This document shows, in pieces, positions 1 to 64,000 of a DNA stretch of 64,000 nucleotides. The stretch lies in NCBI RefSeq assembly GCF_008124525.1, contig NZ_VNHJ01000002.1, forward strand, positions 496,001-560,000, written 5' to 3'. Position numbers and translations under genes: made by a program. Each line of letters opens with the position of its first letter. Within the stretch, counting starts at the first letter, position 1. A model generated the notes under the pieces. The model saw only the letters and a list, made by a program, of their open reading frames with translations, made no database searches and was not told the origin of the DNA. The stretch is from Oceanicella actignis (GTDB taxonomy: Bacteria; Pseudomonadota; Alphaproteobacteria; Rhodobacterales; Rhodobacteraceae).

Positions 1-257
1 TCGCGCCGGGCATGTCGCGCGACTACATGGCGCGCGGGCGGCTGACGGTGAAGGGGCGCACGCGGGCGCTCGCGGCGCCGGCGACGCTTGAGCTTGACTC
101 GGGCGGCGCGCGCGCCCGCGGCCGCGCGACCTTCGATCCGCGGATCTTCGGGGTGGGCGAGGGGCCGTCGGCCGCCTTCGTCTCGATCGGCCCCGAGGTC
201 GCGGTCATCTACGACGTGCGCGCCGCGCCGGCGCCAACGCAGGAGCAGCCGCAATGA
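1..257 (+). CDS. YceI family protein, C-terminal part (partial)
   Basis: This is the 3' end of a gene that begins before the window; the frame is open from base 3 to the stop at 257. The visible part reads DYMARGRLTVKGRTR, then a GRATFDPRIFGVGEG stretch, which matches the end of the YceI lipocalin-like fold (periplasmic proteins thought to bind isoprenoid quinones or similar lipids). The stop overlaps the ATG of the next gene, a cytochrome b561, by four bases. YceI and cytochrome b561 genes are frequent partners, so the neighbour supports the call. The N-terminus and any signal peptide are outside the window. Confidence 0.75.
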   Translation, partial: APGMSRDYMARGRLTVKGRTRALAAPATLELDSGGARARGRATFDPRIFGVGEGPSAAFVSIGPEVAVIYDVRAAPAPTQEQPQ

Positions 258-829
258 CGCGACTGATCACCGACGCCGAGGGTTGGGGATTGCCGACCCG
301 CCTTCTGCACTGGAGCATGGCGGGCGTGATCCTGTTCATGCTCGGGCTTGGCTTTTACATGTCCAACGCCCCGATCGACATCTACGCGCAGTTCGCCTGG
401 GTTCAGCTGCACAAGAGCTGGGGCTTCGTCGCCTTCGCGCTGGCGGTTCTGCGCATCGCCTGGCGGCTGTTCGAGGGGCGCTCGCCCGCGCCGCCGCCGG
501 GCATGTCGCGGGCCGAGCGCGCCCTGGCCCGCGCCGGGCATCTGTCGCTCTACGCGCTGATGATCGCCATGCCGGTCACCGGGTGGCTCATGGCCTCGGC
601 CTCTCCGTTGCAGGACGCCTACGGCATCCGCAACATGGTCTTCGGCCTGTTCGAGCTGCCCGACCCCTTCCGCCCCGGCGATCAGGCGATGGCCGACGCG
701 CTGCGCAGGGCGCATTTCCTGTGCGCGCTGGCGCTGAGCGCGGTCGTCGCCGGGCACGCGGCCGCGGCGTTGCGGCATCATTTCGTGCTGCGAGACAACG
801 TGCTGCGCCGGATGCTGATCGGGCGCTGA
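254..829 (+). CDS. cytochrome b561 (membrane diheme electron-transfer protein)
   Basis: A 191-residue protein with about four hydrophobic segments and the prokaryotic cytochrome b561 pattern: PTRLLHWSMAGVI near residue 15 (haem-ligand His), HKSWG near 52, a YALMIAMPVTGWLMAS segment near 100, and AHFLCALALSAVVAGHAAAALRHHF at the end with further histidines. It would sit in the inner membrane and pass electrons between the quinone pool and a periplasmic partner. The start ATG lies inside the stop of the upstream YceI gene (ATGA), so the two are probably translated together. Length is usual for the family. Confidence 0.88.
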   Translation: MTRLITDAEGWGLPTRLLHWSMAGVILFMLGLGFYMSNAPIDIYAQFAWVQLHKSWGFVAFALAVLRIAWRLFEGRSPAPPPGMSRAERALARAGHLSLYALMIAMPVTGWLMASASPLQDAYGIRNMVFGLFELPDPFRPGDQAMADALRRAHFLCALALSAVVAGHAAAALRHHFVLRDNVLRRMLIGR

Positions 830-859
830 GCGCGGCCGCCGGGCCGAGGCGCCGCGACG

Positions 860-901
860 AAAAACGCCCCGCCGCGCCGGTGGCCGGCGAACGGCGGGGC
901 G
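860..901 (-). terminator. rho-independent terminator (minus strand)
   Basis: A perfect 10-bp GC stem pairs 865-874 (CGCCCCGCCG) with 892-901. Read on the minus strand it is followed directly by five T residues (860-864 on the plus strand are A). It lies about 175 bases downstream of the LuxR-hydrolase gene stop at 1077 and fits as its terminator. It could also stop plus-strand readthrough from cytochrome b561, but the T-run is on the minus side. Confidence 0.65.
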
Positions 902-1076
902 CCCCCCTTGTCAATCGCGTTGAGCCAAAACGAAGGTGGCTCGTCCCCCAATCGGTCCGCGCCTTTCGCCGAAGCCGTGACCCTCCGGCAGACGCCGCAA
1001 CCGATGACTGAAGGGTAGGCGATTCGTTCCAAATCTGCATACCCAAGCTGTGGTATGGAAGTTGTCATTCGGTTCA

Positions 1077-2882
1077 TCATTGCGGCGCGCGCGCATGGGC
1101 GCGCAGGTGGCGCAGCGTTTCGTGCGCCACGGGCATGGGGTGGGTCAGCGCCGCCAGCTGTCCGGCGCCCTCGATCGGGCGGACGCAGGCGTTCGGGGCC
1201 AGCGCGGCGGCGCGGCGCGCCAGCGCCAGGTCATAGGCCTGGGGCTGGTCGCCATGGATCAGCGCCACGGGAAGGGCGGTGCGCCGCCAAAGGGCGCTCC
1301 AGTCCTCGGCCGCCAGCTTGAAGTCCTGGGCGAAGCCGCGCAGATCCTGCGCCAGGACCATGTTGAAAGACACCTTCATCAGCGCCAGCGTCGCGCCCGA
1401 TTCCACCGCCGCCCGGTCGGCGGGCGCCGACGAATAGGCATGCCGGTAGAAGTCGCGCGCGCCGATCTGGCGCAGCATCTGCGCTCCGGCGCGGCACAGC
1501 AGCTGCAGCAGGCGGGGCGTTCCGCGCGCCATGATCTGGACCAGCGCCTGCCAGGGCGGCGTGTCCGCGTCGGCGGCGTTCGGCCGGTCGGGCAGAAAGC
1601 CCGAGATGAGCGCCAGCGATTCGAGCCGCTCGGGCGCGGCCTGCGCCAGCGCCGCGCCCAGCGGCGCCGCCGCGCCATGGGCGATGACGGCGAAGCGCCC
1701 CAGCCCCGCATGGTCGGCATAGCGCAAGAGCGCCTGCGCCTCGTCGGCAAGGCCCGCATCGTCCGGCAGCGGGCTGGACGCGCCGAACCCCGGGCGCGCG
1801 GGGATCCACAGGCTGCGCCCGGCGGCGGTCAGCGTCTCGAAGAACGCGTCGGGCAGGGCGAAGCCGAACAGCGAGCCGTGCAGCATCAGCGTCGGTGCCC
1901 CGTTCGGCGGCCCGATGCGGCGGTGCTCGACCTGGCGGCCGTCGGGCAGCGTCGCCAGCTCGTGCCGGGCCGGAGGGCGATAGCTGCGCCGCATGCGCGC
2001 GGCGACGGTGGCCAGCTCGGCGCGGCGGGTCTCGTCCAGGGCGCACAGGCTGGCGGCCAGGCGCACCAGGTCGAGCTGGCTGCGCGCGCCGGTCTTCTCG
2101 CGGATCGAGCGGATCTGCGTGCGCACCGTGGCCACCGAAGTGCGCCGGGCGCGCGCGATGTCGGCCGCGTCGCGGCCGCCGAGCAGGTTCTGCATGACCT
2201 CGGTCTCGGCCTCGGTCAGGCGGAACCGGGCCGTCAGCACGGCGCGCGCCTCGGGCGACAGGGTCATCTCGAAGCTTCTGAGCAGCAGCGCGGGCGCCTG
2301 CCCGGCGCGCGCCGGCATCATGGCCAGATCCGCGGGGGCGGGTTCGCCCTCGGGAGTCATCAGGCGCACGGTCAGGCGCCGGCTTGGGTCGGCGGCGGGC
2401 GGGGCGCGCATGAAGGCGCGCGCCGCCTCCCAGTCGCCGGGCGCGAAATGCGCCTCGCCCAGCTGGTCGCCTTCGGACAGGCCCAGGCGCCGCTCGGCGG
2501 CCTCGTTGGCGGCGATCACCAGCCCCGAGGGGCTGACGGCGACCGCGGGGCGGAGCTGTTCGCTGACCGCGCGGCCGAGCACGTCGCCCTGAAGCTGCCG
2601 CTCGGCGTTGACCTCGAGCACCGGCAGGGCGCGTTCCAGATGCCGTTCCAGACGCGCGTTGAGCCGCGCCGCGCGCTCGGGGCCGAGCGCCAGCACATGG
2701 CCGCCCCAGACCTCGAGCAGCCGGGCGAATTCGTGCGGATTGAGAAATGCCTGATAGGCGTGCTCGAGCACCTCGAGCGCCGCGGCCAGGATCGCGGAGT
2801 CCTCGTCGGCTGGCCGCGACGACGCGTCCCGCCGCCCGGCCGATGAACCGGGCGGCCCGTCGCCGCCTTGCTCCGTGCGCAT
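1077..2882 (-). CDS. LuxR-type HTH regulator fused to an alpha/beta-hydrolase fold
   Basis: A 601-residue protein using the ATG at 2882; an ATG at 2978 would add 32 low-complexity residues and looks less likely. Residues 30-205 look like a sensory region with a PAS-like part (LVIAANEAAERRLGLSEGD). Residues 215-275 are a LuxR/GerE helix-turn-helix (LTEAETEVMQNLLGGRDAAD, then TSVATVRTQIRSIREKTGAR). From about 310 an alpha/beta-hydrolase fold follows (LMLHGSLFGF; RPGFGASSP; GAGQLAALTHP near the end). The expected nucleophile elbow reads VIAHGAAAPLG, so the usual serine is absent. This suggests a ligand-sensing pseudo-hydrolase rather than an enzyme. It is a single gene with its own terminator. 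The signal sensed is unknown. Confidence 0.8.
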   Translation of the reverse strand: MRTEQGGDGPPGSSAGRRDASSRPADEDSAILAAALEVLEHAYQAFLNPHEFARLLEVWGGHVLALGPERAARLNARLERHLERALPVLEVNAERQLQGDVLGRAVSEQLRPAVAVSPSGLVIAANEAAERRLGLSEGDQLGEAHFAPGDWEAARAFMRAPPAADPSRRLTVRLMTPEGEPAPADLAMMPARAGQAPALLLRSFEMTLSPEARAVLTARFRLTEAETEVMQNLLGGRDAADIARARRTSVATVRTQIRSIREKTGARSQLDLVRLAASLCALDETRRAELATVAARMRRSYRPPARHELATLPDGRQVEHRRIGPPNGAPTLMLHGSLFGFALPDAFFETLTAAGRSLWIPARPGFGASSPLPDDAGLADEAQALLRYADHAGLGRFAVIAHGAAAPLGAALAQAAPERLESLALISGFLPDRPNAADADTPPWQALVQIMARGTPRLLQLLCRAGAQMLRQIGARDFYRHAYSSAPADRAAVESGATLALMKVSFNMVLAQDLRGFAQDFKLAAEDWSALWRRTALPVALIHGDQPQAYDLALARRAAALAPNACVRPIEGAGQLAALTHPMPVAHETLRHLRAHARAPQ

Positions 2883-3183
2883 ATTGCCCCCCCGGCGGCG
2901 CCGCGGGCCCTTCCCATCGGGCCCGACGGCGCACGCGCCGCTGTCGCGGCCGCCGCACGCCGCCGCGCCGACACGCAACTCATCCTCGCCTCAAAGGTTA
3001 GCCCGCGCGCGCCGAAAGGGCAATCGGCCTCCTGCGCGCCGCCGCGCCCCGCCCGCCGTCGTCCTGCTCGGGTCGCGGGTTGGGCGCGGGGTTCGGGCGC
3101 GAGGGCGCGCGCCGCCCCGGGGCCCGCGCCCCCGGTTGGGGCGCGCGCGCAGATGGCGCGCCGCCGGTCCGGCCGGGCTCGGT

Positions 3184-3225
3184 CAGGCGGACTGGGGCAG
3201 GCGGACTGGGGCAGGCGGGCTGGGG
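3184..3225. repeat. 14-bp tandem repeat, three copies
   Basis: Three adjacent copies of caggcggactgggg (the third has one change) begin at 3184, 3198 and 3212, and a partial fourth runs into the stop region of the TlpA-like gene. They lie in the gene-free stretch between the regulator start (2882) and the TlpA stop (3234). The rest of that roughly 350-base stretch is GC-rich, with no gene or clear promoter that I can support. Confidence 0.85.
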
Positions 3226-3233
3226 CAGGCGGC

Positions 3234-3830
3234 TCAGCCCGCGCCCGGGCGCGTCATCTGCGCCAGCTCGCGCAGCAGCGCGACGACCTCGGGCGCATCC
3301 CATCGCGCCTCTCCCTGAAGGCGGGCGATTTCGCGCCCCTCGCGGTCCAGGATCACCGTCACGGGAATGCCCAGAATGCCCATCTCGGGGGGCAGCGCGC
3401 CCGTTTCGTCCGCATAGGGCGCCAGCGAGTCGATCCCGTTCTGCGCGAAGAACTCGGCGGCCTTCTTGCGCCCGCGCCGCTCGACATTGACGGCGACGAC
3501 CTCGACCTCGTCGCTCGCGGCCAGGGCGCGCAGGCGGTCGAGCGAGGGCATCTCCTTGCGGCAGGGCGGGCACCAGGTGGCCCAGAAATTCACCAGCGTG
3601 ATCTTTCCGGCGAAGTCCGCGAAGGAGGCGCGCGCGCCGTCGGGCGCGGCGAACTCGGCCGTCACGGGCGGGCGCGGGCTGGCATGAAAGGCCAGGCGCG
3701 ACAGCTCGCCCCCCAGGGCCCTGGCCGCGTCTGCCATGCGGGTCTGATCGGGGCCTTGCGCCGTCGCGGGGCTGGCGAAGAGGGCCGCCGCGCCGTATAG
3801 CAGGGCCCAGGCGAATGCTTTTGCGCGCAT
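3234..3830 (-). CDS. TlpA-like thioredoxin-fold disulfide reductase
   Basis: A 198-residue exported protein. Residues 1-25 form a signal peptide ending SPATAQ. The thioredoxin fold follows with [20 protein letters not shown] at about 79-97, so the active site is C87-P-P-C90, as in the TlpA/ResA group. These proteins reduce disulfides outside the cytoplasm, for example for cytochrome c or copper-site assembly. The start has a good ribosome site (AGGAG about 8 bases upstream). It is divergent from argH with only 64 bases between the two starts, which must hold both promoters. The same tlpA/argH pairing is common in Rhodobacterales, but the specific substrate is not known. Confidence 0.88.
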
Positions 3831-3894
3831 CTGCGTGCTCCTGATTCATCGCGCGCCCCGACGGGGCGCAATTCGAGACGAGGACCAAGTCCCC

Positions 3895-5331
3895 ATGACC
3901 GACGACGCCGCCCGGCCCGAGACTGCCGATCGCGCCTCGAACCAGATGTGGGGAGGGCGGTTCGCCGCCGGCCCCGACGCCGTGATGGAGGCGATCAACG
4001 CCTCGATCGGCTTCGACAAGCGCCTTGCGCGGCAAGACATAGAGGGCTCGCGCGCCCACGCAAGGATGCTCGCCGATCAGGGGATTATCACGCTCGAGGA
4101 TTTCCGCGCCATCGACGAGGGGCTTCTCACGATCTTGTCAGAGATCGAGAGCGGGCGCTTCGTCTTCTCGACCGCGCTCGAGGACATCCACATGAACGTC
4201 GAGGCGCGCCTGCGCGAGCTGATCGGCGCGCCGGCCGGGCGGCTGCACACCGCGCGCTCGCGCAACGACCAGGTGGCCACGGATTTCAAGCTGTGGGTGC
4301 GCGAGCAGATCGACGCCGCCATCGGCGGGCTCGAGGCGCTGATGCGCGCGCTGCTCGACCAGGCCGAGGCGGGCGCCGACATGGTCATGCCCGGCTTCAC
4401 CCATCTGCAGACCGCCCAGCCCGTGACCTGGGGGCATCACATGATGGCCTATGTCGAGATGTTCGCCCGCGACCGCGGCCGCTTTCGCGACGCGCGCGCG
4501 CGCATGAACGAATGCCCGCTGGGGGCGGCGGCGCTGGCGGGCACCTCGTTTCCCATCGACCGTCACGCGACGGCGCGCGCGCTGGGCTTCGACCGGCCGG
4601 CGGCCAACTCGCTCGACGCCGTGTCGGACCGCGACTTCGCGCTCGAGTTCCTGGCCGCCGCGGCGATCTGCGCCACGCATCTGAGCCGCTTCGCCGAAGA
4701 GCTGGTCATCTGGTCCTCGGCGCAGTTCCGCTTCGTGACGCTGTCGGACCGCTTCTCGACCGGCTCGTCGATCATGCCGCAGAAGAAGAACCCCGACGCC
4801 GCCGAGCTGGTGCGCGCCAAGGTCGGGCGCATCAACGGCGCGCTGGTGGGCCTGCTGACGGTGATGAAGGGGCTGCCGCTGGCCTATTCCAAGGACATGC
4901 AGGAGGACAAGGAGCAGGTCTTCGACGCCGCCGACAGCCTGATGCTGGCGCTGGCGGCGATGACCGGGATGCTCGGCGACATGAAGCCCAACCCCGAGGC
5001 GCTGCGCGCGGCGGCGGCGTCGGGCTTCTCGACCGCCACCGACCTGGCCGACTGGCTGGTGCGCGAGCTGGGCCTGCCCTTCCGCGAGGCGCATCACGTC
5101 ACCGGCGCCCTGGTCAGGCTGGCCGAGGAAGAGGGCGTGGACCTGCCCGAGCTGTCGCTGGCCGACATGCACCGCATCCACACCGGCATTCACGAGGGCG
5201 TCTACGACGTGCTCAGCGTCGAGAAGTCGGTCGCCAGCCGCACCAGCTACGGCGGCGCCGCGCCCGAGCGCGTGCGCGAGCAGATCGCGCGCTGGCGCGC
5301 CGAGCTGGACGGGCGGGGCGCGGGCGCATGA
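3895..5331 (+). CDS. argH: argininosuccinate lyase
   Basis: A 478-residue enzyme that splits argininosuccinate into arginine and fumarate, the last step of arginine synthesis. The sequence starts SNQMWGGRF and carries [32 protein letters not shown] and the family signature [12 protein letters not shown] near residue 300. I chose the ATG at 3895 because the family starts shortly before the MWGGRF segment; an in-frame ATG at 3835 would add 20 residues that overlap the promoter space shared with the TlpA gene. The stop overlaps the start of the next small lipoprotein gene (ATGA), suggesting translational coupling towards lysA. Confidence 0.97.
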
Positions 5332-5687
5332 GGGCGCCCGCCTGCATGGGGCGCGCGGCGCGCGGCGCGGCGCTGGCGATCGGGCTGGCGGCGCTGGCGG
5401 CGGGGACGGGCTGCGGACGCAAGGGCGACCCTGCCGCGCCCGCCGCGCCCGCCGCGCCCGGCGCGGCGTCAGGGGCGGCGTCAGGGACGGCGTCGGGGGC
5501 GCAGGCCGCGCCCGGTGCGCCCGATGCGCCCGCCGCCGCGCCGCAGGGGCGCGCGCCGCTGGCCTCGGCCGGCGCCGTGTCGGCGGGCGATCTGCGCGCG
5601 CCGGCGCCGCTGACGCCGCGCGCCGCGGGCGCGGGCGACGGGATCGACCGCGCGCGTCTGCGCCAGGTTTTCGAAAGCGCCATATGA
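5328..5687 (+). CDS. small LptM-like lipoprotein
   Basis: A 119-residue protein whose ATG overlaps the argH stop. It has a hydrophobic export signal followed by [11 protein letters not shown]; Cys-Gly-x-Lys-Gly after the signal is the hallmark of the small lipoproteins found beside lysA (LPTL/LptM family, linked in Escherichia coli to maturation of the LptD outer-membrane translocon). The lipobox is imperfect (Gly at -3). The rest is a long Ala-Pro-Gly low-complexity tract, unusually extended for the family. Its location between argH and lysA is typical for alphaproteobacteria. Confidence 0.72.
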
Positions 5688-5730
5688 GCGCGCACGCGGC
5701 CCGTTCCCGCGCCCGCGCGGCCGTCGGCGC

Positions 5731-6051
5731 ATGAGCGCGGCGACGCTCATGCGCTGGGTCTATCTGGCGCTGGCCGCGGCGGGCGGCTGGCCCGCGGCCC
5801 GCGCGCTGGCCGCGCGGGTCTGGGCCGATCCGGCCGCCGCGCTGCGCGCCGCAGGGCAGGTCGGCCTCGCAGACCTGGCGGCGGCGGTGGCGGGGGGCGG
5901 CGTCGCGCTGATCGCGCTTGCGCTGTTCGCCGCCGCCGAGGCCGCCGCCCGCCGCAGCGCCGCGCCGCTTCTGGCCATTCCGGCGGCGCTGCTTCTGGGG
6001 CTGGGCTGCGGGCTGCCGCTGTTGTTGCATCTGCGCCTGCGCGGCCGCTGA
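5731..6051 (+). CDS. DUF2834-like small membrane protein
   Basis: A 106-residue protein with about three hydrophobic segments: an N-terminal MRWVYLALAAAGGW helix, GGVALIALALFAAAE in the middle and LLAIPAALLLGLGCGLPLLL at the end. The pattern resembles DUF2834 proteins, small inner-membrane proteins of unknown role. It sits 43 bases after the lipoprotein gene and 28 bases before lysA, so it is probably part of the argH-lysA transcription unit. Function is not known. Confidence 0.6.
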   Translation: MSAATLMRWVYLALAAAGGWPAARALAARVWADPAAALRAAGQVGLADLAAAVAGGGVALIALALFAAAEAAARRSAAPLLAIPAALLLGLGCGLPLLLHLRLRGR

Positions 6052-6079
6052 GGGCGGCGCGCGGCACGAGGGGGGACGC

Positions 6080-7348
6080 ATGGACCATTTCAACTACCGC
6101 GAGGGCGTCCTGCACGCCGAGGACGTCTCGATCCCGACCATCGCCGAGCAGGTCGGCACGCCCTTCTACGTCTATTCCACGGCCACGCTGACCCGGCATT
6201 TCAATGTCTTCGACCAGGCCTTGGCCGACCTGCCGCACCTGATCTGCTACGCGGTCAAGGCCAACGGCAACCTGGCGGTGCTGCGCACGCTGGCGCGGCT
6301 GGGCGCGGGCATGGACGTGGTCTCGGAAGGCGAGTTCCGCCGCGCCCTGGCCGCCGGCGTTCCCGGCGACAAGGTGGTGTTCTCGGGCGTCGGCAAGACC
6401 GCGGCCGAGATGCGCTTCGCCCTGGCCAACGGGGTGCGCCAGTTCAACGTCGAAAGCGCCGAGGAGCTCGAGGCGCTGGACGCCGTCGCGCGCGAGATGG
6501 GCGTGCGCGCGCCGATCGCGCTGCGCGTCAACCCGGACGTGGACGCGCGCACCCATGCCAAGATCGCCACCGGCAAGGCCGAGAACAAGTTCGGCGTGCC
6601 CATCTCGGCCGCGCGCCAGGTCTATGCCCGCGCCGCCGCCATGGAGGGGATCGAGGTGGTGGGCGTGGACGTGCATATCGGCTCGCAGCTGACCGACCTC
6701 GCCCCCTTCGAGGCCGCCTTCCGCAAGGTGGCCGAGCTGACCGAGGCCCTGCGCGCCGACGGCCACGACATCCGCCGCCTGGACCTGGGCGGGGGGCTGG
6801 GCATTCCCTACCGCCAGGCCAACGAGGCCCCGCCGCTGCCCTTCGACTACGGCGCGCTGGTGCGCCGCACGGTCGGCCATCTGGGCTGCGAGATCGAGGT
6901 CGAGCCCGGCCGCCTGATCGCCGGCAACGCCGGGCTGCTGGTCGCCTCGGTCATCTACCGCAAGCAGGGCGAGGGGCGCGAGTTCCTGATCCTCGACGCG
7001 GCCATGAACGACCTGATCCGCCCGGCGATGTATGACGCCTGGCACGACATCGCCCCGGTTATCGAGCCGGCGCCGGGCGCCGAGCGCCGCCCCGTGGACG
7101 TGGTCGGCCCGGTCTGCGAGACCGGCGACACCTTCGCCCGCGACCGCGCGCTGCCCTTCATCGGCCCGGGCGAGCTGGTGGCCTTCCGCTCGGCCGGCGC
7201 CTATGGCGCGGCGATGGCGTCGGAATACAACTCGCGCCCGCTCGTGCCCGAGGTGCTGGTGGATGGCGATCAATTCGCCGTGGTGCGCCGGCGCCCGACG
7301 TTTGAAGAAATGCTGGCGCGCGATACTATTCCCTCCTGGTTGGCCTGA
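6080..7348 (+). CDS. lysA: diaminopimelate decarboxylase
   Basis: A 422-residue PLP-dependent enzyme of the alanine-racemase-like fold that converts meso-diaminopimelate to lysine. Visible marks are FYVYSTATL near 30, the PLP-lysine segment CYAVKANGN near 55, VHIGSQLTDL near 197, the glycine-rich DLGGGLGIPY and the C-terminal GPVCETGDTFARDR segment. The ATG at 6080 follows a purine-rich site (GAGGGGGGAC). It is the last lysine/arginine gene of this run; the next gene begins 31 bases on. Confidence 0.96.
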   Translation: MDHFNYREGVLHAEDVSIPTIAEQVGTPFYVYSTATLTRHFNVFDQALADLPHLICYAVKANGNLAVLRTLARLGAGMDVVSEGEFRRALAAGVPGDKVVFSGVGKTAAEMRFALANGVRQFNVESAEELEALDAVAREMGVRAPIALRVNPDVDARTHAKIATGKAENKFGVPISAARQVYARAAAMEGIEVVGVDVHIGSQLTDLAPFEAAFRKVAELTEALRADGHDIRRLDLGGGLGIPYRQANEAPPLPFDYGALVRRTVGHLGCEIEVEPGRLIAGNAGLLVASVIYRKQGEGREFLILDAAMNDLIRPAMYDAWHDIAPVIEPAPGAERRPVDVVGPVCETGDTFARDRALPFIGPGELVAFRSAGAYGAAMASEYNSRPLVPEVLVDGDQFAVVRRRPTFEEMLARDTIPSWLA

Positions 7349-7379
7349 CGCCCCCGCGTCGGGCCGGAAAGGAGCGCCC

Positions 7380-10073
7380 ATGTCCGCCCCCGACCCGCGC
7401 GACGCGCAAGGCGGCCCCGACGGCCCGCAGGACGACGCCGCGCTGCGCGCCGCCCGCGCCGCGGCCCGGCGGCTGCGCCGCAGGGCGCGGCGGGCGCTGA
7501 CGCTCGAGCGCGCGGCCCAGGCCTTCTGGCCGGTGTGGAGCGTGGCGGCCGCCTTTCTGGGCCTGGCGCTGAGCGGCGCGCTCGAGGCGGTTCCCATCTG
7601 GGCGCACGCCGCGGCGCTGGCGCTGTTCGCGGCGGGCTTCGTCGCGGCGCTGATCCTGTCGATCCGCCGCTTTCGCCCGCCCGACGAGGACGAGGTGCGC
7701 GCCGCGCTCGAGGCCGGCGCGCCGGGGCGCCCGCTGACCGCGCTCGAGGACGCGCAAGCGCTGGGCGCCGAGGATCCGGGCGCGCGCGCCCTGTGGGCCG
7801 AGCATCGCCGCCGCATGGCCGCCCGCGTCGCCGATCTGCGCCCGCCGCGCCCGGCGCCGCGCCTGGCTGCGCGCGACCCCTGGGCGTTGCGGCTGTCGGC
7901 GCTGATCCTGCTGGTTTTCGGCGCCTTCGCCGCGGCTCTGTCGGGCGGCGCGCGCATCGAGCAGGCGCTGGCCCCGCATCTTGCGCCGCAGGGCGACGGG
8001 CGCCCGGCGCCGGCGATCGAGGCCTGGGCCCTTCCGCCCGCCTATCTGGGCGGCGCGCCGATCTACCTGACCGACCTGACGGGGACCGAGGCGGCCTTGC
8101 CCGCGGGCTCGGCGCTGACGGTGCGGGTGTTCGACGCGCCCCGCACGCCTCAGGCGCGGCAGAGCGTCTCGCCGCTCGAGGCCGGCTTCGCCGCCGTCGC
8201 CGAGGGCGTGCACGAGATGCGGCTCGAAGTGGCGCGCTCGGGCCTGGTCGAGGTGCGGCTGGGCGGGCGGACGCTGGGCGCCTGGCGCTTCGTGGCCCAG
8301 CCCGACGCGCCGCCCCAGGTCGCCTTCGCCGCGCCGCCCGGGGTCGAGGACGGCCGCGCGCTGAAGCTGCCCTTTCGCGCAAGCGACGATCACGGCCTGG
8401 CCAAGGGCTGGGCGCGCATCGTCCTCGACCCCGCGCGCGCGCCCGCCGGCGCGCCGGCGCCGGGCGGGCTGATCGCGCCGATCGAGATCGAGCTGCCGCT
8501 GCCGTTGTCGGGCGATCTGCGCCAGGCGGCCGGCGCCGCGGTCGAGGATCTGACCGCCCATCCCTGGGCGGGGCTGCCCGCGCTGGCGACGCTGCATGTC
8601 GAGGACGGCGCCGGCCAGCAGGGCGCTTCGGCGCCCGCGGCCTTCACGCTGCCCGCGCGCCGCTTCTCCGATCCCATGGCCCGCGCCCTGATCGAAGAAC
8701 GCCGCGCCCTGGCCTGGTCGCCCGCGGCGGCGCGCGACGTGGCGCGGCGGCTCAAGGCCGTCACGCTCTATCCCGAGGACTGGTTCGGCGGCGCGCTGCG
8801 CCCCTATCTGGCGGTGCGCACGGCCATCCGGCGGCTGGACCATGCGCTGGCGCTGGGGCGGGTCGAGGCGGCGGCGCCCTCGGTGCTCGAGCTGCTCTGG
8901 CGCGCGGCGCTGCTGATCGAGGACGGCGACATGGCCGACGCGGCCGAGCGCCTGCGCCGCGCGCGCGATCGGCTGTCCGAGGCGCTCGAGAACGGCGCGC
9001 CGCCCGACGAGATCGCCGCCCTGACCGAAGAGCTCCGCGCCGCGATGGAGGACTACCTGGCCGAAATGGCGCGTCAGGCGCTGCAGAACCTCGACCAGCT
9101 CGAAGAGGGCGGCGAGGGGCGCGAGATGGCGGCGCAGGATCTGCGCGACATGCTCGACCAGCTCGAAGAGATGGCGCGCGCCGGCCAGACCGACGCCGCG
9201 CGGCGGATGCTCGAGCAGCTGAGCCGCATGCTCGAGAACCTGCGCATGACCGCCCGCGAGGGCGCGCAGGGCCAGGGCGAGCCGGGCGCCGGCGCCATGG
9301 AGCGGCTGGGCGATCTTCTGGGCCGCCAGCAGGAGCTGGCCGACGAGACCTTTGGCCAGACCCGCAGCGGCGGCCAGGGCGGGCAAGGCGGCGCAGGGCA
9401 GGCGCCGGGCGGGGCCCGACAGGGCGACGCCGAGGGCGGCGCGGGGCGCGACGGCGCGGCCGGGCAGGGCCTGGGCCAGGGCGCCGAGCCGGGCCGGCGG
9501 GGGCAGGGCGGCGCGCAGGGGCTCGGGCCGCGCGGCGAGAGCGGGCGGGGCGACGGGGCCACGCTGGGCGACGGGAGCCGGCAGGGGGGCGGCGCGGCGG
9601 CGCTGGCCCGGCGGCAAGAGGCCCTGCGCCGCGCGCTCGAGGGGCTGCGGGGCGGTTTGCCGGGCGGCCTGTCGCCCGAGGCGGAAGAGGCCCTGCGCGA
9701 GGCCGAGCGCGCCATGGGCCGCGCGCGCGACTCGCTGGCCCAGGGCGCGCCCGATGCGGCGCTGGACGATCAGGCGCGCGCGCTAGAGGCGCTGCGCGAA
9801 GGCTCGCGCCGCCTGGGCGAGGCGCTGCGCCGCGCCGCGCGCGAGGGGCAGGGGCAGGCCGGCGCCGCATCGGGCGAGGGGCCGCAGGTCGACCCGCTGG
9901 GCCGCAGCGCCGCGCCCGACGGCGCGCTGGACGGGGGCGACACGCATGTGCCCGACGCGGCCGAGCTCAAGCGCGCGCGCGAACTGCTCGAAGAGATCCG
10001 CCGCCGGGCCGGAGACCGGCTGCGCCCCGAGGACGAGCTGGAATATCTGCGCCGCCTGCTCGATCGCTTCTGA
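7380..10073 (+). CDS. TIGR02302 family membrane protein
   Basis: An 897-residue protein that matches the large alphaproteobacterial TIGR02302 (DUF4175-like) family by layout. It has a short charged N-terminus, two close membrane segments at about 45-90, a third near 170 (LRLSALILLVFGAFAAALSG), a beta-rich middle and an alpha-helical second half full of Glu/Arg heptads (coiled-coil-like, around 500-650). A Gly/Gln-rich stretch lies around 655-745, then another helical tail. The start at 7380 has a clear AAAGGAG site. The family function is unknown; it usually sits next to lysA in this order. The Gly/Gln-rich insert is low complexity and may vary between strains. Confidence 0.8.
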   Translation: MSAPDPRDAQGGPDGPQDDAALRAARAAARRLRRRARRALTLERAAQAFWPVWSVAAAFLGLALSGALEAVPIWAHAAALALFAAGFVAALILSIRRFRPPDEDEVRAALEAGAPGRPLTALEDAQALGAEDPGARALWAEHRRRMAARVADLRPPRPAPRLAARDPWALRLSALILLVFGAFAAALSGGARIEQALAPHLAPQGDGRPAPAIEAWALPPAYLGGAPIYLTDLTGTEAALPAGSALTVRVFDAPRTPQARQSVSPLEAGFAAVAEGVHEMRLEVARSGLVEVRLGGRTLGAWRFVAQPDAPPQVAFAAPPGVEDGRALKLPFRASDDHGLAKGWARIVLDPARAPAGAPAPGGLIAPIEIELPLPLSGDLRQAAGAAVEDLTAHPWAGLPALATLHVEDGAGQQGASAPAAFTLPARRFSDPMARALIEERRALAWSPAAARDVARRLKAVTLYPEDWFGGALRPYLAVRTAIRRLDHALALGRVEAAAPSVLELLWRAALLIEDGDMADAAERLRRARDRLSEALENGAPPDEIAALTEELRAAMEDYLAEMARQALQNLDQLEEGGEGREMAAQDLRDMLDQLEEMARAGQTDAARRMLEQLSRMLENLRMTAREGAQGQGEPGAGAMERLGDLLGRQQELADETFGQTRSGGQGGQGGAGQAPGGARQGDAEGGAGRDGAAGQGLGQGAEPGRRGQGGAQGLGPRGESGRGDGATLGDGSRQGGGAAALARRQEALRRALEGLRGGLPGGLSPEAEEALREAERAMGRARDSLAQGAPDAALDDQARALEALREGSRRLGEALRRAAREGQGQAGAASGEGPQVDPLGRSAAPDGALDGGDTHVPDAAELKRARELLEEIRRRAGDRLRPEDELEYLRRLLDRF

Positions 10074-10242
10074 CGCGGCGGGGCGGGGCCCCGACCCAAA
10101 GCGCGCGCAGAGCGCTCGCCGATGCCCCGCGCTCGCCCATGCCCCGCCCCAGGGCGGCCGGCCGGCTCCGGCGCGGCGGAGCCCGATGGCCGCGCGACGA
10201 CGCGCGGGGCGGCGCGTGGCGCGAGTTCGTCGGTTCTTCGCG

Positions 10243-10845
10243 CCCCCCTGTCGGCCGACCGGTTTCCATGCGGCGGGGCGGCTTCGGCCGAAGATGCGGG
10301 GGCGCCCGGGAGGCGCGCCCATCCGTCTCATGACCGGCCCCCGGTTGGCCGGCCGGTTTCCATGTGGCGGAGCCGGGGCTTCGGCCAATGACGCGAGGTG
10401 GCGCGCGGATGCGGGCTCATCCTTCTCATGACCGGTCCCCTGTCGGCCGACCGGTTCGCACATGGCGGAGCCGGGGCTTCTGCCAATGGCGCGCAGGGGC
10501 GGCGCGGGATGCGGGCTCATCCGTTCGGTGACCCGCCCCCCATCCGCCGACTGGTTTCCATGTGGCGGGGGCGGCCCGCGATGCGGGCTCATGCAGTCGA
10601 TGACCCGTCGCCTGTCCGCCGGCCGCGGCTGCCGACGCGAAGCCGCGTGGCGGGCCGAAGGGGCGCGGGTTTCGGGCGCGGCCATTCTCTGACCCGTCGC
10701 CGGTCCGTCGGCCGGCGGCCATGTGGCGGGCGAGGTGGCTGGTTGCCGTCGCGCAGGGCGTCGCGGGTTGTGGGCGCGTGCGTTCCCCAACCCTGCCCTC
10801 CGTCGGCCGGTCGGGGCCTTCGCACGGGGGCGCCCGGCGCGGCGG
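10243..10845. repeat. degenerate tandem repeat array, six to seven units of about 70-100 bp
   Basis: The 957 bases between the TIGR02302 gene and cobO hold no gene I can support. Most of the stretch is an imperfect tandem repeat. Units begin near 10243, 10337, 10435, 10535, 10607, 10696 and 10793 with forms of ccctgtcggccgaccggttt. Most of the early units continue with ccatgtggcgg, agccggggcttcggccaat and gatgcgggctcatcc, and each ends with tgacccg or tgaccgg. Unit lengths (94, 98, 100, about 72, about 89, about 97) are not multiples of three, so the array is not a repeated protein. Decay increases towards cobO. Its role is unknown. Confidence 0.8.
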
Positions 10846-11030
10846 ATATGGGGCGCGGCGGGGGCCCGGGGCGCAGACCTGCCGCCGCGTGCGCGGGCTT
10901 CGGGCCGGGCGCGCCGCCGGCGCGGGGCGTCGGGCCGCGGCCGCGCAATCGGGCGGCCAGCGGATCATGCGCGCCGGCCCGGGCGGGGCGTCTGGCCTTG
11001 CGGGGGCCGGGGCCGCCCGGCGCGCAGGGG

Positions 11031-11654
11031 TCAGTATTCGACGCCGATCTGCGCCTTCACCCCGGCGCGGAAGGGATGCTTGACCAGCTCCATCTCGGTG
11101 ACCAGGTCGGCGGCCTCGATCAGCTCGGGCTTGGCGTTGCGCCCCGTCAGCACGACATGGGTCATGGGCGGCTTTTCCTCGCGCAGGAAGCGCAGCACCT
11201 CGTCGATGTCGAGATAGTCGTAGCGCAGGGCGATGTTGATCTCGTCCAGCAGAACCATGCGGATCTCGGGGTCGCGGATCAGCTCCTTGGCCTTTTCCCA
11301 GGCGGCGCGGGCCATGGCCATGTCGCGCGCCTTGTCCTGGGTCTCCCAGGTGAAGCCTTCGCCCATGGTGTGGAACTGGCAGACGTCCGAGAAGCGCGAC
11401 AGGATCAGGTCGCGCTCTCCGGTGGACATGCCGCCCTTGATGAACTGCACCACCGCGCAGGGCATGCCATGGGCGATGCAGCGGAAGATCATGCCGAAGG
11501 CGGCGGTCGTCTTGCCCTTGCCCTTGCCGGTGTGGACGATGATGAGCCCCTTCTCGCCGGTCTTGCCGGCCATGATCTTCTCGCGCGCGGCCTTCTTCTT
11601 GGCCATCTTCTGGGCGTGGCGCTCCAGATCCTCGGGCTTGGGGGCGTCGGTCAT
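11031..11654 (-). CDS. cobO: cob(I)yrinic acid a,c-diamide adenosyltransferase (CobO/BtuR type)
   Basis: A 207-residue enzyme that attaches the adenosyl group to cobalt in corrinoids. The P-loop is IIVHTGKGKGKTTAAFG near residue 38, followed by the family's VQFIKGG and the VLLDEINIALRYDYLD segment, and the protein ends IGVEY. The ATG at 11654 overlaps the cobN stop (ATGA), so it is the distal gene of the riboswitch-led cobalamin operon. Length is normal for the family. Confidence 0.95.
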   Translation of the reverse strand: MTDAPKPEDLERHAQKMAKKKAAREKIMAGKTGEKGLIIVHTGKGKGKTTAAFGMIFRCIAHGMPCAVVQFIKGGMSTGERDLILSRFSDVCQFHTMGEGFTWETQDKARDMAMARAAWEKAKELIRDPEIRMVLLDEINIALRYDYLDIDEVLRFLREEKPPMTHVVLTGRNAKPELIEAADLVTEMELVKHPFRAGVKAQIGVEY

Positions 11655-14600
11655 GGCTCTCTCCTGCGTTCGGTCGGGGCGGGTTCGCCGCCCTGCGCCT
11701 GCGGGTGGGCGGCGATGATGGCCTCGATGCGCGCGCGCGCCGAGTTCGAGCGCGGGCGCCAGAGGCCCCGGTCCTGGGCTTCGGCCAGGCGCTGGGCGAT
11801 CTCGCGCAGCGCGGCGGGGTTGGCCTGCGCGATGAAGGCGCGGGTGTCGTCGTCGGCCAGGAAGGCCTGCTCGACCAGGTCGAAATGGTGCGAGCGCACC
11901 GCCCGCGTCGTGGCCGCGAAGGCGAACAGGTAATCGACCGTGGCGGCGATCTCGAAGGCGCCCTTGTAGCCGTGGCGCTTGACCCCCGCGATCCATTTGG
12001 GGTTGACCACGCGCGCGCGCACCACGCGGCCGATCTCTTCGTCCAGCGAGCGCACCACCGGCCGTTCGGGGCGCGAGTGGTCGTTGTGCCAGATGCGCGG
12101 CTCGCGCCCCGACAGATGCGCGACCGCGGCGGCGGCGCCGCCCTCGAACTGGTAGTAGTCGTCGCTGTCGAGCAGGTCATGCTCGCGGTTGTCCTGGTTC
12201 TGGACCACCGCGTCGGCGCGCGCCAGCCGCGCCTCGAACAGATCGCGCGCGCGCGCGCCCTCGGCCTGGCGGCCATAGGCGTAGCCGCCCCATTCAAGGT
12301 AGCTGTCGGCCAGATCCTCGCGCCGGTCCCACAGGCGCTCGTCGATCAGGGCCTGAAGGCCGGCCCCGTAGGCGCCGGGCTTGGAGCCGAACACGCGATA
12401 GCCCGCGCGCAGCTCGGCCTCGCCCTCGGAGGCGCCCTCGGCGCGCAGGCGCGCGCGCTCGGCCCGGAAGCGCGCGGCCAGGGGGTTGTCGTGCTCGGGT
12501 TCGTCCAGCGCCATGACGGCGCGCGCGGCGCTGTCGAACAGCTCGATCTGGGCGGGGAAGGCGTCGCGGAAGAACCCCGAGACGCGCAGCGTCACGTCCA
12601 CGCGCGGGCGGCCCAGCGCCGAGAGGGGCAGGATCTCGAACCCCGTCACGCGGCGCGAGGCCGCGTCCCAGGTCGGGCGCGCGCCGATCAGCGCCATGGC
12701 CTGGGCCACGTCGTCGCCGCCGGTGCGCATGTTCGAGGTGCCCCAGGCCGTCAGCAGCAGGGCGCGCGGCCAGTCGCCCTCTTCCTGCGCGTGGCGCTCG
12801 ACCAGCGCCTGCGCCGAGCGCCAGCCCAGCGTCCACGCCGCCGGGGTGGGCACGGCGCGGCTGTCGACCGAGTAGAAGTTGCGCCCCGTGGGCAGAACGT
12901 CTGGGCGCCCGCGCGTGGGCGCGCCCGAGGGGCCGGGCGGCACGAAGCGCCCCGCAAGCCCGTCGAGCAGCGCGCGCATCTCGGCCGGGCCGCTGGCGCG
13001 CAGCGCCGGACGCATGACGCCCTCGATCCAGTCGAGCACGGCGCGCGTGCGCTCCATGCCCTCGGGCAGGGGGGCGCCGTCGACCAGCGCGGCGGCCAGC
13101 GCCTCGATGCGCTCGACGGCGTCGCCATTGGTCCGCCAGGGGCCGGGCAGGATTCGCGCCAGCGGCTCGGGCCGCGGACCGCGCCAGGGGGCCGCCATGG
13201 CGCAGTCGAGCGGATCGAACTCGGCCGGGTCTAGGCCCAGATCCTGCGCGATGGCGCGGATCAGCGAGGCGTCGCCCGGCGCGGGGCGCGCGGCGGCGGC
13301 GCGCGGAACCCGCGCCAGCGCCACAAGAAGGTCGCGCTCCTGCACGCCCTCGGGCGCGGCGCCGAACACGTGCAGCCCGTCGCGGATCTGCGATTCCTTG
13401 ATGTCGCACAGATACTCGTCCAGCCGCGCCAGCACCTCGTCCTCGGGCATGTCCGGCGCGATGCCGGCGTCGGCGTCCAGCCCGGCGGCGGCGGTCAGGG
13501 TCATGATCTCGCGCCGCAGATGCGCCGCGCGGCGCGCATCGACGCCCGAGGCCTCGTAATACTCGTCCACCAGCGCCTCGAGATCCTTCAGCGGCCCGTA
13601 GGTTTCGGCGCGGGTCATGGGCGGGGTCAGGTGGTCGATCACCACCGCCGCGGCGCGGCGCTTGGCCTGCGCGCCCTCGCCGGGGTCGTTGACGATGAAG
13701 GGGTAGAGATTGGGGGTCGGGCCCAGCGCCGCCTCGGGAAAGCACTGCCGCGACAGGGCCACGGACTTGCCCGGCAGCCATTCCAGATTGCCGTGCTTGC
13801 CCATGTGGACGAAGGCGTGGGCGCCGAACTCGTCGCGCAGCCAGAAGTGGAAGGCCAGGTAGTTGTGCGGCGGAACCAGGTCGGGCGCGTGGTAGGTCTG
13901 CTTGGGGTCGATGTTGTAGCCGCGCGCGGGCTGCACGCCCACCGCGACCGACCCGAAGCGGTGGATGGACAGGGCGAAGCGCCCCTCGAGCCCGTTCCCC
14001 TCGGGCAGGAAGAAGGGGTCGCCCTCGGGCGGGCCCCAGCGTTCCTCGACCTGCTGGCGAAGCTCGTAGGGCAGGGCCCGGTAGGCGCGCAGATAGGCGC
14101 TCAGCGTCAGCGTCTGCCCGCCCTGGCGCGCGGCGCGGTCGGGCAGCCAGTTGGTCGGCCCGGCCATGATGCGGGCCATGAGCTCGGCCGAATCGGCGGG
14201 CGCGTCGGCCACGTCGTAGCCCGCTTCGGCCAGCGCGCGCAGCGCCGCGACGGTCGAGGCGGGGGCGTCCAGCCCGACGCCGTTCGCCAGCCGCCCGTCG
14301 CGGTTGGGATAGTTGGCCAGGATCAGCGCGACGCGCTTGCGCCCGTTGGGCAGGGCGCGCAGCCGCGCCCAGGCGGCGGCCAGCCGGGCGACGAAATCGA
14401 CCCGGTCGCCCTGGGCGCGATAGGCGGCGATGGGGGCCTGGGCCTGTTCGTCGAAATAGGCCTCGCCCTTGAAGCTGACGGCGCGCGTGACGATGCGCCC
14501 GTCCACCTCGGGCAGGGCGACGTTCATGGCGATGTCGCGCGCCGACAGGCCGTTGGCGCCCGCCTCCCAGGCCTGCTCGGTTCCGCCGGCGAAGATCGCC

Positions 14601-15472
14601 TGCAGCACCGGCGCGCCGGGCCGGTCGAGCGGCGTGCCCTCATGCGCGCCCGCTTGCGGCGACGAGACGGCGAAGCTGGTGGCGTTGACGACCACGTCGG
14701 GCGGCGCCTCGGCGAACAGGGTCTCGAGCGTGGCGGCCGAAACCGGGTCCTTGAGCGAGGCGACGAAGATCGGCAGCGGGTTGAGCCCCTGCGCGGCCAG
14801 CGCCTTGGTCAGCCGGTTGACCGGGTGCAGCCCCGCCCCCTGCACCAGCGCGCGATAGAAGACCAGCGCCGCGACCGGCGCGCCCGGCCGCCATGCGGCG
14901 CGCGCCGCGTCCAGATCCGCCACCCCCGCTCCGGGCCAGTAGACGCCCGCGCGCAAGAGCGGCGCCGGGGCGGGGGGCGCCTCGGCCTCGCCCAGCATGT
15001 GCGCGCAATGGCGCAGCAGGTTGGCCATGTTGCGCGGGCCGCCCTCGACGAAATAGGCCCACAGGCGGTCCCAGTCCTCGGGGGCGACGGTGGACAGGCG
15101 GCGCAGCTCCTCGTCGGGCTTGTCGTCTCCGGGCAGCGCGGCGAACAGCGCGCCCGCCTCGCGCAGCCGAAGGGCGTATTGCTCAAGCCCGTAGGACCAG
15201 TAGCCCTTGCCCCCCAGCGCGCGCACCACCACCAGGCGCGAGCGCGCGGCGGTCCGGTCCAGATGCAGGTCCGCCGACATGGGGTGCTGCAGGTGCAGCA
15301 GCGAGGCCAGGCGCAGCCGCAGCCCCGGAATGGCCTGCGCGCGCGCCTCGGACAGGGCCGCCAGCTCGGTGTCGGCGGCCGAGATGATGACGATGTCGCC
15401 GGGGTCCTGTCCCAGATCCACGGCCTCGGAGCCGTCCGAGACCTCGCCCGGCTGGGCCAGAAGCAGGTGCAT
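11651..15472 (-). CDS. cobN: cobaltochelatase subunit CobN
   Basis: A 1273-residue protein, the normal size for CobN, the large subunit of the ATP-dependent aerobic cobaltochelatase that inserts cobalt into hydrogenobyrinic acid diamide together with CobS and CobT. Typical segments include GDPFFLPEGNGLEGRFAL, HMGKHGNLEWLPGKS, LYPFIVNDPGEGAQAKRRA and the WGTSNMRTGGDDVAQA stretch near the C-terminal third. The ATG at 15472 has an AGGGAGA ribosome site. It lies between cobW and cobO in the same orientation. CobS and CobT are not in the window. Confidence 0.96.
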   Translation of the reverse strand: MHLLLAQPGEVSDGSEAVDLGQDPGDIVIISAADTELAALSEARAQAIPGLRLRLASLLHLQHPMSADLHLDRTAARSRLVVVRALGGKGYWSYGLEQYALRLREAGALFAALPGDDKPDEELRRLSTVAPEDWDRLWAYFVEGGPRNMANLLRHCAHMLGEAEAPPAPAPLLRAGVYWPGAGVADLDAARAAWRPGAPVAALVFYRALVQGAGLHPVNRLTKALAAQGLNPLPIFVASLKDPVSAATLETLFAEAPPDVVVNATSFAVSSPQAGAHEGTPLDRPGAPVLQAIFAGGTEQAWEAGANGLSARDIAMNVALPEVDGRIVTRAVSFKGEAYFDEQAQAPIAAYRAQGDRVDFVARLAAAWARLRALPNGRKRVALILANYPNRDGRLANGVGLDAPASTVAALRALAEAGYDVADAPADSAELMARIMAGPTNWLPDRAARQGGQTLTLSAYLRAYRALPYELRQQVEERWGPPEGDPFFLPEGNGLEGRFALSIHRFGSVAVGVQPARGYNIDPKQTYHAPDLVPPHNYLAFHFWLRDEFGAHAFVHMGKHGNLEWLPGKSVALSRQCFPEAALGPTPNLYPFIVNDPGEGAQAKRRAAAVVIDHLTPPMTRAETYGPLKDLEALVDEYYEASGVDARRAAHLRREIMTLTAAAGLDADAGIAPDMPEDEVLARLDEYLCDIKESQIRDGLHVFGAAPEGVQERDLLVALARVPRAAAARPAPGDASLIRAIAQDLGLDPAEFDPLDCAMAAPWRGPRPEPLARILPGPWRTNGDAVERIEALAAALVDGAPLPEGMERTRAVLDWIEGVMRPALRASGPAEMRALLDGLAGRFVPPGPSGAPTRGRPDVLPTGRNFYSVDSRAVPTPAAWTLGWRSAQALVERHAQEEGDWPRALLLTAWGTSNMRTGGDDVAQAMALIGARPTWDAASRRVTGFEILPLSALGRPRVDVTLRVSGFFRDAFPAQIELFDSAARAVMALDEPEHDNPLAARFRAERARLRAEGASEGEAELRAGYRVFGSKPGAYGAGLQALIDERLWDRREDLADSYLEWGGYAYGRQAEGARARDLFEARLARADAVVQNQDNREHDLLDSDDYYQFEGGAAAAVAHLSGREPRIWHNDHSRPERPVVRSLDEEIGRVVRARVVNPKWIAGVKRHGYKGAFEIAATVDYLFAFAATTRAVRSHHFDLVEQAFLADDDTRAFIAQANPAALREIAQRLAEAQDRGLWRPRSNSARARIEAIIAAHPQAQGGEPAPTERRREP

Positions 15473-15595
15473 GGCGTCTCCCTTGCGCGCGGGGCGCTGC
15501 GCTGGCGCGCTCGCGGCGGACCCGACGCGGCCCGAGCGCGGGCCGAAGCGGGCGCCGGAGCGCAGGGCCGGGGCGCGGGCTTGCGCCCCGGCGGC

Positions 15596-16705
15596 TCAGG
15601 CCATGGCGGGGGCGGGCTCGGCCAGCGCGGCCTCGATGGCGGCGCGGTCCATGCCCGCCAGCCCGATCACCACCAGCCGCGTGACGCGCGGCTCGTCGCC
15701 GAAGGGGCGGTCGAAATAGGTCTCGAGCCGCGGCCCCACCGCCTGCACCACCTGGCGCATGGGCTTGCCCGCGACGGCCGCGAAACCCTTCAGGCGCAGG
15801 ATGTCGTGATCGCGGATCGCGGCCTCGACGCGGGCGCGGAAGGCGGCGGGGTCGCGGATCTCGGGCAGGGTCAGCGCGAAGCTTTCGAACTCGTCATGCC
15901 CATGCGCGTCCTCGTGATGGCGGTCGTGATCATGGTCGTGATCATGGTCATGATCGTCGTCATGGTGGCGGTGATGGATCTCGGCGCGCGAGTCGAGGTC
16001 GTTCTCGGCCCCCACGCCCATGCCCAGCAGCACGCGCGGCGACAGGCCGCCGGCGTCCGAGCGCACGATGCGCACGCCCTGGCGGGCCTTGGCGCAGACG
16101 ACCTCGAACAGGGCGTTGGCCTGCTCTTCGTCCAGGAGGTCGGATTTCGACACCACGACCAGGTCGGCGCAGGCCAGCTGGTCGTCGAACAGCTCGGCCA
16201 GCGGGGTTTCGTGGTCGAGATTGTCGTCGGCGGCGCGCTGGGCGGCGACGGCGCCTTCGTCATGGGCGAAGCGGCCGGCGGCCACGGCGGGGCCGTCGAC
16301 CACCGTCACCACGCCGTCCACGGTCACGCGGTTGCGGATCTGCGGCCAGTTGAAGGCGCGCACCAGCGGTTGCGGCAGCGCCAGGCCCGAGGTCTCGATG
16401 ACGATGTGATCGGGCGGCGTCGGGCGCGAGAGGAGCATTTCCAGCGTGGGGATGAAGTCGTCGGCCACGGTGCAGCAGATGCAGCCGTTGCTCAGCTCGA
16501 CCACGTCCTCGTCGGCGCAGGCGGCGTCGCCGCAGCCGCGCAGAAGCTCGCCGTCCACGCCCATGTCGCCGAACTCGTTGACGATGAGCGCGATGCGGCG
16601 CCCGTCCGCGCGCGCCAGCAGGTTGCGGATGAGCGTCGTCTTGCCCGCGCCCAGAAAGCCGGTGACGACGGTGGCGGGGATCTTGCGAAGGCTGGCGGTG
16701 GTCAT
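15596..16705 (-). CDS. cobW: CobW family GTPase / metallochaperone
   Basis: A 369-residue G3E GTPase. It has the P-loop VTGFLGAGKTT at about 14-24, the metal-binding CICC motif at 75-78, a switch region IETSGLA, and the guanine-specificity SKSD. A His/Asp-rich tract of about 28 residues (around 237-265) precedes the CobW C-terminal domain. CobW proteins are thought to deliver cobalt to the CobNST chelatase; its place directly upstream of cobN fits that. The His-rich tract probably binds or stores metal, which is inferred from composition. Confidence 0.93.
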   Translation of the reverse strand: MTTASLRKIPATVVTGFLGAGKTTLIRNLLARADGRRIALIVNEFGDMGVDGELLRGCGDAACADEDVVELSNGCICCTVADDFIPTLEMLLSRPTPPDHIVIETSGLALPQPLVRAFNWPQIRNRVTVDGVVTVVDGPAVAAGRFAHDEGAVAAQRAADDNLDHETPLAELFDDQLACADLVVVSKSDLLDEEQANALFEVVCAKARQGVRIVRSDAGGLSPRVLLGMGVGAENDLDSRAEIHHRHHDDDHDHDHDHDHDRHHEDAHGHDEFESFALTLPEIRDPAAFRARVEAAIRDHDILRLKGFAAVAGKPMRQVVQAVGPRLETYFDRPFGDEPRVTRLVVIGLAGMDRAAIEAALAEPAPAMA

Positions 16706-16784
16706 CGTTCGATGGTCCTTGCGATGAGGGGCGCCGCCGGGGGCCGGCGGCGCCGGTTGTCTGCGGCGGCGCGCGCCGCGCCGC

Positions 16785-17537
16785 TCAGGCGGCCCTGCGC
16801 TCGTCCGACCAGAGCCAGCCCGCCGCGGCGCCGAGAACGGTCCATCCCACGGCGCCGATGAGCAGCGAGCGCGCGACGAACAGGCCGGCCAGCTCGGGCG
16901 GCGCGCCGCCCCAGAGCTCGTCGGGGTGGGGAGCGCCGATCGCGTGCGGCAGCGCCAGCAGCGCCAGCCCGAGCCAGCGCGCCGGGTTCGGCGCCCAGGC
17001 CAGGACCGCCAGCCCGGCGGCCGACAGCAGCGCCGCCAGCGTCCACCAGATCTGCCGCTCGAGCAGCGGCGCCGCGGCCGATCCGGGCAGTTCGGGCGGC
17101 AGCCCCGCGCCGGTGAGCAGCTGCGTGCAGGCGAAGCCCGCCGCGCCCCACATCAGCCCCTCGCGCAGGCCGACGCGGCCGGCGCCCAGGCGCTCTGCCA
17201 GCGCGAAGCCGGCGGTCAGCAGCAGGCCGAAGCCCGCCATGGCGACCAGGGTCATCATGAAGGTGTTCGCGGCGCGCTCGGTCAGGCCGACCTCGTCGCC
17301 ATGGTCGTGATGGTGCGCATGGCCGCTCGCGGCCGCGCCGGCGGCGCCGTGGTCGTGCCCGCCCTCATGGGCATGGGCGCCGTCATGCGCATGCGCGGCG
17401 CCATGGACCATCTCGCCCGATTCATAGAGCTCGGCCTGAAGAATGAGCGGCGTCGTCATCCAGTGCTGCAGGGCCGCCGAGACGAGCCCCGCCAGCAGGC
17501 CCGCGAACAGCGCGCTGGCCAGCAGTCTTCTTCCCAT
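16785..17537 (-). CDS. cbtA: CbtA family predicted cobalt transporter subunit
   Basis: A 250-residue membrane protein starting MGRRLLASALFAGLLAGLVSA, with about five to six hydrophobic segments. A His-rich loop at about 45-85 (HAHDGAHAHEGGHDH, then GHAHHHDHGDE) lies between the first two. This matches CbtA, a predicted cobalt uptake subunit found with CbtB under cobalamin riboswitch control. The gene follows cbtB by 14 bases. No transport assay can be inferred from sequence; the metal is inferred from the riboswitch, cobW and cobN next door. Confidence 0.9.
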   Translation of the reverse strand: MGRRLLASALFAGLLAGLVSAALQHWMTTPLILQAELYESGEMVHGAAHAHDGAHAHEGGHDHGAAGAAASGHAHHHDHGDEVGLTERAANTFMMTLVAMAGFGLLLTAGFALAERLGAGRVGLREGLMWGAAGFACTQLLTGAGLPPELPGSAAAPLLERQIWWTLAALLSAAGLAVLAWAPNPARWLGLALLALPHAIGAPHPDELWGGAPPELAGLFVARSLLIGAVGWTVLGAAAGWLWSDERRAA

Positions 17538-17551
17538 CGTTTCGCGCCGGG

Positions 17552-17719
17552 TCAGTGGCAGGGGAAGGCGATGGCGTGGCGCGAATCATGCGCGACGTCA
17601 TGGGTGACGTTCGCAAAGCCCGCGAAGAAGACCAGCGTCAGGCCCAGCGCGGCGGCGCCGACGATGGAAACGAGGCCGGCGTCGACGCGGGCCGCGTGGC
17701 GAAGGGTCGTGTTCTGCAT
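17552..17719 (-). CDS. cbtB: CbtB family small predicted cobalt transporter subunit
   Basis: A 55-residue protein. It has one membrane segment (VGAAALGLTLVFFAGFA) and a short tail ending THDVAHDSRHAIAFPCH, rich in His with a final Cys-His, which matches CbtB. The ATG at 17719 follows AGGAG. It is the first gene after the cobalamin riboswitch, with the B12 box ending about 50 bases upstream, and it is followed by cbtA. The terminal His/Cys cluster is a plausible metal site. Confidence 0.88.
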   Translation of the reverse strand: MQNTTLRHAARVDAGLVSIVGAAALGLTLVFFAGFANVTHDVAHDSRHAIAFPCH

Positions 17720-17770
17720 GTCTCTCACTCCTGCCCGTCACACCCGACGGGATTGGGTTGCACGATGCAT

Positions 17771-17940
17771 GGCAGGTCTCCTGGCTTGCGGAGCGGGGAT
17801 CGTCCCCTGCGCCGTCCGCCTTCCCGGCCCGGGGCCAGTGGCGTGTGGACGGCGCGCTCCGCCTACAGTCGCGGGGGCGGCTGCGGCTTCGGGCCCCCGG
17901 TTTGGGTCGGCCCTGTCCGCATTCCCTATTAATCCCGGCG
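17771..17940 (-). promoter_or_regulatory. cobalamin (B12) riboswitch
   Basis: On the minus strand the conserved B12 box GCCAGGAGACCTGCC lies at 17771-17785, with matching flank to 17789. Upstream, the core GCGACTGTAGGCGGAGC is at about 17858-17874, the GCCACTGGCC element at about 17834-17843, and the 5' TAATAGGGAAT element near 17921-17931. The order and spacing are those of the AdoCbl riboswitch. It precedes cbtB, cbtA, cobW, cobN and cobO and leaves about 50 bases before the cbtB ATG, enough for the box to block its ribosome site when cobalamin binds. The group should therefore be off when B12 is plentiful. A TTGACA at 18007-18002 may be part of its promoter, but no good -10 follows. Confidence 0.93.
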
Positions 17941-18003
17941 CGCCTTGGGCGCGACATGCGGAACCATGCACATCGCCCGTTTTCGGCGCTGGGGCCGCCT
18001 CTG

Positions 18004-18762
18004 TCAAGCCGAAGGCGCCGCCCGCTCGCGCCAGCGCGCCAGCGCCCAGGCGGCGGCCTCGGCGGCGTCGCGCGCGTGGGGGGGCGGGGGCGGCGGCGGG
18101 CGGTCGATCATCGCGATCTCGACGCCCAGCGCCCGCGCGGCCGCCAGCTTGGCGTCGGCCGGCCCGCCGGAATTGCGGGTCAGCAGGATGTCGATGCCGG
18201 CCTCGCGCATCAGCGCGCGCTCGTCCGACTCGCTCAGCGGCGGGCGGCGGGCGATGAGCTCGACATTCGGCGGCGGGGGCGGCGCGTCGGGGGCGGGCGC
18301 CTCGGCCACGCGGGCGAGGAAGCGCAGATCGGGCCGCGCGCCCAGCCGCGCCGTCGCGCCGGCGCCCAGCGCCGCCAGCACGCGCGCGCCCGCGGGCAGG
18401 GCCTCGAGCGCGGCCTCGAGCGTGGCGAAGCGCCGCCACGCGCCCGGCTCGGGTTCGCGCCAGGGCGGGCGCACCAGCGCGATGCGCGCAACGCCCAGCC
18501 GATCGCAGATTTCGGCCGTGCGCGCGCTGATGCGGCGGGCGAAGGGGTGGGTCGCATCGACGACGACGCGCACGCCCGCCTCGCGCAGGCGTCGGGCCAT
18601 GGGCTCGGCGCCGCCGAAGCCGCCGCGCCAGGTCGGAACGCCCAGCGGCGCCGGGCGGCGGGTGACCCCGGCCAGCGAGGCGATGGTCGGCGCGCCCGCC
18701 TCGCGCAGCGCGGCGATGACGGCGCGCGCCTCGGCCGAGCCGGCCAGGACCAGGATCGTCAT
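18004..18762 (-). CDS. cobK: precorrin-6A / cobalt-precorrin-6A reductase
   Basis: A 252-residue Rossmann-type enzyme starting MTILVLAGSAEARAVIAAL. The family's VVVDATHPFARRISARTAEI segment is near residue 63 and LLTRNSGGPADAKLAAARAL near the end. It reduces precorrin-6A with NADPH. The ATG overlaps the cbiD stop (ATGA), so it is the second gene of a two-gene unit. It ends about 65 bases before the riboswitch element of the next operon, so readthrough into that operon is possible. Confidence 0.92.
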   Translation of the reverse strand: MTILVLAGSAEARAVIAALREAGAPTIASLAGVTRRPAPLGVPTWRGGFGGAEPMARRLREAGVRVVVDATHPFARRISARTAEICDRLGVARIALVRPPWREPEPGAWRRFATLEAALEALPAGARVLAALGAGATARLGARPDLRFLARVAEAPAPDAPPPPPNVELIARRPPLSESDERALMREAGIDILLTRNSGGPADAKLAAARALGVEIAMIDRPPPPPPPHARDAAEAAAWALARWRERAAPSA

Positions 18763-19922
18763 GGCGTGCGCGCGGCGCCGGGGCCCGCGAAGGGGGTGCG
18801 CGCCAGCACCGCGCCGTCGCGCCCGACCACGATCGCCTCGATCTCGACCGGCGCGCCGTTCAGGATCGCCAGCGCCGCCGCCGCCGCGTCGCGCGCCACC
18901 GCCTCGGCCAGGCGCGGCCCGGCGATGGTCAGCGCCTCGAGCGCGGTGTTCGCGGCGCGGATGCGCGCGCCGTCCGCGCCCAGCGCCTCGGCCAGCGCGG
19001 CCAGGCGCGCCATGTCCACCTGGCTGCGCGACGAATGCAGGTCGAGCGCCCCCTGCGCCAGCTTGGTCAGCTTGGCGAAGCCGCCGGCGATGGTCAGCCG
19101 CGGCAGCGGGTGGCGGCGCAGGTATTTCAGCAGGCCGCCCGCGAAGTCGCCCATGTCGAGAAAGGCGGCGGGCGGCAGCGCGGGATAGAGCCGCGCGGCG
19201 GCGCGCTCGGATGTCGCGCCGGTGGCGGCGACGGCGTGCGTCAGGCCCGTCGCGCGCGCCACGTCCACGCCGCGATGGATCGAGGCGATCCAGGCCGCGC
19301 AGGAGAAGGGGCGCACGATGCCCGTGGTGCCAAGGATCGACAGCCCGCCGACGATGCCAAGGCGCGGGTTCCATGTGCGGGCGGCCAGGGCCTCGCCGCC
19401 GGGGATCGAGATCTCGACCTCGAAATCCGCCGGCGCGCCAAGCTCCTGCGCCAGCTCGCGCAGCGCGCCCTTGATCATCGCGCGCGGGGTGGGGTTGATG
19501 GCCGGCTCGCCCGGCGGCAGGGGCAGGCCTGGCAGGGTGACGACGCCCACGCCCTCGCCGGCCGCAAAGCGCACGCCCGTTCCGGGCGCGGCCTGGCTGA
19601 CGCGCGCGCGCACCAGCGCGCCATGCGTCACGTCGGGATCGTCGCCCGCATCCTTGACGACGCCCGCGCGCGCCCAGCCCTCGGCCAGCGTCAGCTCGGC
19701 CAGATCGAAGCGCGCCGTTCCCCCGCGTGGAAGCCGGATCTGCACCGGCCCCTCGTCGGCGCGGCCCGTCAGCAGCGCGCGCGCCGCCCCCAGCGCGGCG
19801 GCGCAGGCGCAGGCCCCGGTGGTCCAGCCGAAGCGCAGCGCGCGCGCCTGCCCCGGGCGCGGGGGCGCGCCCGCATCGGCGCCGCCTGCGCCGGGAGCCT
19901 GGGGATCGGACGTCTGGGTCAT
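18759..19922 (-). CDS. cbiD: cobalt-precorrin-5B C1-methyltransferase (CbiD)
   Basis: A 387-residue protein with the CbiD opening LRFGWTTGACACAAALGAAR near residue 28 and the segments NPRLGIVGGLSILGTTGIV and GDFAGGLLKYLRRHPLPRL. CbiD is the C1-methyltransferase / ring-contraction-associated enzyme named from the anaerobic B12 pathway; here it is encoded beside cobK and near an aerobic-type CobN. The ATG at 19922 is chosen because the 38 residues before it look like low-complexity noise. The stop overlaps cobK. Confidence 0.92.
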   Translation of the reverse strand: MTQTSDPQAPGAGGADAGAPPRPGQARALRFGWTTGACACAAALGAARALLTGRADEGPVQIRLPRGGTARFDLAELTLAEGWARAGVVKDAGDDPDVTHGALVRARVSQAAPGTGVRFAAGEGVGVVTLPGLPLPPGEPAINPTPRAMIKGALRELAQELGAPADFEVEISIPGGEALAARTWNPRLGIVGGLSILGTTGIVRPFSCAAWIASIHRGVDVARATGLTHAVAATGATSERAAARLYPALPPAAFLDMGDFAGGLLKYLRRHPLPRLTIAGGFAKLTKLAQGALDLHSSRSQVDMARLAALAEALGADGARIRAANTALEALTIAGPRLAEAVARDAAAAALAILNGAPVEIEAIVVGRDGAVLARTPFAGPGAARTP

Positions 19923-20538
19923 GCCGCCGGATGTCGTCGGGCGCCGCGCGCCGGTCAAGGCGCAAGCCCGCCTCGGGGCCGAGTATAGACCCGCGCGCCC
20001 CGCGCGCAAGCGCGCCCGCCCCCGCCCCGCGCGCAAGCGCGCCCGCCCCCGCGGCGCGCGAGCCCTTGCCCTGACGCGACGGGATCTTCTGATCGTCCGC
20101 GGCGGCGCGTCCGGGCCGCTTGGGGGCGCCGGCCGGCCCGCAGCGAGAATCCGCTTGCGCTCTGCGGCGGAGCGCCTTTGCGGGGGCGCGCGCCCGCCTG
20201 CGCGGTCCGGGCATCGCGCGGCGCGTCCATCGTGACCCGCCCGCGGCGCGGCCGGGCGCGGCTCGGGCGGGCCGGATGGGGGCGCGGCGCCTCGTGTGGC
20301 GCAAGGCCTCCCGCGCCGGCCGGCGCGCGGCCCCGGTCAGGCCGGATGGGGGCGCCGCAGGCGGTTGGCCGCCCATGGGCCCGCCTCGCCGCGCGGCCCC
20401 GGCGGATCGGGCGAGGCCGGTCGCGGGCGCGCCTGGCGGGCCCCCGCCCGAGGCCGGCGCGGCGCGGAAACCCCTTGACCTCGCCGCCCGGGGCCTATTC
20501 AACCCCCGTCAAATCCCGATAGTCCCCTCGGAGCCGTC
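19923..20538. other. gene-free stretch upstream of yidC with short repeats
   Basis: These 616 bases carry no gene I can support on either strand. They contain a 27-bp tandem duplication (units from 20001 and 20028, cgcgcgcaagcgcgcccgcc and following) and a 15-bp direct repeat gccggatgggggcgc at 20271 and 20341. A possible yidC promoter is TTGACC at 20475 with TATTCA at 20496, but the 15-base spacer is short, so I hold it only as a candidate. Confidence 0.55.
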
Positions 20539-22365
20539 ATGGACGAACAGAAGAACATGCTCACGGCCGCGGTGCTCAGCTTCGCGGTCATCGCGCTCTG
20601 GTTCATCCTTTTCCCGCCCGAGCCGCCGCAGCCGGTCCCGGCCGAGCAGCCCGCCGTCTCGGCCGTCGGCGCCGGAACGGCCGGCGCGCCCGCGGCCGGC
20701 GACGCCGCCACGGCCGCCGGCGCGCCGGCGCTGATGACGCGCGAAGAGGCCCTGGCCCGCTCGCCGCGCGTGCCGGTGCGCACGCCGCGCCTCTCGGGCT
20801 CGATCGCGCTGCGCGGGGCGCGGCTCGACGATCTGCATCTGCTCGACTACCGCGAGACCATCGAGCCCGACAGCGACACGGTCACGCTGCTGTCGCCGGT
20901 GGGGACCGAGCATCCGTTCTTCATCGTCCATGGCTGGCTGCCGGTCGCCGACGCGCCCGGCGCCGCGCCGATCCCGACGCCGGGTCCGAACACCGAGTGG
21001 CGGGTCGAGTCGGGCGACGAGCTGGGCGTGGACAAGCCCGTGACGCTGGTCTGGGACAACGGCCAGGGGCTGACCTTCCGGCGCAAGATCTCGGTGGACG
21101 AGAACTACATGTTCACCGTCGAGCAGACCGTGACCAACGCCGGCGAGCGCCCGGTCGCCCTGGCGCCCTATGGCTACGTCGCCCGCCGCGGCCAGCCCGA
21201 GACGGTCAACTTCTACATCCTGCACGAAGGCGGCCTTGGCGTGTTCGACGGCACGCTGGTCGAGCTCGACTACGACGAGCTCAAGGAGCTTGAGGGCGAC
21301 GGCGGCCCCGGCGTCGTGCAGCGCAAGATCCCGGTCGAGCGCAACGGCTGGCTGGGCTTCACCGACAAATACTGGATGGCCACGCTGGCCCCGCCCCATG
21401 ACGAGGGCTTCGAGGCCGTGTTCCGCTATCGCCGCGGCGCGCGCGGCGAGATCGACCAGGAATACCGCGCCGAGTCGATCCTGCCCGTCGTCACCGTCGC
21501 GCCCGGCGCGACCGCCTCGGCCAGCACCCGCGCCTTCGCCGGCGCCAAGGAATACGCCACCATCCGCGAATACGAGCGCCAGGGCATCGAGCGCTTCACC
21601 GACGCCATCGACTGGGGCTGGTTCTTTTTCCTGACCAAGCCGATCCTTCAGCTGCTGCTGTTCATCAAGGGCCTGGTCGGCAACATGGGCGTGGCGATCA
21701 TCCTGCTGACGCTGATCGTCAAGGCGGCGCTGTTCCCGCTGGCCTACAAGTCCTACGTGGCCATGTCGAAGATGAAGATGCTTCAGCCCGAGATCGAGAA
21801 GATCAAGGAGCGCTGCGGCGACGACAAGGTCAAGCTCCAGCAGGAGATCATGGCCCTTTACCGCAAGGAGAAGGCCAACCCCGCCGCGGGCTGCCTGCCG
21901 ATCCTGCTGCAGATCCCGATCTTCTTCTCGCTCTACAAGGTGCTGTTCGTCACCATCGAGATGCGCCACGCGCCCTTCTTCGGCTGGATCCGCGACCTGT
22001 CGGCGCCCGACCCCAGCTCGATCCTGAACCTGTTCGGGCTGCTGCCGTGGGATGCGCCGGGGCATGACAGCCTGCTGGGCATCTTCTCGATCGGGGTGCT
22101 GCCGATCCTGCTGGGCATCTCGATGTGGCTGCAGCAGAAGCTCAACCCCGAGCCCGCCGACCCGACGCAGAAGATGATCTTCGCCTGGATGCCGTGGATC
22201 TTCATGTTCATGCTCGGGCAGTTCGCGTCGGGCCTGGTGCTTTACTGGATCGCGAACAACATGATCACCTTCATCCAGCAATACGTGATCATGCGCAGCC
22301 AGGGCGTCGAGGTGGACGTTCTGGGCAACGTCAAGCGCAGCTTCAAGCGCCGCAAGCGCGGCTGA
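20539..22365 (+). CDS. yidC: membrane protein insertase YidC
   Basis: A 608-residue inner-membrane protein that inserts and folds membrane proteins alone or with the Sec translocon. It has an N-terminal anchor (AAVLSFAVIALWFILFPPEP), an Ala-rich linker, a large periplasmic beta domain (about 75-350), then the conserved membrane core. The core includes WGWFFFLTKPILQLLLFIKG, MGVAIILLTLIVKAALFPLA, MKMLQPEIEKIKERCGDDK and GCLPILLQIPIFFSLYKVLF. The C-terminus is basic (KRSFKRRKRG), as expected for ribosome contact. The next gene is engB, a common arrangement. Confidence 0.97.
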   Translation: MDEQKNMLTAAVLSFAVIALWFILFPPEPPQPVPAEQPAVSAVGAGTAGAPAAGDAATAAGAPALMTREEALARSPRVPVRTPRLSGSIALRGARLDDLHLLDYRETIEPDSDTVTLLSPVGTEHPFFIVHGWLPVADAPGAAPIPTPGPNTEWRVESGDELGVDKPVTLVWDNGQGLTFRRKISVDENYMFTVEQTVTNAGERPVALAPYGYVARRGQPETVNFYILHEGGLGVFDGTLVELDYDELKELEGDGGPGVVQRKIPVERNGWLGFTDKYWMATLAPPHDEGFEAVFRYRRGARGEIDQEYRAESILPVVTVAPGATASASTRAFAGAKEYATIREYERQGIERFTDAIDWGWFFFLTKPILQLLLFIKGLVGNMGVAIILLTLIVKAALFPLAYKSYVAMSKMKMLQPEIEKIKERCGDDKVKLQQEIMALYRKEKANPAAGCLPILLQIPIFFSLYKVLFVTIEMRHAPFFGWIRDLSAPDPSSILNLFGLLPWDAPGHDSLLGIFSIGVLPILLGISMWLQQKLNPEPADPTQKMIFAWMPWIFMFMLGQFASGLVLYWIANNMITFIQQYVIMRSQGVEVDVLGNVKRSFKRRKRG

Positions 22366-22370
22366 GGGCG

Positions 22371-22393
22371 GGGGCCGGCCGCGCGCCGGCCCC
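22371..22393 (+). terminator. GC hairpin between yidC and engB (weak terminator candidate)
   Basis: The sequence ggggccggc at 22371-22379 pairs with gccggcccc at 22385-22393 around a 5-base loop, six bases after the yidC stop. There is no T-run (ttg only), so it may attenuate or protect the transcript rather than terminate it. Confidence 0.35.
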
Positions 22394-22419
22394 TTGCCCG
22401 CGCGCAAGGAGACGCCCCG

Positions 22420-23079
22420 ATGCAGATGCGCTTCGCCGTCGATCCCGCGCCCGATCCCGCCCTTGCCGAGCGCGGGCGCAAGCTGTTCCTGGGGCCGGTC
22501 GCCTTCGTCAAGGGCGTGGTGGCGATGGACGGCCTGCCGCCCGCCGACCGGCCGGAATTCTGCTTCGCCGGGCGCTCGAACGTGGGCAAGTCCTCGCTCA
22601 TCAACGCGCTGACGCAGCGCAACTCGCTGGCGCGCACCTCGAACACGCCGGGCCGCACGCAGGAGCTGAACTTCTTCGACCTGGGCGGCGCCGCCTGGAT
22701 GGTCGACGTGCCCGGCTATGGCTTCGCCGAGGCGCCGGTCAAGACGGTGGCGCGCTGGCAGCGGCTGCTGCGCGACTACCTGGCCGGGCGGCCGACGCTG
22801 CGGCGGGTCTTCGTGCTGATCGACTCGCGCCACGGGGTGAAGAAGGCGGATCACGAGATCCTCGACCTTCTCGACCGCGCGGCGGTCAGTTGCCAGATCG
22901 TCATGACCAAGGCCGACAAGGTCGGCGACGCGCATCTGCGCCGCACGCTCGACGCCGCCCAGGCCGAGCTGGCGCGGCATGTGACCGTGTTCCCCGAGAT
23001 CCTCGTCACCTCCTCGGCCAAGGGGCGCGGGCTCGAGGGCGTGCGCGCGGCCGCGATGAGCCTGGTCGAGCAGGGCTGA
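22420..23079 (+). CDS. engB: ribosome biogenesis GTP-binding protein YihA/YsxC (EngB)
   Basis: A 219-residue GTPase needed for large ribosomal subunit assembly. It shows the P-loop GRSNVGKSSLINALT near residue 50, the G3 motif VDVPGYGFAE near 88, and the specificity motif TKADK near 163. The ATG at 22420 follows AAGGAGACG. The gene sits between yidC and argB. Confidence 0.96.
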   Translation: MQMRFAVDPAPDPALAERGRKLFLGPVAFVKGVVAMDGLPPADRPEFCFAGRSNVGKSSLINALTQRNSLARTSNTPGRTQELNFFDLGGAAWMVDVPGYGFAEAPVKTVARWQRLLRDYLAGRPTLRRVFVLIDSRHGVKKADHEILDLLDRAAVSCQIVMTKADKVGDAHLRRTLDAAQAELARHVTVFPEILVTSSAKGRGLEGVRAAAMSLVEQG

Positions 23080-23151
23080 CCGCGGCGCCATCTGGCGTGC
23101 GCGCGCCGGCGGCGCTAAAGAGGGCGGGCGCATGTTTCGGGAGCCAGCCCC

Positions 23152-24057
23152 ATGGAGAAGTCCGCCGCCATGAAACGCGATTGGATCGCCACCGCCCGCA
23201 CCCTCAGCGAGGCGCTGCCCTACCTGCAACGCTATGACGGCGCGTGCGTGGTCGTGAAGTTCGGCGGCCATGCCATGGGCGACGACGAGGCCATGACCCG
23301 CTTCGCCCGCGACATCGTGCTGATGAAGCAGTGCAACGTGCATCCGGTGGTGGTGCATGGGGGCGGGCCGCAGATCCAGCAGATGCTCAAGCGCCTGGCC
23401 ATCGAATCGACCTTCGTCGATGGTCTGCGCGTCACCGATCAGGCCACGGTCGAGGTGGTCGAGATGGTCCTGGCCGGGCGCATCAACAAGGCCATCGTCT
23501 CGGCCATCAACGCGCAGGGCGGCAAGGCGGTGGGCCTGTCGGGCAAGGACGCCAACCTGATGATCTGCGAGAAGGCGCTCAAGACCCGGCGCGACCCCGA
23601 CAGCAACATCGAGCAGGCGCTGGACCTGGGCTTCGTCGGCCACCCGGTCAAGGTGAACCCCGACGTGCTGCGCACCTTCATCCAGAGCGACCTGATCCCC
23701 GTCATCGCCCCCGTCGGCGCCGGCCGCAACGGCGAGACCTTCAACGTCAACGGCGACACTGCCGCGGGCGCCATCGCCGGCGCGCTCAAGGCCGAGCGGC
23801 TGCTGCTGCTGACCGACGTCGCCGGCGTCAAGAACGCCGCCGGCGAGGTGCTGACCGACATGACCCCCGCCGATGTCGAGGAGCTGACCGAGGCGGGCGT
23901 CATCTCGGGCGGCATGATCCCCAAGACACGCACCGCCCTCGACGCCATCGCGCAGGGCGTGGGCGCGGTGGTGATCCTGGACGGGCGCGCGCCGCATGCC
24001 TGCCTGCTCGAGCTGTTCACGGCCCATGGCGCGGGCACGCTGATCCGCGCGGGATGA
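23152..24057 (+). CDS. argB: acetylglutamate kinase
   Basis: A 301-residue amino-acid kinase catalysing the second step of arginine synthesis. It has [13 protein letters not shown] near residue 30, [13 protein letters not shown] near 66, the substrate region [20 protein letters not shown] and the C-terminal [14 protein letters not shown]. An internal ATG seven residues in (MKRDWIATA) is an alternative start; I keep the first because of the purine-rich upstream bases. It is one of two arginine genes in the window (with argH), but the two are far apart. Confidence 0.96.
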
Positions 24058-24112
24058 GCGCGGCCGCGCCGGCGCGCCTTGACCCGCGCCGCGCGCGGCG
24101 CATGTTGGGCGC

Positions 24113-24892
24113 ATGAGCAACGAGCCCCTGATCCGCCTGGCCGTCTTCGCCGGCGTCTTCTGCCTGATGGCGGGCTGGGAGGCGCTGCGCCCCGCGCGCG
24201 CCCTGGCGCTGGGGCGCTGGCCGCGCTGGGGGGTGAACTGGGCCGTCGCGGCGCTGGACGCGGCGCTGGTGCGGCTGCTGTTTCCCGCCGCCGCGGCGGG
24301 CGCGGCCTGGGACGCGCAGGCCATGGGCTGGGGGCTGTTCAACGCGCTCGACTGGGCGCCGTGGCTCGAGGCGCTGATCTGCATCGCGGCGCTGGATTTC
24401 GCGATCTGGTTCCAGCACCTGCTCAGCCACAAGATCCCGATCCTTTGGCGCGTGCATCGCGTGCACCACGCCGACCGGGACGTGGACGTGACCACGGCCA
24501 TCCGCTTTCACCCGATCGAGATCGCGCTGTCGATGCTGTTCAAGATCGGGCTTGTCTATGCGCTGGGCGCGCCGGCGCTGGCGGTGATCCTGTTCGAGAT
24601 CCTCCTCAACGGCTGCGCCATGTTCAACCACGCCAACATCAGCCTGCCCGCGCGCATCGAGGCGGCGCTGCGCTGGGTGCTGGTGACGCCGGACATGCAC
24701 CGCATCCATCACTCGGTCCGGCGCGAGGAAACCGACAGCAATTACGGCTTCAACCTGTCCTGGTGGGACCGGCTGTTCGGCACCTATCGCGCGCGGGCGC
24801 GCGGCGCGCTGCGGCTGGGCCTGCCCGACTGGCAGACGCGCGATCCGGCGCGGCTCGGCTGGACGTTGCTCTTTCCCTTCCTGCGGCGATGA
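24113..24892 (+). CDS. sterol desaturase / fatty-acid hydroxylase family membrane protein
   Basis: A 259-residue protein with several membrane segments and the family's histidine clusters for a di-iron centre: WFQHLLSHK near 102, WRVHRVHHAD near 115, then HRIHHSVRREETDSNYGFN near 200. These enzymes hydroxylate or desaturate lipids; the substrate here is unknown. The stop overlaps the ATG of the following iron-sulfur protein, so the two are coupled and may work together, for example with the latter supplying electrons. That link is inference. Confidence 0.87.
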   Translation: MSNEPLIRLAVFAGVFCLMAGWEALRPARALALGRWPRWGVNWAVAALDAALVRLLFPAAAAGAAWDAQAMGWGLFNALDWAPWLEALICIAALDFAIWFQHLLSHKIPILWRVHRVHHADRDVDVTTAIRFHPIEIALSMLFKIGLVYALGAPALAVILFEILLNGCAMFNHANISLPARIEAALRWVLVTPDMHRIHHSVRREETDSNYGFNLSWWDRLFGTYRARARGALRLGLPDWQTRDPARLGWTLLFPFLRR

Positions 24893-25656
24893 ACGCGGCC
24901 GGGCTGCTGGCGGCGCTGGGGCGCGCGGCGGGCGGGCATGGGCTGGCCGTCGCCGCCGCCGATCTGCCCGCCGCCGATCCGCCCGCCGCCGATCCGCCCG
25001 CCGACCAGCCTTGGCGCGGCGCGCGGGCGGTGGCCCTGCTGCGCGCGGACGGGCCGCGCATGTGGGAAGCCTTTCGCGCCGCGCCCGAATGGGCCGACGG
25101 CGCCCCCGATCCCCTCGACCGCTGGTCGGCGCGGATCGTCGCCGAACTGGCCGCGCGCTTTGGCGCGCGCGCGGCGGGGCCATCCGACGGGCCGCCCCAT
25201 CCGCCCTTCCTGCGCTGGGCCCTGCTGGCCGAGCCGGCGTGGCCCTCGGCGCTGGGGATGCTGGTGCATGCGCAAGAGGGGCTCTGGGCCTCGTGGCGCG
25301 GCGCGCTGCTGTTCGGTGCGCCGCTTGGCGCGCCGCCCGCCCGGCGCGGCGCGCGCCCCTGCGACGACTGCGCCCGGCCCTGCCTGCGCGCCTGCCCGGT
25401 CGGCGCCTTCGGGGCGGGCGGCTACGACGCCGAGGCCTGCGCGCGCCACGTCGCCGGCCCCGAAGGCGGGGCCTGCCGCGCGGGGGGCTGTCTTGCGCGC
25501 CGCGCCTGTCCCGTGGGCCGCGCGCGCGCGCCGGGCGCCGAGCAGGCCGCCTTTCACATGGCCGCCTTCCTGCGCGCGCGCCCCCATGCGCTGAGCGCCG
25601 CGGCGCTTGGCTTGCCGGTCCGGCCGTGCTTGGCTGGTCGCCGGACCCATTCCTGA
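24889..25656 (+). CDS. 4Fe-4S ferredoxin-like protein
   Basis: A 255-residue protein. The last third holds two cysteine groups: PCDDCARPCLRACPVGAF near 158 and CARHVAGPEGGACRAGGCLA then RRACPVG near 184-210, the spacing of a two-cluster ferredoxin. The N-terminal two thirds have no clear domain but resemble alphaproteobacterial ferredoxin-like proteins of unknown role. A short AADLPAADPPAADPPADQP repeat is near residue 20. It starts inside the stop of the lipid hydroxylase gene, suggesting a shared function. Some possibility remains that it belongs to the epoxyqueuosine-reductase-like group, since its cysteine pattern is similar. Confidence 0.72.
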   Translation: MNAAGLLAALGRAAGGHGLAVAAADLPAADPPAADPPADQPWRGARAVALLRADGPRMWEAFRAAPEWADGAPDPLDRWSARIVAELAARFGARAAGPSDGPPHPPFLRWALLAEPAWPSALGMLVHAQEGLWASWRGALLFGAPLGAPPARRGARPCDDCARPCLRACPVGAFGAGGYDAEACARHVAGPEGGACRAGGCLARRACPVGRARAPGAEQAAFHMAAFLRARPHALSAAALGLPVRPCLAGRRTHS

Positions 25657-25669
25657 TGCGGAGACGCGC

Positions 25670-26185
25670 ATGAGACTGCTGATCCTGATGCGCCACGGAA
25701 AATCCGGCTGGGACGACCCGACGCTCGAGGACCACGCCCGCCCCCTGGCGCTGCGCGGCAGGCTGGCCTCGGCGCTGATGGGGGCGTGGCTGCGCGAGAC
25801 GGGGCTGGCGCCCGAGGCGGCGCGCATCTCGGACGCCCGCCGCGTGCGCGAGACCTGGGAGGGGCTTGCGCGCGAGCTGCCCGCCCCGCCCGCGCCCGAG
25901 GTCATGCCCGAGCTTTATCACGCCGCCCCGCAGGCGCTGCTGAGCGCCGCGCAGGGGCTGCCCGACGCGGCGGGGCGCGCGCTACTTCTTGCGCATGAGC
26001 CGGGGCTGGGCGCCTTCTTGCGGCTGATGCTGGCGCAGCGGCCTGCGGGCGGCGCGGCGCGCGCGCTCGACAGTTTTCCCACCGCCGCCGTCGCGGCGCT
26101 GGAGCTGGAGGCCCCGCGCTGGCGCGATCTGCGCCTTGGCGGCGCGCGGCTGGCGCATTTCGCGCGGCCCAAGGATCTGGTCTGA
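25670..26185 (+). CDS. SixA-type histidine phosphatase
   Basis: A 171-residue phosphoglycerate-mutase-fold protein starting MRLLILMRHGKSGWDDP. RHG near residue 8 holds the phospho-accepting histidine, and LLAHEPGLGAFLRLML near 108 has the second. The family removes phosphate from histidines, as SixA does on ArcB. It lies 13 bases after the ferredoxin-like gene and faces arfB tail to tail with a 6-base gap. Confidence 0.87.
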   Translation: MRLLILMRHGKSGWDDPTLEDHARPLALRGRLASALMGAWLRETGLAPEAARISDARRVRETWEGLARELPAPPAPEVMPELYHAAPQALLSAAQGLPDAAGRALLLAHEPGLGAFLRLMLAQRPAGGAARALDSFPTAAVAALELEAPRWRDLRLGGARLAHFARPKDLV

Positions 26186-26191
26186 CGGGGG

Positions 26192-26614
26192 TCAGTCCTC
26201 GGCGTCGGGGCGGGTCCGCAGGGCCTTGACCTGGCCGCGCCGGGTCTTCGAGTCCAGCCGCCGCCGCTTCGAGCCCAGCGTGGGCCGGGTCGGGCGGCGG
26301 CGCTTGGGGCGCTCGGCCGCGGCGGCGATCAGCGCGATCAGGCGGGCCAGCGCCTCTTCGCGGTTGCGCGCCTGCGAGCGGTGCGTCTGGGCGCGGATGA
26401 TCAGCGCGCCCTCCTTCGTCCAGCGGCTGCCGGCCAGGCGGCGCAGGCGGGCCTTGACGTCGGGCGGCAGATGGGGCGAGCGCTGGGCCTCGAAGCGCAG
26501 CTCGACCGCCGTCTCGACCTTGTTGACGTTCTGCCCGCCGGGGCCCGAACTGCGCGCGAAGCTTTCGGTCAGCTCCCACTCGGCGATCGAGATATGGTCG
26601 GTGACGCGGATCAT
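26192..26614 (-). CDS. arfB: alternative ribosome-rescue factor ArfB (peptidyl-tRNA hydrolase domain)
   Basis: A 140-residue release-factor-like protein. The catalytic GGQ is in RSSGPGGQNVNKVETAVEL near residue 27, and the C-terminal tail is basic (PKRRRPTRPTLGSKRRRLDS), as ArfB uses to enter the empty mRNA channel of stalled ribosomes. Length is normal for the family. It is convergent with the SixA gene. Confidence 0.94.
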   Translation of the reverse strand: MIRVTDHISIAEWELTESFARSSGPGGQNVNKVETAVELRFEAQRSPHLPPDVKARLRRLAGSRWTKEGALIIRAQTHRSQARNREEALARLIALIAAAAERPKRRRPTRPTLGSKRRRLDSKTRRGQVKALRTRPDAED

Positions 26615-26666
26615 GGCGCGGGCGCGCCGCCCTCGGCCGCCGGGGCGCGAGGGCGGCGGCGCGTGG

Positions 26667-27275
26667 TCAGGCGCGCGCGGCGCGCAGCAGCCCCAGCGCC
26701 AGGCGGAAGGGAACCAGCGCCACCAGCGCGAGCGCCAGCTTGACGCCGAAATCAGCCGCGGCCAGCGAGGCCCACAGCGGCGCCTCGGGGCCCGCTCCCA
26801 GAAGCGGCGTGGCCGCGTTGGCCCAGGACACGTTGTCGGCGGGGTCGAGGAACGCGAACGCGCTCGAGAAGGCGACCGAGAAGAAGATCAGCGTGTCCAC
26901 CGCCGAGCCGAACAGCGACGAGACCAGCGGCGCGCGCCACCACGAGCCCGCCCGCAGCCGGTCGAAGACCGACACGTCGAGCAGCTGGGCGCTCAGGAAC
27001 GCCAGCCCCGAGCCGAGCGCGATGCGGAAGGTGGTCGCGTCGAAGCCGGCCGCGACGAACGAGCACGCCACCCCCGCGACGAACCCCGCCAGCACCACGC
27101 GCCGGGCGGTGGCCGCGCCAAGGGTCTTGTTCGTCAGGTCGGTGACGAGGAAGGCGAAGGGATAGGTGAAGGCGCCCCAGGTCAGCCAGTCGTTGAACAG
27201 GTGCTGGACCAGGATGTTCGAGGCGACCACGATCAGCGTCATGGCCGCCGCGCCAAGGATCATGCCGCGCTGCAT
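26667..27275 (-). CDS. queuosine precursor transporter (YhhQ family)
   Basis: A 202-residue membrane protein with about five to six helices. It has the family pattern ASNILVQHLFNDWLTWGAFT near 18, YPFAFLVTDLTNKTLG near 38 and SSLFGSAVDTLIFFSVAF near 123. YhhQ proteins import queuosine precursors (preQ0/preQ1). An alternative label is VUT-family uncharacterized protein. It lies 52 bases from arfB on the same strand. Confidence 0.9.
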   Translation of the reverse strand: MQRGMILGAAAMTLIVVASNILVQHLFNDWLTWGAFTYPFAFLVTDLTNKTLGAATARRVVLAGFVAGVACSFVAAGFDATTFRIALGSGLAFLSAQLLDVSVFDRLRAGSWWRAPLVSSLFGSAVDTLIFFSVAFSSAFAFLDPADNVSWANAATPLLGAGPEAPLWASLAAADFGVKLALALVALVPFRLALGLLRAARA

Positions 27276-27634
27276 CTGCGTTCTCCATCTGCGCCGCCTG
27301 CGGGGCGGCCGCCGTTCCGGGATCGCGCCCCATATCGCGAATCAGCCCCGCGGGCAAGCGCGCCGCCGATTCGCGTCGCCGGGCGCCCCGGGTCCGCCCC
27401 GCGTGATCGGCCCTGCGTGATCGGGCTTGCGCGGTCGGGCTTGCGCGGCCCCTTGCGCCCGGCCGCGTTCACGGGGGTGGGGGCGGTCGGCGGCGCCCGT
27501 GGGCCGCGCGGCGGGATTTTCGGGGAATGTTCGGGCCGCGCGCCGGGCCGCCGGCGCTTGCGGCGCGCTTCACGCCGCGCCGATGCGCGCGTTCAGGCGC
27601 CGCCGGCTCGCGCCCCGATGCGCCGCCGCCGCCC
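27276..27634. other. gene-free stretch between the transporter and gapR
   Basis: No gene is supported in these 359 bases. A short run of near repeats, tgatcggccctgcgtgatcg then ggcttgcgcggtcgggcttg, lies at about 27402-27455. No T-run terminator is visible for gapR, which ends at 27635, and I see no clear promoter for the YhhQ gene. Confidence 0.6.
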
Positions 27635-27910
27635 TCAGCCCGGCAGCATGCCCAGCGCCGACAGGTAGAGGTCCAGCATCGCCTCTTCCTCCGAGCGCTC
27701 TTCGGGCCGCTTCTTGCGCAGCGACACTACCTTGCGCAGGGTCTTGGTGTCGAAGCCGTTGGCCTTGGCCTCGGCGTAGACCTCCTTGATCTGGGCGGCG
27801 ACCTCCTTCTTCTCGTCCTCGAGGCGCTCGATGCGCTCGACGATCGCGCGCAGCTGGTCCGCGGCGACGGTGGTGCGCGAGAAGTTGTCGTCGTCGATGT
27901 TCTCGATCAT
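27635..27910 (-). CDS. gapR: nucleoid-associated protein GapR (DUF2312)
   Basis: A 91-residue all-helical protein starting [20 protein letters not shown], with [20 protein letters not shown] in the coiled-coil part and [20 protein letters not shown] after it. This is the GapR/DUF2312 pattern. In Caulobacter GapR binds overtwisted AT-rich DNA ahead of replication and transcription. I use the ATG at 27910 because the family starts there; an in-frame ATG 23 residues earlier adds unrelated sequence. Confidence 0.94.
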
Positions 27911-28027
27911 GGCATGCTCCGATTGGGGCGTGGACGCGAAAATGGCGCGGACCATAGCGCCGCGCGGCGGGCGCGGCAACGGCGCGCGGGGGCGTCGCGG
28001 ACCGGACGACCGGCCGGGGCGGGCGCC

Positions 28028-28327
28028 TCAGTGGTCGCGCGGGCGGTTGCGCTCGAAGGCGGCCAGCTTGTCGGCGCCGGCCTCGGTCTGATGGCGCGCG
28101 CGCCACTCTTCATAGGGCATGCCGTAGATGATCTCGCGCGCCTCGTCCTTGGTCATCGCCAGCCCGCGGGCCTCGGCGGCCTCCTGATACCAGCGGCTCA
28201 GGCAGTTGCGGCAAAAGCCCGCCAGGTTCATCAGGTCGATGTTCTGCACGTCCGAACGCTCGCGCAGGTGCTGCACGAGTCGGCGGAAGGCGGCGGCTTC
28301 AAGCTCGGTGCGCGTCTGGTTGTCCAT
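28028..28327 (-). CDS. DUF1244 family protein
   Basis: A 99-residue protein with the DUF1244 core: LVQHLRERSDVQNIDLMNLA, then GFCRNCLSRWYQEAAEARGL and IIYGMPYEEWRARHQ. The CRNC pair suggests a metal or redox site. The ATG at 28327 has AAGGAGA upstream. The function of the family is unknown. It lies about 100 bases downstream of the N-formylglutamate amidohydrolase gene on the same strand. Confidence 0.9.
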   Translation of the reverse strand: MDNQTRTELEAAAFRRLVQHLRERSDVQNIDLMNLAGFCRNCLSRWYQEAAEARGLAMTKDEAREIIYGMPYEEWRARHQTEAGADKLAAFERNRPRDH

Positions 28328-28350
28328 CGGCGGTCTCCTTGGTTCGGGCG

Positions 28351-28402
28351 GCGCGGGGCCGGCGCGGGGCCGGCTCGGGGCCGGCTCGGGGCCGGCTCGG
28401 GG
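28351..28402. repeat. short tandem repeat of about 11 bp
   Basis: Between DUF1244 and the amidohydrolase gene, ggggccggcgc and ggggccggctc units repeat about five times. The run is simple GC repeat without an evident stem or reading frame. Confidence 0.8.
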
Positions 28403-28426
28403 GGGCGGCGGGGCCGCGGCCGCAGG

Positions 28427-29188
28427 CTATGCCGGAGCGGCGGCGCGGTCCAGCGCGCGGCGCAGGATGGGCGCAAGGCGCCGCGCCCAGGCGCGCTCGC
28501 CCTCGGGGTCGGCGATCAGGTCGTTGCGGATCTCGATCAGCGCGTGGGGCAGGCCGCGGCGCGTGCCATGGGTCCACATGCAGTCGCCCTGAAGCTGGCC
28601 CGAATAGGGCTCGTTGTCGCCCACGCACAGGTCGGGCTCGGCGCGCAGCAGCTCGAGCAGCGGCGCCGCCAGCCGCGAATCGCGGTCCCACAGCACGCCC
28701 ACATGCCACGGGCGCGGCGCCCGCCCGCGCAGCTGCGGCGTGAAGGAGTGGATCGAGATCAGCGCCGGCCGCGCGCCCGCCGCCTCGGCGCGGGCGATGC
28801 GCGCGCGGATCGCGTCGTGATAGGTGCGGTGCCAGTCGCTCAGGCGGCGGGCGGTCTCGGTTCCGTCCACATGCCGGTTCCCGGGAATGACCGAGCCGTC
28901 GTAAAGCTTCATGATCAGCGTCGGGTCGTCCTCGCCGCGATTGGGGTCGATGACCAGCCGCGAGAAGGTCGACAGCACCGCCGGCGCGTCCAGCAGCCGC
29001 GCCAGCTCCAGCGTCACGCCGCGCGCGCCCACGTCATAGGCGATGTGGCGGGCCATGTCCTCGGGCGGCAGGCCCAGATCGCCGCCGCACACTTCGGGCG
29101 GGACGCGGTTCGACGCGTGGTCGCACAGAAGCAGGACGTCCGGGCGTCCGTCGGGATTGGCGATTTCGAAGGCCGGGTCGGTGGGCAT
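28427..29188 (-). CDS. N-formylglutamate amidohydrolase family protein
   Basis: A 253-residue protein with the family marks LLLCDHASNRVPPEVCGG near residue 20, AYDVGARGVTLELARLLDAP near 50, FSRLVIDPNRGEDDPTLI near 75 and ISIHSFTPQLRGRAPRPWHV near 145. The enzymes release glutamate from N-formylglutamate in histidine breakdown, but many members have other acylated substrates. No hut genes are nearby, so the substrate is open. The ATG at 29188 begins just before the conserved region. Confidence 0.88.
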   Translation of the reverse strand: MPTDPAFEIANPDGRPDVLLLCDHASNRVPPEVCGGDLGLPPEDMARHIAYDVGARGVTLELARLLDAPAVLSTFSRLVIDPNRGEDDPTLIMKLYDGSVIPGNRHVDGTETARRLSDWHRTYHDAIRARIARAEAAGARPALISIHSFTPQLRGRAPRPWHVGVLWDRDSRLAAPLLELLRAEPDLCVGDNEPYSGQLQGDCMWTHGTRRGLPHALIEIRNDLIADPEGERAWARRLAPILRRALDRAAAPA

Positions 29189-29413
29189 GGGGGCTCCGCT
29201 CGCGGCGCCGGCGGGGCGCGGGCCGTTCATAGCCGGGCGGGGGCGGGGTTTCAATGCGCCGCCCGCGGCGGGCCCGACGCAAGGGCAAGCATCTGAGCCG
29301 CCCGGCGTGCAGATCGCAACGAAATTGCTTTCGCAAGCCGAGACTTCCGCGGCGCCCTTGGTTAGATGTAGGTTCGCCGCCCACCCGCAGACATCAAGGA
29401 AAGAGCGTTCTCC

Positions 29414-30859
<1,446 letters not shown>

Positions 30860-30890
30860 CGGCGGCCGCCGTCCCCGCGGGAGGAAGGCG

Positions 30891-31133
30891 ATGAGCGCAT
30901 GGTCGGTCCTGGCGGTCGTGGGGCTTCTTCTGGTCGCGCTGGGCGCGGGGCGGCACCTGGCGATGGCGCGCGAGGGCGGGTTCTCGGCGGGCGGCGCGGC
31001 GCTGGCCCTGGCGGGCGCGGCGCTGTTGCTGTGGGCCGAGGCCCTCTCGCCCGCGGGCGTCGGGGCCGATCGGCTGGCCGCCGCGCTCGAGGCCGCCCTC
31101 CGCGCCCTGACGGCGCCGGCGGGCGGGGCGTGA
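30891..31133 (+). CDS. small two-helix membrane protein, unknown function
   Basis: An 80-residue reading frame 31 bases after pyk, with a purine-rich ribosome site (GGGAGGAAGG). It has two hydrophobic segments: SVLAVVGLLLVALGAG at the start and GGAALALAGAALLLWAEAL in the middle, then an Ala-rich tail. I do not recognise a family. The placement, start site and two-helix pattern favour a real gene, but composition alone could produce this in such GC-rich DNA. Confidence 0.5.
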   Translation: MSAWSVLAVVGLLLVALGAGRHLAMAREGGFSAGGAALALAGAALLLWAEALSPAGVGADRLAAALEAALRALTAPAGGA

Positions 31134-31140
31134 GGCGCCC

Positions 31141-31169
31141 TTGCCTTCGCCGGCGATAGCGGATAAACA
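31141..31169 (+). promoter_or_regulatory. candidate sigma-70-type promoter for rpmI-rplT
   Basis: TTGCCT at 31141 and TAAACA at 31164 are separated by 17 bases, about 80 bases before the rpmI ATG. It is the only good match in the intergenic gap. No start-site data are available, and the leader that follows shows no ribosomal-protein feedback structure I can assert. Confidence 0.4.
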
Positions 31170-31247
31170 CTGCGCTTCCGAACGGGGCGGCCGGCCGGAA
31201 TGGGCTGCCGTGTCGCCTTTGGAATCACTCTGACGACGGAGAGCGAA

Positions 31248-31448
31248 ATGCCCAAGCTGAAGACCAAGGCGAGCGCGAAGAAGCGCTTCAAGGTCACCGC
31301 CACCGGCAAGGTGGTCGCCGCCCAGGCCGGCAAGCGCCACGGCATGATCAAGCGCACCAACAAGTTCATCCGCAACGCCCGCGGCACCGCCGTGCTGAGC
31401 GAGCCGGACGCGAAGATCGTCAAGGGCTTCCTGCCCTACGCGCGCTGA
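31248..31448 (+). CDS. rpmI: 50S ribosomal protein L35
   Basis: A 66-residue basic protein starting [20 protein letters not shown] and continuing [20 protein letters not shown], which matches L35. It lies 17 bases before rplT, the standard pair. infC, often upstream in other bacteria, is not adjacent here; pyk and a small membrane gene precede it instead. Confidence 0.97.
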
Positions 31449-31465
31449 TCTGAGGAGGCGAGAAC

Positions 31466-31828
31466 ATGTCCCGAGTGAAACGCGGCGTCACCACCCACGC
31501 CCGCCACGCCAAGATCCGCAAGGCCGCCAAGGGTTACTCCGGCCGCCGCAAGAACGTCGTCCGCGTCGCCAAGCAGGCGGTGGACAAGGCGCTTCAGTAT
31601 CAGACGCGCGACCGCAAGACGCGCAAGCGCAACTTCCGCTCCCTGTGGATCCAGCGCATCAACGCCGGCGTGCGCGCCGTCGATCCCGAGATGACCTACT
31701 CGCGCTTCATCGCCGGTCTGACCAAGTCGGGCATCGAGGTGGACCGCAAGGTGCTCTCCGATCTGGCGATTCACGAGCCCGAGGCCTTCGGCGCCGTCGT
31801 CGCCAAGGCCAAGGCGGCGCTGGCCTGA
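31466..31828 (+). CDS. rplT: 50S ribosomal protein L20
   Basis: A 120-residue basic protein starting [17 protein letters not shown], with [20 protein letters not shown] and [19 protein letters not shown], which matches L20. It follows rpmI with a strong ribosome site (GAGGAGG region) and is followed after about 40 bases by a clear terminator. Confidence 0.98.
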
Positions 31829-31866
31829 GCCGCGCGGCGGGGCGTCGCCCCGGCCCGATCCCGAAC

Positions 31867-31897
31867 GGCCCCGCCGGCCCAGCCGGCGGGGCCTTTT
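31867..31897 (+). terminator. rho-independent terminator after rplT
   Basis: A 12-bp perfect stem pairs ggccccgccggc (31867-31878) with gccggcggggcc (31882-31893) around a 3-base loop, and TTTT follows at 31894-31897. Its place 38 bases after the rplT stop makes it the terminator of the L35-L20 unit. Confidence 0.9.
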
Positions 31898-31970
31898 CGC
31901 GCGCTTGGCCCGCATGCGGCCGCGCGCTAGGATCGCACGGGGCCGCGGCGCGCGGCGATGCAGGAGCAGC

Positions 31971-32756
31971 ATGATCCGCCTCGCGACCTACAACATCCGC
32001 AAGGGCGTGGGCCTTGACTGGCGCCGGCGGCCCGAACGCATCGTCCAGGTGCTGGCCGAGCTGCGCCCCGACATCGTCGCCTTGCAGGAGGCCGACCGCC
32101 GCTTCGGCGAACGCGCGGCGGTGCTCGATCCCGACGCGCTGGCCGAACAGACGGGGCTGGCGCCGGTGCGCGTCGACGAAGGCGGCGCGGGGCTGGGCTG
32201 GCACGGCAACGTCGTGCTGCTGAGCGCGCGCGCGCAGGCGCTGAACGTCGCGCCGACGGCGCTGCCCTCGCTCGAGCCGCGCGGCGCGCTGATCGTCGAC
32301 GCCCTGGTCGAGGGGCGACGGCTGCGCCTGGCCGCCGCGCATCTGGGCCTGCGCCCGGCCGATCGGCGCCGGCAGGCGGCGGCGCTTCTGGCGCAGCTCG
32401 AGTCCCGGGCCGACGGATCGGCCGAGGCGCTGATGGGCGACCTGAACGAATGGCGCGCCGCCGGCGGCTGCCTGACGGTGCTCGAGCGCCGCCTGCGCCC
32501 GGCGCCGCCGCTGCCCAGCTTTCACGCCTCGGCCCCCATCGCGCCGCTCGACCGCGTGCTGCTGGGGCGGGGGCTGCGGCTTGCCGCGCATGGGGTGCAC
32601 CGCTCGGCCGCGGCGCTGCGCGCCTCGGACCATCTGCCGGTGTGGGCCGACGTCGCGTTCGAAGACGCCCCGGAGGACGACGACGAAAGCGCGCACGAGG
32701 CGGCCGCCGAAGGCGCGCGCCACGCCGCGTCGCCCGTGGCCGGGGGCGGGACATGA
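31971..32756 (+). CDS. endonuclease/exonuclease/phosphatase family protein
   Basis: A 261-residue protein of the DNase I-like fold. It starts IRLATYNIRKGVGLDW, then DIVALQEADRRFG (metal-binding Glu), AAAHLGLRPADRRRQAAALL, MGDLNEWRA (Asp-Asn pair) and ASDHLPVWADV (Asp-His pair), which together make a full catalytic set. It overlaps the following cardiolipin-synthase-like gene by four bases; this pair is common in Rhodobacterales, which points to a role in phospholipid or membrane metabolism rather than DNA. That inference is from context. The ATG at 31971 follows CAGGAGC. Confidence 0.87.
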   Translation: MIRLATYNIRKGVGLDWRRRPERIVQVLAELRPDIVALQEADRRFGERAAVLDPDALAEQTGLAPVRVDEGGAGLGWHGNVVLLSARAQALNVAPTALPSLEPRGALIVDALVEGRRLRLAAAHLGLRPADRRRQAAALLAQLESRADGSAEALMGDLNEWRAAGGCLTVLERRLRPAPPLPSFHASAPIAPLDRVLLGRGLRLAAHGVHRSAAALRASDHLPVWADVAFEDAPEDDDESAHEAAAEGARHAASPVAGGGT

Positions 32757-34174
32757 GCGAGACCGCTCTTGCGCTGCTGGGTCTGGCGCTATTGTGGTGC
32801 GCGGCGGGGCTGTGCGCGATCTCGGCCGTACGCACGGCCCGCACGCCGCAGGGGGCGGTGGGCTGGGTGCTGTTCCTGATCCTGGCGCCGGTGCCGGCGG
32901 TTCCGGCCTACATGGTGCTGGGCCGGCGGCGCATGAGCGGATATGCGCGCCTGCGCCGCGCCGCGCGCCGCCATGTGGACGAGGAAAGCGCCCGCCAGGC
33001 CGGCCCGCGCGCCGCGCTCTGGCGCGATCCGCGCCGCGCGGGCGATCACGCCGCCGCCTTCGAGCGCCTGGCCGGCATGCCCGTCACCTACGGCAACGCC
33101 TGGCGCATCCTGCGCGACGGCGAAGAGACCTTCGCCGCCATGTTCCGCGCCATCGAGGACGCGCGCGAGGTGGTTCTGGCGGCCTTCTACACCATCGAGG
33201 ACGACGAGATCGGCCGCGCCTTCCGCGATCTTCTGGCGCGCAAGGCCCGCCAGGGCGTGCGCGTGCATCTGCTCTACGACGCCATCGGCAGCTCGGGGCT
33301 GGGCGCGGGCTACCTGGCCGAGCTGCGCGCGGCGGGGGTGCGCTTCGCCGATTTCAACGCGCTGCATCCGCTGCCCACGCGCTGGCAGATCAACTTCCGC
33401 AACCACCGCAAGATCGTCGTGACCGACGGGCGCGTCGGCTTTCTGGGCGGGCTGAACGTGAGCGACGCCTATCTGGGCCGCCGCCCGCCGCTCAGCCCCT
33501 GGCGCGACACGCATCTTGAACTGCGCGGGCCGGCGGCGGCGCAGCTGCAGCTGGTCTTCGCCGAGGACTGGGCATGGGCGACGGGCGAGACGCTCGAGCT
33601 CGACTGGCGCGCCGCCCCCGACCCCGACGGCGCCGATGCGCTGATCCTGCCCGCGGGGCCGGCCGACCCGCTCGACACCGGCAGCCTCTATTTCTGCAAC
33701 GCCATCGAGGCGGCGCGCGAGCGCGTGTGGCTGGCCACGCCCTATTTCGTGCCGGACGAGGCGGTGCTGAGCGCGCTTCAGCTGGCGGCGCTGCGCGGGG
33801 TGGATGTGCGCGTCATCGCGCCGGCCAATCCCGATCACTGGCTGCCCTGGCTGGCGGCCTTCGCCTTCTTCGACGAGGCCCGCGCCGCGGGCGTGCGCAT
33901 CCTGCGCTGGCGCGAGGGCTTCATGCATCAGAAGGTGGCGGTGGTGGACGAATCCTTCGCCTCGATCGGCTCGATCAACCTCGACAACCGCTCGTGCCGG
34001 TTGAATTTCGAGGTCACGGCGATCCTGTTCGACGCCGATGCGGCGCGCGCGGCGGCCCGCATGCTGGAACAGGACATGGCGCGCTGCATGCCCTTCGATC
34101 AGGGGCTGGCGTCGATGCCCGCCTGGGTGCGGGCCGGCGCGCCCCTGGCGCGGCTGCTGGCGCCCATGCTCTGA
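32753..34174 (+). CDS. phospholipase D-like cardiolipin synthase
   Basis: A 473-residue membrane protein. Two N-terminal helices come first (ALALLGLALLWCAAGLCAIS and GWVLFLILAPVPAVPAYMVL), followed by two PLD domains with the HKD motifs NHRKIVVTDG near residue 220 and MHQKVAVVDESFASIGSIN near 391. Such enzymes join two phosphatidylglycerols to form cardiolipin. The start overlaps the endonuclease/phosphatase gene (ATGA). Both motifs are intact, so it is expected to be active. Confidence 0.92.
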   Translation: MSETALALLGLALLWCAAGLCAISAVRTARTPQGAVGWVLFLILAPVPAVPAYMVLGRRRMSGYARLRRAARRHVDEESARQAGPRAALWRDPRRAGDHAAAFERLAGMPVTYGNAWRILRDGEETFAAMFRAIEDAREVVLAAFYTIEDDEIGRAFRDLLARKARQGVRVHLLYDAIGSSGLGAGYLAELRAAGVRFADFNALHPLPTRWQINFRNHRKIVVTDGRVGFLGGLNVSDAYLGRRPPLSPWRDTHLELRGPAAAQLQLVFAEDWAWATGETLELDWRAAPDPDGADALILPAGPADPLDTGSLYFCNAIEAARERVWLATPYFVPDEAVLSALQLAALRGVDVRVIAPANPDHWLPWLAAFAFFDEARAAGVRILRWREGFMHQKVAVVDESFASIGSINLDNRSCRLNFEVTAILFDADAARAAARMLEQDMARCMPFDQGLASMPAWVRAGAPLARLLAPML

Positions 34175-34258
34175 CGGGTTTGCAGCGCCGCGCGCGCGTG
34201 CTAAGCGGCGCGCTGCCGCCCCGCCCGGCGTCGCCCCCCGGCAAGGATGGAGCCGCCC

Positions 34259-35407
34259 ATGACCGCACCGCGCTTCGCCATGTTCTTCTACGGCTCGCTT
34301 CGCGACGCCGAGCTCTTGTCGGTCGTGCTCGGCCGAACCGTCGCCGAGGAAGAGCTGATCCCCGCCGCGCTCGCCGATCACGAGCTGCGCGCCGTCAAGG
34401 GCGAGGATTTCCCCATCGCCCTGCCGCGCGCGGGCGCGCGCGTGCCGGGCGTGTTCCTGGATGGGCTCGACGCGGACGAGATCGCGCGCATCCGCTTCTT
34501 CGAGGATGACGACGAGTTCGTGCTGCGCGAGGTCGAGGTCGAGCTGACCGCCGCTCCGGGCGGGACGCGCCCCGCGCTGACCTGCTTCCCGCGCGAGGCC
34601 CTGACCCCCGCCGGGACCTGGTCCTTCGAGGCCTGGCGCGACGGTCCGCGGCCCGCGCTGCTGGAATGCGCGCGCGAGATCATGCAGCTGCACGAGCGCG
34701 GCGCCGACTGGTCGGATCCCGCCCTTTGGCCCGGCATCCGCAACCGCGCGCTGGCGCGCGTGCGCGCGGCGCGCGAGAAGGGCGCCCCAAGGCCCGCCGG
34801 ATTGGGCCGCGATCGCGTGCGGGTCCTGTCGCGGCGCATCCCCTACGCTTCCTACATCGCGGTCGAGGAGCTCGAGATCGCGCATCCCACCCATGGCGGC
34901 GGCATGTCGGCGCCGCTGCGCCGCGCGGCGGTCAGCTCGGGCGATGCGGTGACGGTCCTGCCCTATGACGCGCGGCGCGACCTGGTGCTGCTGGTCAGCC
35001 AGTGGCGCCCCGGCCCGCATCTGCGCGGCGACCGCGACCCCTGGCCGCTCGAGGTCGTGGCCGGCCGCGTGGATCGCGACGAGCGCGACGAGGACGTGGC
35101 GCGTCGCGAGGCGCGCGAGGAGGCGGGGCTGGAGCTGGGCGCGCTCGAGCGGGTCGGCGCCTATTACCCCTCGCCCGGCGTCTTGGCCGAGAAGGTGACT
35201 TCGTTCGTCGGTCAGGCGGATCTGGGCGGGGCCGGCGGCGTGCACGGTCTGGCCGAAGAGGGCGAGGACATCCGCGCCATGACGATGCCCTTCGACGAGG
35301 CCATGGCGCTGGTGCGCGCCGGCGGCGTCGACAGCGGCCCGGCGCTGGTTTCGCTGCTCTGGCTGGCCATGCGGCGCGAGGCGCTGCGCACGGCCTGGGG
35401 CGCCTGA
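34259..35407 (+). CDS. fusion of a gamma-glutamylcyclotransferase-like (AIG2) domain and a NUDIX hydrolase
   Basis: A 382-residue two-domain protein. Residues 1-120 are an AIG2/GGCT-like fold starting APRFAMFFYGSLRDAELL (the YGSL motif). After a helical linker, residues 195-370 are a NUDIX hydrolase with a perfect Nudix box from G-R-V-D-R-D-E through RREAREEAGLELG near residue 265. NUDIX enzymes cleave nucleoside diphosphates joined to other groups; here YYPSPGVLAEKVTSFVGQAD after the box resembles ADP-ribose or TrgB-like hydrolases. The ATG at 34259 is preferred over 34247 because GGATGGAG is then correctly spaced. The physiological substrate is unknown. Confidence 0.85.
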   Translation: MTAPRFAMFFYGSLRDAELLSVVLGRTVAEEELIPAALADHELRAVKGEDFPIALPRAGARVPGVFLDGLDADEIARIRFFEDDDEFVLREVEVELTAAPGGTRPALTCFPREALTPAGTWSFEAWRDGPRPALLECAREIMQLHERGADWSDPALWPGIRNRALARVRAAREKGAPRPAGLGRDRVRVLSRRIPYASYIAVEELEIAHPTHGGGMSAPLRRAAVSSGDAVTVLPYDARRDLVLLVSQWRPGPHLRGDRDPWPLEVVAGRVDRDERDEDVARREAREEAGLELGALERVGAYYPSPGVLAEKVTSFVGQADLGGAGGVHGLAEEGEDIRAMTMPFDEAMALVRAGGVDSGPALVSLLWLAMRREALRTAWGA

Positions 35408-36009
35408 TCGGGGGGCGCGGAGCAGGGTCGGATCATTCGCGATCGCCCCGCGCAAGACAAGGCGCGCCGATGGCCGCCGCTCTTGCGCCGCTCCGCCCGG
35501 CCGGGGCGCGCGGGGCAGGGCCGTGCGCGATCGCCCCGCGCGGGACAAGACGCGCCTCGCCCGGCCACCAGGCGCGCCGATGGCTGCCGCCTTTGTGCGC
35601 GCCGAGGCGCCGCTCCTTCGCATTGTCGGCGGGTCGGGGCAGTTTGCGGCCCATGCGTGCGAAGCTCAGGGCGGACCAGCCTGCGGGGCGCGCCGGGCGT
35701 CCGGGCGCATCGGCGTTGATTCCGGGGCGCGTTTCTCCCGCGCGAGGTGTGCGCAACCGAGTCGCTCCGCGCTTCGCCGGCGCCGTTTCTTGGCTGTCGC
35801 CGGAGGGGGGCGGGCGTCAGGGCTGCTTGCGGCGCGCCGGCCCTCGGGCGGCGCATCCCGCGCGCCATCCGAAGGCGCCGCCCACGCGGCGAAGCGCGCT
35901 TTGGCGCAGGCGCCGCGGCCCAGCCCTCTTGCCCGCGCGGCGCCGATCGCGGCACACTGCGCGCGCCGGGGCGCCGCCTCGGCCGATCCGCTCGCCGCAA
36001 GGAGGTCCG
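35408..36009. other. gene-free stretch with an imperfect direct repeat
   Basis: I find no supportable gene in these 602 bases. A diverged repeat of about 70-90 bp occurs at 35421-35489 and 35514-35603; both copies hold cgcgatcgccccgcgc, gacaag and ggcgcgccgatggc. The second copy has an extra roughly 20 bases. The last bases before 36010 provide the AAGGAGG ribosome site of the next gene. Confidence 0.6.
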
Positions 36010-36732
36010 ATGTCCAGTCCGCGCCGCTCTCTCGTCCCGTTTTCCGCCGCGCTGGGCGGCCTTGCCGTTTCGGCGGCGCTTGCGCTTGCCGCGCCCGCCG
36101 CGGCCGAGCCCGCGATGCGCTCGGTCAGCGCCGAGGGCGTGGGCGTCGTGTCGCTTGCGCCTGACCGCGCCTCGATCATGATCGGCGTGGAGGAAATGCG
36201 CGACACCGCCGCCGAGGCGATGGAGGCCGTTTCGGCCGCCGCGGCCGGCGTGATCGCGGCGCTGCGGCATGTCGGCGTGCCCGCGGCCGACATCGCGACC
36301 ATGGACATCTCGCTGGGACCGGTGATGCGGCGCGCGCCGGCCGCGGACGAGCCCGCGCGCGTGGTCGGCTATCGCGCGCGCAACATGCTGCGGGTCAACG
36401 TGACGGATCTGAGCCGCCTGGGCCAAGCGGTCGGGGCGGCGGCCGCGGCGGGCGGCAACGCGATCTCGAGCGTCGCCTTCGACAGTTCCGAGGCCGAAGA
36501 CGCGCGGCGCCGAGCCTTGGCCCTGGCCGTCGAGGACGCCCGTCGCCGCGCCGAGATCATGGCCGCAAGCGCCGGCGCGCGGCTTGGCCCGGTGCAGGAG
36601 CTTTCCGAAAGCGGCGAGCCGCGTCCGATGATGCGCATGCAGGCGGCCATGGCCGACGGCGCCGCGCCCGTCATGCCCGGCGAGCGCACGCTGAGCGTGC
36701 GCGTGCACGGCCGCTGGGCGCTGGTCGATTGA
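36010..36732 (+). CDS. SIMPL domain (DUF541) periplasmic protein
   Basis: A 240-residue exported protein. The signal peptide (FSAALGGLAVSAALALAAPA) is followed by the SIMPL pattern: VSAEGVGVVSLAPDRASIMI near 38, a long helix, GYRARNMLRVNVTDLSRLGQ near 118, ISSVAFDSSEAEDARRRALA near 150, and a final MPGERTLSVRVHGRWALV. Family members (such as Escherichia coli YggE) form oligomeric periplasmic channels or rings with unclear roles. The ATG at 36010 has an ideal AAGGAGG site. The stop is 36 bases before tRNA-Ser; a hairpin (36739-36746 with 36759-36766, agccggca/tgccggct) lies between them. Confidence 0.9.
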   Translation: MSSPRRSLVPFSAALGGLAVSAALALAAPAAAEPAMRSVSAEGVGVVSLAPDRASIMIGVEEMRDTAAEAMEAVSAAAAGVIAALRHVGVPAADIATMDISLGPVMRRAPAADEPARVVGYRARNMLRVNVTDLSRLGQAVGAAAAAGGNAISSVAFDSSEAEDARRRALALAVEDARRRAEIMAASAGARLGPVQELSESGEPRPMMRMQAAMADGAAPVMPGERTLSVRVHGRWALVD

Positions 36733-36768
36733 CGCGCAAGCCGGCAAGGCCTAAATCCTGCCGGCTCA

Positions 36769-36856
36769 GGAAGGGTGGCAGAGCGGTCGAATGCGGCGGT
36801 CTTGAAAACCGTTGATGCGCAAGCATCCGTGGGTTCGAATCCCACCCCTTCCGCCA
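36769..36856 (+). tRNA. tRNA-Ser (anticodon UGA)
   Basis: The acceptor stem GGAAGGG (36769) pairs with CCCTTCC. The anticodon loop reads CTTGAAA in the stem context GCGGT...ACCGT, giving anticodon TGA. A long variable arm (GATGCGCAAGCATC) marks a class II tRNA, and the T arm is GTGGGTTCGAATCCCAC. CCA is encoded at 36854-36856. It marks the left edge of a genomic island: the next bases are AT-rich and begin the repeat that recurs at 49.1 kb. Confidence 0.97.
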
Positions 36857-36876
36857 CAACTTTAAAAAATACGTCT

Positions 36877-37045
36877 TGAAATCAATAAATTAAACGGAAT
36901 TCCCGAGAGCCCTTCCCGCAACCGTTCCCACAATTTGCGGCGCCTCGACCCAGCGCCGGCGAGGGGTCTCAGCCCATGTCGGCTTGGGGCGCTGCCATGG
37001 GTGGAAGGTCCGAGGCGCTTTGCGGGCGGGGGCAAGGAGCGGGCT
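36877..37045 (+). repeat. island-edge direct repeat, copy 1 (next to tRNA-Ser)
   Basis: This starts 20 bases after the tRNA with aaatcaata and continues through cggaattcccgag, caatttgcggcgcctcga, agcgccggcgaggggtc, cttggggcgctgccatgg and gaaggtccgaggcgctttgc to ggcaaggagcg. The same order of blocks appears at 49091-49255 in the same orientation. The rest of the gap up to the stop of the small gene at 37164 holds nothing else I recognise. It is likely a shared end or 3' region of two related integrated elements; an actual integrase recombination site cannot be proven here. Confidence 0.75.
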
Positions 37046-37163
37046 TTGGCGGCCCGTTGCGCGTGGGAACCGAACAGGCGCGGCGCGTCCGCCCGGGGCT
37101 GGGCGGGTCGCAGGACGCGCAGCGCCAGCCGGGCCCCTGGGCCGGGCGCGCGGCGGGCTTCCA

Positions 37164-37538
37164 TCATTCGCCGCCGCCGCAGGCCGAGCAGGCCGCGAAG
37201 GGCAGGCCCTCGGGGTCAAGCGCGGGCGTCTCGGGCATCGCCGCCGCGCGCAGCTGATCCACGGGCGGGCTTGGGGCGCGGGCGGCATCCTCCGCCGCCA
37301 GCGCCTCGGCATCTTCGCGGCTCAGACCGCCGTCGAATTCGCGCACCGCCGCTCGTTCGTCGAACGGATCGTGGACGATGTCAGGCGCGGCCCTATCAGC
37401 GGGCTCCCGTTTCCGCGCCTGCCACCCTGCTACATCTGCTACACCTGCTACAAAACGGGCCGGTGTAGCAGAAGTAGCAAGTGTAGCAGGGGGTCGGCCT
37501 GCGATTTCGGCAAGCGCGGCGGTCACGTCAAACCACAT
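37164..37538 (-). CDS. small phage/island protein, unknown function
   Basis: A 124-residue protein starting MWFDVTAALAEIAGRPPATL, then a run of Ala-Thr-Val-Pro repeats (ATLATSATPARFVAGVADVA), an acidic middle and a short CSACGGG end. This layout is familiar from small genes next to DUF3987 genes in alphaproteobacterial islands and prophages. It overlaps the following DUF3987 remnant by 11 bases. The CSACGGGE ending looks cut short compared with a complete zinc-ribbon-like tail. Its function is unknown. Confidence 0.55.
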   Translation of the reverse strand: MWFDVTAALAEIAGRPPATLATSATPARFVAGVADVAGWQARKREPADRAAPDIVHDPFDERAAVREFDGGLSREDAEALAAEDAARAPSPPVDQLRAAAMPETPALDPEGLPFAACSACGGGE

Positions 37539-38373
37539 CGCCCCCAGCCCTCACGATGCGCCACGCTTGCTTGCGAGCGGCGCCGCGCACCACGGTTCCC
37601 GGCTTTGGCGGGACGAGCCAGCCGTGCCCGGCCAGCAGCGTGAGCGCCTTGCGCGCCTTCTGGCTTTCGCGCAGCTTGCCCGGCCCGAACTGCACCACGT
37701 CGCGCACCATCACTTCAGGCTCGGCCCAGCTTTCGAGAAGCCAGCGCCGCAGCGCCTCGGCATGGTCGATTTCCCGGGAAACCAGCGCAGCCTCCGACAG
37801 CCGCGTGGCCTCGCCGAGGTAGAATTTCGCCAGCGCAATGCCGTTGGCCATGTCGGCCAGCGTCACCGCCTCGGCATCGAGGTCGCGCCACAAGGTCAGC
37901 ACGCCGGCAATCCGCGCCGCCTGTTCCGCCGCCTTGGAAGCGTAGCCCGTGACGTTCGCCAGATCGCCGCCGGGCGCCTGCGCCGCTTCTACGGCGTCCG
38001 AGAAGCGGATCAGCAGCGCCCGCGCCTCGGGCGTGAGCGCCAGGGTGCGCGGCTCAAGTTCCCGTGTTTCCGGGTCCATCGGCAAGGGCCGTTCGAGGAT
38101 TTCCGCCAGCCGCCGGTTGAAGGCTTCGATCGCCGCCCGGTCATGGCGCGCGTTCGCGTGCATGCGCGCGCCGATGGTGGAAGGCGGCTCGCTGATCAGG
38201 AACCGCGGCAGGAAGCCCGATTCAGAAGTCAGCGGATCGGCCATGAAGCTGCGCGCCACGCGCGGCTGAACCATCAGGTGGATGGCCAGCCGCCTGCCAT
38301 GGAGCGTTGCGTGATCATCACTGGCCCGCGTGCGCCGGATCGGCTCGCCCTGCCAGAGCGCGTTGAGCGCGGC
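37528..38373 (-). pseudogene. 5'-truncated DUF3987 (YfjI-like) gene
   Basis: The frame is open from the insertion-sequence boundary at 38373 to the stop at 37528. It reads ALNALWQGEPIRRTRA, then TLHGRRLAIHLMVQPRVARS, then FLPRFLISEPPS and a helical C-terminus ending KQAWRIVRAGGDVV. This is the C-terminal part of DUF3987 proteins, which are primase/helicase-like proteins of phages and islands. The N-terminal more than half, including the ATPase part, is missing and is replaced by the IS630 element. An internal ATG at 38274 could start a 248-residue product, but the gene is almost certainly dead. Confidence 0.82.
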
Positions 38374-39492
38374 TAGAGCGGAATCCTACCAGTCTGGATC
38401 GTAGCCACATGCGCTGAAGCAGTTGGCGCAATCGTCTGGTGTGAAGGCGTCGGCGATGCGGCAGATGGCGGTCCAGAGGTTCTTGACGTTGTGCTCGGCA
38501 GCCTTGCGCAAAAGCGCCTTGAGCTTGGCGAAGGCGTTCTCGATCGGGTTGAAATCCGGGCTGTAGGGCGGGAGGAAGCGCAGCTCGGCGCCGGCGGCCT
38601 CGATCAGGGCGCGGACCCGAGCTCCTTTGTGGCTGGAGAGGTTGTCCATGACGACGACGTCGCCGAGCCGCAGTTCGGGAACCAGCACGCGTGCGACGTA
38701 GGTTTCGAAGGCGTCGCGGTTGATCGGGCCGCCGATCACGAAGGGCGCAACCATGCCCCGGCGGGTCAGGCCGGCGACGATGGTGGTCGTCTTCCAGTGT
38801 CCGTGGGGGACTCTCATGCGCAGGCGCTCGCCGCGCCGGCAGCGGCCGTGTGTGCGGGCCATGTTCGTTCTTGGCCGCTCGCCATCGGGCTCGGACCGAT
38901 GGCGTTCCGATGGCTTGCTCTCGTCGATGAAGACGAGGTGGTCGGGATCGCGGTCGAGCTGGCCGTCGAACCACGCCTGCCCGCGTTTCAGGACATCGGA
39001 CCGCTCCTGCTCGGCGGCGTGCGCCGTCTTTTTTGCGCGTGATGCCGTGGCGGCGGAAGAACCGCTGCAGCGTGCTGCCGTAGCTGAAGGCGTGGCCGTG
39101 CTCGGCCAGCATGGCGCGCAGCTCCTCCACGGTGATGTCCGGCGGCGCGACCAGCAGCGTCTTGATCAGATGGGCTTGCGCCTCGACGCGGGCGGAACGG
39201 CGGGCGGCGCCCAGAGGGCCGGGGAGGGCGTCGCCCTGGCGGCGTTCGAGCGTCCGCCATCGGCTCACGCTAGCCGGGCTGACGCCGAACCGGGCGGCGG
39301 CTTCACGGTGGCTGGCGCCATCGGTCCCGGCGTTCAGGACGCGGATTCGCAAATCAAGAGAAAGGGCTTTTGACATGTCCGCCGGCCTCCTCGCCCGGCG
39401 GACATCTTGAATCAGACCCAGCCCCCGAGTTGAAACAGACCCATCTCCCGAAAGGAATCCCCTGCGATTCAATCAGGTCGGCTTCCGCTCTA
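38374..39492 (-). mobile_element. IS630-family insertion sequence
   Basis: The element of about 1.12 kb is bounded by TA dinucleotides and short terminal inverted repeats: tagagcggaatcc at 38374 and, on the other end, ttccgctcta at 39483-39492 (reverse complement tagagcggaagcc). TA targeting is typical of IS630/Tc1 elements. It encodes one transposase in two frames. On the left it abuts a DUF3987 gene that has lost its 5' part; on the right it abuts an MFS gene that has lost its 3' part, with TAG from the IS end closing that frame. The flanks are therefore not two halves of one gene. Confidence 0.85.
38386..39376 (-). CDS. IS630-family transposase in two frames
   Basis: The first part, from ATG 39376, is the helix-turn-helix half ([38 protein letters not shown]). 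At 39034-39028 an AAAAAAG run marks a frame change. The next frame continues [27 protein letters not shown], then [27 protein letters not shown] and [18 protein letters not shown], giving the D, D, E catalytic residues, and ends GYDPDW. The two frames may be joined by ribosomal slippage, as in many IS630 elements. An extra stretch after FIDES ([16 protein letters not shown]) is not seen in the usual family sequence and may inactivate the enzyme. Confidence 0.78.
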
Positions 39493-40430
39493 GGGCGGGT
39501 CGCTCAGGACCGCGGTCGCCGTGAAGGCGGCGAAGCCGAGGCCGCCGGCGAGGATCCGCCAGTCGGCCTTGCCGGCGGCCGCGGCGGGGTTGACGCGCCG
39601 CTCCGCCTCGTCGGCAGGGACGCCCCGGGCGCGCAGCGCGGCGATCCGGCGGCGCGTCAGCGCCCAGCCCAGCACGACGCCCTTGACCGAAATGACCGGG
39701 ATCGCCATCGCTTAGATGCGCGCATAGGCGGCGGTCTTCTGCGCGGCGCTCATCGTCTCGACCCCGTCGAACACGGCGATGTTGAGCAGCGCGACGACGG
39801 CCGGGCCGAAGATGATCGCGGCGCGCCCCAGCGTCTGCATCGTGCTGTGCTGGACCTTGATCTGCGCCTCGGGCAGGGGGCGGTCGCCGGCGTCCACGAC
39901 GGGCGCCGCCGCCACGGTCATGGCGTCGGCGACGGTGTCCTGAATGACGTAGCCGATCGGCGAGAGCAGCGCGGCCAGCACGTACCATGCGCCGGCCGGG
40001 GCGATCGCCTCCATGGCGTCGATGTCGACGTTCAGCTGATGCATGGTCGCCAGCGCGGCGGCGATCAGCCCGGCGCCGAGGAACACGAGCGCCGCCAGAA
40101 CACGTCCACCAGGTGGCCCAGCGGCATCTTCAGCGCCAAGGGCGGCCCGGCCCGGAACGCGATCTCGGCCAGGAAGGCGGCCGAAAGGTCGAGCTGCTCC
40201 TTGACGAAGAAGGCGCCGACGACCGCGGTCAGCCCCGAGACGCCGGCGGCGAAAAAGACCATGAGCGGCGGCAGGAACGACCAGCGCATCTGGCGGGCGA
40301 GGCCGACGGCGCGCCTCGCGCAGCCAGCCGCCCGCGGTCCCGGAGCCGGGTTCGGCGGCCGCGGCCGCGGATGCGGCCCCGGAATCGGCCCGGGAATCAG
40401 TCCCTGAATCGGGCCCGGTTCGGGCGTCAT
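39493..40430 (-). pseudogene. decayed MFS / BT1-like transporter gene
   Basis: Three pieces of one transporter lie in order on the minus strand. The first, ending near 40095, has RWSFLPPLMVFFAAGVSGLT and LALKMPLGHLVDVFWR. After a frameshift, a second piece has LVFLGAGLIAAALATMHQLN, IGYVIQDTVADAMTV and QTLGRAAIIFGPAVVALLNI and stops at TAA (39712-39714). A third piece in the same frame, AIPVISVKGVVLGWALTRRR, is cut by the IS at 39492. The family is a Rhodobacterales transporter resembling folate-biopterin (BT1) carriers. With one frameshift, one stop and a lost 3' end, it is not functional. The N-terminal GPIPGP-rich start is low complexity. Confidence 0.75.
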
Positions 40431-40640
40431 CGACCTTGTTCTCGTGCCGCGTCATGCGCCGCGCCCATTCCGTGCCGACGCGGCCGGAGCGTCGAGTCGG
40501 CCGCGCCCTCACACAAAGGGATCGGCGCGGCCCGGCGCAAGCCTCGCGTGACGTTCGCGCCGCCGCAGGGCGGCCCGGCCCCGGCGGCGCGCCGGGGAGG
40601 CGCCGCCGGGGCCGGGGACGGGGGCGAAAGGGGCGGCCCG

Positions 40641-40670
40641 GTCAGATCGCGTCAGATCGCGTCAGTTCGC
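40641..40670. repeat. 10-bp direct repeat, three copies, at the esterase stop
   Basis: gtcagatcgc occurs at 40641 and 40651 and gtcagttcgc at 40661. The stop codon of the esterase (TGA at 40664-40662) is in the third copy. Because the period is 10, the TGA in each copy falls in a different minus-strand frame, giving stops in all three frames. The remaining bases from 40431 to here show no gene. Confidence 0.7.
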
Positions 40671-42029
40671 GTCGGGCGGGGCTGTCGCCGGCTCCTCGAT
40701 CCGGGCGACCGCGAAGGTCACCGGGGCCGCCTCGATGCCGTCGCCGGTCAGCTCCACGCGGTAGACGCCGCGATCCTCGAAGCCGGGCAGCGACAGGCGC
40801 AGCCGCGTCACCCTCGGCCCCTCGTAGCGCAGCGCCGCGATCTGTTCGGCGGGGCCCTTGGGCGCGCCCTCGTCGTCCAGCGGCGTTGCCGTGATGGCGC
40901 CGTTCAGCACGCGCAGCCCGCCCGGCGCGGAGACCACCAGGTCCACCGGCACGAAGGCGTTCTGCACCGGCATGTCCACCGACAGCGTGGCCGGCACGAC
41001 GCCCGGAGCGGCCTCCAGCGCCGAGACCGGCGGACCGCCCAGCAGGCGCGAGAACACGTTGAGGAACGGCGTGCCGGTGAACACCGAGGCATGCTCCCCG
41101 ACCACGGTCTGACGCTGCCCGGCGCGGGGCAGGGCGCTCCAGTCCGGGACGGTGCCGTCGCCGGCGTCCTCGGTGCGGGTCATGACGATGGACCCGTGCG
41201 GGATCGCGCCGTCGGGCTGGCTGCGCACGTTCACCCGCGTCGGCGTCCGGTGCCCGGTGCCGGCGAAGTAGAAGTAGCGCACATGGGCCGGCGGGGCGCC
41301 CGCGTTCAGGCTGTCATGGACGAACCGCGCCCGGCCCAGCAGCGCCGGATCCAGGTTCAGGCGCCGCGCGTTGCGCGGGTCGTAGATGTCGACGGGGCGC
41401 AGCTCGGGGTCCGACTGGTCCCAGCAGGCCGCCTCGCCCGGCGCCGGCAGAAGCTGGTAGCCCGACGGGTAGCGCCGGTCCGAGGCGATCCGGCGGAAAT
41501 CGGCGGCCGAGATGCCCAGCGTGCTGTCGATGCCCAGCACCCGGGCGAGAGCCAGCGGCGCGCCCTGGTGCGGGGTCGCCAGGGCGGCGAACAGCGAGAC
41601 GTCGCGGAACCAGGGCCGGCCGGCGTAGCGGCCCGTCTCCAACACCAGCCGGGCGATGAGGCCGCCCATGGAATGGGCGACGAGGAGGATCTCGCCCGCG
41701 CCGTCGGCATGGGCCCGGTCGAGCCGGTCGGCGAGCTGCTCGGCCAGGTCTTCGAGGTCCAGACGCCAGTCGTAGGGGAAGCGGATCAGCCGCTTGTCCG
41801 CGCCGTTCGCGGTGTAGCCGAGCCCCTCGATGAAGCTCAGGATCGAGCCGTAGAAATCGACGATGCAGACCTTGCGGATGATCTTTCCGTGGCGCACGGC
41901 CGGGTCGAGAAGCCTGTCCACGCGCTTGTAGCCGAACTGGGTTTCGAGAACCGTCGGGGGCCAGAGTTGTTCGGCCCCCAAGAACAGCTTGCTGCCCATG
42001 ATGCCGGGGACGAAGACGACCGTTTTCAT
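40662..42029 (-). CDS. LCAT-like alpha/beta-hydrolase (candidate lipase effector of the conflict operon)
   Basis: A 455-residue cytosolic-looking protein without a signal peptide. It begins directly with the first strand of the fold, MKTVVFVPGIMGSKLFLG, as in lecithin:cholesterol acyltransferase / PGAP1-type lipases. The nucleophile elbow is VAHSMGGL with Ser at about 120. GDGTVPDWSAL near 320 carries the LCAT-family GDGTVP motif with the likely catalytic Asp, and GEHASVFTG near 345 has a candidate His. A C-terminal beta-rich domain of about 90 residues follows. Its ATG overlaps the stop of the STAND ATPase gene. It is the last gene of the four-gene operon, in the place where an effector is often found; membrane-lipid attack is an inference. 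Confidence 0.82.
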   Translation of the reverse strand: MKTVVFVPGIMGSKLFLGAEQLWPPTVLETQFGYKRVDRLLDPAVRHGKIIRKVCIVDFYGSILSFIEGLGYTANGADKRLIRFPYDWRLDLEDLAEQLADRLDRAHADGAGEILLVAHSMGGLIARLVLETGRYAGRPWFRDVSLFAALATPHQGAPLALARVLGIDSTLGISAADFRRIASDRRYPSGYQLLPAPGEAACWDQSDPELRPVDIYDPRNARRLNLDPALLGRARFVHDSLNAGAPPAHVRYFYFAGTGHRTPTRVNVRSQPDGAIPHGSIVMTRTEDAGDGTVPDWSALPRAGQRQTVVGEHASVFTGTPFLNVFSRLLGGPPVSALEAAPGVVPATLSVDMPVQNAFVPVDLVVSAPGGLRVLNGAITATPLDDEGAPKGPAEQIAALRYEGPRVTRLRLSLPGFEDRGVYRVELTGDGIEAAPVTFAVARIEEPATAPPDAN

Positions 42030-45000
42030 GTCAGGTACCTTTCGGAGGCGCCCTGCGTCGGGGCGGAGAGGGGATCGGAGGCCGGCCGGTCCGGCGGGCC
42101 GAAGGGCGCGCTCCACCGCTCGAGCGCGGCCAGCGTCTTGCGCAGCGCCGCGGCCGGGCCGCGCGCGCCGCGCGCGTCGGCCTGGCGCGCGGCCTCCTCC
42201 AGAAGCTGCGGCAGCATGTTCGACCGGTCCGCGTATTCGACCATCGCCGACAGGCCGCGCAGAGGCGCGCGCGCCGCGGCGGCCGCGAAGACCGAGGGCG
42301 CCAGATCGGCGGGCGCGACCGGCCAGCGCGGCGCCATCGCGTCGGCGAGCGCGGCGTAGGCGGCCCGGTCGGGCGTCGCCGCCGCCATCGCGTGGCGGGC
42401 CGGCGCGTGCAGTTCGGGCGAGGAGGCGCGCAGCAGCGCATGGGCCTGCCCCGGGTTGAGCGCCGCGGCGTCGATGACGATCGGCGCGCCGCGCGCGCGC
42501 CGCGCCCAGCGGCGGGCGATCGGCCCGAGCAGCTCTCCGGTCTCGGGGGCGGGGTCCTGCTTGAGCCGCTTCCAGTCCACCGGGCCGCCCATGGCGCCGA
42601 CGCCCGAGATCCAGGCCGGGTCGGGAGAGAATTGCCCGGGCGCGAGCGCGGCGCGCAGCGCCGGCGGGCCGTCCGGCTCGGCATAGGCGCGGGCGTGGAG
42701 CGGATGCAGCAGGCCCTGCGCCCCGGCGGCGATCAGCAGCAGCAGCGTCTGGCCGGCCTCGACCACCGCCGCCGAGGAGGCGCCGTCCGAGCCCGGCCGC
42801 GCGAGGTTGGAGACGGCGAGCGCGGCGCTCACCAGCGCCTTCTCGGGGCCGTCGGTCGGGATCGGGGCGCCGCCGCGCGCCACCAGGGCGAGCCGCAGCG
42901 CGCCGGTCAGCCGCGCCCGCGCCGCCGGCGAGGCGAAGCGCGCCTCGGGCTGGTCGAGCAGACGGCGCAGCAGCTCCAGCGCGCGCTCGGGGGCCTCCGG
43001 CGCGCCGCCCAGGATCAGGCGGCGGACAAGCGGCGCGCCCTCGCGGAACAGCATCGGCGGCTCCGCCCCGCGCATGGCCGCCAGGTCCGCCTCGCGCACC
43101 TCGTCGGCGTCGGCGGCCGGGTCCCAGTCGCCCAGGTCGAGCCGCGCCTGCCCGATCCAGCCGCGCGCGATGGCCGGCGCCGCGCGCTCGCCGTCGGCGA
43201 GCAGCTCCAGCGCGTCGCCGGGACGGTCCTCGTTCACCAGCTCCCAGCCGCGCGCGTCGAGAAAGCGCGCGCGGTTGCGTCCAGTCAGCGCCCGCGCCAG
43301 CCGGTTGCTCATCGGCCGGCCGGCGGCGAGCAGCAGCGCCGCGCGCGCCGGGTCGGGCAGGTCGTCGGCGTCGCGGATCAGCCGGCCGCTGCCGCGCCGC
43401 AGCGCCGCGCGGGTCTCCGCGTCGAGCGGGCGGGCCATCAGCCGGTGGTAGAGGGCTTCGGCCTCGGCGTCCTCGGGGGCGATCTCCTCGGGGCCGGCCT
43501 CGTAGAGCGCCATCGCGCTTTCATGGATCATGCGCATCCGCTCGGCTCGGGCCGGGTCCGCCTCGAGCACCGGCAGCGCCAGCCGCCGCAGGTCGCGCCT
43601 GAGCGCCAGCCCGCCGCCGGGCGCCGGACCGGCGATCAGCCAGTCCTCGTCGGCCAGACGCGCGCACAGCTCCGCGGCGCGCGCGTCGTCGGGCATGCCC
43701 AGCCCGGCCGCGGGCGCCAGCGCGCTGCGCAGGACCCCCGGCCAGACCCGGCGCAGCGCCGGCGCCAGCGCGGCCAGCGCGCGCAGCTCGCGCCCCGGCA
43801 GGCTCACGATCTGCAGGTCATAGGCCGCGGCGGGCCCGTCGGGAACCTCCGGCGCGGCGGCGTCGGGGGCGCCGTCGGGGCCGGCGTTCTTCGCGCGGGC
43901 CGCGACCCCGGCCGCCAGCCGCGCGCCCAGCCTCAGCGCGTCGGCGCGGCCGGGAAGCTGGGCGACCAGCTCGCGCACCTTGGCCTCGGGCAGCTGCGCC
44001 TCCTCGCGGATCACCGCGGCGGCGTCCTCCGCGTCGAGCGGGGCGAGGCGCATCACCTCGGCGGCGAGGAGGGGCGGTTCGGCGGCATGGTCGAGCCCGG
44101 CGCCGAACATCACCACCCGCAGCCGCTCGAGGCCGGCGGCTTCGGTCAAATCGGTCAGCCAGCGGCGCAGCTCCCGCCCGGCGCGCAGGTCCTGCTCCGA
44201 CGGGGCGGAGCCGCGCAGCGCGGCGTCGAGCGAGTCGAGCAGCAGCAGCACCGGCGGGCTGTTCGCCCCGGCCGCCCCGCAGGCGGTCAGCGCGTCGGAC
44301 AGCGCCCGCATGAGGCGGCCGCACACGCGGTAGGCGGCGGCGCGGCCGAGGGTGCGCTGGGCCGCGTCGGCAAAAACGAAGGCGCCCAGCTCGGCCCGCG
44401 CGTCGCGGCGCAGCGCGGACAGGTCCGCCTCCAGCGCCGGGCGGGCATGGCCCAGCTGGCGGGTCAGCTCGAAGCTCATCGCCGAGATGTCGGCCGACTG
44501 GAGCGCGGGATCGTCGAGATCCATCCGGATGACGGCCCAGTCCTCGGCGCGCGGCCGCTCGGCGAGGTTGAGCGCGAATTTCGCCAGCAGGGCCGACTTG
44601 CCGCTCCCCGGCCCGCCGGTGACGGCCAGGATGGGCGGCGGCGGCGCGTTGACCGCGACGCGCCGGCGAAGGAAGCCGGCGAGCTTGAGCTGGTCGCTGC
44701 GGCGGCCGCGGAACCCTTCGGCCAGCGCCTCGAGCGAGGCGCGCTCGGCCCGCCGGGCGGCCTCGATGCGCAGCGCCTCGGACTCGGTGCTCATGCTGTC
44801 GGGCCAGCCGCCATCTGCCGTCTCGAACCACTCGGCGACCTCGAGCCGGCGCGCGAGCCGGTCGTCGTCGGCGGGGAACTCGGGCGCCGCGGCCTTGCGT
44901 GCGACCGGCGGGTGGCTGGAGAGAAAGGCGAGCAGCTCGCGCCCGAGCGGGTCGCGCTCCGGGTCCGCCTCGCGCCGCCTGCGCGCGGCGCGAACCGCCT

Positions 45001-45553
45001 GTGCGAGCGTTCCCGCGTCGCGCAGCGCGGCGAGCACGGCCATGCGCCGGTCGGGCGGCAGGATCAGCCGGATCTCTCCGCCCGCGCTGACCGCGGCGCA
45101 GGCGGAGCGCAGGGCGATCTCCTCTGCCGGATCGGCGCGCGCGCCGCCGAGCGGGCGCAGATCCTCGGGCAGAAACGCGCCGCTCAGCGCCGCCGCGCGC
45201 ATCAGCGGGCCGGGCTCGGAGCCGGGCGCCGCGTCGGGCGGGGCGGCGGCCTTGCGCGCGCGGCCGTGTCTGGGTGGCGCGGCCTTGCGCCGGGCGCCGC
45301 CGTCGGCGAGCGGGGGCGCGGCGCGCGGCGCGGCGTCCTCGCGCCGCGTCTTGCGGGGGGCGGCCGCAGCCCCGGCCGGCACCTCGGATGACGCCCCGGC
45401 CTCGGGCTCGGCCCCGGCATCGGCCCCGGCATCGGGGGCGGCCGCGGCCAGCGAGGCGATGCGCGCGGCCACGGCGCCGGCGCCGATCTTGCCCTTGGCA
45501 AGCTCGGAAATCAGCGACTGAAACGCGCTCTGGAACGCCTTCACATTCGACAC
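42026..45553 (-). CDS. STAND/NACHT-like P-loop ATPase with helical C-terminus
   Basis: A 1175-residue protein using a GTG start at 45553 behind a strong GGGAGGA ribosome site. Residues 1-40 form a helical segment (FQSAFQSLISELAKGKIGAG). Residues 40-115 are an Ala/Pro/Arg-rich linker. Residues 300-600 are an ATPase: Walker A VTGGPGSGKSALLAKFAL near 311-328, Walker B VLLLLDSLDAAL near 435, then LRVVMFGAGLDHAAEPPLL. Long helical, TPR-like regions follow to the end (GDALELLADGERAAPAIARG). This is the plan of signal-transducing STAND NTPases that sense a trigger through C-terminal repeats. It starts four bases after the trypsin-ATPase stop and overlaps the esterase start. It is probably the sensor or switch of the system (inference). 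Confidence 0.78.
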   Translation of the reverse strand: MSNVKAFQSAFQSLISELAKGKIGAGAVAARIASLAAAAPDAGADAGAEPEAGASSEVPAGAAAAPRKTRREDAAPRAAPPLADGGARRKAAPPRHGRARKAAAPPDAAPGSEPGPLMRAAALSGAFLPEDLRPLGGARADPAEEIALRSACAAVSAGGEIRLILPPDRRMAVLAALRDAGTLAQAVRAARRRREADPERDPLGRELLAFLSSHPPVARKAAAPEFPADDDRLARRLEVAEWFETADGGWPDSMSTESEALRIEAARRAERASLEALAEGFRGRRSDQLKLAGFLRRRVAVNAPPPPILAVTGGPGSGKSALLAKFALNLAERPRAEDWAVIRMDLDDPALQSADISAMSFELTRQLGHARPALEADLSALRRDARAELGAFVFADAAQRTLGRAAAYRVCGRLMRALSDALTACGAAGANSPPVLLLLDSLDAALRGSAPSEQDLRAGRELRRWLTDLTEAAGLERLRVVMFGAGLDHAAEPPLLAAEVMRLAPLDAEDAAAVIREEAQLPEAKVRELVAQLPGRADALRLGARLAAGVAARAKNAGPDGAPDAAAPEVPDGPAAAYDLQIVSLPGRELRALAALAPALRRVWPGVLRSALAPAAGLGMPDDARAAELCARLADEDWLIAGPAPGGGLALRRDLRRLALPVLEADPARAERMRMIHESAMALYEAGPEEIAPEDAEAEALYHRLMARPLDAETRAALRRGSGRLIRDADDLPDPARAALLLAAGRPMSNRLARALTGRNRARFLDARGWELVNEDRPGDALELLADGERAAPAIARGWIGQARLDLGDWDPAADADEVREADLAAMRGAEPPMLFREGAPLVRRLILGGAPEAPERALELLRRLLDQPEARFASPAARARLTGALRLALVARGGAPIPTDGPEKALVSAALAVSNLARPGSDGASSAAVVEAGQTLLLLIAAGAQGLLHPLHARAYAEPDGPPALRAALAPGQFSPDPAWISGVGAMGGPVDWKRLKQDPAPETGELLGPIARRWARRARGAPIVIDAAALNPGQAHALLRASSPELHAPARHAMAAATPDRAAYAALADAMAPRWPVAPADLAPSVFAAAAARAPLRGLSAMVEYADRSNMLPQLLEEAARQADARGARGPAAALRKTLAALERWSAPFGPPDRPASDPLSAPTQGASERYLT

Positions 45554-45557
45554 GCGA

Positions 45558-47543
45558 TCATCCTCCCGTCCCGTCGATATCGGCGTAGCTGAGCACCGAC
45601 ACGCCTAGGAATTCGGCCACATGCGCGATCCGGCTCAACCCCGGCGGGATCGACCGGGCGAGCTGCATCATCATCCGGGCCAGCTTGTTGCGCCCGCTGC
45701 GGCGGGCCGCGTCGTCCTCATGGCCGAGCGCGAGGTCGAGCGTGCGCAGCCAGTGAACGATGTCCGGCTGGGCGACCTCGGTGACCTCCTCCCACTCGAG
45801 GCCCTGCGAGGGCAGCGCGCCGAAATCCCCGCGAAAGCCCAGCAGCGCCACGCGCAACCAGTCGTCGTCGCCCTGCGCCGCCTCGCGGTAGAGCGCGTAG
45901 AGGAAATCGCGCAGCCCGCCGGTCTCGGCGATGGTGGCCTTGTCCAGATCGTCGAGCACGAGCCACAGCGGCCGCCCGCCGGCGCTCGGCGGCCGGCCCA
46001 GCCGCGCGCGCATGGCGCGCGAGAACGCCTCCATCAGCGGGCCGCGCGCCCATTGCGAGACGGTCATCCCGCTGTCGGCATGGCGCGGCAGCGCGGCGGC
46101 GGCGGCCTCGTCGCGCAGCAGCAGGCCGGCCAGCGCGATCGGGTCCATGACGTGGAAGCGGTCGTTCTCGCGCAGCACCCGGATCTCGTGATCCTCGTCG
46201 GGCAGCATCGCCTCGAGGATGCGCGCCGTGAAGCTCTTGCCGACGCCTGTCTCGCCGGTCACCACCAGGATCCGCTTGCCCTCCGGGCGCAGCGCGTCGC
46301 CGATCCAGTCCTTGGTGACGGCCCGGCCGATCAGCGGGCGGCGGCCTTCGGGGGTCGCCACGAACAGCGCCTCGGAGGCGGCCACGGCGCCGCGCGGCAG
46401 CTCCCCGGCGTGATCGAGGATGGCGTGGATCGGGACCGCGACGTTGACGCTGTTGCCCAGCGCCGCGCTGAACGCCTGCTCGCCGCCGGGCGCGTCGTCG
46501 ACGGCGCCCTGATGGATGGCGAATACGCGGAACTCGCGGTCCGTGCAGGCCCCGCCCGAGGCGCCCGGCAGCGAGTTGGCGTTGTGGCCGATGCGCGCCA
46601 GCTCGTCCACGACGCGCGAGGCCGAGCCGGCGGCGACCCGCAGCGGCGCGCCCTCGGGATGCTGGAACAGGTGGATGCGGGCGCGGTCCGCCTCCGTCCG
46701 GGGAAAGCCGCGCCGGGCGGTTTCGAAGCCGCGCGGGAAGGCCGGCGGCGCCTGTTCGAGCCGCAGGATCGCGTAGTCCAGGTGATCGGGGTCCATCCCG
46801 TCCGAGCCGCTGGCCGACACCAGCCAGTCCTCGGCCAGCGGAACCTTGCGGCCGTTGCGGATCGAGGGGGCGCCGTAGCGGAAGTCGCGCGAGTGGTTGA
46901 AGGTCGCCGTCACGTTGGCGCGCGCGCCCGGCGCCGCCTTCCAGCCGGGCGGGCCGCCGTCCGGGTTCGGCACGCTCATCAGGCAGCCCGAGCCGGCGAA
47001 GGTGTGGAAGGTCGTCAGCACCAGGTTCGGCGCGATCAGGATGCCGGTGCCGCGCTTCGCGCCGGCGTCGCCGCGGACCTCGATCAGGCAGGTGTTGGTG
47101 CGCCCCAGCTGCATCCCGCGGATGATCTGGTCGGGCTCGTCGAAGCCGACGAACACGTCCGAGAGCGCCTCGAGCCGCAAGCGGTCCTCGGGCCGGCCGG
47201 TATCGTTGAGCTGGCGGGCGATCTCGAAGAACGCGGGCGAGACGCTGACCCGCTGGCTGAGCTCGAACACGAAAGCGTTGAGAAAGCCCAGCGCGCGCGC
47301 CTGGTCCAGCGCGAAGCCGATCCGCGCGGCGACCGGCTCGTCGGTCGGGCGGCCCGCGCGCAGCACCGTCAGCGACAGGCTCGGCGCGCCGCCCTCGCGT
47401 TCGGTCTGGGCGTCGCGGAACAGCCGTTCAAGCGCGCCGGCCGGCTGGTCGGGGCTGACGCCCGCCACCAGACTGCCGCGCAGCGCCGGCCAGTCCGCGT
47501 CCGTCGGACCGACCGTCGTCGCGGCGCCGCCGTCGGGGCTCAT
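45558..47543 (-). CDS. trypsin-like protease fused to a P-loop ATPase
   Basis: A 661-residue cytosolic protein. Residues 15-115 are a small helical N-terminal domain that may be an effector-associated adaptor. Residues 150-385 are a trypsin-like protease: TGILIAPNLVLTTFHTF (His180), HLDYAILRLE (Asp256) and SLPGASGGAC (Ser329), so the triad is complete. Residues 400-661 are an ATPase with Walker A VVTGETGVGKSFTARILEAM and Walker B LWLVLDDLDKATI. The ATG at 47543 overlaps the stop of the upstream protease gene (ATGA). The fusion couples proteolysis to nucleotide-driven switching. The target is unknown; the other operon proteins are candidates. Confidence 0.82.
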   Translation of the reverse strand: MSPDGGAATTVGPTDADWPALRGSLVAGVSPDQPAGALERLFRDAQTEREGGAPSLSLTVLRAGRPTDEPVAARIGFALDQARALGFLNAFVFELSQRVSVSPAFFEIARQLNDTGRPEDRLRLEALSDVFVGFDEPDQIIRGMQLGRTNTCLIEVRGDAGAKRGTGILIAPNLVLTTFHTFAGSGCLMSVPNPDGGPPGWKAAPGARANVTATFNHSRDFRYGAPSIRNGRKVPLAEDWLVSASGSDGMDPDHLDYAILRLEQAPPAFPRGFETARRGFPRTEADRARIHLFQHPEGAPLRVAAGSASRVVDELARIGHNANSLPGASGGACTDREFRVFAIHQGAVDDAPGGEQAFSAALGNSVNVAVPIHAILDHAGELPRGAVAASEALFVATPEGRRPLIGRAVTKDWIGDALRPEGKRILVVTGETGVGKSFTARILEAMLPDEDHEIRVLRENDRFHVMDPIALAGLLLRDEAAAAALPRHADSGMTVSQWARGPLMEAFSRAMRARLGRPPSAGGRPLWLVLDDLDKATIAETGGLRDFLYALYREAAQGDDDWLRVALLGFRGDFGALPSQGLEWEEVTEVAQPDIVHWLRTLDLALGHEDDAARRSGRNKLARMMMQLARSIPPGLSRIAHVAEFLGVSVLSYADIDGTGG

Positions 47544-48697
47544 CCGCCCGGCTCCCCGGCGTCGAAGCGCAGGCCGTGCGCGCGCAGGTGGTTCTGGGCG
47601 GCGGCGATCGAATGGGCGAAGTTGCCCGCCTGCGTGACGCCGCCGATATGCAGGCCGAGCGCCAGCCGCGGCGCGCGCTCCAGGTCCGCCACGCAGGACC
47701 CCGAATTGCCCGGCAGCGTCGAGGCGTCGTAGCCGAAGATCCATTCCTTGCGCCGGTCGGTGGGCATCGTGACGGGCATCGCGTCGATCAGCCCGGGCGC
47801 CCAGCACTTGCGGCCGAGCTTGCCGCGGAACAGCTTCAGGCTCTGCGCCTCGACCGAAAGATCGCGGATGGCGATCGGGAAGCCGACCGTGCACACCCGC
47901 GCGTCCATGGCCAGCGCCGGCGGCGCGCCGAAGGCCCCCGAGACGTCCAGCGTCGGCGGCGCCGGCGGCGGATCGGCCAGGCCGGCGGCCCGCGGCGCCA
48001 GGCGCAGCAGGGCCATGTCGAGGCGCGAGAAGTCGATGCCGATGCCGATCGGCTTCGGGCCGGCCATCTCCACCGCCGTCACCGCGCGCTGGTCCGCCGA
48101 CGAGAACGCGGCCGTCGTTTCGCGCGCGAAGCGCCAGCCTCCGGCGGTTTCCTCGGCTGTGGCCTCCAGGACGTGGCGGTTGGTCATGATCAGCCCGTCG
48201 GCGACGAGAAATCCCGACCCCAGCGCCTCGTCCCCGGACGAGATCAGGCAGGCCGCCGCGGCGAGCCGGGCGATCTCGGCGCCGTGAATCACCGCCGCCC
48301 CCTGCCAGTCGCCGAGCGCGGGATCGTCGAGCGGGATCTCGTCGCCGTCCAGCGCGATGGCGGGGCGCGAGCCGTCGAACATCTGGATCGCCTCCAGCGC
48401 GCTGATGTCGGGCCCGGCGGGCGCGGCCCCCTCCACGGCGATGCGCCGGTAGGCGCGGCGCGCCGCGTCCAGCGCCGCGGCGCGGTCGGCCGGGTCGATG
48501 CCGTCGTCGGCCTGCATCGCCGCCTCGGCGACCTCGAGCGAGGCGCGGGCGAAATCCTCGTCCACGGGCGGGGGGCGCGGGCCGACCGCGGCCGACTCGA
48601 ACATCGCTTCGGGCGCGGGCCCGCGCCCGAGCGGCGCGGCGCGAGCGCGTTTCAAAACTCGCCGGAGTTCGTTCTGTCGGCGACTTGAGGGTTTCAT
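47540..48697 (-). CDS. trypsin-like serine protease (first gene of the conflict operon)
   Basis: A 385-residue protein without a signal peptide. Residues 1-130 are helical and charged (DFARASLEVAEAAMQADDGI). The protease domain has SGFLVADGLIMTNRHVLEAT (His175), DFSRLDMALLRL (Asp227) and STLPGNSGSCVADL (Ser332), a complete triad. It ends with LHIGGVTQAGNFAHSIAAAQ. The ATG at 48697 has an AAGGA site. It is the promoter-proximal gene; the next gene, another trypsin domain fused to an ATPase, overlaps it by four bases. Two different trypsin domains in one operon suggest a proteolytic relay, which is inference. Confidence 0.83.
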   Translation of the reverse strand: MKPSSRRQNELRRVLKRARAAPLGRGPAPEAMFESAAVGPRPPPVDEDFARASLEVAEAAMQADDGIDPADRAAALDAARRAYRRIAVEGAAPAGPDISALEAIQMFDGSRPAIALDGDEIPLDDPALGDWQGAAVIHGAEIARLAAAACLISSGDEALGSGFLVADGLIMTNRHVLEATAEETAGGWRFARETTAAFSSADQRAVTAVEMAGPKPIGIGIDFSRLDMALLRLAPRAAGLADPPPAPPTLDVSGAFGAPPALAMDARVCTVGFPIAIRDLSVEAQSLKLFRGKLGRKCWAPGLIDAMPVTMPTDRRKEWIFGYDASTLPGNSGSCVADLERAPRLALGLHIGGVTQAGNFAHSIAAAQNHLRAHGLRFDAGEPGG

Positions 48698-48813
48698 GCA
48701 ATCCTTGCCTCGAAGAGCCTACTTATGAATATAAATTGAACGTTCTGCGAAATACAAGATACAGAAGATCATGTTATACTGTCATAGCATTTATTTCAAT
48801 CGAGAGGCATGTT
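48698..48813. promoter_or_regulatory. AT-rich divergent promoter region
   Basis: The 116 bases between the protease gene start (minus) and the small gene start (plus) are strikingly AT-rich against GC-rich surroundings. On the plus strand TATACT at 48775-48780 is a good -10, 33 bases before the small gene's ATG, with only a weak -35 (ATACAA) 17 bases upstream. On the minus strand TTGAAA with TATAAC and a later TATATT are possible. I see no clear palindromic operator. Confidence 0.55.
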
Positions 48814-49029
48814 ATGCGCTTCCCGGATCCTTCCGCATTGCGCCGTTATCTGGCCTGCATTGACCAGGGCGACGGTTTCGAAATCGTGCTCGCCGCCGCC
48901 GATTTCTTCGCCGGCGGCGGCCCCCAAGGCGAAGCCTCCGCGGCCGAGATGATGCGCGCCCGCCAAGGGTTGGAGGGCGTCCGCGCCGGGGCCGAGCCGG
49001 ACCGCCACATACACAGTCCATGTATCTGA
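48814..49029 (+). CDS. small orphan protein divergent from the conflict operon
   Basis: A 71-residue frame starting MRFPDPSALRRYLACIDQGD, then FEIVLAAADFFAGGG and a Glu/Arg-rich helix, ending HIHSPCI. The ATG at 48814 has a GAGAGG site and an AT-rich promoter region with TATACT upstream. The last residues differ in character from the rest, and the gene ends close to the second island-edge repeat, so its 3' end may be truncated. No family is recognised. Its position suggests it could be a regulator or partner of the protease/ATPase operon. Confidence 0.5.
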   Translation: MRFPDPSALRRYLACIDQGDGFEIVLAAADFFAGGGPQGEASAAEMMRARQGLEGVRAGAEPDRHIHSPCI

Positions 49030-49090
49030 TTGGTAACGAATTTTCGTTTTCAGTCCCCAACCCACCGCCGCAGCGCCGAAAATTTTTCAC

Positions 49091-49255
49091 CAAATCAATA
49101 GCGTACGCGGAATCTTCGAGCACCGTTCCCACAAGCGTTTCCGCAATTTGCTGCGCCTCGAAGCAGCGCCGGCGAGGGGTCGCGGCCCAAATCGGCCTTG
49201 GGGCGCCGCCATGGATGGGAGGTCCGAGGCGCTTTGCGGGCGGGGCAAGGAGCGA
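49091..49255 (+). repeat. island-edge direct repeat, copy 2
   Basis: It starts aaatcaatagcgtacgcgga and continues caatttgctgcgcctcga, agcgccggcgaggggtc, cttggggcgccgccatgg, gaggtccgaggcgctttgc and ggcaaggagcg. These are the same blocks, order and orientation as 36877-37045, with small insertions and substitutions. It lies about 60 bases after the small orphan gene and marks a second element end about 12.2 kb from the first copy. Confidence 0.75.
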
Positions 49256-49664
49256 GCGAAATATCGCCGTTCATGCGAAGGCGGCTTGGGGCGCTGGTTT
49301 CTCGGGCAAGGCTTGCAGGATTTCACCCCCCCCAGGCGCGATCGGGCGCGCGGCTGGCGGCGCCTTCCCCGATGTTCAAAACCCCCAAAAACCCCAAAAA
49401 CCCCGTCGCCTTCCCCCGAGCGCCCAATCGCGCGCTCGGCCATGGCGCGCCAGCGGCTCACGCCGCTTCCTCCACGATCAGAGGGTTGACCGCCTGGCGG
49501 CGCGACGGCCGCCCCTGGGCCCCGTCGCTGTCCTGCGCGGCGCCGGGGCAAGGCGTCGATCCGGGGGGCTGGAGGTCGACGCCCCGTGACTCGCTCGCCC
49601 CCGAGCGAGGAAAACCCCCTTCTCGCACTCGCTCTCGATAGGCGTCCGTCCTGCTGCGGGTCGT
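49256..49664. other. gene-poor stretch with probable remnants of island genes
   Basis: No intact gene is supported. At 49376-49404 there is a C/A-rich run (caaaacccccaaaaacccca) which on the minus strand reads GDGVFGVFGGFEHRG, similar in style to the low-complexity small genes beside DUF3987 genes. A minus-strand frame ending at 49458 reads GRPSRRQAVNPLIVEEAA before its stop and looks like a leftover C-terminus. Both suggest a decayed second island copy, matching the repeat just before it. Confidence 0.45.
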
Positions 49665-52600
49665 TCAAAGCTCGATCTTCGAACGTCCTTCCCCTTCCGC
49701 TGGCGGCGCGGCGCCTTGCGGTTTTGCGCGGAGGGTCTTGAGATAGGCGTGGCCGTAGGTCTTCGGGTCCTGCAGGACGAAGATGATCTCGATTCCGACA
49801 TCCTCGGGTCTTGAGGTCGGTCCTGAGGCGGGGCGGGTCCGCATCTCGACGGTGAGGCCGGGACCGCACGCGCCGCGCAGCTCCGACTCCAGCTGGCTTA
49901 ACGCAGCTGCGCCGTTCGTGGCGGCCTGCTCGCCCAAACTCGAGAGCCGATACGATCCCGGACCCGGGAAATAGCGGTTCTCGACGAACGCCCCCCTTTG
50001 GGACGCGCCGCTTTCGAAGGCCCAGATCCCGGTCTGATGACTCATGGAAATGTCGAGACAGCCGCCCTCCGGCTTGAAGGCCGACCAGATGAACGATATG
50101 CGGCCGTGGCCGTTGGCCTTTGTCTCGACGGGCGCGCCGTATTTCCCCTCGAGCTGGGTCTTCAACGAAGCGGCGTCGATCGTTCCCGCCGGCAGGCGCA
50201 GCATCCGCCAGATCGCCATGACCCGGTCGGGGGCCGCGGGCGGCTCGTTGTAGATGGCGATCAACTCGGTCTCGTCGTCCGAGACGAAAAGCTTGCCCGA
50301 GGAATACGGCTCGGGCGCGCCGGCGATCGCCTTCGTCTGCATCGCGCGATCCGCCGTCAGAACCTCGCCCGAGGGCAACCTTTTCCGAATGGCCGCCTCG
50401 GCTTCGGAAAATGGCATCCCCAGCGTCAGCCCGACGACGTCCCAGGCATCGGCCCGGGGCGGCTCGGCCTCCTTCAGCGCGTCGAGGGGCAATGGCGGAG
50501 GCGGCGCCAGCGCAAGCTCCTCGACCAGCGCGCCGCTCCGGTCGATGATCCGCGCCGACAGGGCCTTCGCCTCCCAGCGCAGGGCTCCCGTCGGCGCGCG
50601 GGGGCGCTCGCCTTCGGCGAAGAGGCCGCGAAAGCCTCGGTCGATGCCGGCGTTCATGGCGAAGGGCCTTGCGGCGCGAATGGCGGCTTGCCATGCGGTG
50701 TCGGGCCAGGTCTCGAGCTGTTCGACGCCGGTGATCTCCAGCTCGATGGACAGCGAAGCGCCGGGCAGGGTCCCGTGGCGCTGCGGATCGATCCGCGGCG
50801 TCCGGTCAAGCCGGACGAGATCGGTCGGCATGATGACCTGTCCGTATGCGTCGGTTTCCACGAGGCCGGCGAACTTCATCGCGTCCGCCATGTTCCTGCA
50901 ATAGAAATCGCCGCCGCACGCGCCGCGGGGGCCGCGCGGCCGAGACGGCGTCCGCGCGCCCGCGAAGGGGGCGTCGGCTTCGAGAAAGAGGTGATCGTCC
51001 GGAACGTTCCACGCCTTGCGCAGGTAATCGCACAGCATGGCGCCGGCCACGGCCTTGCGGGTTCCGGCCTGATGGCTCCGCGCCATGTTGCGGCACGCAG
51101 ATTTCAGCTGCGCGCCGGAATCTCCACGCCGGATGAAGCTCGAAATCCCGGCATGCAGAGGCAGATTGACGGTCAGGCGGGTCGGAACGGCCTTGGCCCG
51201 CGCCATGGTCCATGCCTTGAAGGTCGGCAGTTGGGCCGCGACCGCATCGGCGTCGAGCCGGTCGTCGGCCGCGACGAAGAACCTGCCCCATTCCGGCTCC
51301 TGCCCGCGCTGGGACAGCCGGCGTTCATAGGAATGCCGCGACAGCATCATCCGTGTGTAGTGACGATCATCGAGACTCTCGGGCAGCATCCTGACGTGCA
51401 GAAGGTCGGTGATCTCGGCGGTCATCGGCGCGCCGGGCGGCGGTGGCGACAGCGGCAGCTCGGCCGCCGAACGAGGCGCGCTGGCGGCTTGCTCTTCGGC
51501 CTGGGTCGGCCGCGTCGAGAAATCGAAGTCGGCAAGGACCGCGCCGTCCGACTTCCAGCGGAGCACGACCCGCTTGAGATCGGCTTCGATGATGGCGACG
51601 CCGGCCTCCGCAAGCCGCACATCGGCGACGTCGAGGATGACCTCCGCCTCGATCTCGTCCCTGCGTGCGCCGCCTCCGAAGCCGCGGCGGACCGCCTCTT
51701 CCACGGGCAGGTCGAGGACGTCTTCGCGCAGCGTCTTGTCGAGAAGGAATGCGGTCTGGAACAGCCCGTCCGCGACGAACGCGCCGAAGAGGGGCGGCCG
51801 ATCTTGGGCGGCGCGTCGGGCGCCGAAATCGAGCATCGCCGGAACGAAGATCCTGCCGTCCTTCGCGCCCGACTGCGATTGCCAGGCCGCCGGCGGTCCG
51901 TAGTGGACCTTCAGCTTGCCGTCATGCGCGGTGTAATGAGCCGAGGTCGTCGAGCGGAGCGAGACCTGCATGGGCAGGCGCAGGCTCGCCTTGCCGAGCG
52001 CCGCCAGCAGGGCGTCGCGATGCCGCGACACGACGACCGCAGGGGGGCGGTCGCGGATCTCGGAAAGCGGGAGCGGCAGGTCGGACGGCGGCCGCCCCGA
52101 GGCGATCAAGGATTGCGCCTGTCTTACGGCGTGTTCGAGCCTTTGATAGACGCGCGCCTCGTCATCGATCCGGGAGATCAGCGGCAGGACCATGCGTGTC
52201 GCAAGCTCCGGCGTCAGCGGTTGGACGCCGCCTTGCGCCGGGACGGCGGCATCCTCTTGCGGCGTGGAGTCAGGGCGCCGGACGACGCCAAGCGTCTCGC
52301 CGCTTTCGGCGCTGCGGAATTCGACCGACACGATCTTGCCGGGAAGGGGGCCGGGGCCCTGAGTCTCGCGCGGCCCGAACCTGACCCGCGCGACGACGGC
52401 GACGCTGCGCACGCCGGCGGCCAGGATCGCGCGCGCCTTGTCCTCGGCGATCGGCAGCGTCGCGGCCCAGGGCGCGCCGTCGTGGCGGACATGCAGCCCG
52501 TCCAGGTTCAGCCATTGCCCGCCCCCGCCGCCGCCGTTCAGCCGCGCCAGGTGGCGCGCCGCCAGCGTCGTGATGCCGAGCAGGTTCATCTTGCAGCCGG

Positions 52601-54641
52601 TGACGACGTCGCCCGCAAGCGCAAACGCGCCTGGCTCGACGACGCCCTGGATCCAGCTCGACCATTCGAACGTGAAGGCCTGCCGCGCGAAGTCGTATTG
52701 GCCGAGCGGCATTGGGCGTTCGATCGCGAACTCCCGTTCAAAGGGACCGTTCGCCGCTTCGATCTCGGGCAAGGCCGCCTCGAAACGCCTGGCCGCCTGC
52801 GCAAGGTGGTCGCGGATCGCGAACTGGTCGTTGGATCTGATGATGCCCCGCGTTCGCCGGCATGTCTCCTCGTCGTTGTCGGCGGCTTCGAGCACGAGGC
52901 CGTTCAACTCCGGCGCGCGACGGTATGCGTCGAGATCGGAGCGGAATGCGATCAACGCGTAATCGCGGATCGTGCCCTCCGCCACGCCGTCTTGCGGAGC
53001 GGGCGGCTCGGGGGACGCCTCGTGCAGCAGGGCGCCGGTCTGGCCGTCGTGGATCCGCACGGCCAGAACCCTGGCGGGCAAGGCGGCGAAGGGATTGACG
53101 GGTCCCGCAAGCTCGACCGCCAACGCGATGTTGACGAACGGCGCCGCCGAACTGGCCCGGTATCGTTCGACAAGGGCCTGCGCCTGCGCAGGCGCCATCG
53201 GAAGAAACGCTTTCGCGTCAAGCGGCTCGATGCTGGCTTCGAGGTAGGGAAGGCGGGTTCTGTTCAGCCTCGCGCCTGATTCTCCGAGAGATTGCAGGAT
53301 CCGGCCGATCGCGTAACTGCCGGCCTTGGTGCAGGGCGGCGCCTCGGCGTCACGCTCGGCAAGGCGCATCCTGACGGCGCGCAACCTGGTGTCTGCGGCC
53401 CCCAGGAAGGGCGCATTGTTGATCGGAAATCCCGACGACGCGAAATCGTAGGGCCCGAGAGAACTTCTCACATGAAGGACATGCGTCGCCCTCTTCGGCT
53501 TGGCCGAAGCGGCGGCGAGCGCCGACCGGAACTCCGGCGTCCAGCGATCGAGCGTGGCGCGCGCAAGGAAGGCGTCGGCGGCCATGGCCTCGATCTCTCG
53601 GGCGAGCGAGGCGCAGGTCGCCGGGTCCGCGGTCGCCAGCTTGTGGTCGATGACCGCGGCGGGCCCGAGATCAAGGTAAGCCCGAGCGTGGTCCTGAAGA
53701 GCGAGCGCCACGGCGGCTGCGTAGTCGCTGGAGGCGGCGAAAGGTTGTTCGGCGTTCGCATCGGAGCCAACGGCCGACGCGCCGCGCGCGGTCAGGGCCG
53801 TCGATGATGCGCCGCCTGGCCGCGACGCCTGCGCGCCGACGCCGGCCGTCGCGGCCAGCGTCGCAATCCGCTCTTCCATCCGCATGCCGATGCACGAAGC
53901 GTCGGCGCCGCACCGGTCGCGTCGCGTCAGCCACGCCTGCTGCTCGGCGCGAAGGGCGCCCGCGCGGGCGGCCCCGGCGCCGGCGATCGCATCGCCGTAA
54001 AGGCGCGTCAGTTCAAGGTCGCGCGCGGCAAGGCGGGGATCGGCGCATATGGCGCGTTCGGACAGCGTGGCCGCGCGCGTGCAATCGAAGCTCGGGCCAA
54101 GCGCCGCAGCGCCCGCCGAAGGCTTGCCGGCGCGCGATGCGAGATTGTAAGCCGTCTGCACGGCCGCTGCGGTCGCCTTGTTCGCGGCGCCCGTCCGGGC
54201 AAGCCCATTGTCTCGCTGAAACGCGATGATGGCCCTGCGGGTCCTTGGACCCATCGCGCCGTCGACAGGACCGGGATCGTATCCCAGTTCGGCAAGCTGC
54301 GCCTGGATTCGCGCCACCGTGGCGCGATCCGCGCCGGAGCGCGCGGCGTCCGGCTGGCGCTGCTCTTGCGCCTTTCTGGCTCTGGGCGCCGGCTTCTCGG
54401 TCTGTTGTCGGCGATTGATCCTTTGCTGGCGATCGATCTCCTGAAGAATGATCCCGACGCCGCCTCGCAGCAGGTCGTTCAGCTCTTGCGCATTGGCCGC
54501 GCTCCTGGGGCCGAGCGCGCCGAAGGCGCCGGCCGCGAAGACCGCCGCCGCCAGGCCTGGCCGAAGCCAGCGACCCATGGCATTTCCGGCGGTCAAATTG
54601 CTGCGATAATTGCGCTTCTTGTTTCCCTTGAGCCCAAACAT
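49665..54641 (-). CDS. large exported multidomain protein: peptidoglycan-binding, LprI-like and repeated unknown modules
   Basis: A 1658-residue protein if translated from ATG 54641 (AGGGAG upstream); ATG 54578 is an alternative nearer the signal peptide WLRPGLAAAVFAAGAFGALG. Residues 107-155 are a peptidoglycan-binding domain (ATVARIQAQLAELGYDPGPV, then MGPRTRRAIIAFQRDNGL). Residues 185-262 are LprI-like (DCTRAATLSERAICADPRLA). Two related beta-rich modules follow, opened by LGPYDFASSGFP near 397 and LGQYDFARQAFTFEW near 648 (DUF4852-like). A further module near 1430 has DVVGLTLGMPFSEAEAAIRK. It is probably periplasmic and cell-wall-bound. Base composition looks less GC-rich than its neighbours. 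Its function is unknown. Confidence 0.72.
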   Translation of the reverse strand: MFGLKGNKKRNYRSNLTAGNAMGRWLRPGLAAAVFAAGAFGALGPRSAANAQELNDLLRGGVGIILQEIDRQQRINRRQQTEKPAPRARKAQEQRQPDAARSGADRATVARIQAQLAELGYDPGPVDGAMGPRTRRAIIAFQRDNGLARTGAANKATAAAVQTAYNLASRAGKPSAGAAALGPSFDCTRAATLSERAICADPRLAARDLELTRLYGDAIAGAGAARAGALRAEQQAWLTRRDRCGADASCIGMRMEERIATLAATAGVGAQASRPGGASSTALTARGASAVGSDANAEQPFAASSDYAAAVALALQDHARAYLDLGPAAVIDHKLATADPATCASLAREIEAMAADAFLARATLDRWTPEFRSALAAASAKPKRATHVLHVRSSLGPYDFASSGFPINNAPFLGAADTRLRAVRMRLAERDAEAPPCTKAGSYAIGRILQSLGESGARLNRTRLPYLEASIEPLDAKAFLPMAPAQAQALVERYRASSAAPFVNIALAVELAGPVNPFAALPARVLAVRIHDGQTGALLHEASPEPPAPQDGVAEGTIRDYALIAFRSDLDAYRRAPELNGLVLEAADNDEETCRRTRGIIRSNDQFAIRDHLAQAARRFEAALPEIEAANGPFEREFAIERPMPLGQYDFARQAFTFEWSSWIQGVVEPGAFALAGDVVTGCKMNLLGITTLAARHLARLNGGGGGGQWLNLDGLHVRHDGAPWAATLPIAEDKARAILAAGVRSVAVVARVRFGPRETQGPGPLPGKIVSVEFRSAESGETLGVVRRPDSTPQEDAAVPAQGGVQPLTPELATRMVLPLISRIDDEARVYQRLEHAVRQAQSLIASGRPPSDLPLPLSEIRDRPPAVVVSRHRDALLAALGKASLRLPMQVSLRSTTSAHYTAHDGKLKVHYGPPAAWQSQSGAKDGRIFVPAMLDFGARRAAQDRPPLFGAFVADGLFQTAFLLDKTLREDVLDLPVEEAVRRGFGGGARRDEIEAEVILDVADVRLAEAGVAIIEADLKRVVLRWKSDGAVLADFDFSTRPTQAEEQAASAPRSAAELPLSPPPPGAPMTAEITDLLHVRMLPESLDDRHYTRMMLSRHSYERRLSQRGQEPEWGRFFVAADDRLDADAVAAQLPTFKAWTMARAKAVPTRLTVNLPLHAGISSFIRRGDSGAQLKSACRNMARSHQAGTRKAVAGAMLCDYLRKAWNVPDDHLFLEADAPFAGARTPSRPRGPRGACGGDFYCRNMADAMKFAGLVETDAYGQVIMPTDLVRLDRTPRIDPQRHGTLPGASLSIELEITGVEQLETWPDTAWQAAIRAARPFAMNAGIDRGFRGLFAEGERPRAPTGALRWEAKALSARIIDRSGALVEELALAPPPPLPLDALKEAEPPRADAWDVVGLTLGMPFSEAEAAIRKRLPSGEVLTADRAMQTKAIAGAPEPYSSGKLFVSDDETELIAIYNEPPAAPDRVMAIWRMLRLPAGTIDAASLKTQLEGKYGAPVETKANGHGRISFIWSAFKPEGGCLDISMSHQTGIWAFESGASQRGAFVENRYFPGPGSYRLSSLGEQAATNGAAALSQLESELRGACGPGLTVEMRTRPASGPTSRPEDVGIEIIFVLQDPKTYGHAYLKTLRAKPQGAAPPAEGEGRSKIEL

Positions 54642-54986
54642 CCGACCGTCTCCCTGATTTCGATGCAGAAAGAAAGCCGGTGCATGGCAAGCAAAAAGAA
54701 CTATAAAATATAATTTTAATTGATTACTTGTCTGTGCGTCAATTTTGGCGCCAGGCCGGTTCATCTCGGCCCGTCAGGCCCATCGGCGCAAGACGCCTCG
54801 CAGGAAAGCTGGTTCCGGCGACCGGGGCGCTGGGCGATGCCCGTCGCCGCGCAAGGCGATGCGGGGCAGCCGGCGCGGATTTCCTGCGGCGCATCTTGCG
54901 CGCGCTTGCGCAAGCGGCGGGGCGGCGCAAGGCGCGGGCGGGCTGGCCCATGTCGGGGCGGCGCTGGCCGTGGTCGCGCGACCGTT
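54642..54986. other. intergenic stretch with an AT-rich promoter zone
   Basis: Bases 54690-54735 are strongly AT-rich (ctataaaatataattttaat), about 50-95 bases upstream of the large exported protein's start, and probably carry its minus-strand promoter. The remaining roughly 250 bases up to the lrgB stop are GC-rich with no gene or terminator I can support. Confidence 0.5.
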
Positions 54987-55703
54987 TCAGATGAGCCACG
55001 ACACCAAAAGCGGCACGAGCAGGCTGGTCAGCAACGCGTTCAACGCCATGCCGACGCCGGCATAGGCCCCGGCCGTTTCGTTGACCTGGAACGCGCGCGC
55101 CGTGCCGATCCCGTGCGCAGCCACGCCGACGGCGAATCCGCGCGCCCGCCAGTCGCGTATGCGCAGCAGGTTCATCAGCGGCGTGACGATCACGGCCCCG
55201 ATGACCCCCGTCAGGATGACCAGGACAGCCGTCAGGCCGGGAATGCCGCCCACCGCCTCGGATATGCCGATCGCAACCGGGGCGGTGGTGGATTTGGGGC
55301 TCAGCGACAGGATGACCGGCTCGGGCAGGCCGAACGCCTGCGCGAGCGCAACCGCGGAAAGGACGGCGACCGACGAACCCACGATCAGCGCCAGCAGGAT
55401 CGGCGCCGCGAGGCGGCGGATCGTGCCGCGATTGTCGAAAAGCGGCGCCGCCAGCGAGACCGTGGCGGGGCCGAGCAGAAAGTGGATGAACTGCGCGCCC
55501 TCGAAATAGCTGTCGTAGTCGGTTCCGCCAAGCCACAGAACCGTGGCGATGATGCACACCGAGACGAGCACGGGGTTCGCCAGGGGCGAATGGCGCAGGG
55601 CGCGGGACAGGATCGAAGCGCCCAGAAAGGCAAGAAGCGTGACCGTGAGCCAGGTCAGCGGCGCCGCGGCCAGGTAGCTCCACAAGGCGGGCGAGCCGCT
55701 CAT
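54987..55703 (-). CDS. lrgB: LrgB/CidB family membrane protein
   Basis: A 238-residue membrane protein with many helices and the LrgB core: GAQFIHFLLGPATVSLAAPL near 70, SLSPKSTTAPVAIGISEAVG near 135, and FAVGVAAHGIGTARAFQVNE near 190. The family was linked to murein hydrolase control and, more recently, to export of small metabolites such as glycolate or pyruvate. Its ATG overlaps the lrgA stop. The metabolite here is unknown. Confidence 0.93.
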   Translation of the reverse strand: MSGSPALWSYLAAAPLTWLTVTLLAFLGASILSRALRHSPLANPVLVSVCIIATVLWLGGTDYDSYFEGAQFIHFLLGPATVSLAAPLFDNRGTIRRLAAPILLALIVGSSVAVLSAVALAQAFGLPEPVILSLSPKSTTAPVAIGISEAVGGIPGLTAVLVILTGVIGAVIVTPLMNLLRIRDWRARGFAVGVAAHGIGTARAFQVNETAGAYAGVGMALNALLTSLLVPLLVSWLI

Positions 55704-56053
55704 GCCTCGTCTCGCCGCAAAAGCCGCAGCGCGGCCAGGAATGCGCCGACCGCGGCCAGCATCGCAAGCACGGTCGAGAGCGCCAGAACCGCGAGGATCG
55801 CCGGCCAGTCCGCCGACAGAACGTCGAGATTGGCCACGACGCCGACGCCGGCCGGCACGAAGAACAGCGACAGGTTCGCAAGAGTGATCGCCGCCGTCGG
55901 CCGGATCGTTTCGATCAGCGAAGGCCTCGCGACCAGCAAGGCCAACAGCATGGCCAGGCCGACGACGGGCCCCGGCATCGGCAGACCGGCGCCGCGCGTG
56001 ACCAGCTCTCCCGCCAATTGACAGGTCAGAAGCAGGCTCAGAGCTGACAGCAT
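55700..56053 (-). CDS. lrgA: LrgA/CidA family holin-like membrane protein
   Basis: A 117-residue protein with about four helices: ALSLLLTCQLAGELVTR, LPMPGPVVGLAMLLALLVAR, AAITLANLSLFFVPAGVGVV and a last helix before the RRDEA end. PMPGPVVGLAMLL and LFFVPAGVGV are the family marks. The ATG at 56053 is used, although its ribosome site is weak; an in-frame TTG four codons earlier has a better-spaced AAAGG. It overlaps lrgB. The 266 bases upstream, to the coxF-like stop, show nothing else. Confidence 0.9.
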   Translation of the reverse strand: MLSALSLLLTCQLAGELVTRGAGLPMPGPVVGLAMLLALLVARPSLIETIRPTAAITLANLSLFFVPAGVGVVANLDVLSADWPAILAVLALSTVLAMLAAVGAFLAALRLLRRDEA

Positions 56054-56319
56054 GCGCGGCGCCAAGACCAGGCCTTTCGACGGAAATTCCGATCCGGCGG
56101 CAGTATCGCGCCGGCCGCGGACGACTTCAACGGCGGCGTGCGCCGCGTCAGCCTTGACGCCGGCATGGGCGCCCGAGCGCGCGTCGGCGAGGCGGGAGCC
56201 GCATCCGGCTTTCGTTTTCTTCGGCGGCGCGGGCCGCTCAAGGCCGAAGGCCGTCGGAAGTTCGGCGCCGGCTGCGCGAGGGTGGGCGCGGTCGTGTCGG
56301 GCGCCTGCGCGGCGCCGGG

Positions 56320-57081
56320 TCAGGCCGTGCGTTCGCCGCGCGCCGCGGCCTTTCCCGCGGCGTTGCGCCAGGCGATGACCTCGGCAAGGATCGAGACGGC
56401 GATCTCGTGCGGATCGACCGCCCCGATGTCGAGGCCCGCGGGCGACTTGAGCCGCTCGAGGCGCGCGCGCTCCATGCCGGCGGCGGCAAGCTTGTCGCAC
56501 AGCGCCCTGGCCTTTCGCCGGCTCGCCACCATCGAGACATGGGCCGCCGGGCTTTCCAGCGCGGCCCTGAGCGCGTCGCCGTCGCCCGCGCCCTGGGTCG
56601 CGACCACGACGAAATCGCCCGCCTCGGCCTCGCCGATCGCCTCGCCGCCCAGGGCGCGCAGGCCCGCAAGCGCCGCGTGCTCGCGCAGGGCGGCGGCGAT
56701 CGGCCCGTCGCCGAACACGATGAGGCGCGGCGGCAGCCGCCAGGGCTCGATGAGAATGTCCACCGTCCCGCCCGAGGGGCAGCCGCTCTTGAAGGTCTGC
56801 ACGCCGTCGGGATCGGCCAGGCCCACGACCTTGTCCGAGGGGTTGACGCGGATCACCCTGGGCGCGCCGCGCTCGAGCGCCTCGGCCGCGGCGGCGCGGA
56901 CCGCGCGCTGCACGCAGGCCCCGCCGAGATGGCCGATGATCGCGCCCTCGGCGGTGACGGCGGCCTTGGCGCCGGCCTTGGCCGAAGTGGCGTCGGCGGT
57001 GCGCAGCACCGTCGCCACGCAAAACGGCGCGCCCTTGCGGCGCAGCGCCATGATCTCGTCGAAGATGTCCTGGCGGGGCAT
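56320..57081 (-). CDS. coxF: XdhC/CoxF family molybdenum-cofactor maturation protein
   Basis: A 253-residue protein of the XdhC/CoxI group. It has PFCVATVLRTADATSAKAGA near 20, HLGGACVQRAVRAAAAEAL near 47, SGCPSGGTVDILIEPWRLPP near 97 and a Rossmann-type C-terminus. These proteins bind molybdopterin cofactor and help to sulfurate and insert it into the hydroxylase. It is the last gene of the cox run, 13 bases after coxE. The symbol follows position in the cluster; coxF and coxI are similar families. The ATG at 57081 has a GGGAGGA site. Confidence 0.85.
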   Translation of the reverse strand: MPRQDIFDEIMALRRKGAPFCVATVLRTADATSAKAGAKAAVTAEGAIIGHLGGACVQRAVRAAAAEALERGAPRVIRVNPSDKVVGLADPDGVQTFKSGCPSGGTVDILIEPWRLPPRLIVFGDGPIAAALREHAALAGLRALGGEAIGEAEAGDFVVVATQGAGDGDALRAALESPAAHVSMVASRRKARALCDKLAAAGMERARLERLKSPAGLDIGAVDPHEIAVSILAEVIAWRNAAGKAAARGERTA

Positions 57082-57094
57082 GGGGTCCTCCCTC

Positions 57095-58276
57095 TCACAG
57101 CCGCGAGAATTCGTCTTCCAGCGCGGCCAGCGCCTCGAGCGTGTTGGCGGGCAGCGCGGCATCGAGATGCGGGCGGGCGGCGGCCATGGCGCGCGCTGCG
57201 GGGGCGTGCTCGCGCCAGCCGCCCAGCGGGTTGAGCCAGACCACGCGGCGCGCCTTGCGCCTGAGCTGCGCCATCGCCGCGCCGAGGCGTTCGGGCGGCG
57301 AGGTGCAGTAGCCGTCCGAGACGATCATCACCAGCGTGCGGCGGCCCAGCGCCCGGGCGCCGTGGCCCTGCATGAAGCGCTCGAGACAGCCGGAAATGTC
57401 GGTGCCGCCGCCGAAGCCCTCGGCCATGAGCGAAAGCCGCGACGCCGCGCGCAGCGTGTCGTGATCGCGCAGGGCGTCGGTGACGCGCATCAGCCGCGTG
57501 TGGAAAAGATAGGCGTCGGCGTCGGCCGCGCCCACAAGCCCGCGCAGAAAGGCCAGAAAGACGCGGGCATGCACGCTCATCGAGCCGGAAACGTCGAGCA
57601 GCGCCACGATCCGCATGGGTCGGGGCGGGCGGGCGCGGCGGTGCAGCTCCAGCGGCTCGCCGCCGCGCGCGAGGCTCTTGCGCATGATCCGCCGCATGTC
57701 CAGCGCCTGACCCCGCGCGGCGGCCCTGCGGCGGCGCGACAGCCGGTCGCGGATCGCGCGGGCCAGGGCCAGGGCGGCGGCCTCGGCGCGGGCCAGGCTT
57801 TCCTCGTCCATCAGTTCGCGCAGGTCGCGGCGCAGAAGGTTCTGCGCGCGCGTGGCGACGAGGCGCCCCTCGGCGCCCTGCGCGTCGCCCGCGCCGCCGT
57901 CGGCCTCGTCCGGCTCGGCGCCGGCGCCGTCGTCCTGGCGCTGCTCGAAATGGGGCTGCCACAGCTTCGGCCGCGCGGCTTGCGCGCGCGGGCGCGGCGC
58001 GGGGGCGTTGCGCGTGCGGGCGCGCCCGTCGTTGAACCAGTAGGCGTCGAACAACTGGTCGAAGCGGCGCCATTCCTCGGCGTCGCCGGCCAGAAGCGCG
58101 GCCAGCGCCATGCGCGCCTGGGCCGCGTCGGTCGCCTCGACGGCCGCAAGCGCGGCCAGCGCGTCGATGGTCTCGCGCGGGCCGAGCGACAGCCCGTTCA
58201 TGCGCAGATGGGCGATGAAGCCGGCCATGCGGTCGGCGATCCCCTCGGCGCGGGCGGGAAAGCGGGTGGCGCGCAT
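57095..58276 (-). CDS. coxE: CoxE family von Willebrand factor A protein
   Basis: A 393-residue protein with a C-terminal VWA domain. The MIDAS motif is in IVALLDVSGSMSVHARVFLA near 237, with LMAEGFGGGTDISGCLERFM and MIVSDGYCTSP after it. The N-terminal half is helical and Arg/Ala-rich. CoxE works with the MoxR ATPase CoxD to mature the [CuSMoO2] centre of CO dehydrogenase. Its ATG shares a base with the coxD stop (TGATG). Confidence 0.93.
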   Translation of the reverse strand: MRATRFPARAEGIADRMAGFIAHLRMNGLSLGPRETIDALAALAAVEATDAAQARMALAALLAGDAEEWRRFDQLFDAYWFNDGRARTRNAPAPRPRAQAARPKLWQPHFEQRQDDGAGAEPDEADGGAGDAQGAEGRLVATRAQNLLRRDLRELMDEESLARAEAAALALARAIRDRLSRRRRAAARGQALDMRRIMRKSLARGGEPLELHRRARPPRPMRIVALLDVSGSMSVHARVFLAFLRGLVGAADADAYLFHTRLMRVTDALRDHDTLRAASRLSLMAEGFGGGTDISGCLERFMQGHGARALGRRTLVMIVSDGYCTSPPERLGAAMAQLRRKARRVVWLNPLGGWREHAPAARAMAAARPHLDAALPANTLEALAALEDEFSRL

Positions 58277-59142
58277 CAGGCCACCTTTCCGATCAGGCGG
58301 TCCATCACCTCGGGCGGGGCGGCGGTCGCGTCGGCGGCGGTCTTGAGCAGGCAGACGAGGGTGGCCTGGACCTCTTCGCGCGCGCGGGCAAGGTCGTTGA
58401 CGCCAAGCCCCGCAAGGGCCGCGGCCCAGTCGAGCATCTCGGCGACGCCGGGGGTCTTTTCCAGCTCTTCGCGCCGCAGCGCCTGCACCACGCCGACGAT
58501 CTGGCGGGCCAGCCTGGCCTCGATGTCCGGCATGCGCGCGCGCAGGATGGCCAGCTCGGTCTCGCGGTCGGGGTAGTCGATGAAGGTGTAAAGGCAGCGC
58601 CGGCGCAGCGCGTCCGACAAATCGCGCGTGCCGTTGGCGGTCAGGATCGCCAGGGGCCGCGAGCGGGCGCGGATGGGGCCGATCTCGGGAATGGTGATCT
58701 GGAAGTCGGAGAGGATCTCGAGCAGATAGGCCTCGAATTCCTCGTCGGCGCGGTCGATCTCGTCGATGAGCAGAACGGGGGGCTTCTCGCGGCTGATGGC
58801 CTCGAGCAGGGGGCGGCGCATCAGATACGCCTCCGAGAACAGCGCCGCTTCGTCGAGGCCGCCGCGCGCCTCGGCGGCGCGGATGGCCAGAAGCTGGCGC
58901 TGGTAGTTCCATTCGTAGATGGCGTGGCTGGCGTCGAGCCCCTCGTAGCACTGAAGCCGGATCAGCTCGGTCTCCATCGCCCCGGCCATGGCGCGGGCGA
59001 CCTCGGTCTTGCCCACCCCGGCGGGGCCTTCCAGAAGCAGCGGCCGGCCAAGGCTTTGCGCCAGGTGCAGCGCCATGGCCAGCCGGTCGTCGGCGACGTA
59101 GCCCTGGCGGGCCAGCGCCGTCTGAAGCGTCGCGATGCTCAC
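58276..59142 (-). CDS. coxD: MoxR-type AAA+ ATPase (CoxD)
   Basis: A 288-residue AAA+ ATPase: Walker A LLLEGPAGVGKTEVARAMAG near 36, Walker B VLLIDEIDRADEEFEAYLLE near 122, sensor I ILTANGTRDLSDALRRRCL near 168. In carboxidotrophs CoxD is a membrane-bound chaperone-like ATPase needed for copper-sulfur insertion into CoxL. It follows coxL by 81 bases and overlaps coxE. Confidence 0.93.
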   Translation of the reverse strand: MSIATLQTALARQGYVADDRLAMALHLAQSLGRPLLLEGPAGVGKTEVARAMAGAMETELIRLQCYEGLDASHAIYEWNYQRQLLAIRAAEARGGLDEAALFSEAYLMRRPLLEAISREKPPVLLIDEIDRADEEFEAYLLEILSDFQITIPEIGPIRARSRPLAILTANGTRDLSDALRRRCLYTFIDYPDRETELAILRARMPDIEARLARQIVGVVQALRREELEKTPGVAEMLDWAAALAGLGVNDLARAREEVQATLVCLLKTAADATAAPPEVMDRLIGKVA

Positions 59143-59223
59143 TTGCGTCGTCCTCCATTGCCCTTGCGCGGCGCGCCGGGGCGGATCGGCCCGGCGCGCA
59201 GGCGCCGGGCCGGCGGGCCGGGA

Positions 59224-61640
<2,417 letters not shown>

Positions 61641-61644
<4 letters not shown>

Positions 61645-62135
61645 TGCGCGGCCTCCTTCGCGGCGTTGAGCTCGGCCGCCGCCGCCATGATCGCCTTGAC
61701 GATGTTCTGATATCCGGTGCAGCGGCACAGATTGCCGGCGATGCCGAAGCGGACCTCCTCTTCGGTCGGGTTCGGGTTCTCCTGCAAGAGCCTGTGCGCG
61801 CGCGTGATCATGCCCGGCGTGCAGAAGCCGCATTGCAGGCCGTGATGCTCGCGGAACTTCTCCTGGATGACGCCGAGCGAGCCGTCGGGGTTGGTCAGCC
61901 CCTCGACCGTGACGATCTCGGCGCCGTTGGCCTGGGCGACGAAGACGGTGCAGGACTTGACCGAGCGGCCGTCCATGTCGACCGTGCAGGCGCCGCAATG
62001 GCTGGTCTCGCAGCCGATATGAGGGCCGGTGATCCCGAGCTCTTCGCGCAGGAAGTGGACGAGCAGCATCCGCGGCTCGGCAAGGCCCTCGACCTGGCGG
62101 CCGTTGACCTTGAGCTTGACGTGCATCTTCGACAT
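61641..62135 (-). CDS. coxS: CO dehydrogenase small subunit, 2x[2Fe-2S]
   Basis: A 164-residue iron-sulfur subunit. The plant-type cluster is in [20 protein letters not shown] plus a following Cys near 63, and the second cluster in [19 protein letters not shown] with [15 protein letters not shown]. It carries electrons from the molybdenum site to the FAD of CoxM. The ATG at 62135 has GGGAGGA upstream, and the gene overlaps coxL by four bases. Confidence 0.97.
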
Positions 62136-62146
62136 CTGGTCCTCCC

Positions 62147-62980
62147 TCAGGCGCGGCGCGCCTGCGCGCGCGCGATCGCCCGGCGCAGCGCCGCGGCGGC
62201 GGCATGTTTCTTGAACGCGACCGGGCCGCGGTTGTCCTCGGCGGGGTCGATGGCCTCGAGCATGGCGGCGACGCAGCCCTCGACGTCGCCGGCGGCCAGC
62301 GCCCGGCCCGCCGCTTCGCACCAGACGGGCGTGTCGGCGAGGTTGGTCATGGCGACCGAGGCGAAGCCCTCGCCCAGCATCACCGCGGCGGCGGCGGTGG
62401 CGTAGTCGCCGATCTTGCGCTTGATCTTCTCATAGGCCCAGCCCGCGCCGGCCGGCGGGCGCGGAACGATGACGCGGGTCAGGATCTCGTCGTCCTCGCG
62501 CGCGGTGAAGTAGGCCGACTCGTAGAACTCGCGCGCCGCGACCTCGCGCTCGCCGCCGGGGCCGACCAGCGCGAAGCGTGCGTCGAGGCACTGCATCAGC
62601 CCGGGCATGTCGTTGCCCGGATCGCCGTTGGCGAGGTTGCCGCCGATCGTGCCCATGCTGCGCACCTGCGGGTCGGCGATCTGCAGCGCCGCCTCGCGGA
62701 TGATCGGCAGGGCCTGCGCCAGCCCCTCATGGGCGATCAGATCGTGCTGGGCGACCATGGCGCCGATGACGACGGCGTCGTCGCCGATCTCGATCCGCCC
62801 GAGCTCGGCGATGCCCCGCAGGTCGACGAGATGGGCGGGCGCGGCCATTCTGAGCTTCATCATCGGGATCAGGCTGTGCCCGCCGGCCAGCACGCGCGCC
62901 TCGTCGCCGTGCCGGCCGAGGATGGCGACCGCCGACGCCACATCCGTCGGCCGGTGATACTCGAACCCGGCTGGTATCAT
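62147..62980 (-). CDS. coxM: CO dehydrogenase medium subunit, FAD-binding
   Basis: A 277-residue flavoprotein. It begins [19 protein letters not shown], with [20 protein letters not shown] near 32 and [20 protein letters not shown] near 108, the two FAD-binding motifs. It accepts electrons from CoxS and delivers them to the quinone pool. The ATG at 62980 has GGGAGGAC upstream; an in-frame ATG 38 codons earlier lacks a ribosome site. It is the first structural gene of the cox run, 11 bases before coxS. Confidence 0.95.
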
Positions 62981-63124
62981 GTTCGTGTCCTCCCTGGATC
63001 GGCCGCCCCGTGCGGCGACTCGATGCCCGAGAGTCCAGCGCGCAGGCGGCGCCGCGCTCAACGGCGGCCGAACGGGCTGCGCGGATGGCTGCACGAGTTG
63101 CGCAATGCGCGCACGAGCTGCGGA

Positions 63125-64000
63125 TCAGACCCCGAGCGCCTCGCGCACGATCGGCAGGCGCGAGCGGCTGACCGGCACGCGTTCGAGCCCCGGCGCGCCC
63201 CCCAGATGGCACAACCCCTTGTCGCGCGTCCGCTCGAAGCGGGTCACATGGGCGGGGTTGATGAGATAGCTGCGATGGGCGCGCAGAAAGCCCGAGGGCT
63301 TCAGGCGCGCCTCGGCCTCGGCGATGGACCAGGGGCAGAACAGCTTTTCGCCGTCCATGTAGAGGATGGTGTAGTGGCCCTCGGCGCGCACCGCGGCGAT
63401 GCGCTCGCGCGGGGCGAACAGGGTCCGCCCCTCGCGCTCGTAGGGAACGCCGGGCAGGATCGGGGGCGGGTCCGCGGCGGGCGCCGGCGGCTCGTCCTCG
63501 GGCGCGGGGGGCGCGGCGGATGGGGCGGGGGGCGCGGCGATGGGGGCGGCTTGCCCGGCTTGCCCCGGCTGCGCGGCTGGGGCGGCGTTTTCGGCTGGGG
63601 CTGCGCTCTGCGTTCTGGGCTCGAAAAAGCTGACCCCGGTCAGCACGAAGCCGCCGCAGATCACGAAGACCGCCAGGGTCACGCCCATCGCCAGCGCCTC
63701 GTTCGACAGCGCCGGGCCGGCCGCGGCGGCCTTGCCCGTCGCCGCGAAATCGGTCAGCGACATCGCGGCGAAGTGCATCGCCGCCACCGCCGCCGCGAAG
63801 CACACGGCGCCGAGCAGGATGTTGCGCTGCGTGCGCGCGCCATAGGCGACCGCGATCGCCGCCGCCGACAGCGCGACCGAGACGGCCGAGGAAAGCGCCA
63901 CGTCCCACGCATCGTAGACCGCGCGGCAGATGCGCATCGCCTCCATGCCGATGAAGTGCATCGCGACGATGCCAAGGCCGACCAGCGCCCCCGCGCCCAG
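63125..64000 (-). CDS. CoxC-like MHYT-LytTR regulator (5' end outside window)
   Basis: The frame is open to the window end, so the true start is beyond 64000. The visible 291 or so codons show MHYT-type membrane segments (IVAMHFIGMEAMRICRA, AVAAMHFAAMSLTDFAATG). A Pro/Ala-rich linker follows (around APPAPSAAPPAPEDEPPAPA), then a LytTR DNA-binding domain (RIAAVRAEGHYTILYMDGEK, GFLRAHRSYLINPAHVTRFE). CoxC and CoxH of carboxidotrophs have this layout; the MHYT part is proposed to sense a diatomic gas through a metal. Placed 144 bases upstream of coxM in the same direction, it probably controls the cox genes. Confidence 0.85.
   Translation of the reverse strand: MGAGALVGLGIVAMHFIGMEAMRICRAVYDAWDVALSSAVSVALSAAAIAVAYGARTQRNILLGAVCFAAAVAAMHFAAMSLTDFAATGKAAAAGPALSNEALAMGVTLAVFVICGGFVLTGVSFFEPRTQSAAPAENAAPAAQPGQAGQAAPIAAPPAPSAAPPAPEDEPPAPAADPPPILPGVPYEREGRTLFAPRERIAAVRAEGHYTILYMDGEKLFCPWSIAEAEARLKPSGFLRAHRSYLINPAHVTRFERTRDKGLCHLGGAPGLERVPVSRSRLPIVREALGV

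Follow-up and report, generated by a model that had tools for sequence, protein, structure and literature searches.

C-terminal sorting signals of the helix-plus-basic-tail type consist of a motif, then a transmembrane helix and then a basic end. Carboxyl ends are also read by PDZ domains: the PDZ domain of AlgW binds the C-terminus of MucE and has extra sites for charged residues that lie ahead of the hydrophobic end, as far as the accessible part of the report describes it (PMC8545111). ScwA of Salmonella is a periplasmic LprI protein with two disulphides that affects the levels of wall hydrolases, and the portion of the source available to us gives it no role in lysozyme resistance (PMC7933661); an LprI domain is thus a weak guide to function. 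The gene analysed here, from Oceanicella actignis, encodes a protein in which an LprI-like domain is combined with further modules and with a C-terminal domain (CTD) that ends in a conserved carboxyl tail. This conserved carboxyl end is a new observation and the most surprising feature of the family, and it was missed by an earlier reading made from the letters alone (the sequence-only reading). The family is unreported among the matches listed in literature searches on LprI, C-terminal sorting within Rhodobacterales and alphaproteobacterial PDZ tails, and no paper under the name DUF4852 was found in the open-licence literature.

The window is the whole stretch of 64,000 nucleotides that was analysed (contig NZ_VNHJ01000002.1), and its features are collected in Table 1. 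The sequence-only reading had proposed an exported protein of 1658 residues, in agreement with the unbroken ORF on the minus strand and the predicted signal peptide. The ATG start at 54641 is preceded by AGGGAG; an alternative in-frame ATG lies upstream at 54764 and would give a protein of 1699 aa. An AT-rich promoter had also been proposed, and sigma-70-like boxes do lie in an AT-rich stretch as a consensus match only, 2 such sites being found against 0.1 expected in shuffles. G+C content is 66-71% in the six 1-kb intervals spanning the gene (49001-55000). Of the remaining 58 intervals, 45 are at 71% or above and 13 are lower (minimum 66%), so that the gene is on the low side of its surroundings, as had been claimed, but is not unique in the window. 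The third-position G+C of the gene is 0.82, and it is at least 0.90 in 31 of 43 other ORFs delimited by a crude ORF caller.

Table 1. Positions of the gene, its encoded parts and neighbouring features in the window
Feature	Position	Strand	Basis
Whole gene, exported modular protein, 1658 aa	49665..54641	-	single intact ORF
Sigma-70-like promoter, TTGACG-18-TAAAAT, AT-rich stretch	54713..54742	-	consensus match only
Signal peptide, residues 1-51, predicted	54489..54641	-	own reading and hydropathy
PG_binding_1, residues 107-160	54162..54323	-	Pfam 1.1e-15
LprI-like domain, residues 187-256, cysteines 187, 199, 244, 250	53874..54083	-	Pfam 1.6e-4
Module A, DUF4852-like, residues 316-560, Cys343 and Cys437	52962..53696	-	leave-out profile
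Module B, DUF4852-like, residues 571-800, Cys594 and Cys683	52242..52931	-	leave-out profile
Unclassified, residues 815-1060	51462..52199	-	module profile 1.2-1.8 bits only
Further conserved segment, residues 1066-1170	51132..51446	-	common to G075, G972, G773, G787
CTD, residues 1397-1642, Cys1528 and Cys1592, absent from Pfam	49716..50453	-	leave-out profile
C-terminal tail KIEL, residues 1655-1658	49668..49679	-	reading of protein ends
LrgB, upstream neighbour	54987..55703	-	
Right copy of island-bounding direct repeat	49092..49254	.	
Left copy of direct repeat, 22 bp after tRNA-Ser 36769-36856	36879..37041	.	

Export and wall attachment of the window protein are well supported as predictions, because it has a signal peptide, a PG_binding_1 domain and cysteine pairs. 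Together with the other domains and the relatives, these features back the earlier description of a multi-domain, exported and probably wall-associated protein. The hydrophobic core of the signal peptide starts at residue 30, and the cleavage-like site is ANA-QE. PG_binding_1 (PF01471) scores 58 bits, above its curated cut-off of 23, and LprI (PF07007) scores 22.4 bits, marginally above its cut-off of 22; NCBIfam matches are restricted to the peptidoglycan-binding part and are far under their cut-offs. The 14 cysteines of the protein form seven neighbouring pairs, with one pair per module and one in the CTD, a pattern that fits an oxidising compartment. In the 26 family members that define the set, Pfam matched PG_binding_1 in 9 and LprI in 5 (E 0.01). 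Because 17 members have no PG_binding_1 match, one of them (G982) being cut at its start, wall binding does not characterise the family as a whole. A crude test found a hydrophobic stretch within the first 90 residues of 23 of the 26 members; that of G951 is not a clear signal peptide.

For the region after the LprI-like domain, the sequence-only reading had claimed duplicated, unknown and beta-rich modules. The duplication holds, since alignment shows 25% identity between modules A and B and both are matched by a profile built without the window protein. The module alignment was based on 22 seed stretches around the Y-D-F motif, and its profile also recovered copies outside these seeds. A profile from which the window and the DUF4852 rows had been left out matches the window protein at residues 347-430 (20.7 bits) and 604-659 (15.7 bits), against 6.3 bits for the best of 200 shuffles. 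The same profile matches the DUF4852 protein of genome G699 at 17.4 bits (best of 200 shuffles, 5.8). Since leave-out profiles join the window modules to this DUF4852 lipoprotein, the modules are remotely DUF4852-like: relatives of DUF4852 (PF16144) and not filed members. None reaches the curated DUF4852 cut-off, and the remote likeness takes away part of the claim that the modules are unknown. DUF4852 is the only recurring Pfam family, found in 5 of 25 modules with every match below cut-off; separate searches gave 15.3, 17.5 and 18.3 bits against the curated cut-off of 22.8. In the window protein the match, also below cut-off, is at residues 603-662, and when ten member genomes were searched with DUF4852, the window gene was the DUF4852 match in its genome. 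Only one DUF4852 member above the cut-off was found in 299 genomes, that of G699. The beta-rich character was not established, because the two structure models have a mean pLDDT of 40-41 and are too poor for use. PDB sequence searches with the module profile and with the CTD profile gave nothing below E 0.3. The two cysteines of each window module are similarly spaced; of 23 modules of other members, seven have a close cysteine pair instead and sixteen have no pair. Residues 815-1060 are perhaps a decayed third module, on a very weak profile match. The conserved segment that follows is 39% identical to that of G075, and its other sharers come from profile matches.

The C-terminal module had been read as separate, and a profile built without the window protein confirms this, matching residues 1400-1642 at 105 bits. 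Pfam searches of the 26 CTDs found no family matching more than one of them. Each CTD has exactly two cysteines in 24 of the 26 members and three in the other 2. The CTD terminates long proteins, and it also accounts for the greater part of short proteins of exported appearance, about 280-310 aa in length (281-312 aa in G900, G945, G046, G968, G850 and G979). Despite their kinship, the CTDs are strongly diverged among members: in the CTD tree the median end branch is 1.16 changes per column and little is resolved. A weak CTD match (iE 1.7e-4) was also found in a membrane-type protein of G865, which has no tail.

In contrast to the CTD body, which is 17-30% identical to the window row, the tail is constant. 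All 26 members end in a hydrophobic residue or Pro, a charged residue and Leu or Phe, directly followed by the stop codon, a pattern seen in 0 of the 230 closed control ORFs that were taken from these loci. The controls were called crudely by codon-position G+C and not taken from annotation; 12 of 242 run off the contig or locus end, so the 230 closed ones were used. When the last 30 residues of each protein were shuffled, the pattern appeared in 1.06%. A charge at position -4 as well is seen in 20 of the 26 members and in 0 of the 230 controls, and the loose form without the charge in 26 of 26 members versus 6 of 230 controls (4 of 67 exported-like controls). Since the pattern was defined on the 26-member set, it is the eight members read later, G864 and G005 among them, that provide a fair test. 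Seven of these eight fit the pattern, with the reservation that G675, G691 and G759 belong to one genus, have near-identical ends and are hardly independent; G618, from outside the class, ends in KPTL and fails the strict form. G894 alone among the 25 non-window rows was found via a match that reaches the last columns, and for the second copy of G046 the profile match extends to within two columns of the end. The tailless G865 and G106, whose frame is broken, were left out of the 26; G106 ends in VAGP in the matched frame and in EIEV in another. The pattern is found overall in 33 of 36 proteins (the 26, the eight later ones, G106 and G865), and a hydrophobic-x-[LF] carboxyl end in 34 of 36 versus 6 of 230 controls, counts that are not independent events because the members are related. 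At the G106 locus (L088, 3247-8100), the apparent break in the family gene may be due to decay or to a sequencing error.

The last CTD cysteine lies at a fairly constant distance from the protein end, 42-66 residues in the 26 members, as if a fixed reach were needed. Such constancy would suit a tail that has no partner and simply forms the final, conserved strand of the CTD or stabilises it. However, the stretch just before the tail is variable and rich in Ala, Glu, Pro and Gly, and the structure model places the end in coil, though its low pLDDT makes the model untrustworthy; we consider a partnerless end unlikely. Alternatively, the CTD and tail may be a sorting signal, recognised by a machinery that delivers exported proteins of variable make-up into the outer membrane or onto it. 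C-terminal domains play such a role in other systems, the same end is carried by very different N-terminal parts and by the short proteins as well, and the tail is more constant than the domain before it. Unlike the helix-plus-basic-tail signals, however, 0 of 26 members have a transmembrane-like stretch within the last 60 residues and only 2 (G140 and G323) have a basic end, and no sorting-enzyme gene recurs nearby. Moreover, among the few candidates scored per genome there is usually one match (two in G214 and G046), fewer than would be expected of a general signal. These points make a sorting signal improbable to us.

The family is patchily distributed and sometimes lies beside mobile genes. 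With the own genome included each time, the 1358 residues after LprI matched in 3 of 195 relatives; at class level, a profile of the C-terminal 270 residues matched in 6 of 385 genomes; a seven-row profile built on the final 600 residues matched in 24 of 394 same-family genomes; and across the phylum a 26-row CTD profile matched in 8 of 398 genomes, including one from another class. Since few candidates were scored per genome, this spread is a lower bound. The sequence-only reading had named a core gene fixed at a syntenic position across Rhodobacterales as the finding that would speak against it. We reject such a core gene on the same-family count and because lrgB occurs elsewhere without it: lrgB is present in 14 of 60 other relatives, in differing 1.5-kb flanks that lack the family gene. 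The bacterial family label is not clustered on the CTD tree (5 changes, shuffled mean 5.5, with 3 forced by starred branches), which fits transfer and old paralogues alike. The family gene of G986 and the M15 gene beside it are flanked by two IS240-type transposase genes, one of them partial, and a phage-type integrase gene adjoins that of G787. A close relative of the G900 stand-alone CTD protein, at 90% identity, is WP_076620626.1, encoded on the Phaeobacter inhibens plasmid pDOK1-1-2 (NZ_CP019309). G900 belongs to the same bacterial family as the window genome, which would place both in or near Rhodobacterales. The 1358-aa part had no match in phage and plasmid collections. Pattern scans confirmed no relative in GTDB contigs, searched with parts of the window protein, or in viral contigs, searched with these parts, the DUF4852 protein and the G900 stand-alone CTD, but such scans need short exact peptide patterns and these absences weigh little.

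At the loci of the long genes, no neighbour recurs in more than two. In both G075 and G986, the gene immediately upstream is co-oriented and encodes an M15_4 D-Ala-D-Ala carboxypeptidase, the two ORFs overlapping by 4 bp (the TTG start in G075 was assigned mechanically); unrelated neighbours also recur in pairs, for example a transporter-like gene in L080 and L086. In G150 (L037, 4891-11149), two large proteins of 961 and 929 aa adjoin the family gene; the 929-aa protein has peptidoglycan-binding matches only and the 961-aa protein no Pfam match at 0.1. Next to the stand-alone CTD genes of G900, G945, G046 and G968 lie members of a common gene family, whose G900 member has no Pfam match at E 0.001. 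At the corresponding position of the Phaeobacter copy is a gene annotated as metallophosphoesterase, presumably of the same family. In this Phaeobacter locus (L116, 4085-12371), the stand-alone CTD gene lies between the genes of an AAA ATPase and the metallophosphoesterase, and genes annotated as LprI and Fic are near it.

The LprI gene near the Phaeobacter copy, the LprI matches in 5 of the 26 members and the holin-like LrgAB genes that adjoin the gene in the window (an LrgA domain is in the ORF at 55700-57022) would all suit self-protection, with the protein as a wall-bound inhibitor of lysozyme-like attack and LprI as its active part. We regard this as quite unlikely: LprI is barely over its cut-off in the window protein and unmatched in the other 21 members at E 0.01, lrgB is not adjacent to a family gene in the 14 other genomes, and ScwA, an LprI protein, has no role in lysozyme resistance in the part of the report at hand (PMC7933661).

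On its downstream side, the gene faces an island bounded by a direct repeat whose two copies are 83.5% identical over 164 columns; no further full copy was found in the genome. The sequence-only reading had placed the gene near the island edge and proposed recent gain. The gene is indeed close, but the right repeat copy ends at 49254, about 410 bp before the stop codon, and the gene is thus just outside. Arrival inside the island was rejected on this ground, and recent gain is not borne out. The two repeat copies enclose a DDE_3 transposase, an LCAT-type lipase-like gene, two AAA_16-domain genes, one also with a trypsin-like domain, and a further trypsin-like ORF. The island (36857-49254), which lies beside tRNA-Ser and whose AAA_16 domains are STAND-like, is likely a conflict or defence cluster, although PADLOC gives only weak mad8 and LmuA matches in it. 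On the other side of the gene, 56320-63961 holds a molybdenum-hydroxylase cluster (CO/xanthine-dehydrogenase type) that includes XdhC and an AAA_5 ATPase; an MHYT-LytTR regulator comes next.

Action on competitors or phages at the cell surface, as a surface effector or anti-phage factor, was the role suggested by the sequence-only reading. The patchy spread, the IS240-type transposases around G986, the integrase beside G787 and the AAA_16 and trypsin-like cluster downstream in the window would be in line with it. The Pfam scans, however, found no toxin or nuclease domain, no PADLOC family matched at E 0.1, the long protein was unmatched in the phage, plasmid and viral searches described above, and the AAA_16 and trypsin-like cluster is inside the repeat-bounded island whereas the gene is outside. 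We consider this role very unlikely.

The reading that we tentatively prefer, while giving it somewhat less than an even chance, is that the protein is exported, anchored to peptidoglycan and works as a periplasmic scaffold, its CTD and tail docking on a partner in the envelope and helping to control wall enzymes. The signal peptide would export the protein, and PG_binding_1, judged from its family, would hold it on the wall. LprI and the DUF4852-like modules may form a variable part that binds ligands or enzymes. The CTD with its hydrophobic-charged-[Leu/Phe] end would be the constant part, docking by its free end on the envelope partner; an unchanging end joined to modules that vary is suggestive of an adaptor. 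By analogy with OMP and MucE ends on DegS and AlgW, the most plausible partner is a protease or chaperone of the periplasm that offers a PDZ-type pocket, an idea drawn from the shape of the tail. The likely job of the protein may be to position or regulate wall-cutting enzymes, as the M15 neighbours, LprI and the ScwA precedent suggest. A wider possibility, which we find doubtful, is an undescribed carboxyl-end code for docking or sorting in these bacteria: a CTD family that moves between genomes and is joined to changing wall-facing modules would have its free hydrophobic-charged-[Leu/Phe] end read by one conserved envelope receptor. A single pattern kept in the last three residues, on a CTD that is absent from Pfam and drifts to about 17-30% identity, points to a strong interaction of the carboxyl end. 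Identification of the reader of the tail would assign a role to these scattered large envelope proteins and to the DUF4852-like modules.

Compared with known systems, the window protein resembles several in part. It shares with DUF4852 (PF16144) a helical stretch followed by the L-x2-Y-D-F-x4-F signature, but the G699 member is, in our own reading, a single-module lipoprotein type without CTD or tail. Like M. tuberculosis LprI and Salmonella ScwA, insofar as the consulted part of the ScwA report describes that protein (PMC7933661), it is predicted to be exported with an LprI-type domain, but LprI is only a minor, barely scoring part of its 1658 aa. It has the clear domain of PG_binding_1 wall proteins (PF01471), but no catalytic wall domain was found in it. 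From the activators of HtrA-type proteases (OMP C-termini, MucE), the CTD family differs in the middle tail residue, which is charged in 33 of 36 members, in an end that follows a folded domain and in a PDZ partner that is only putative. In common with these activators, to the extent covered by the available text (PMC8545111), its members appear to be exported and bear a hydrophobic-x-hydrophobic end of the kind that PDZ domains read.
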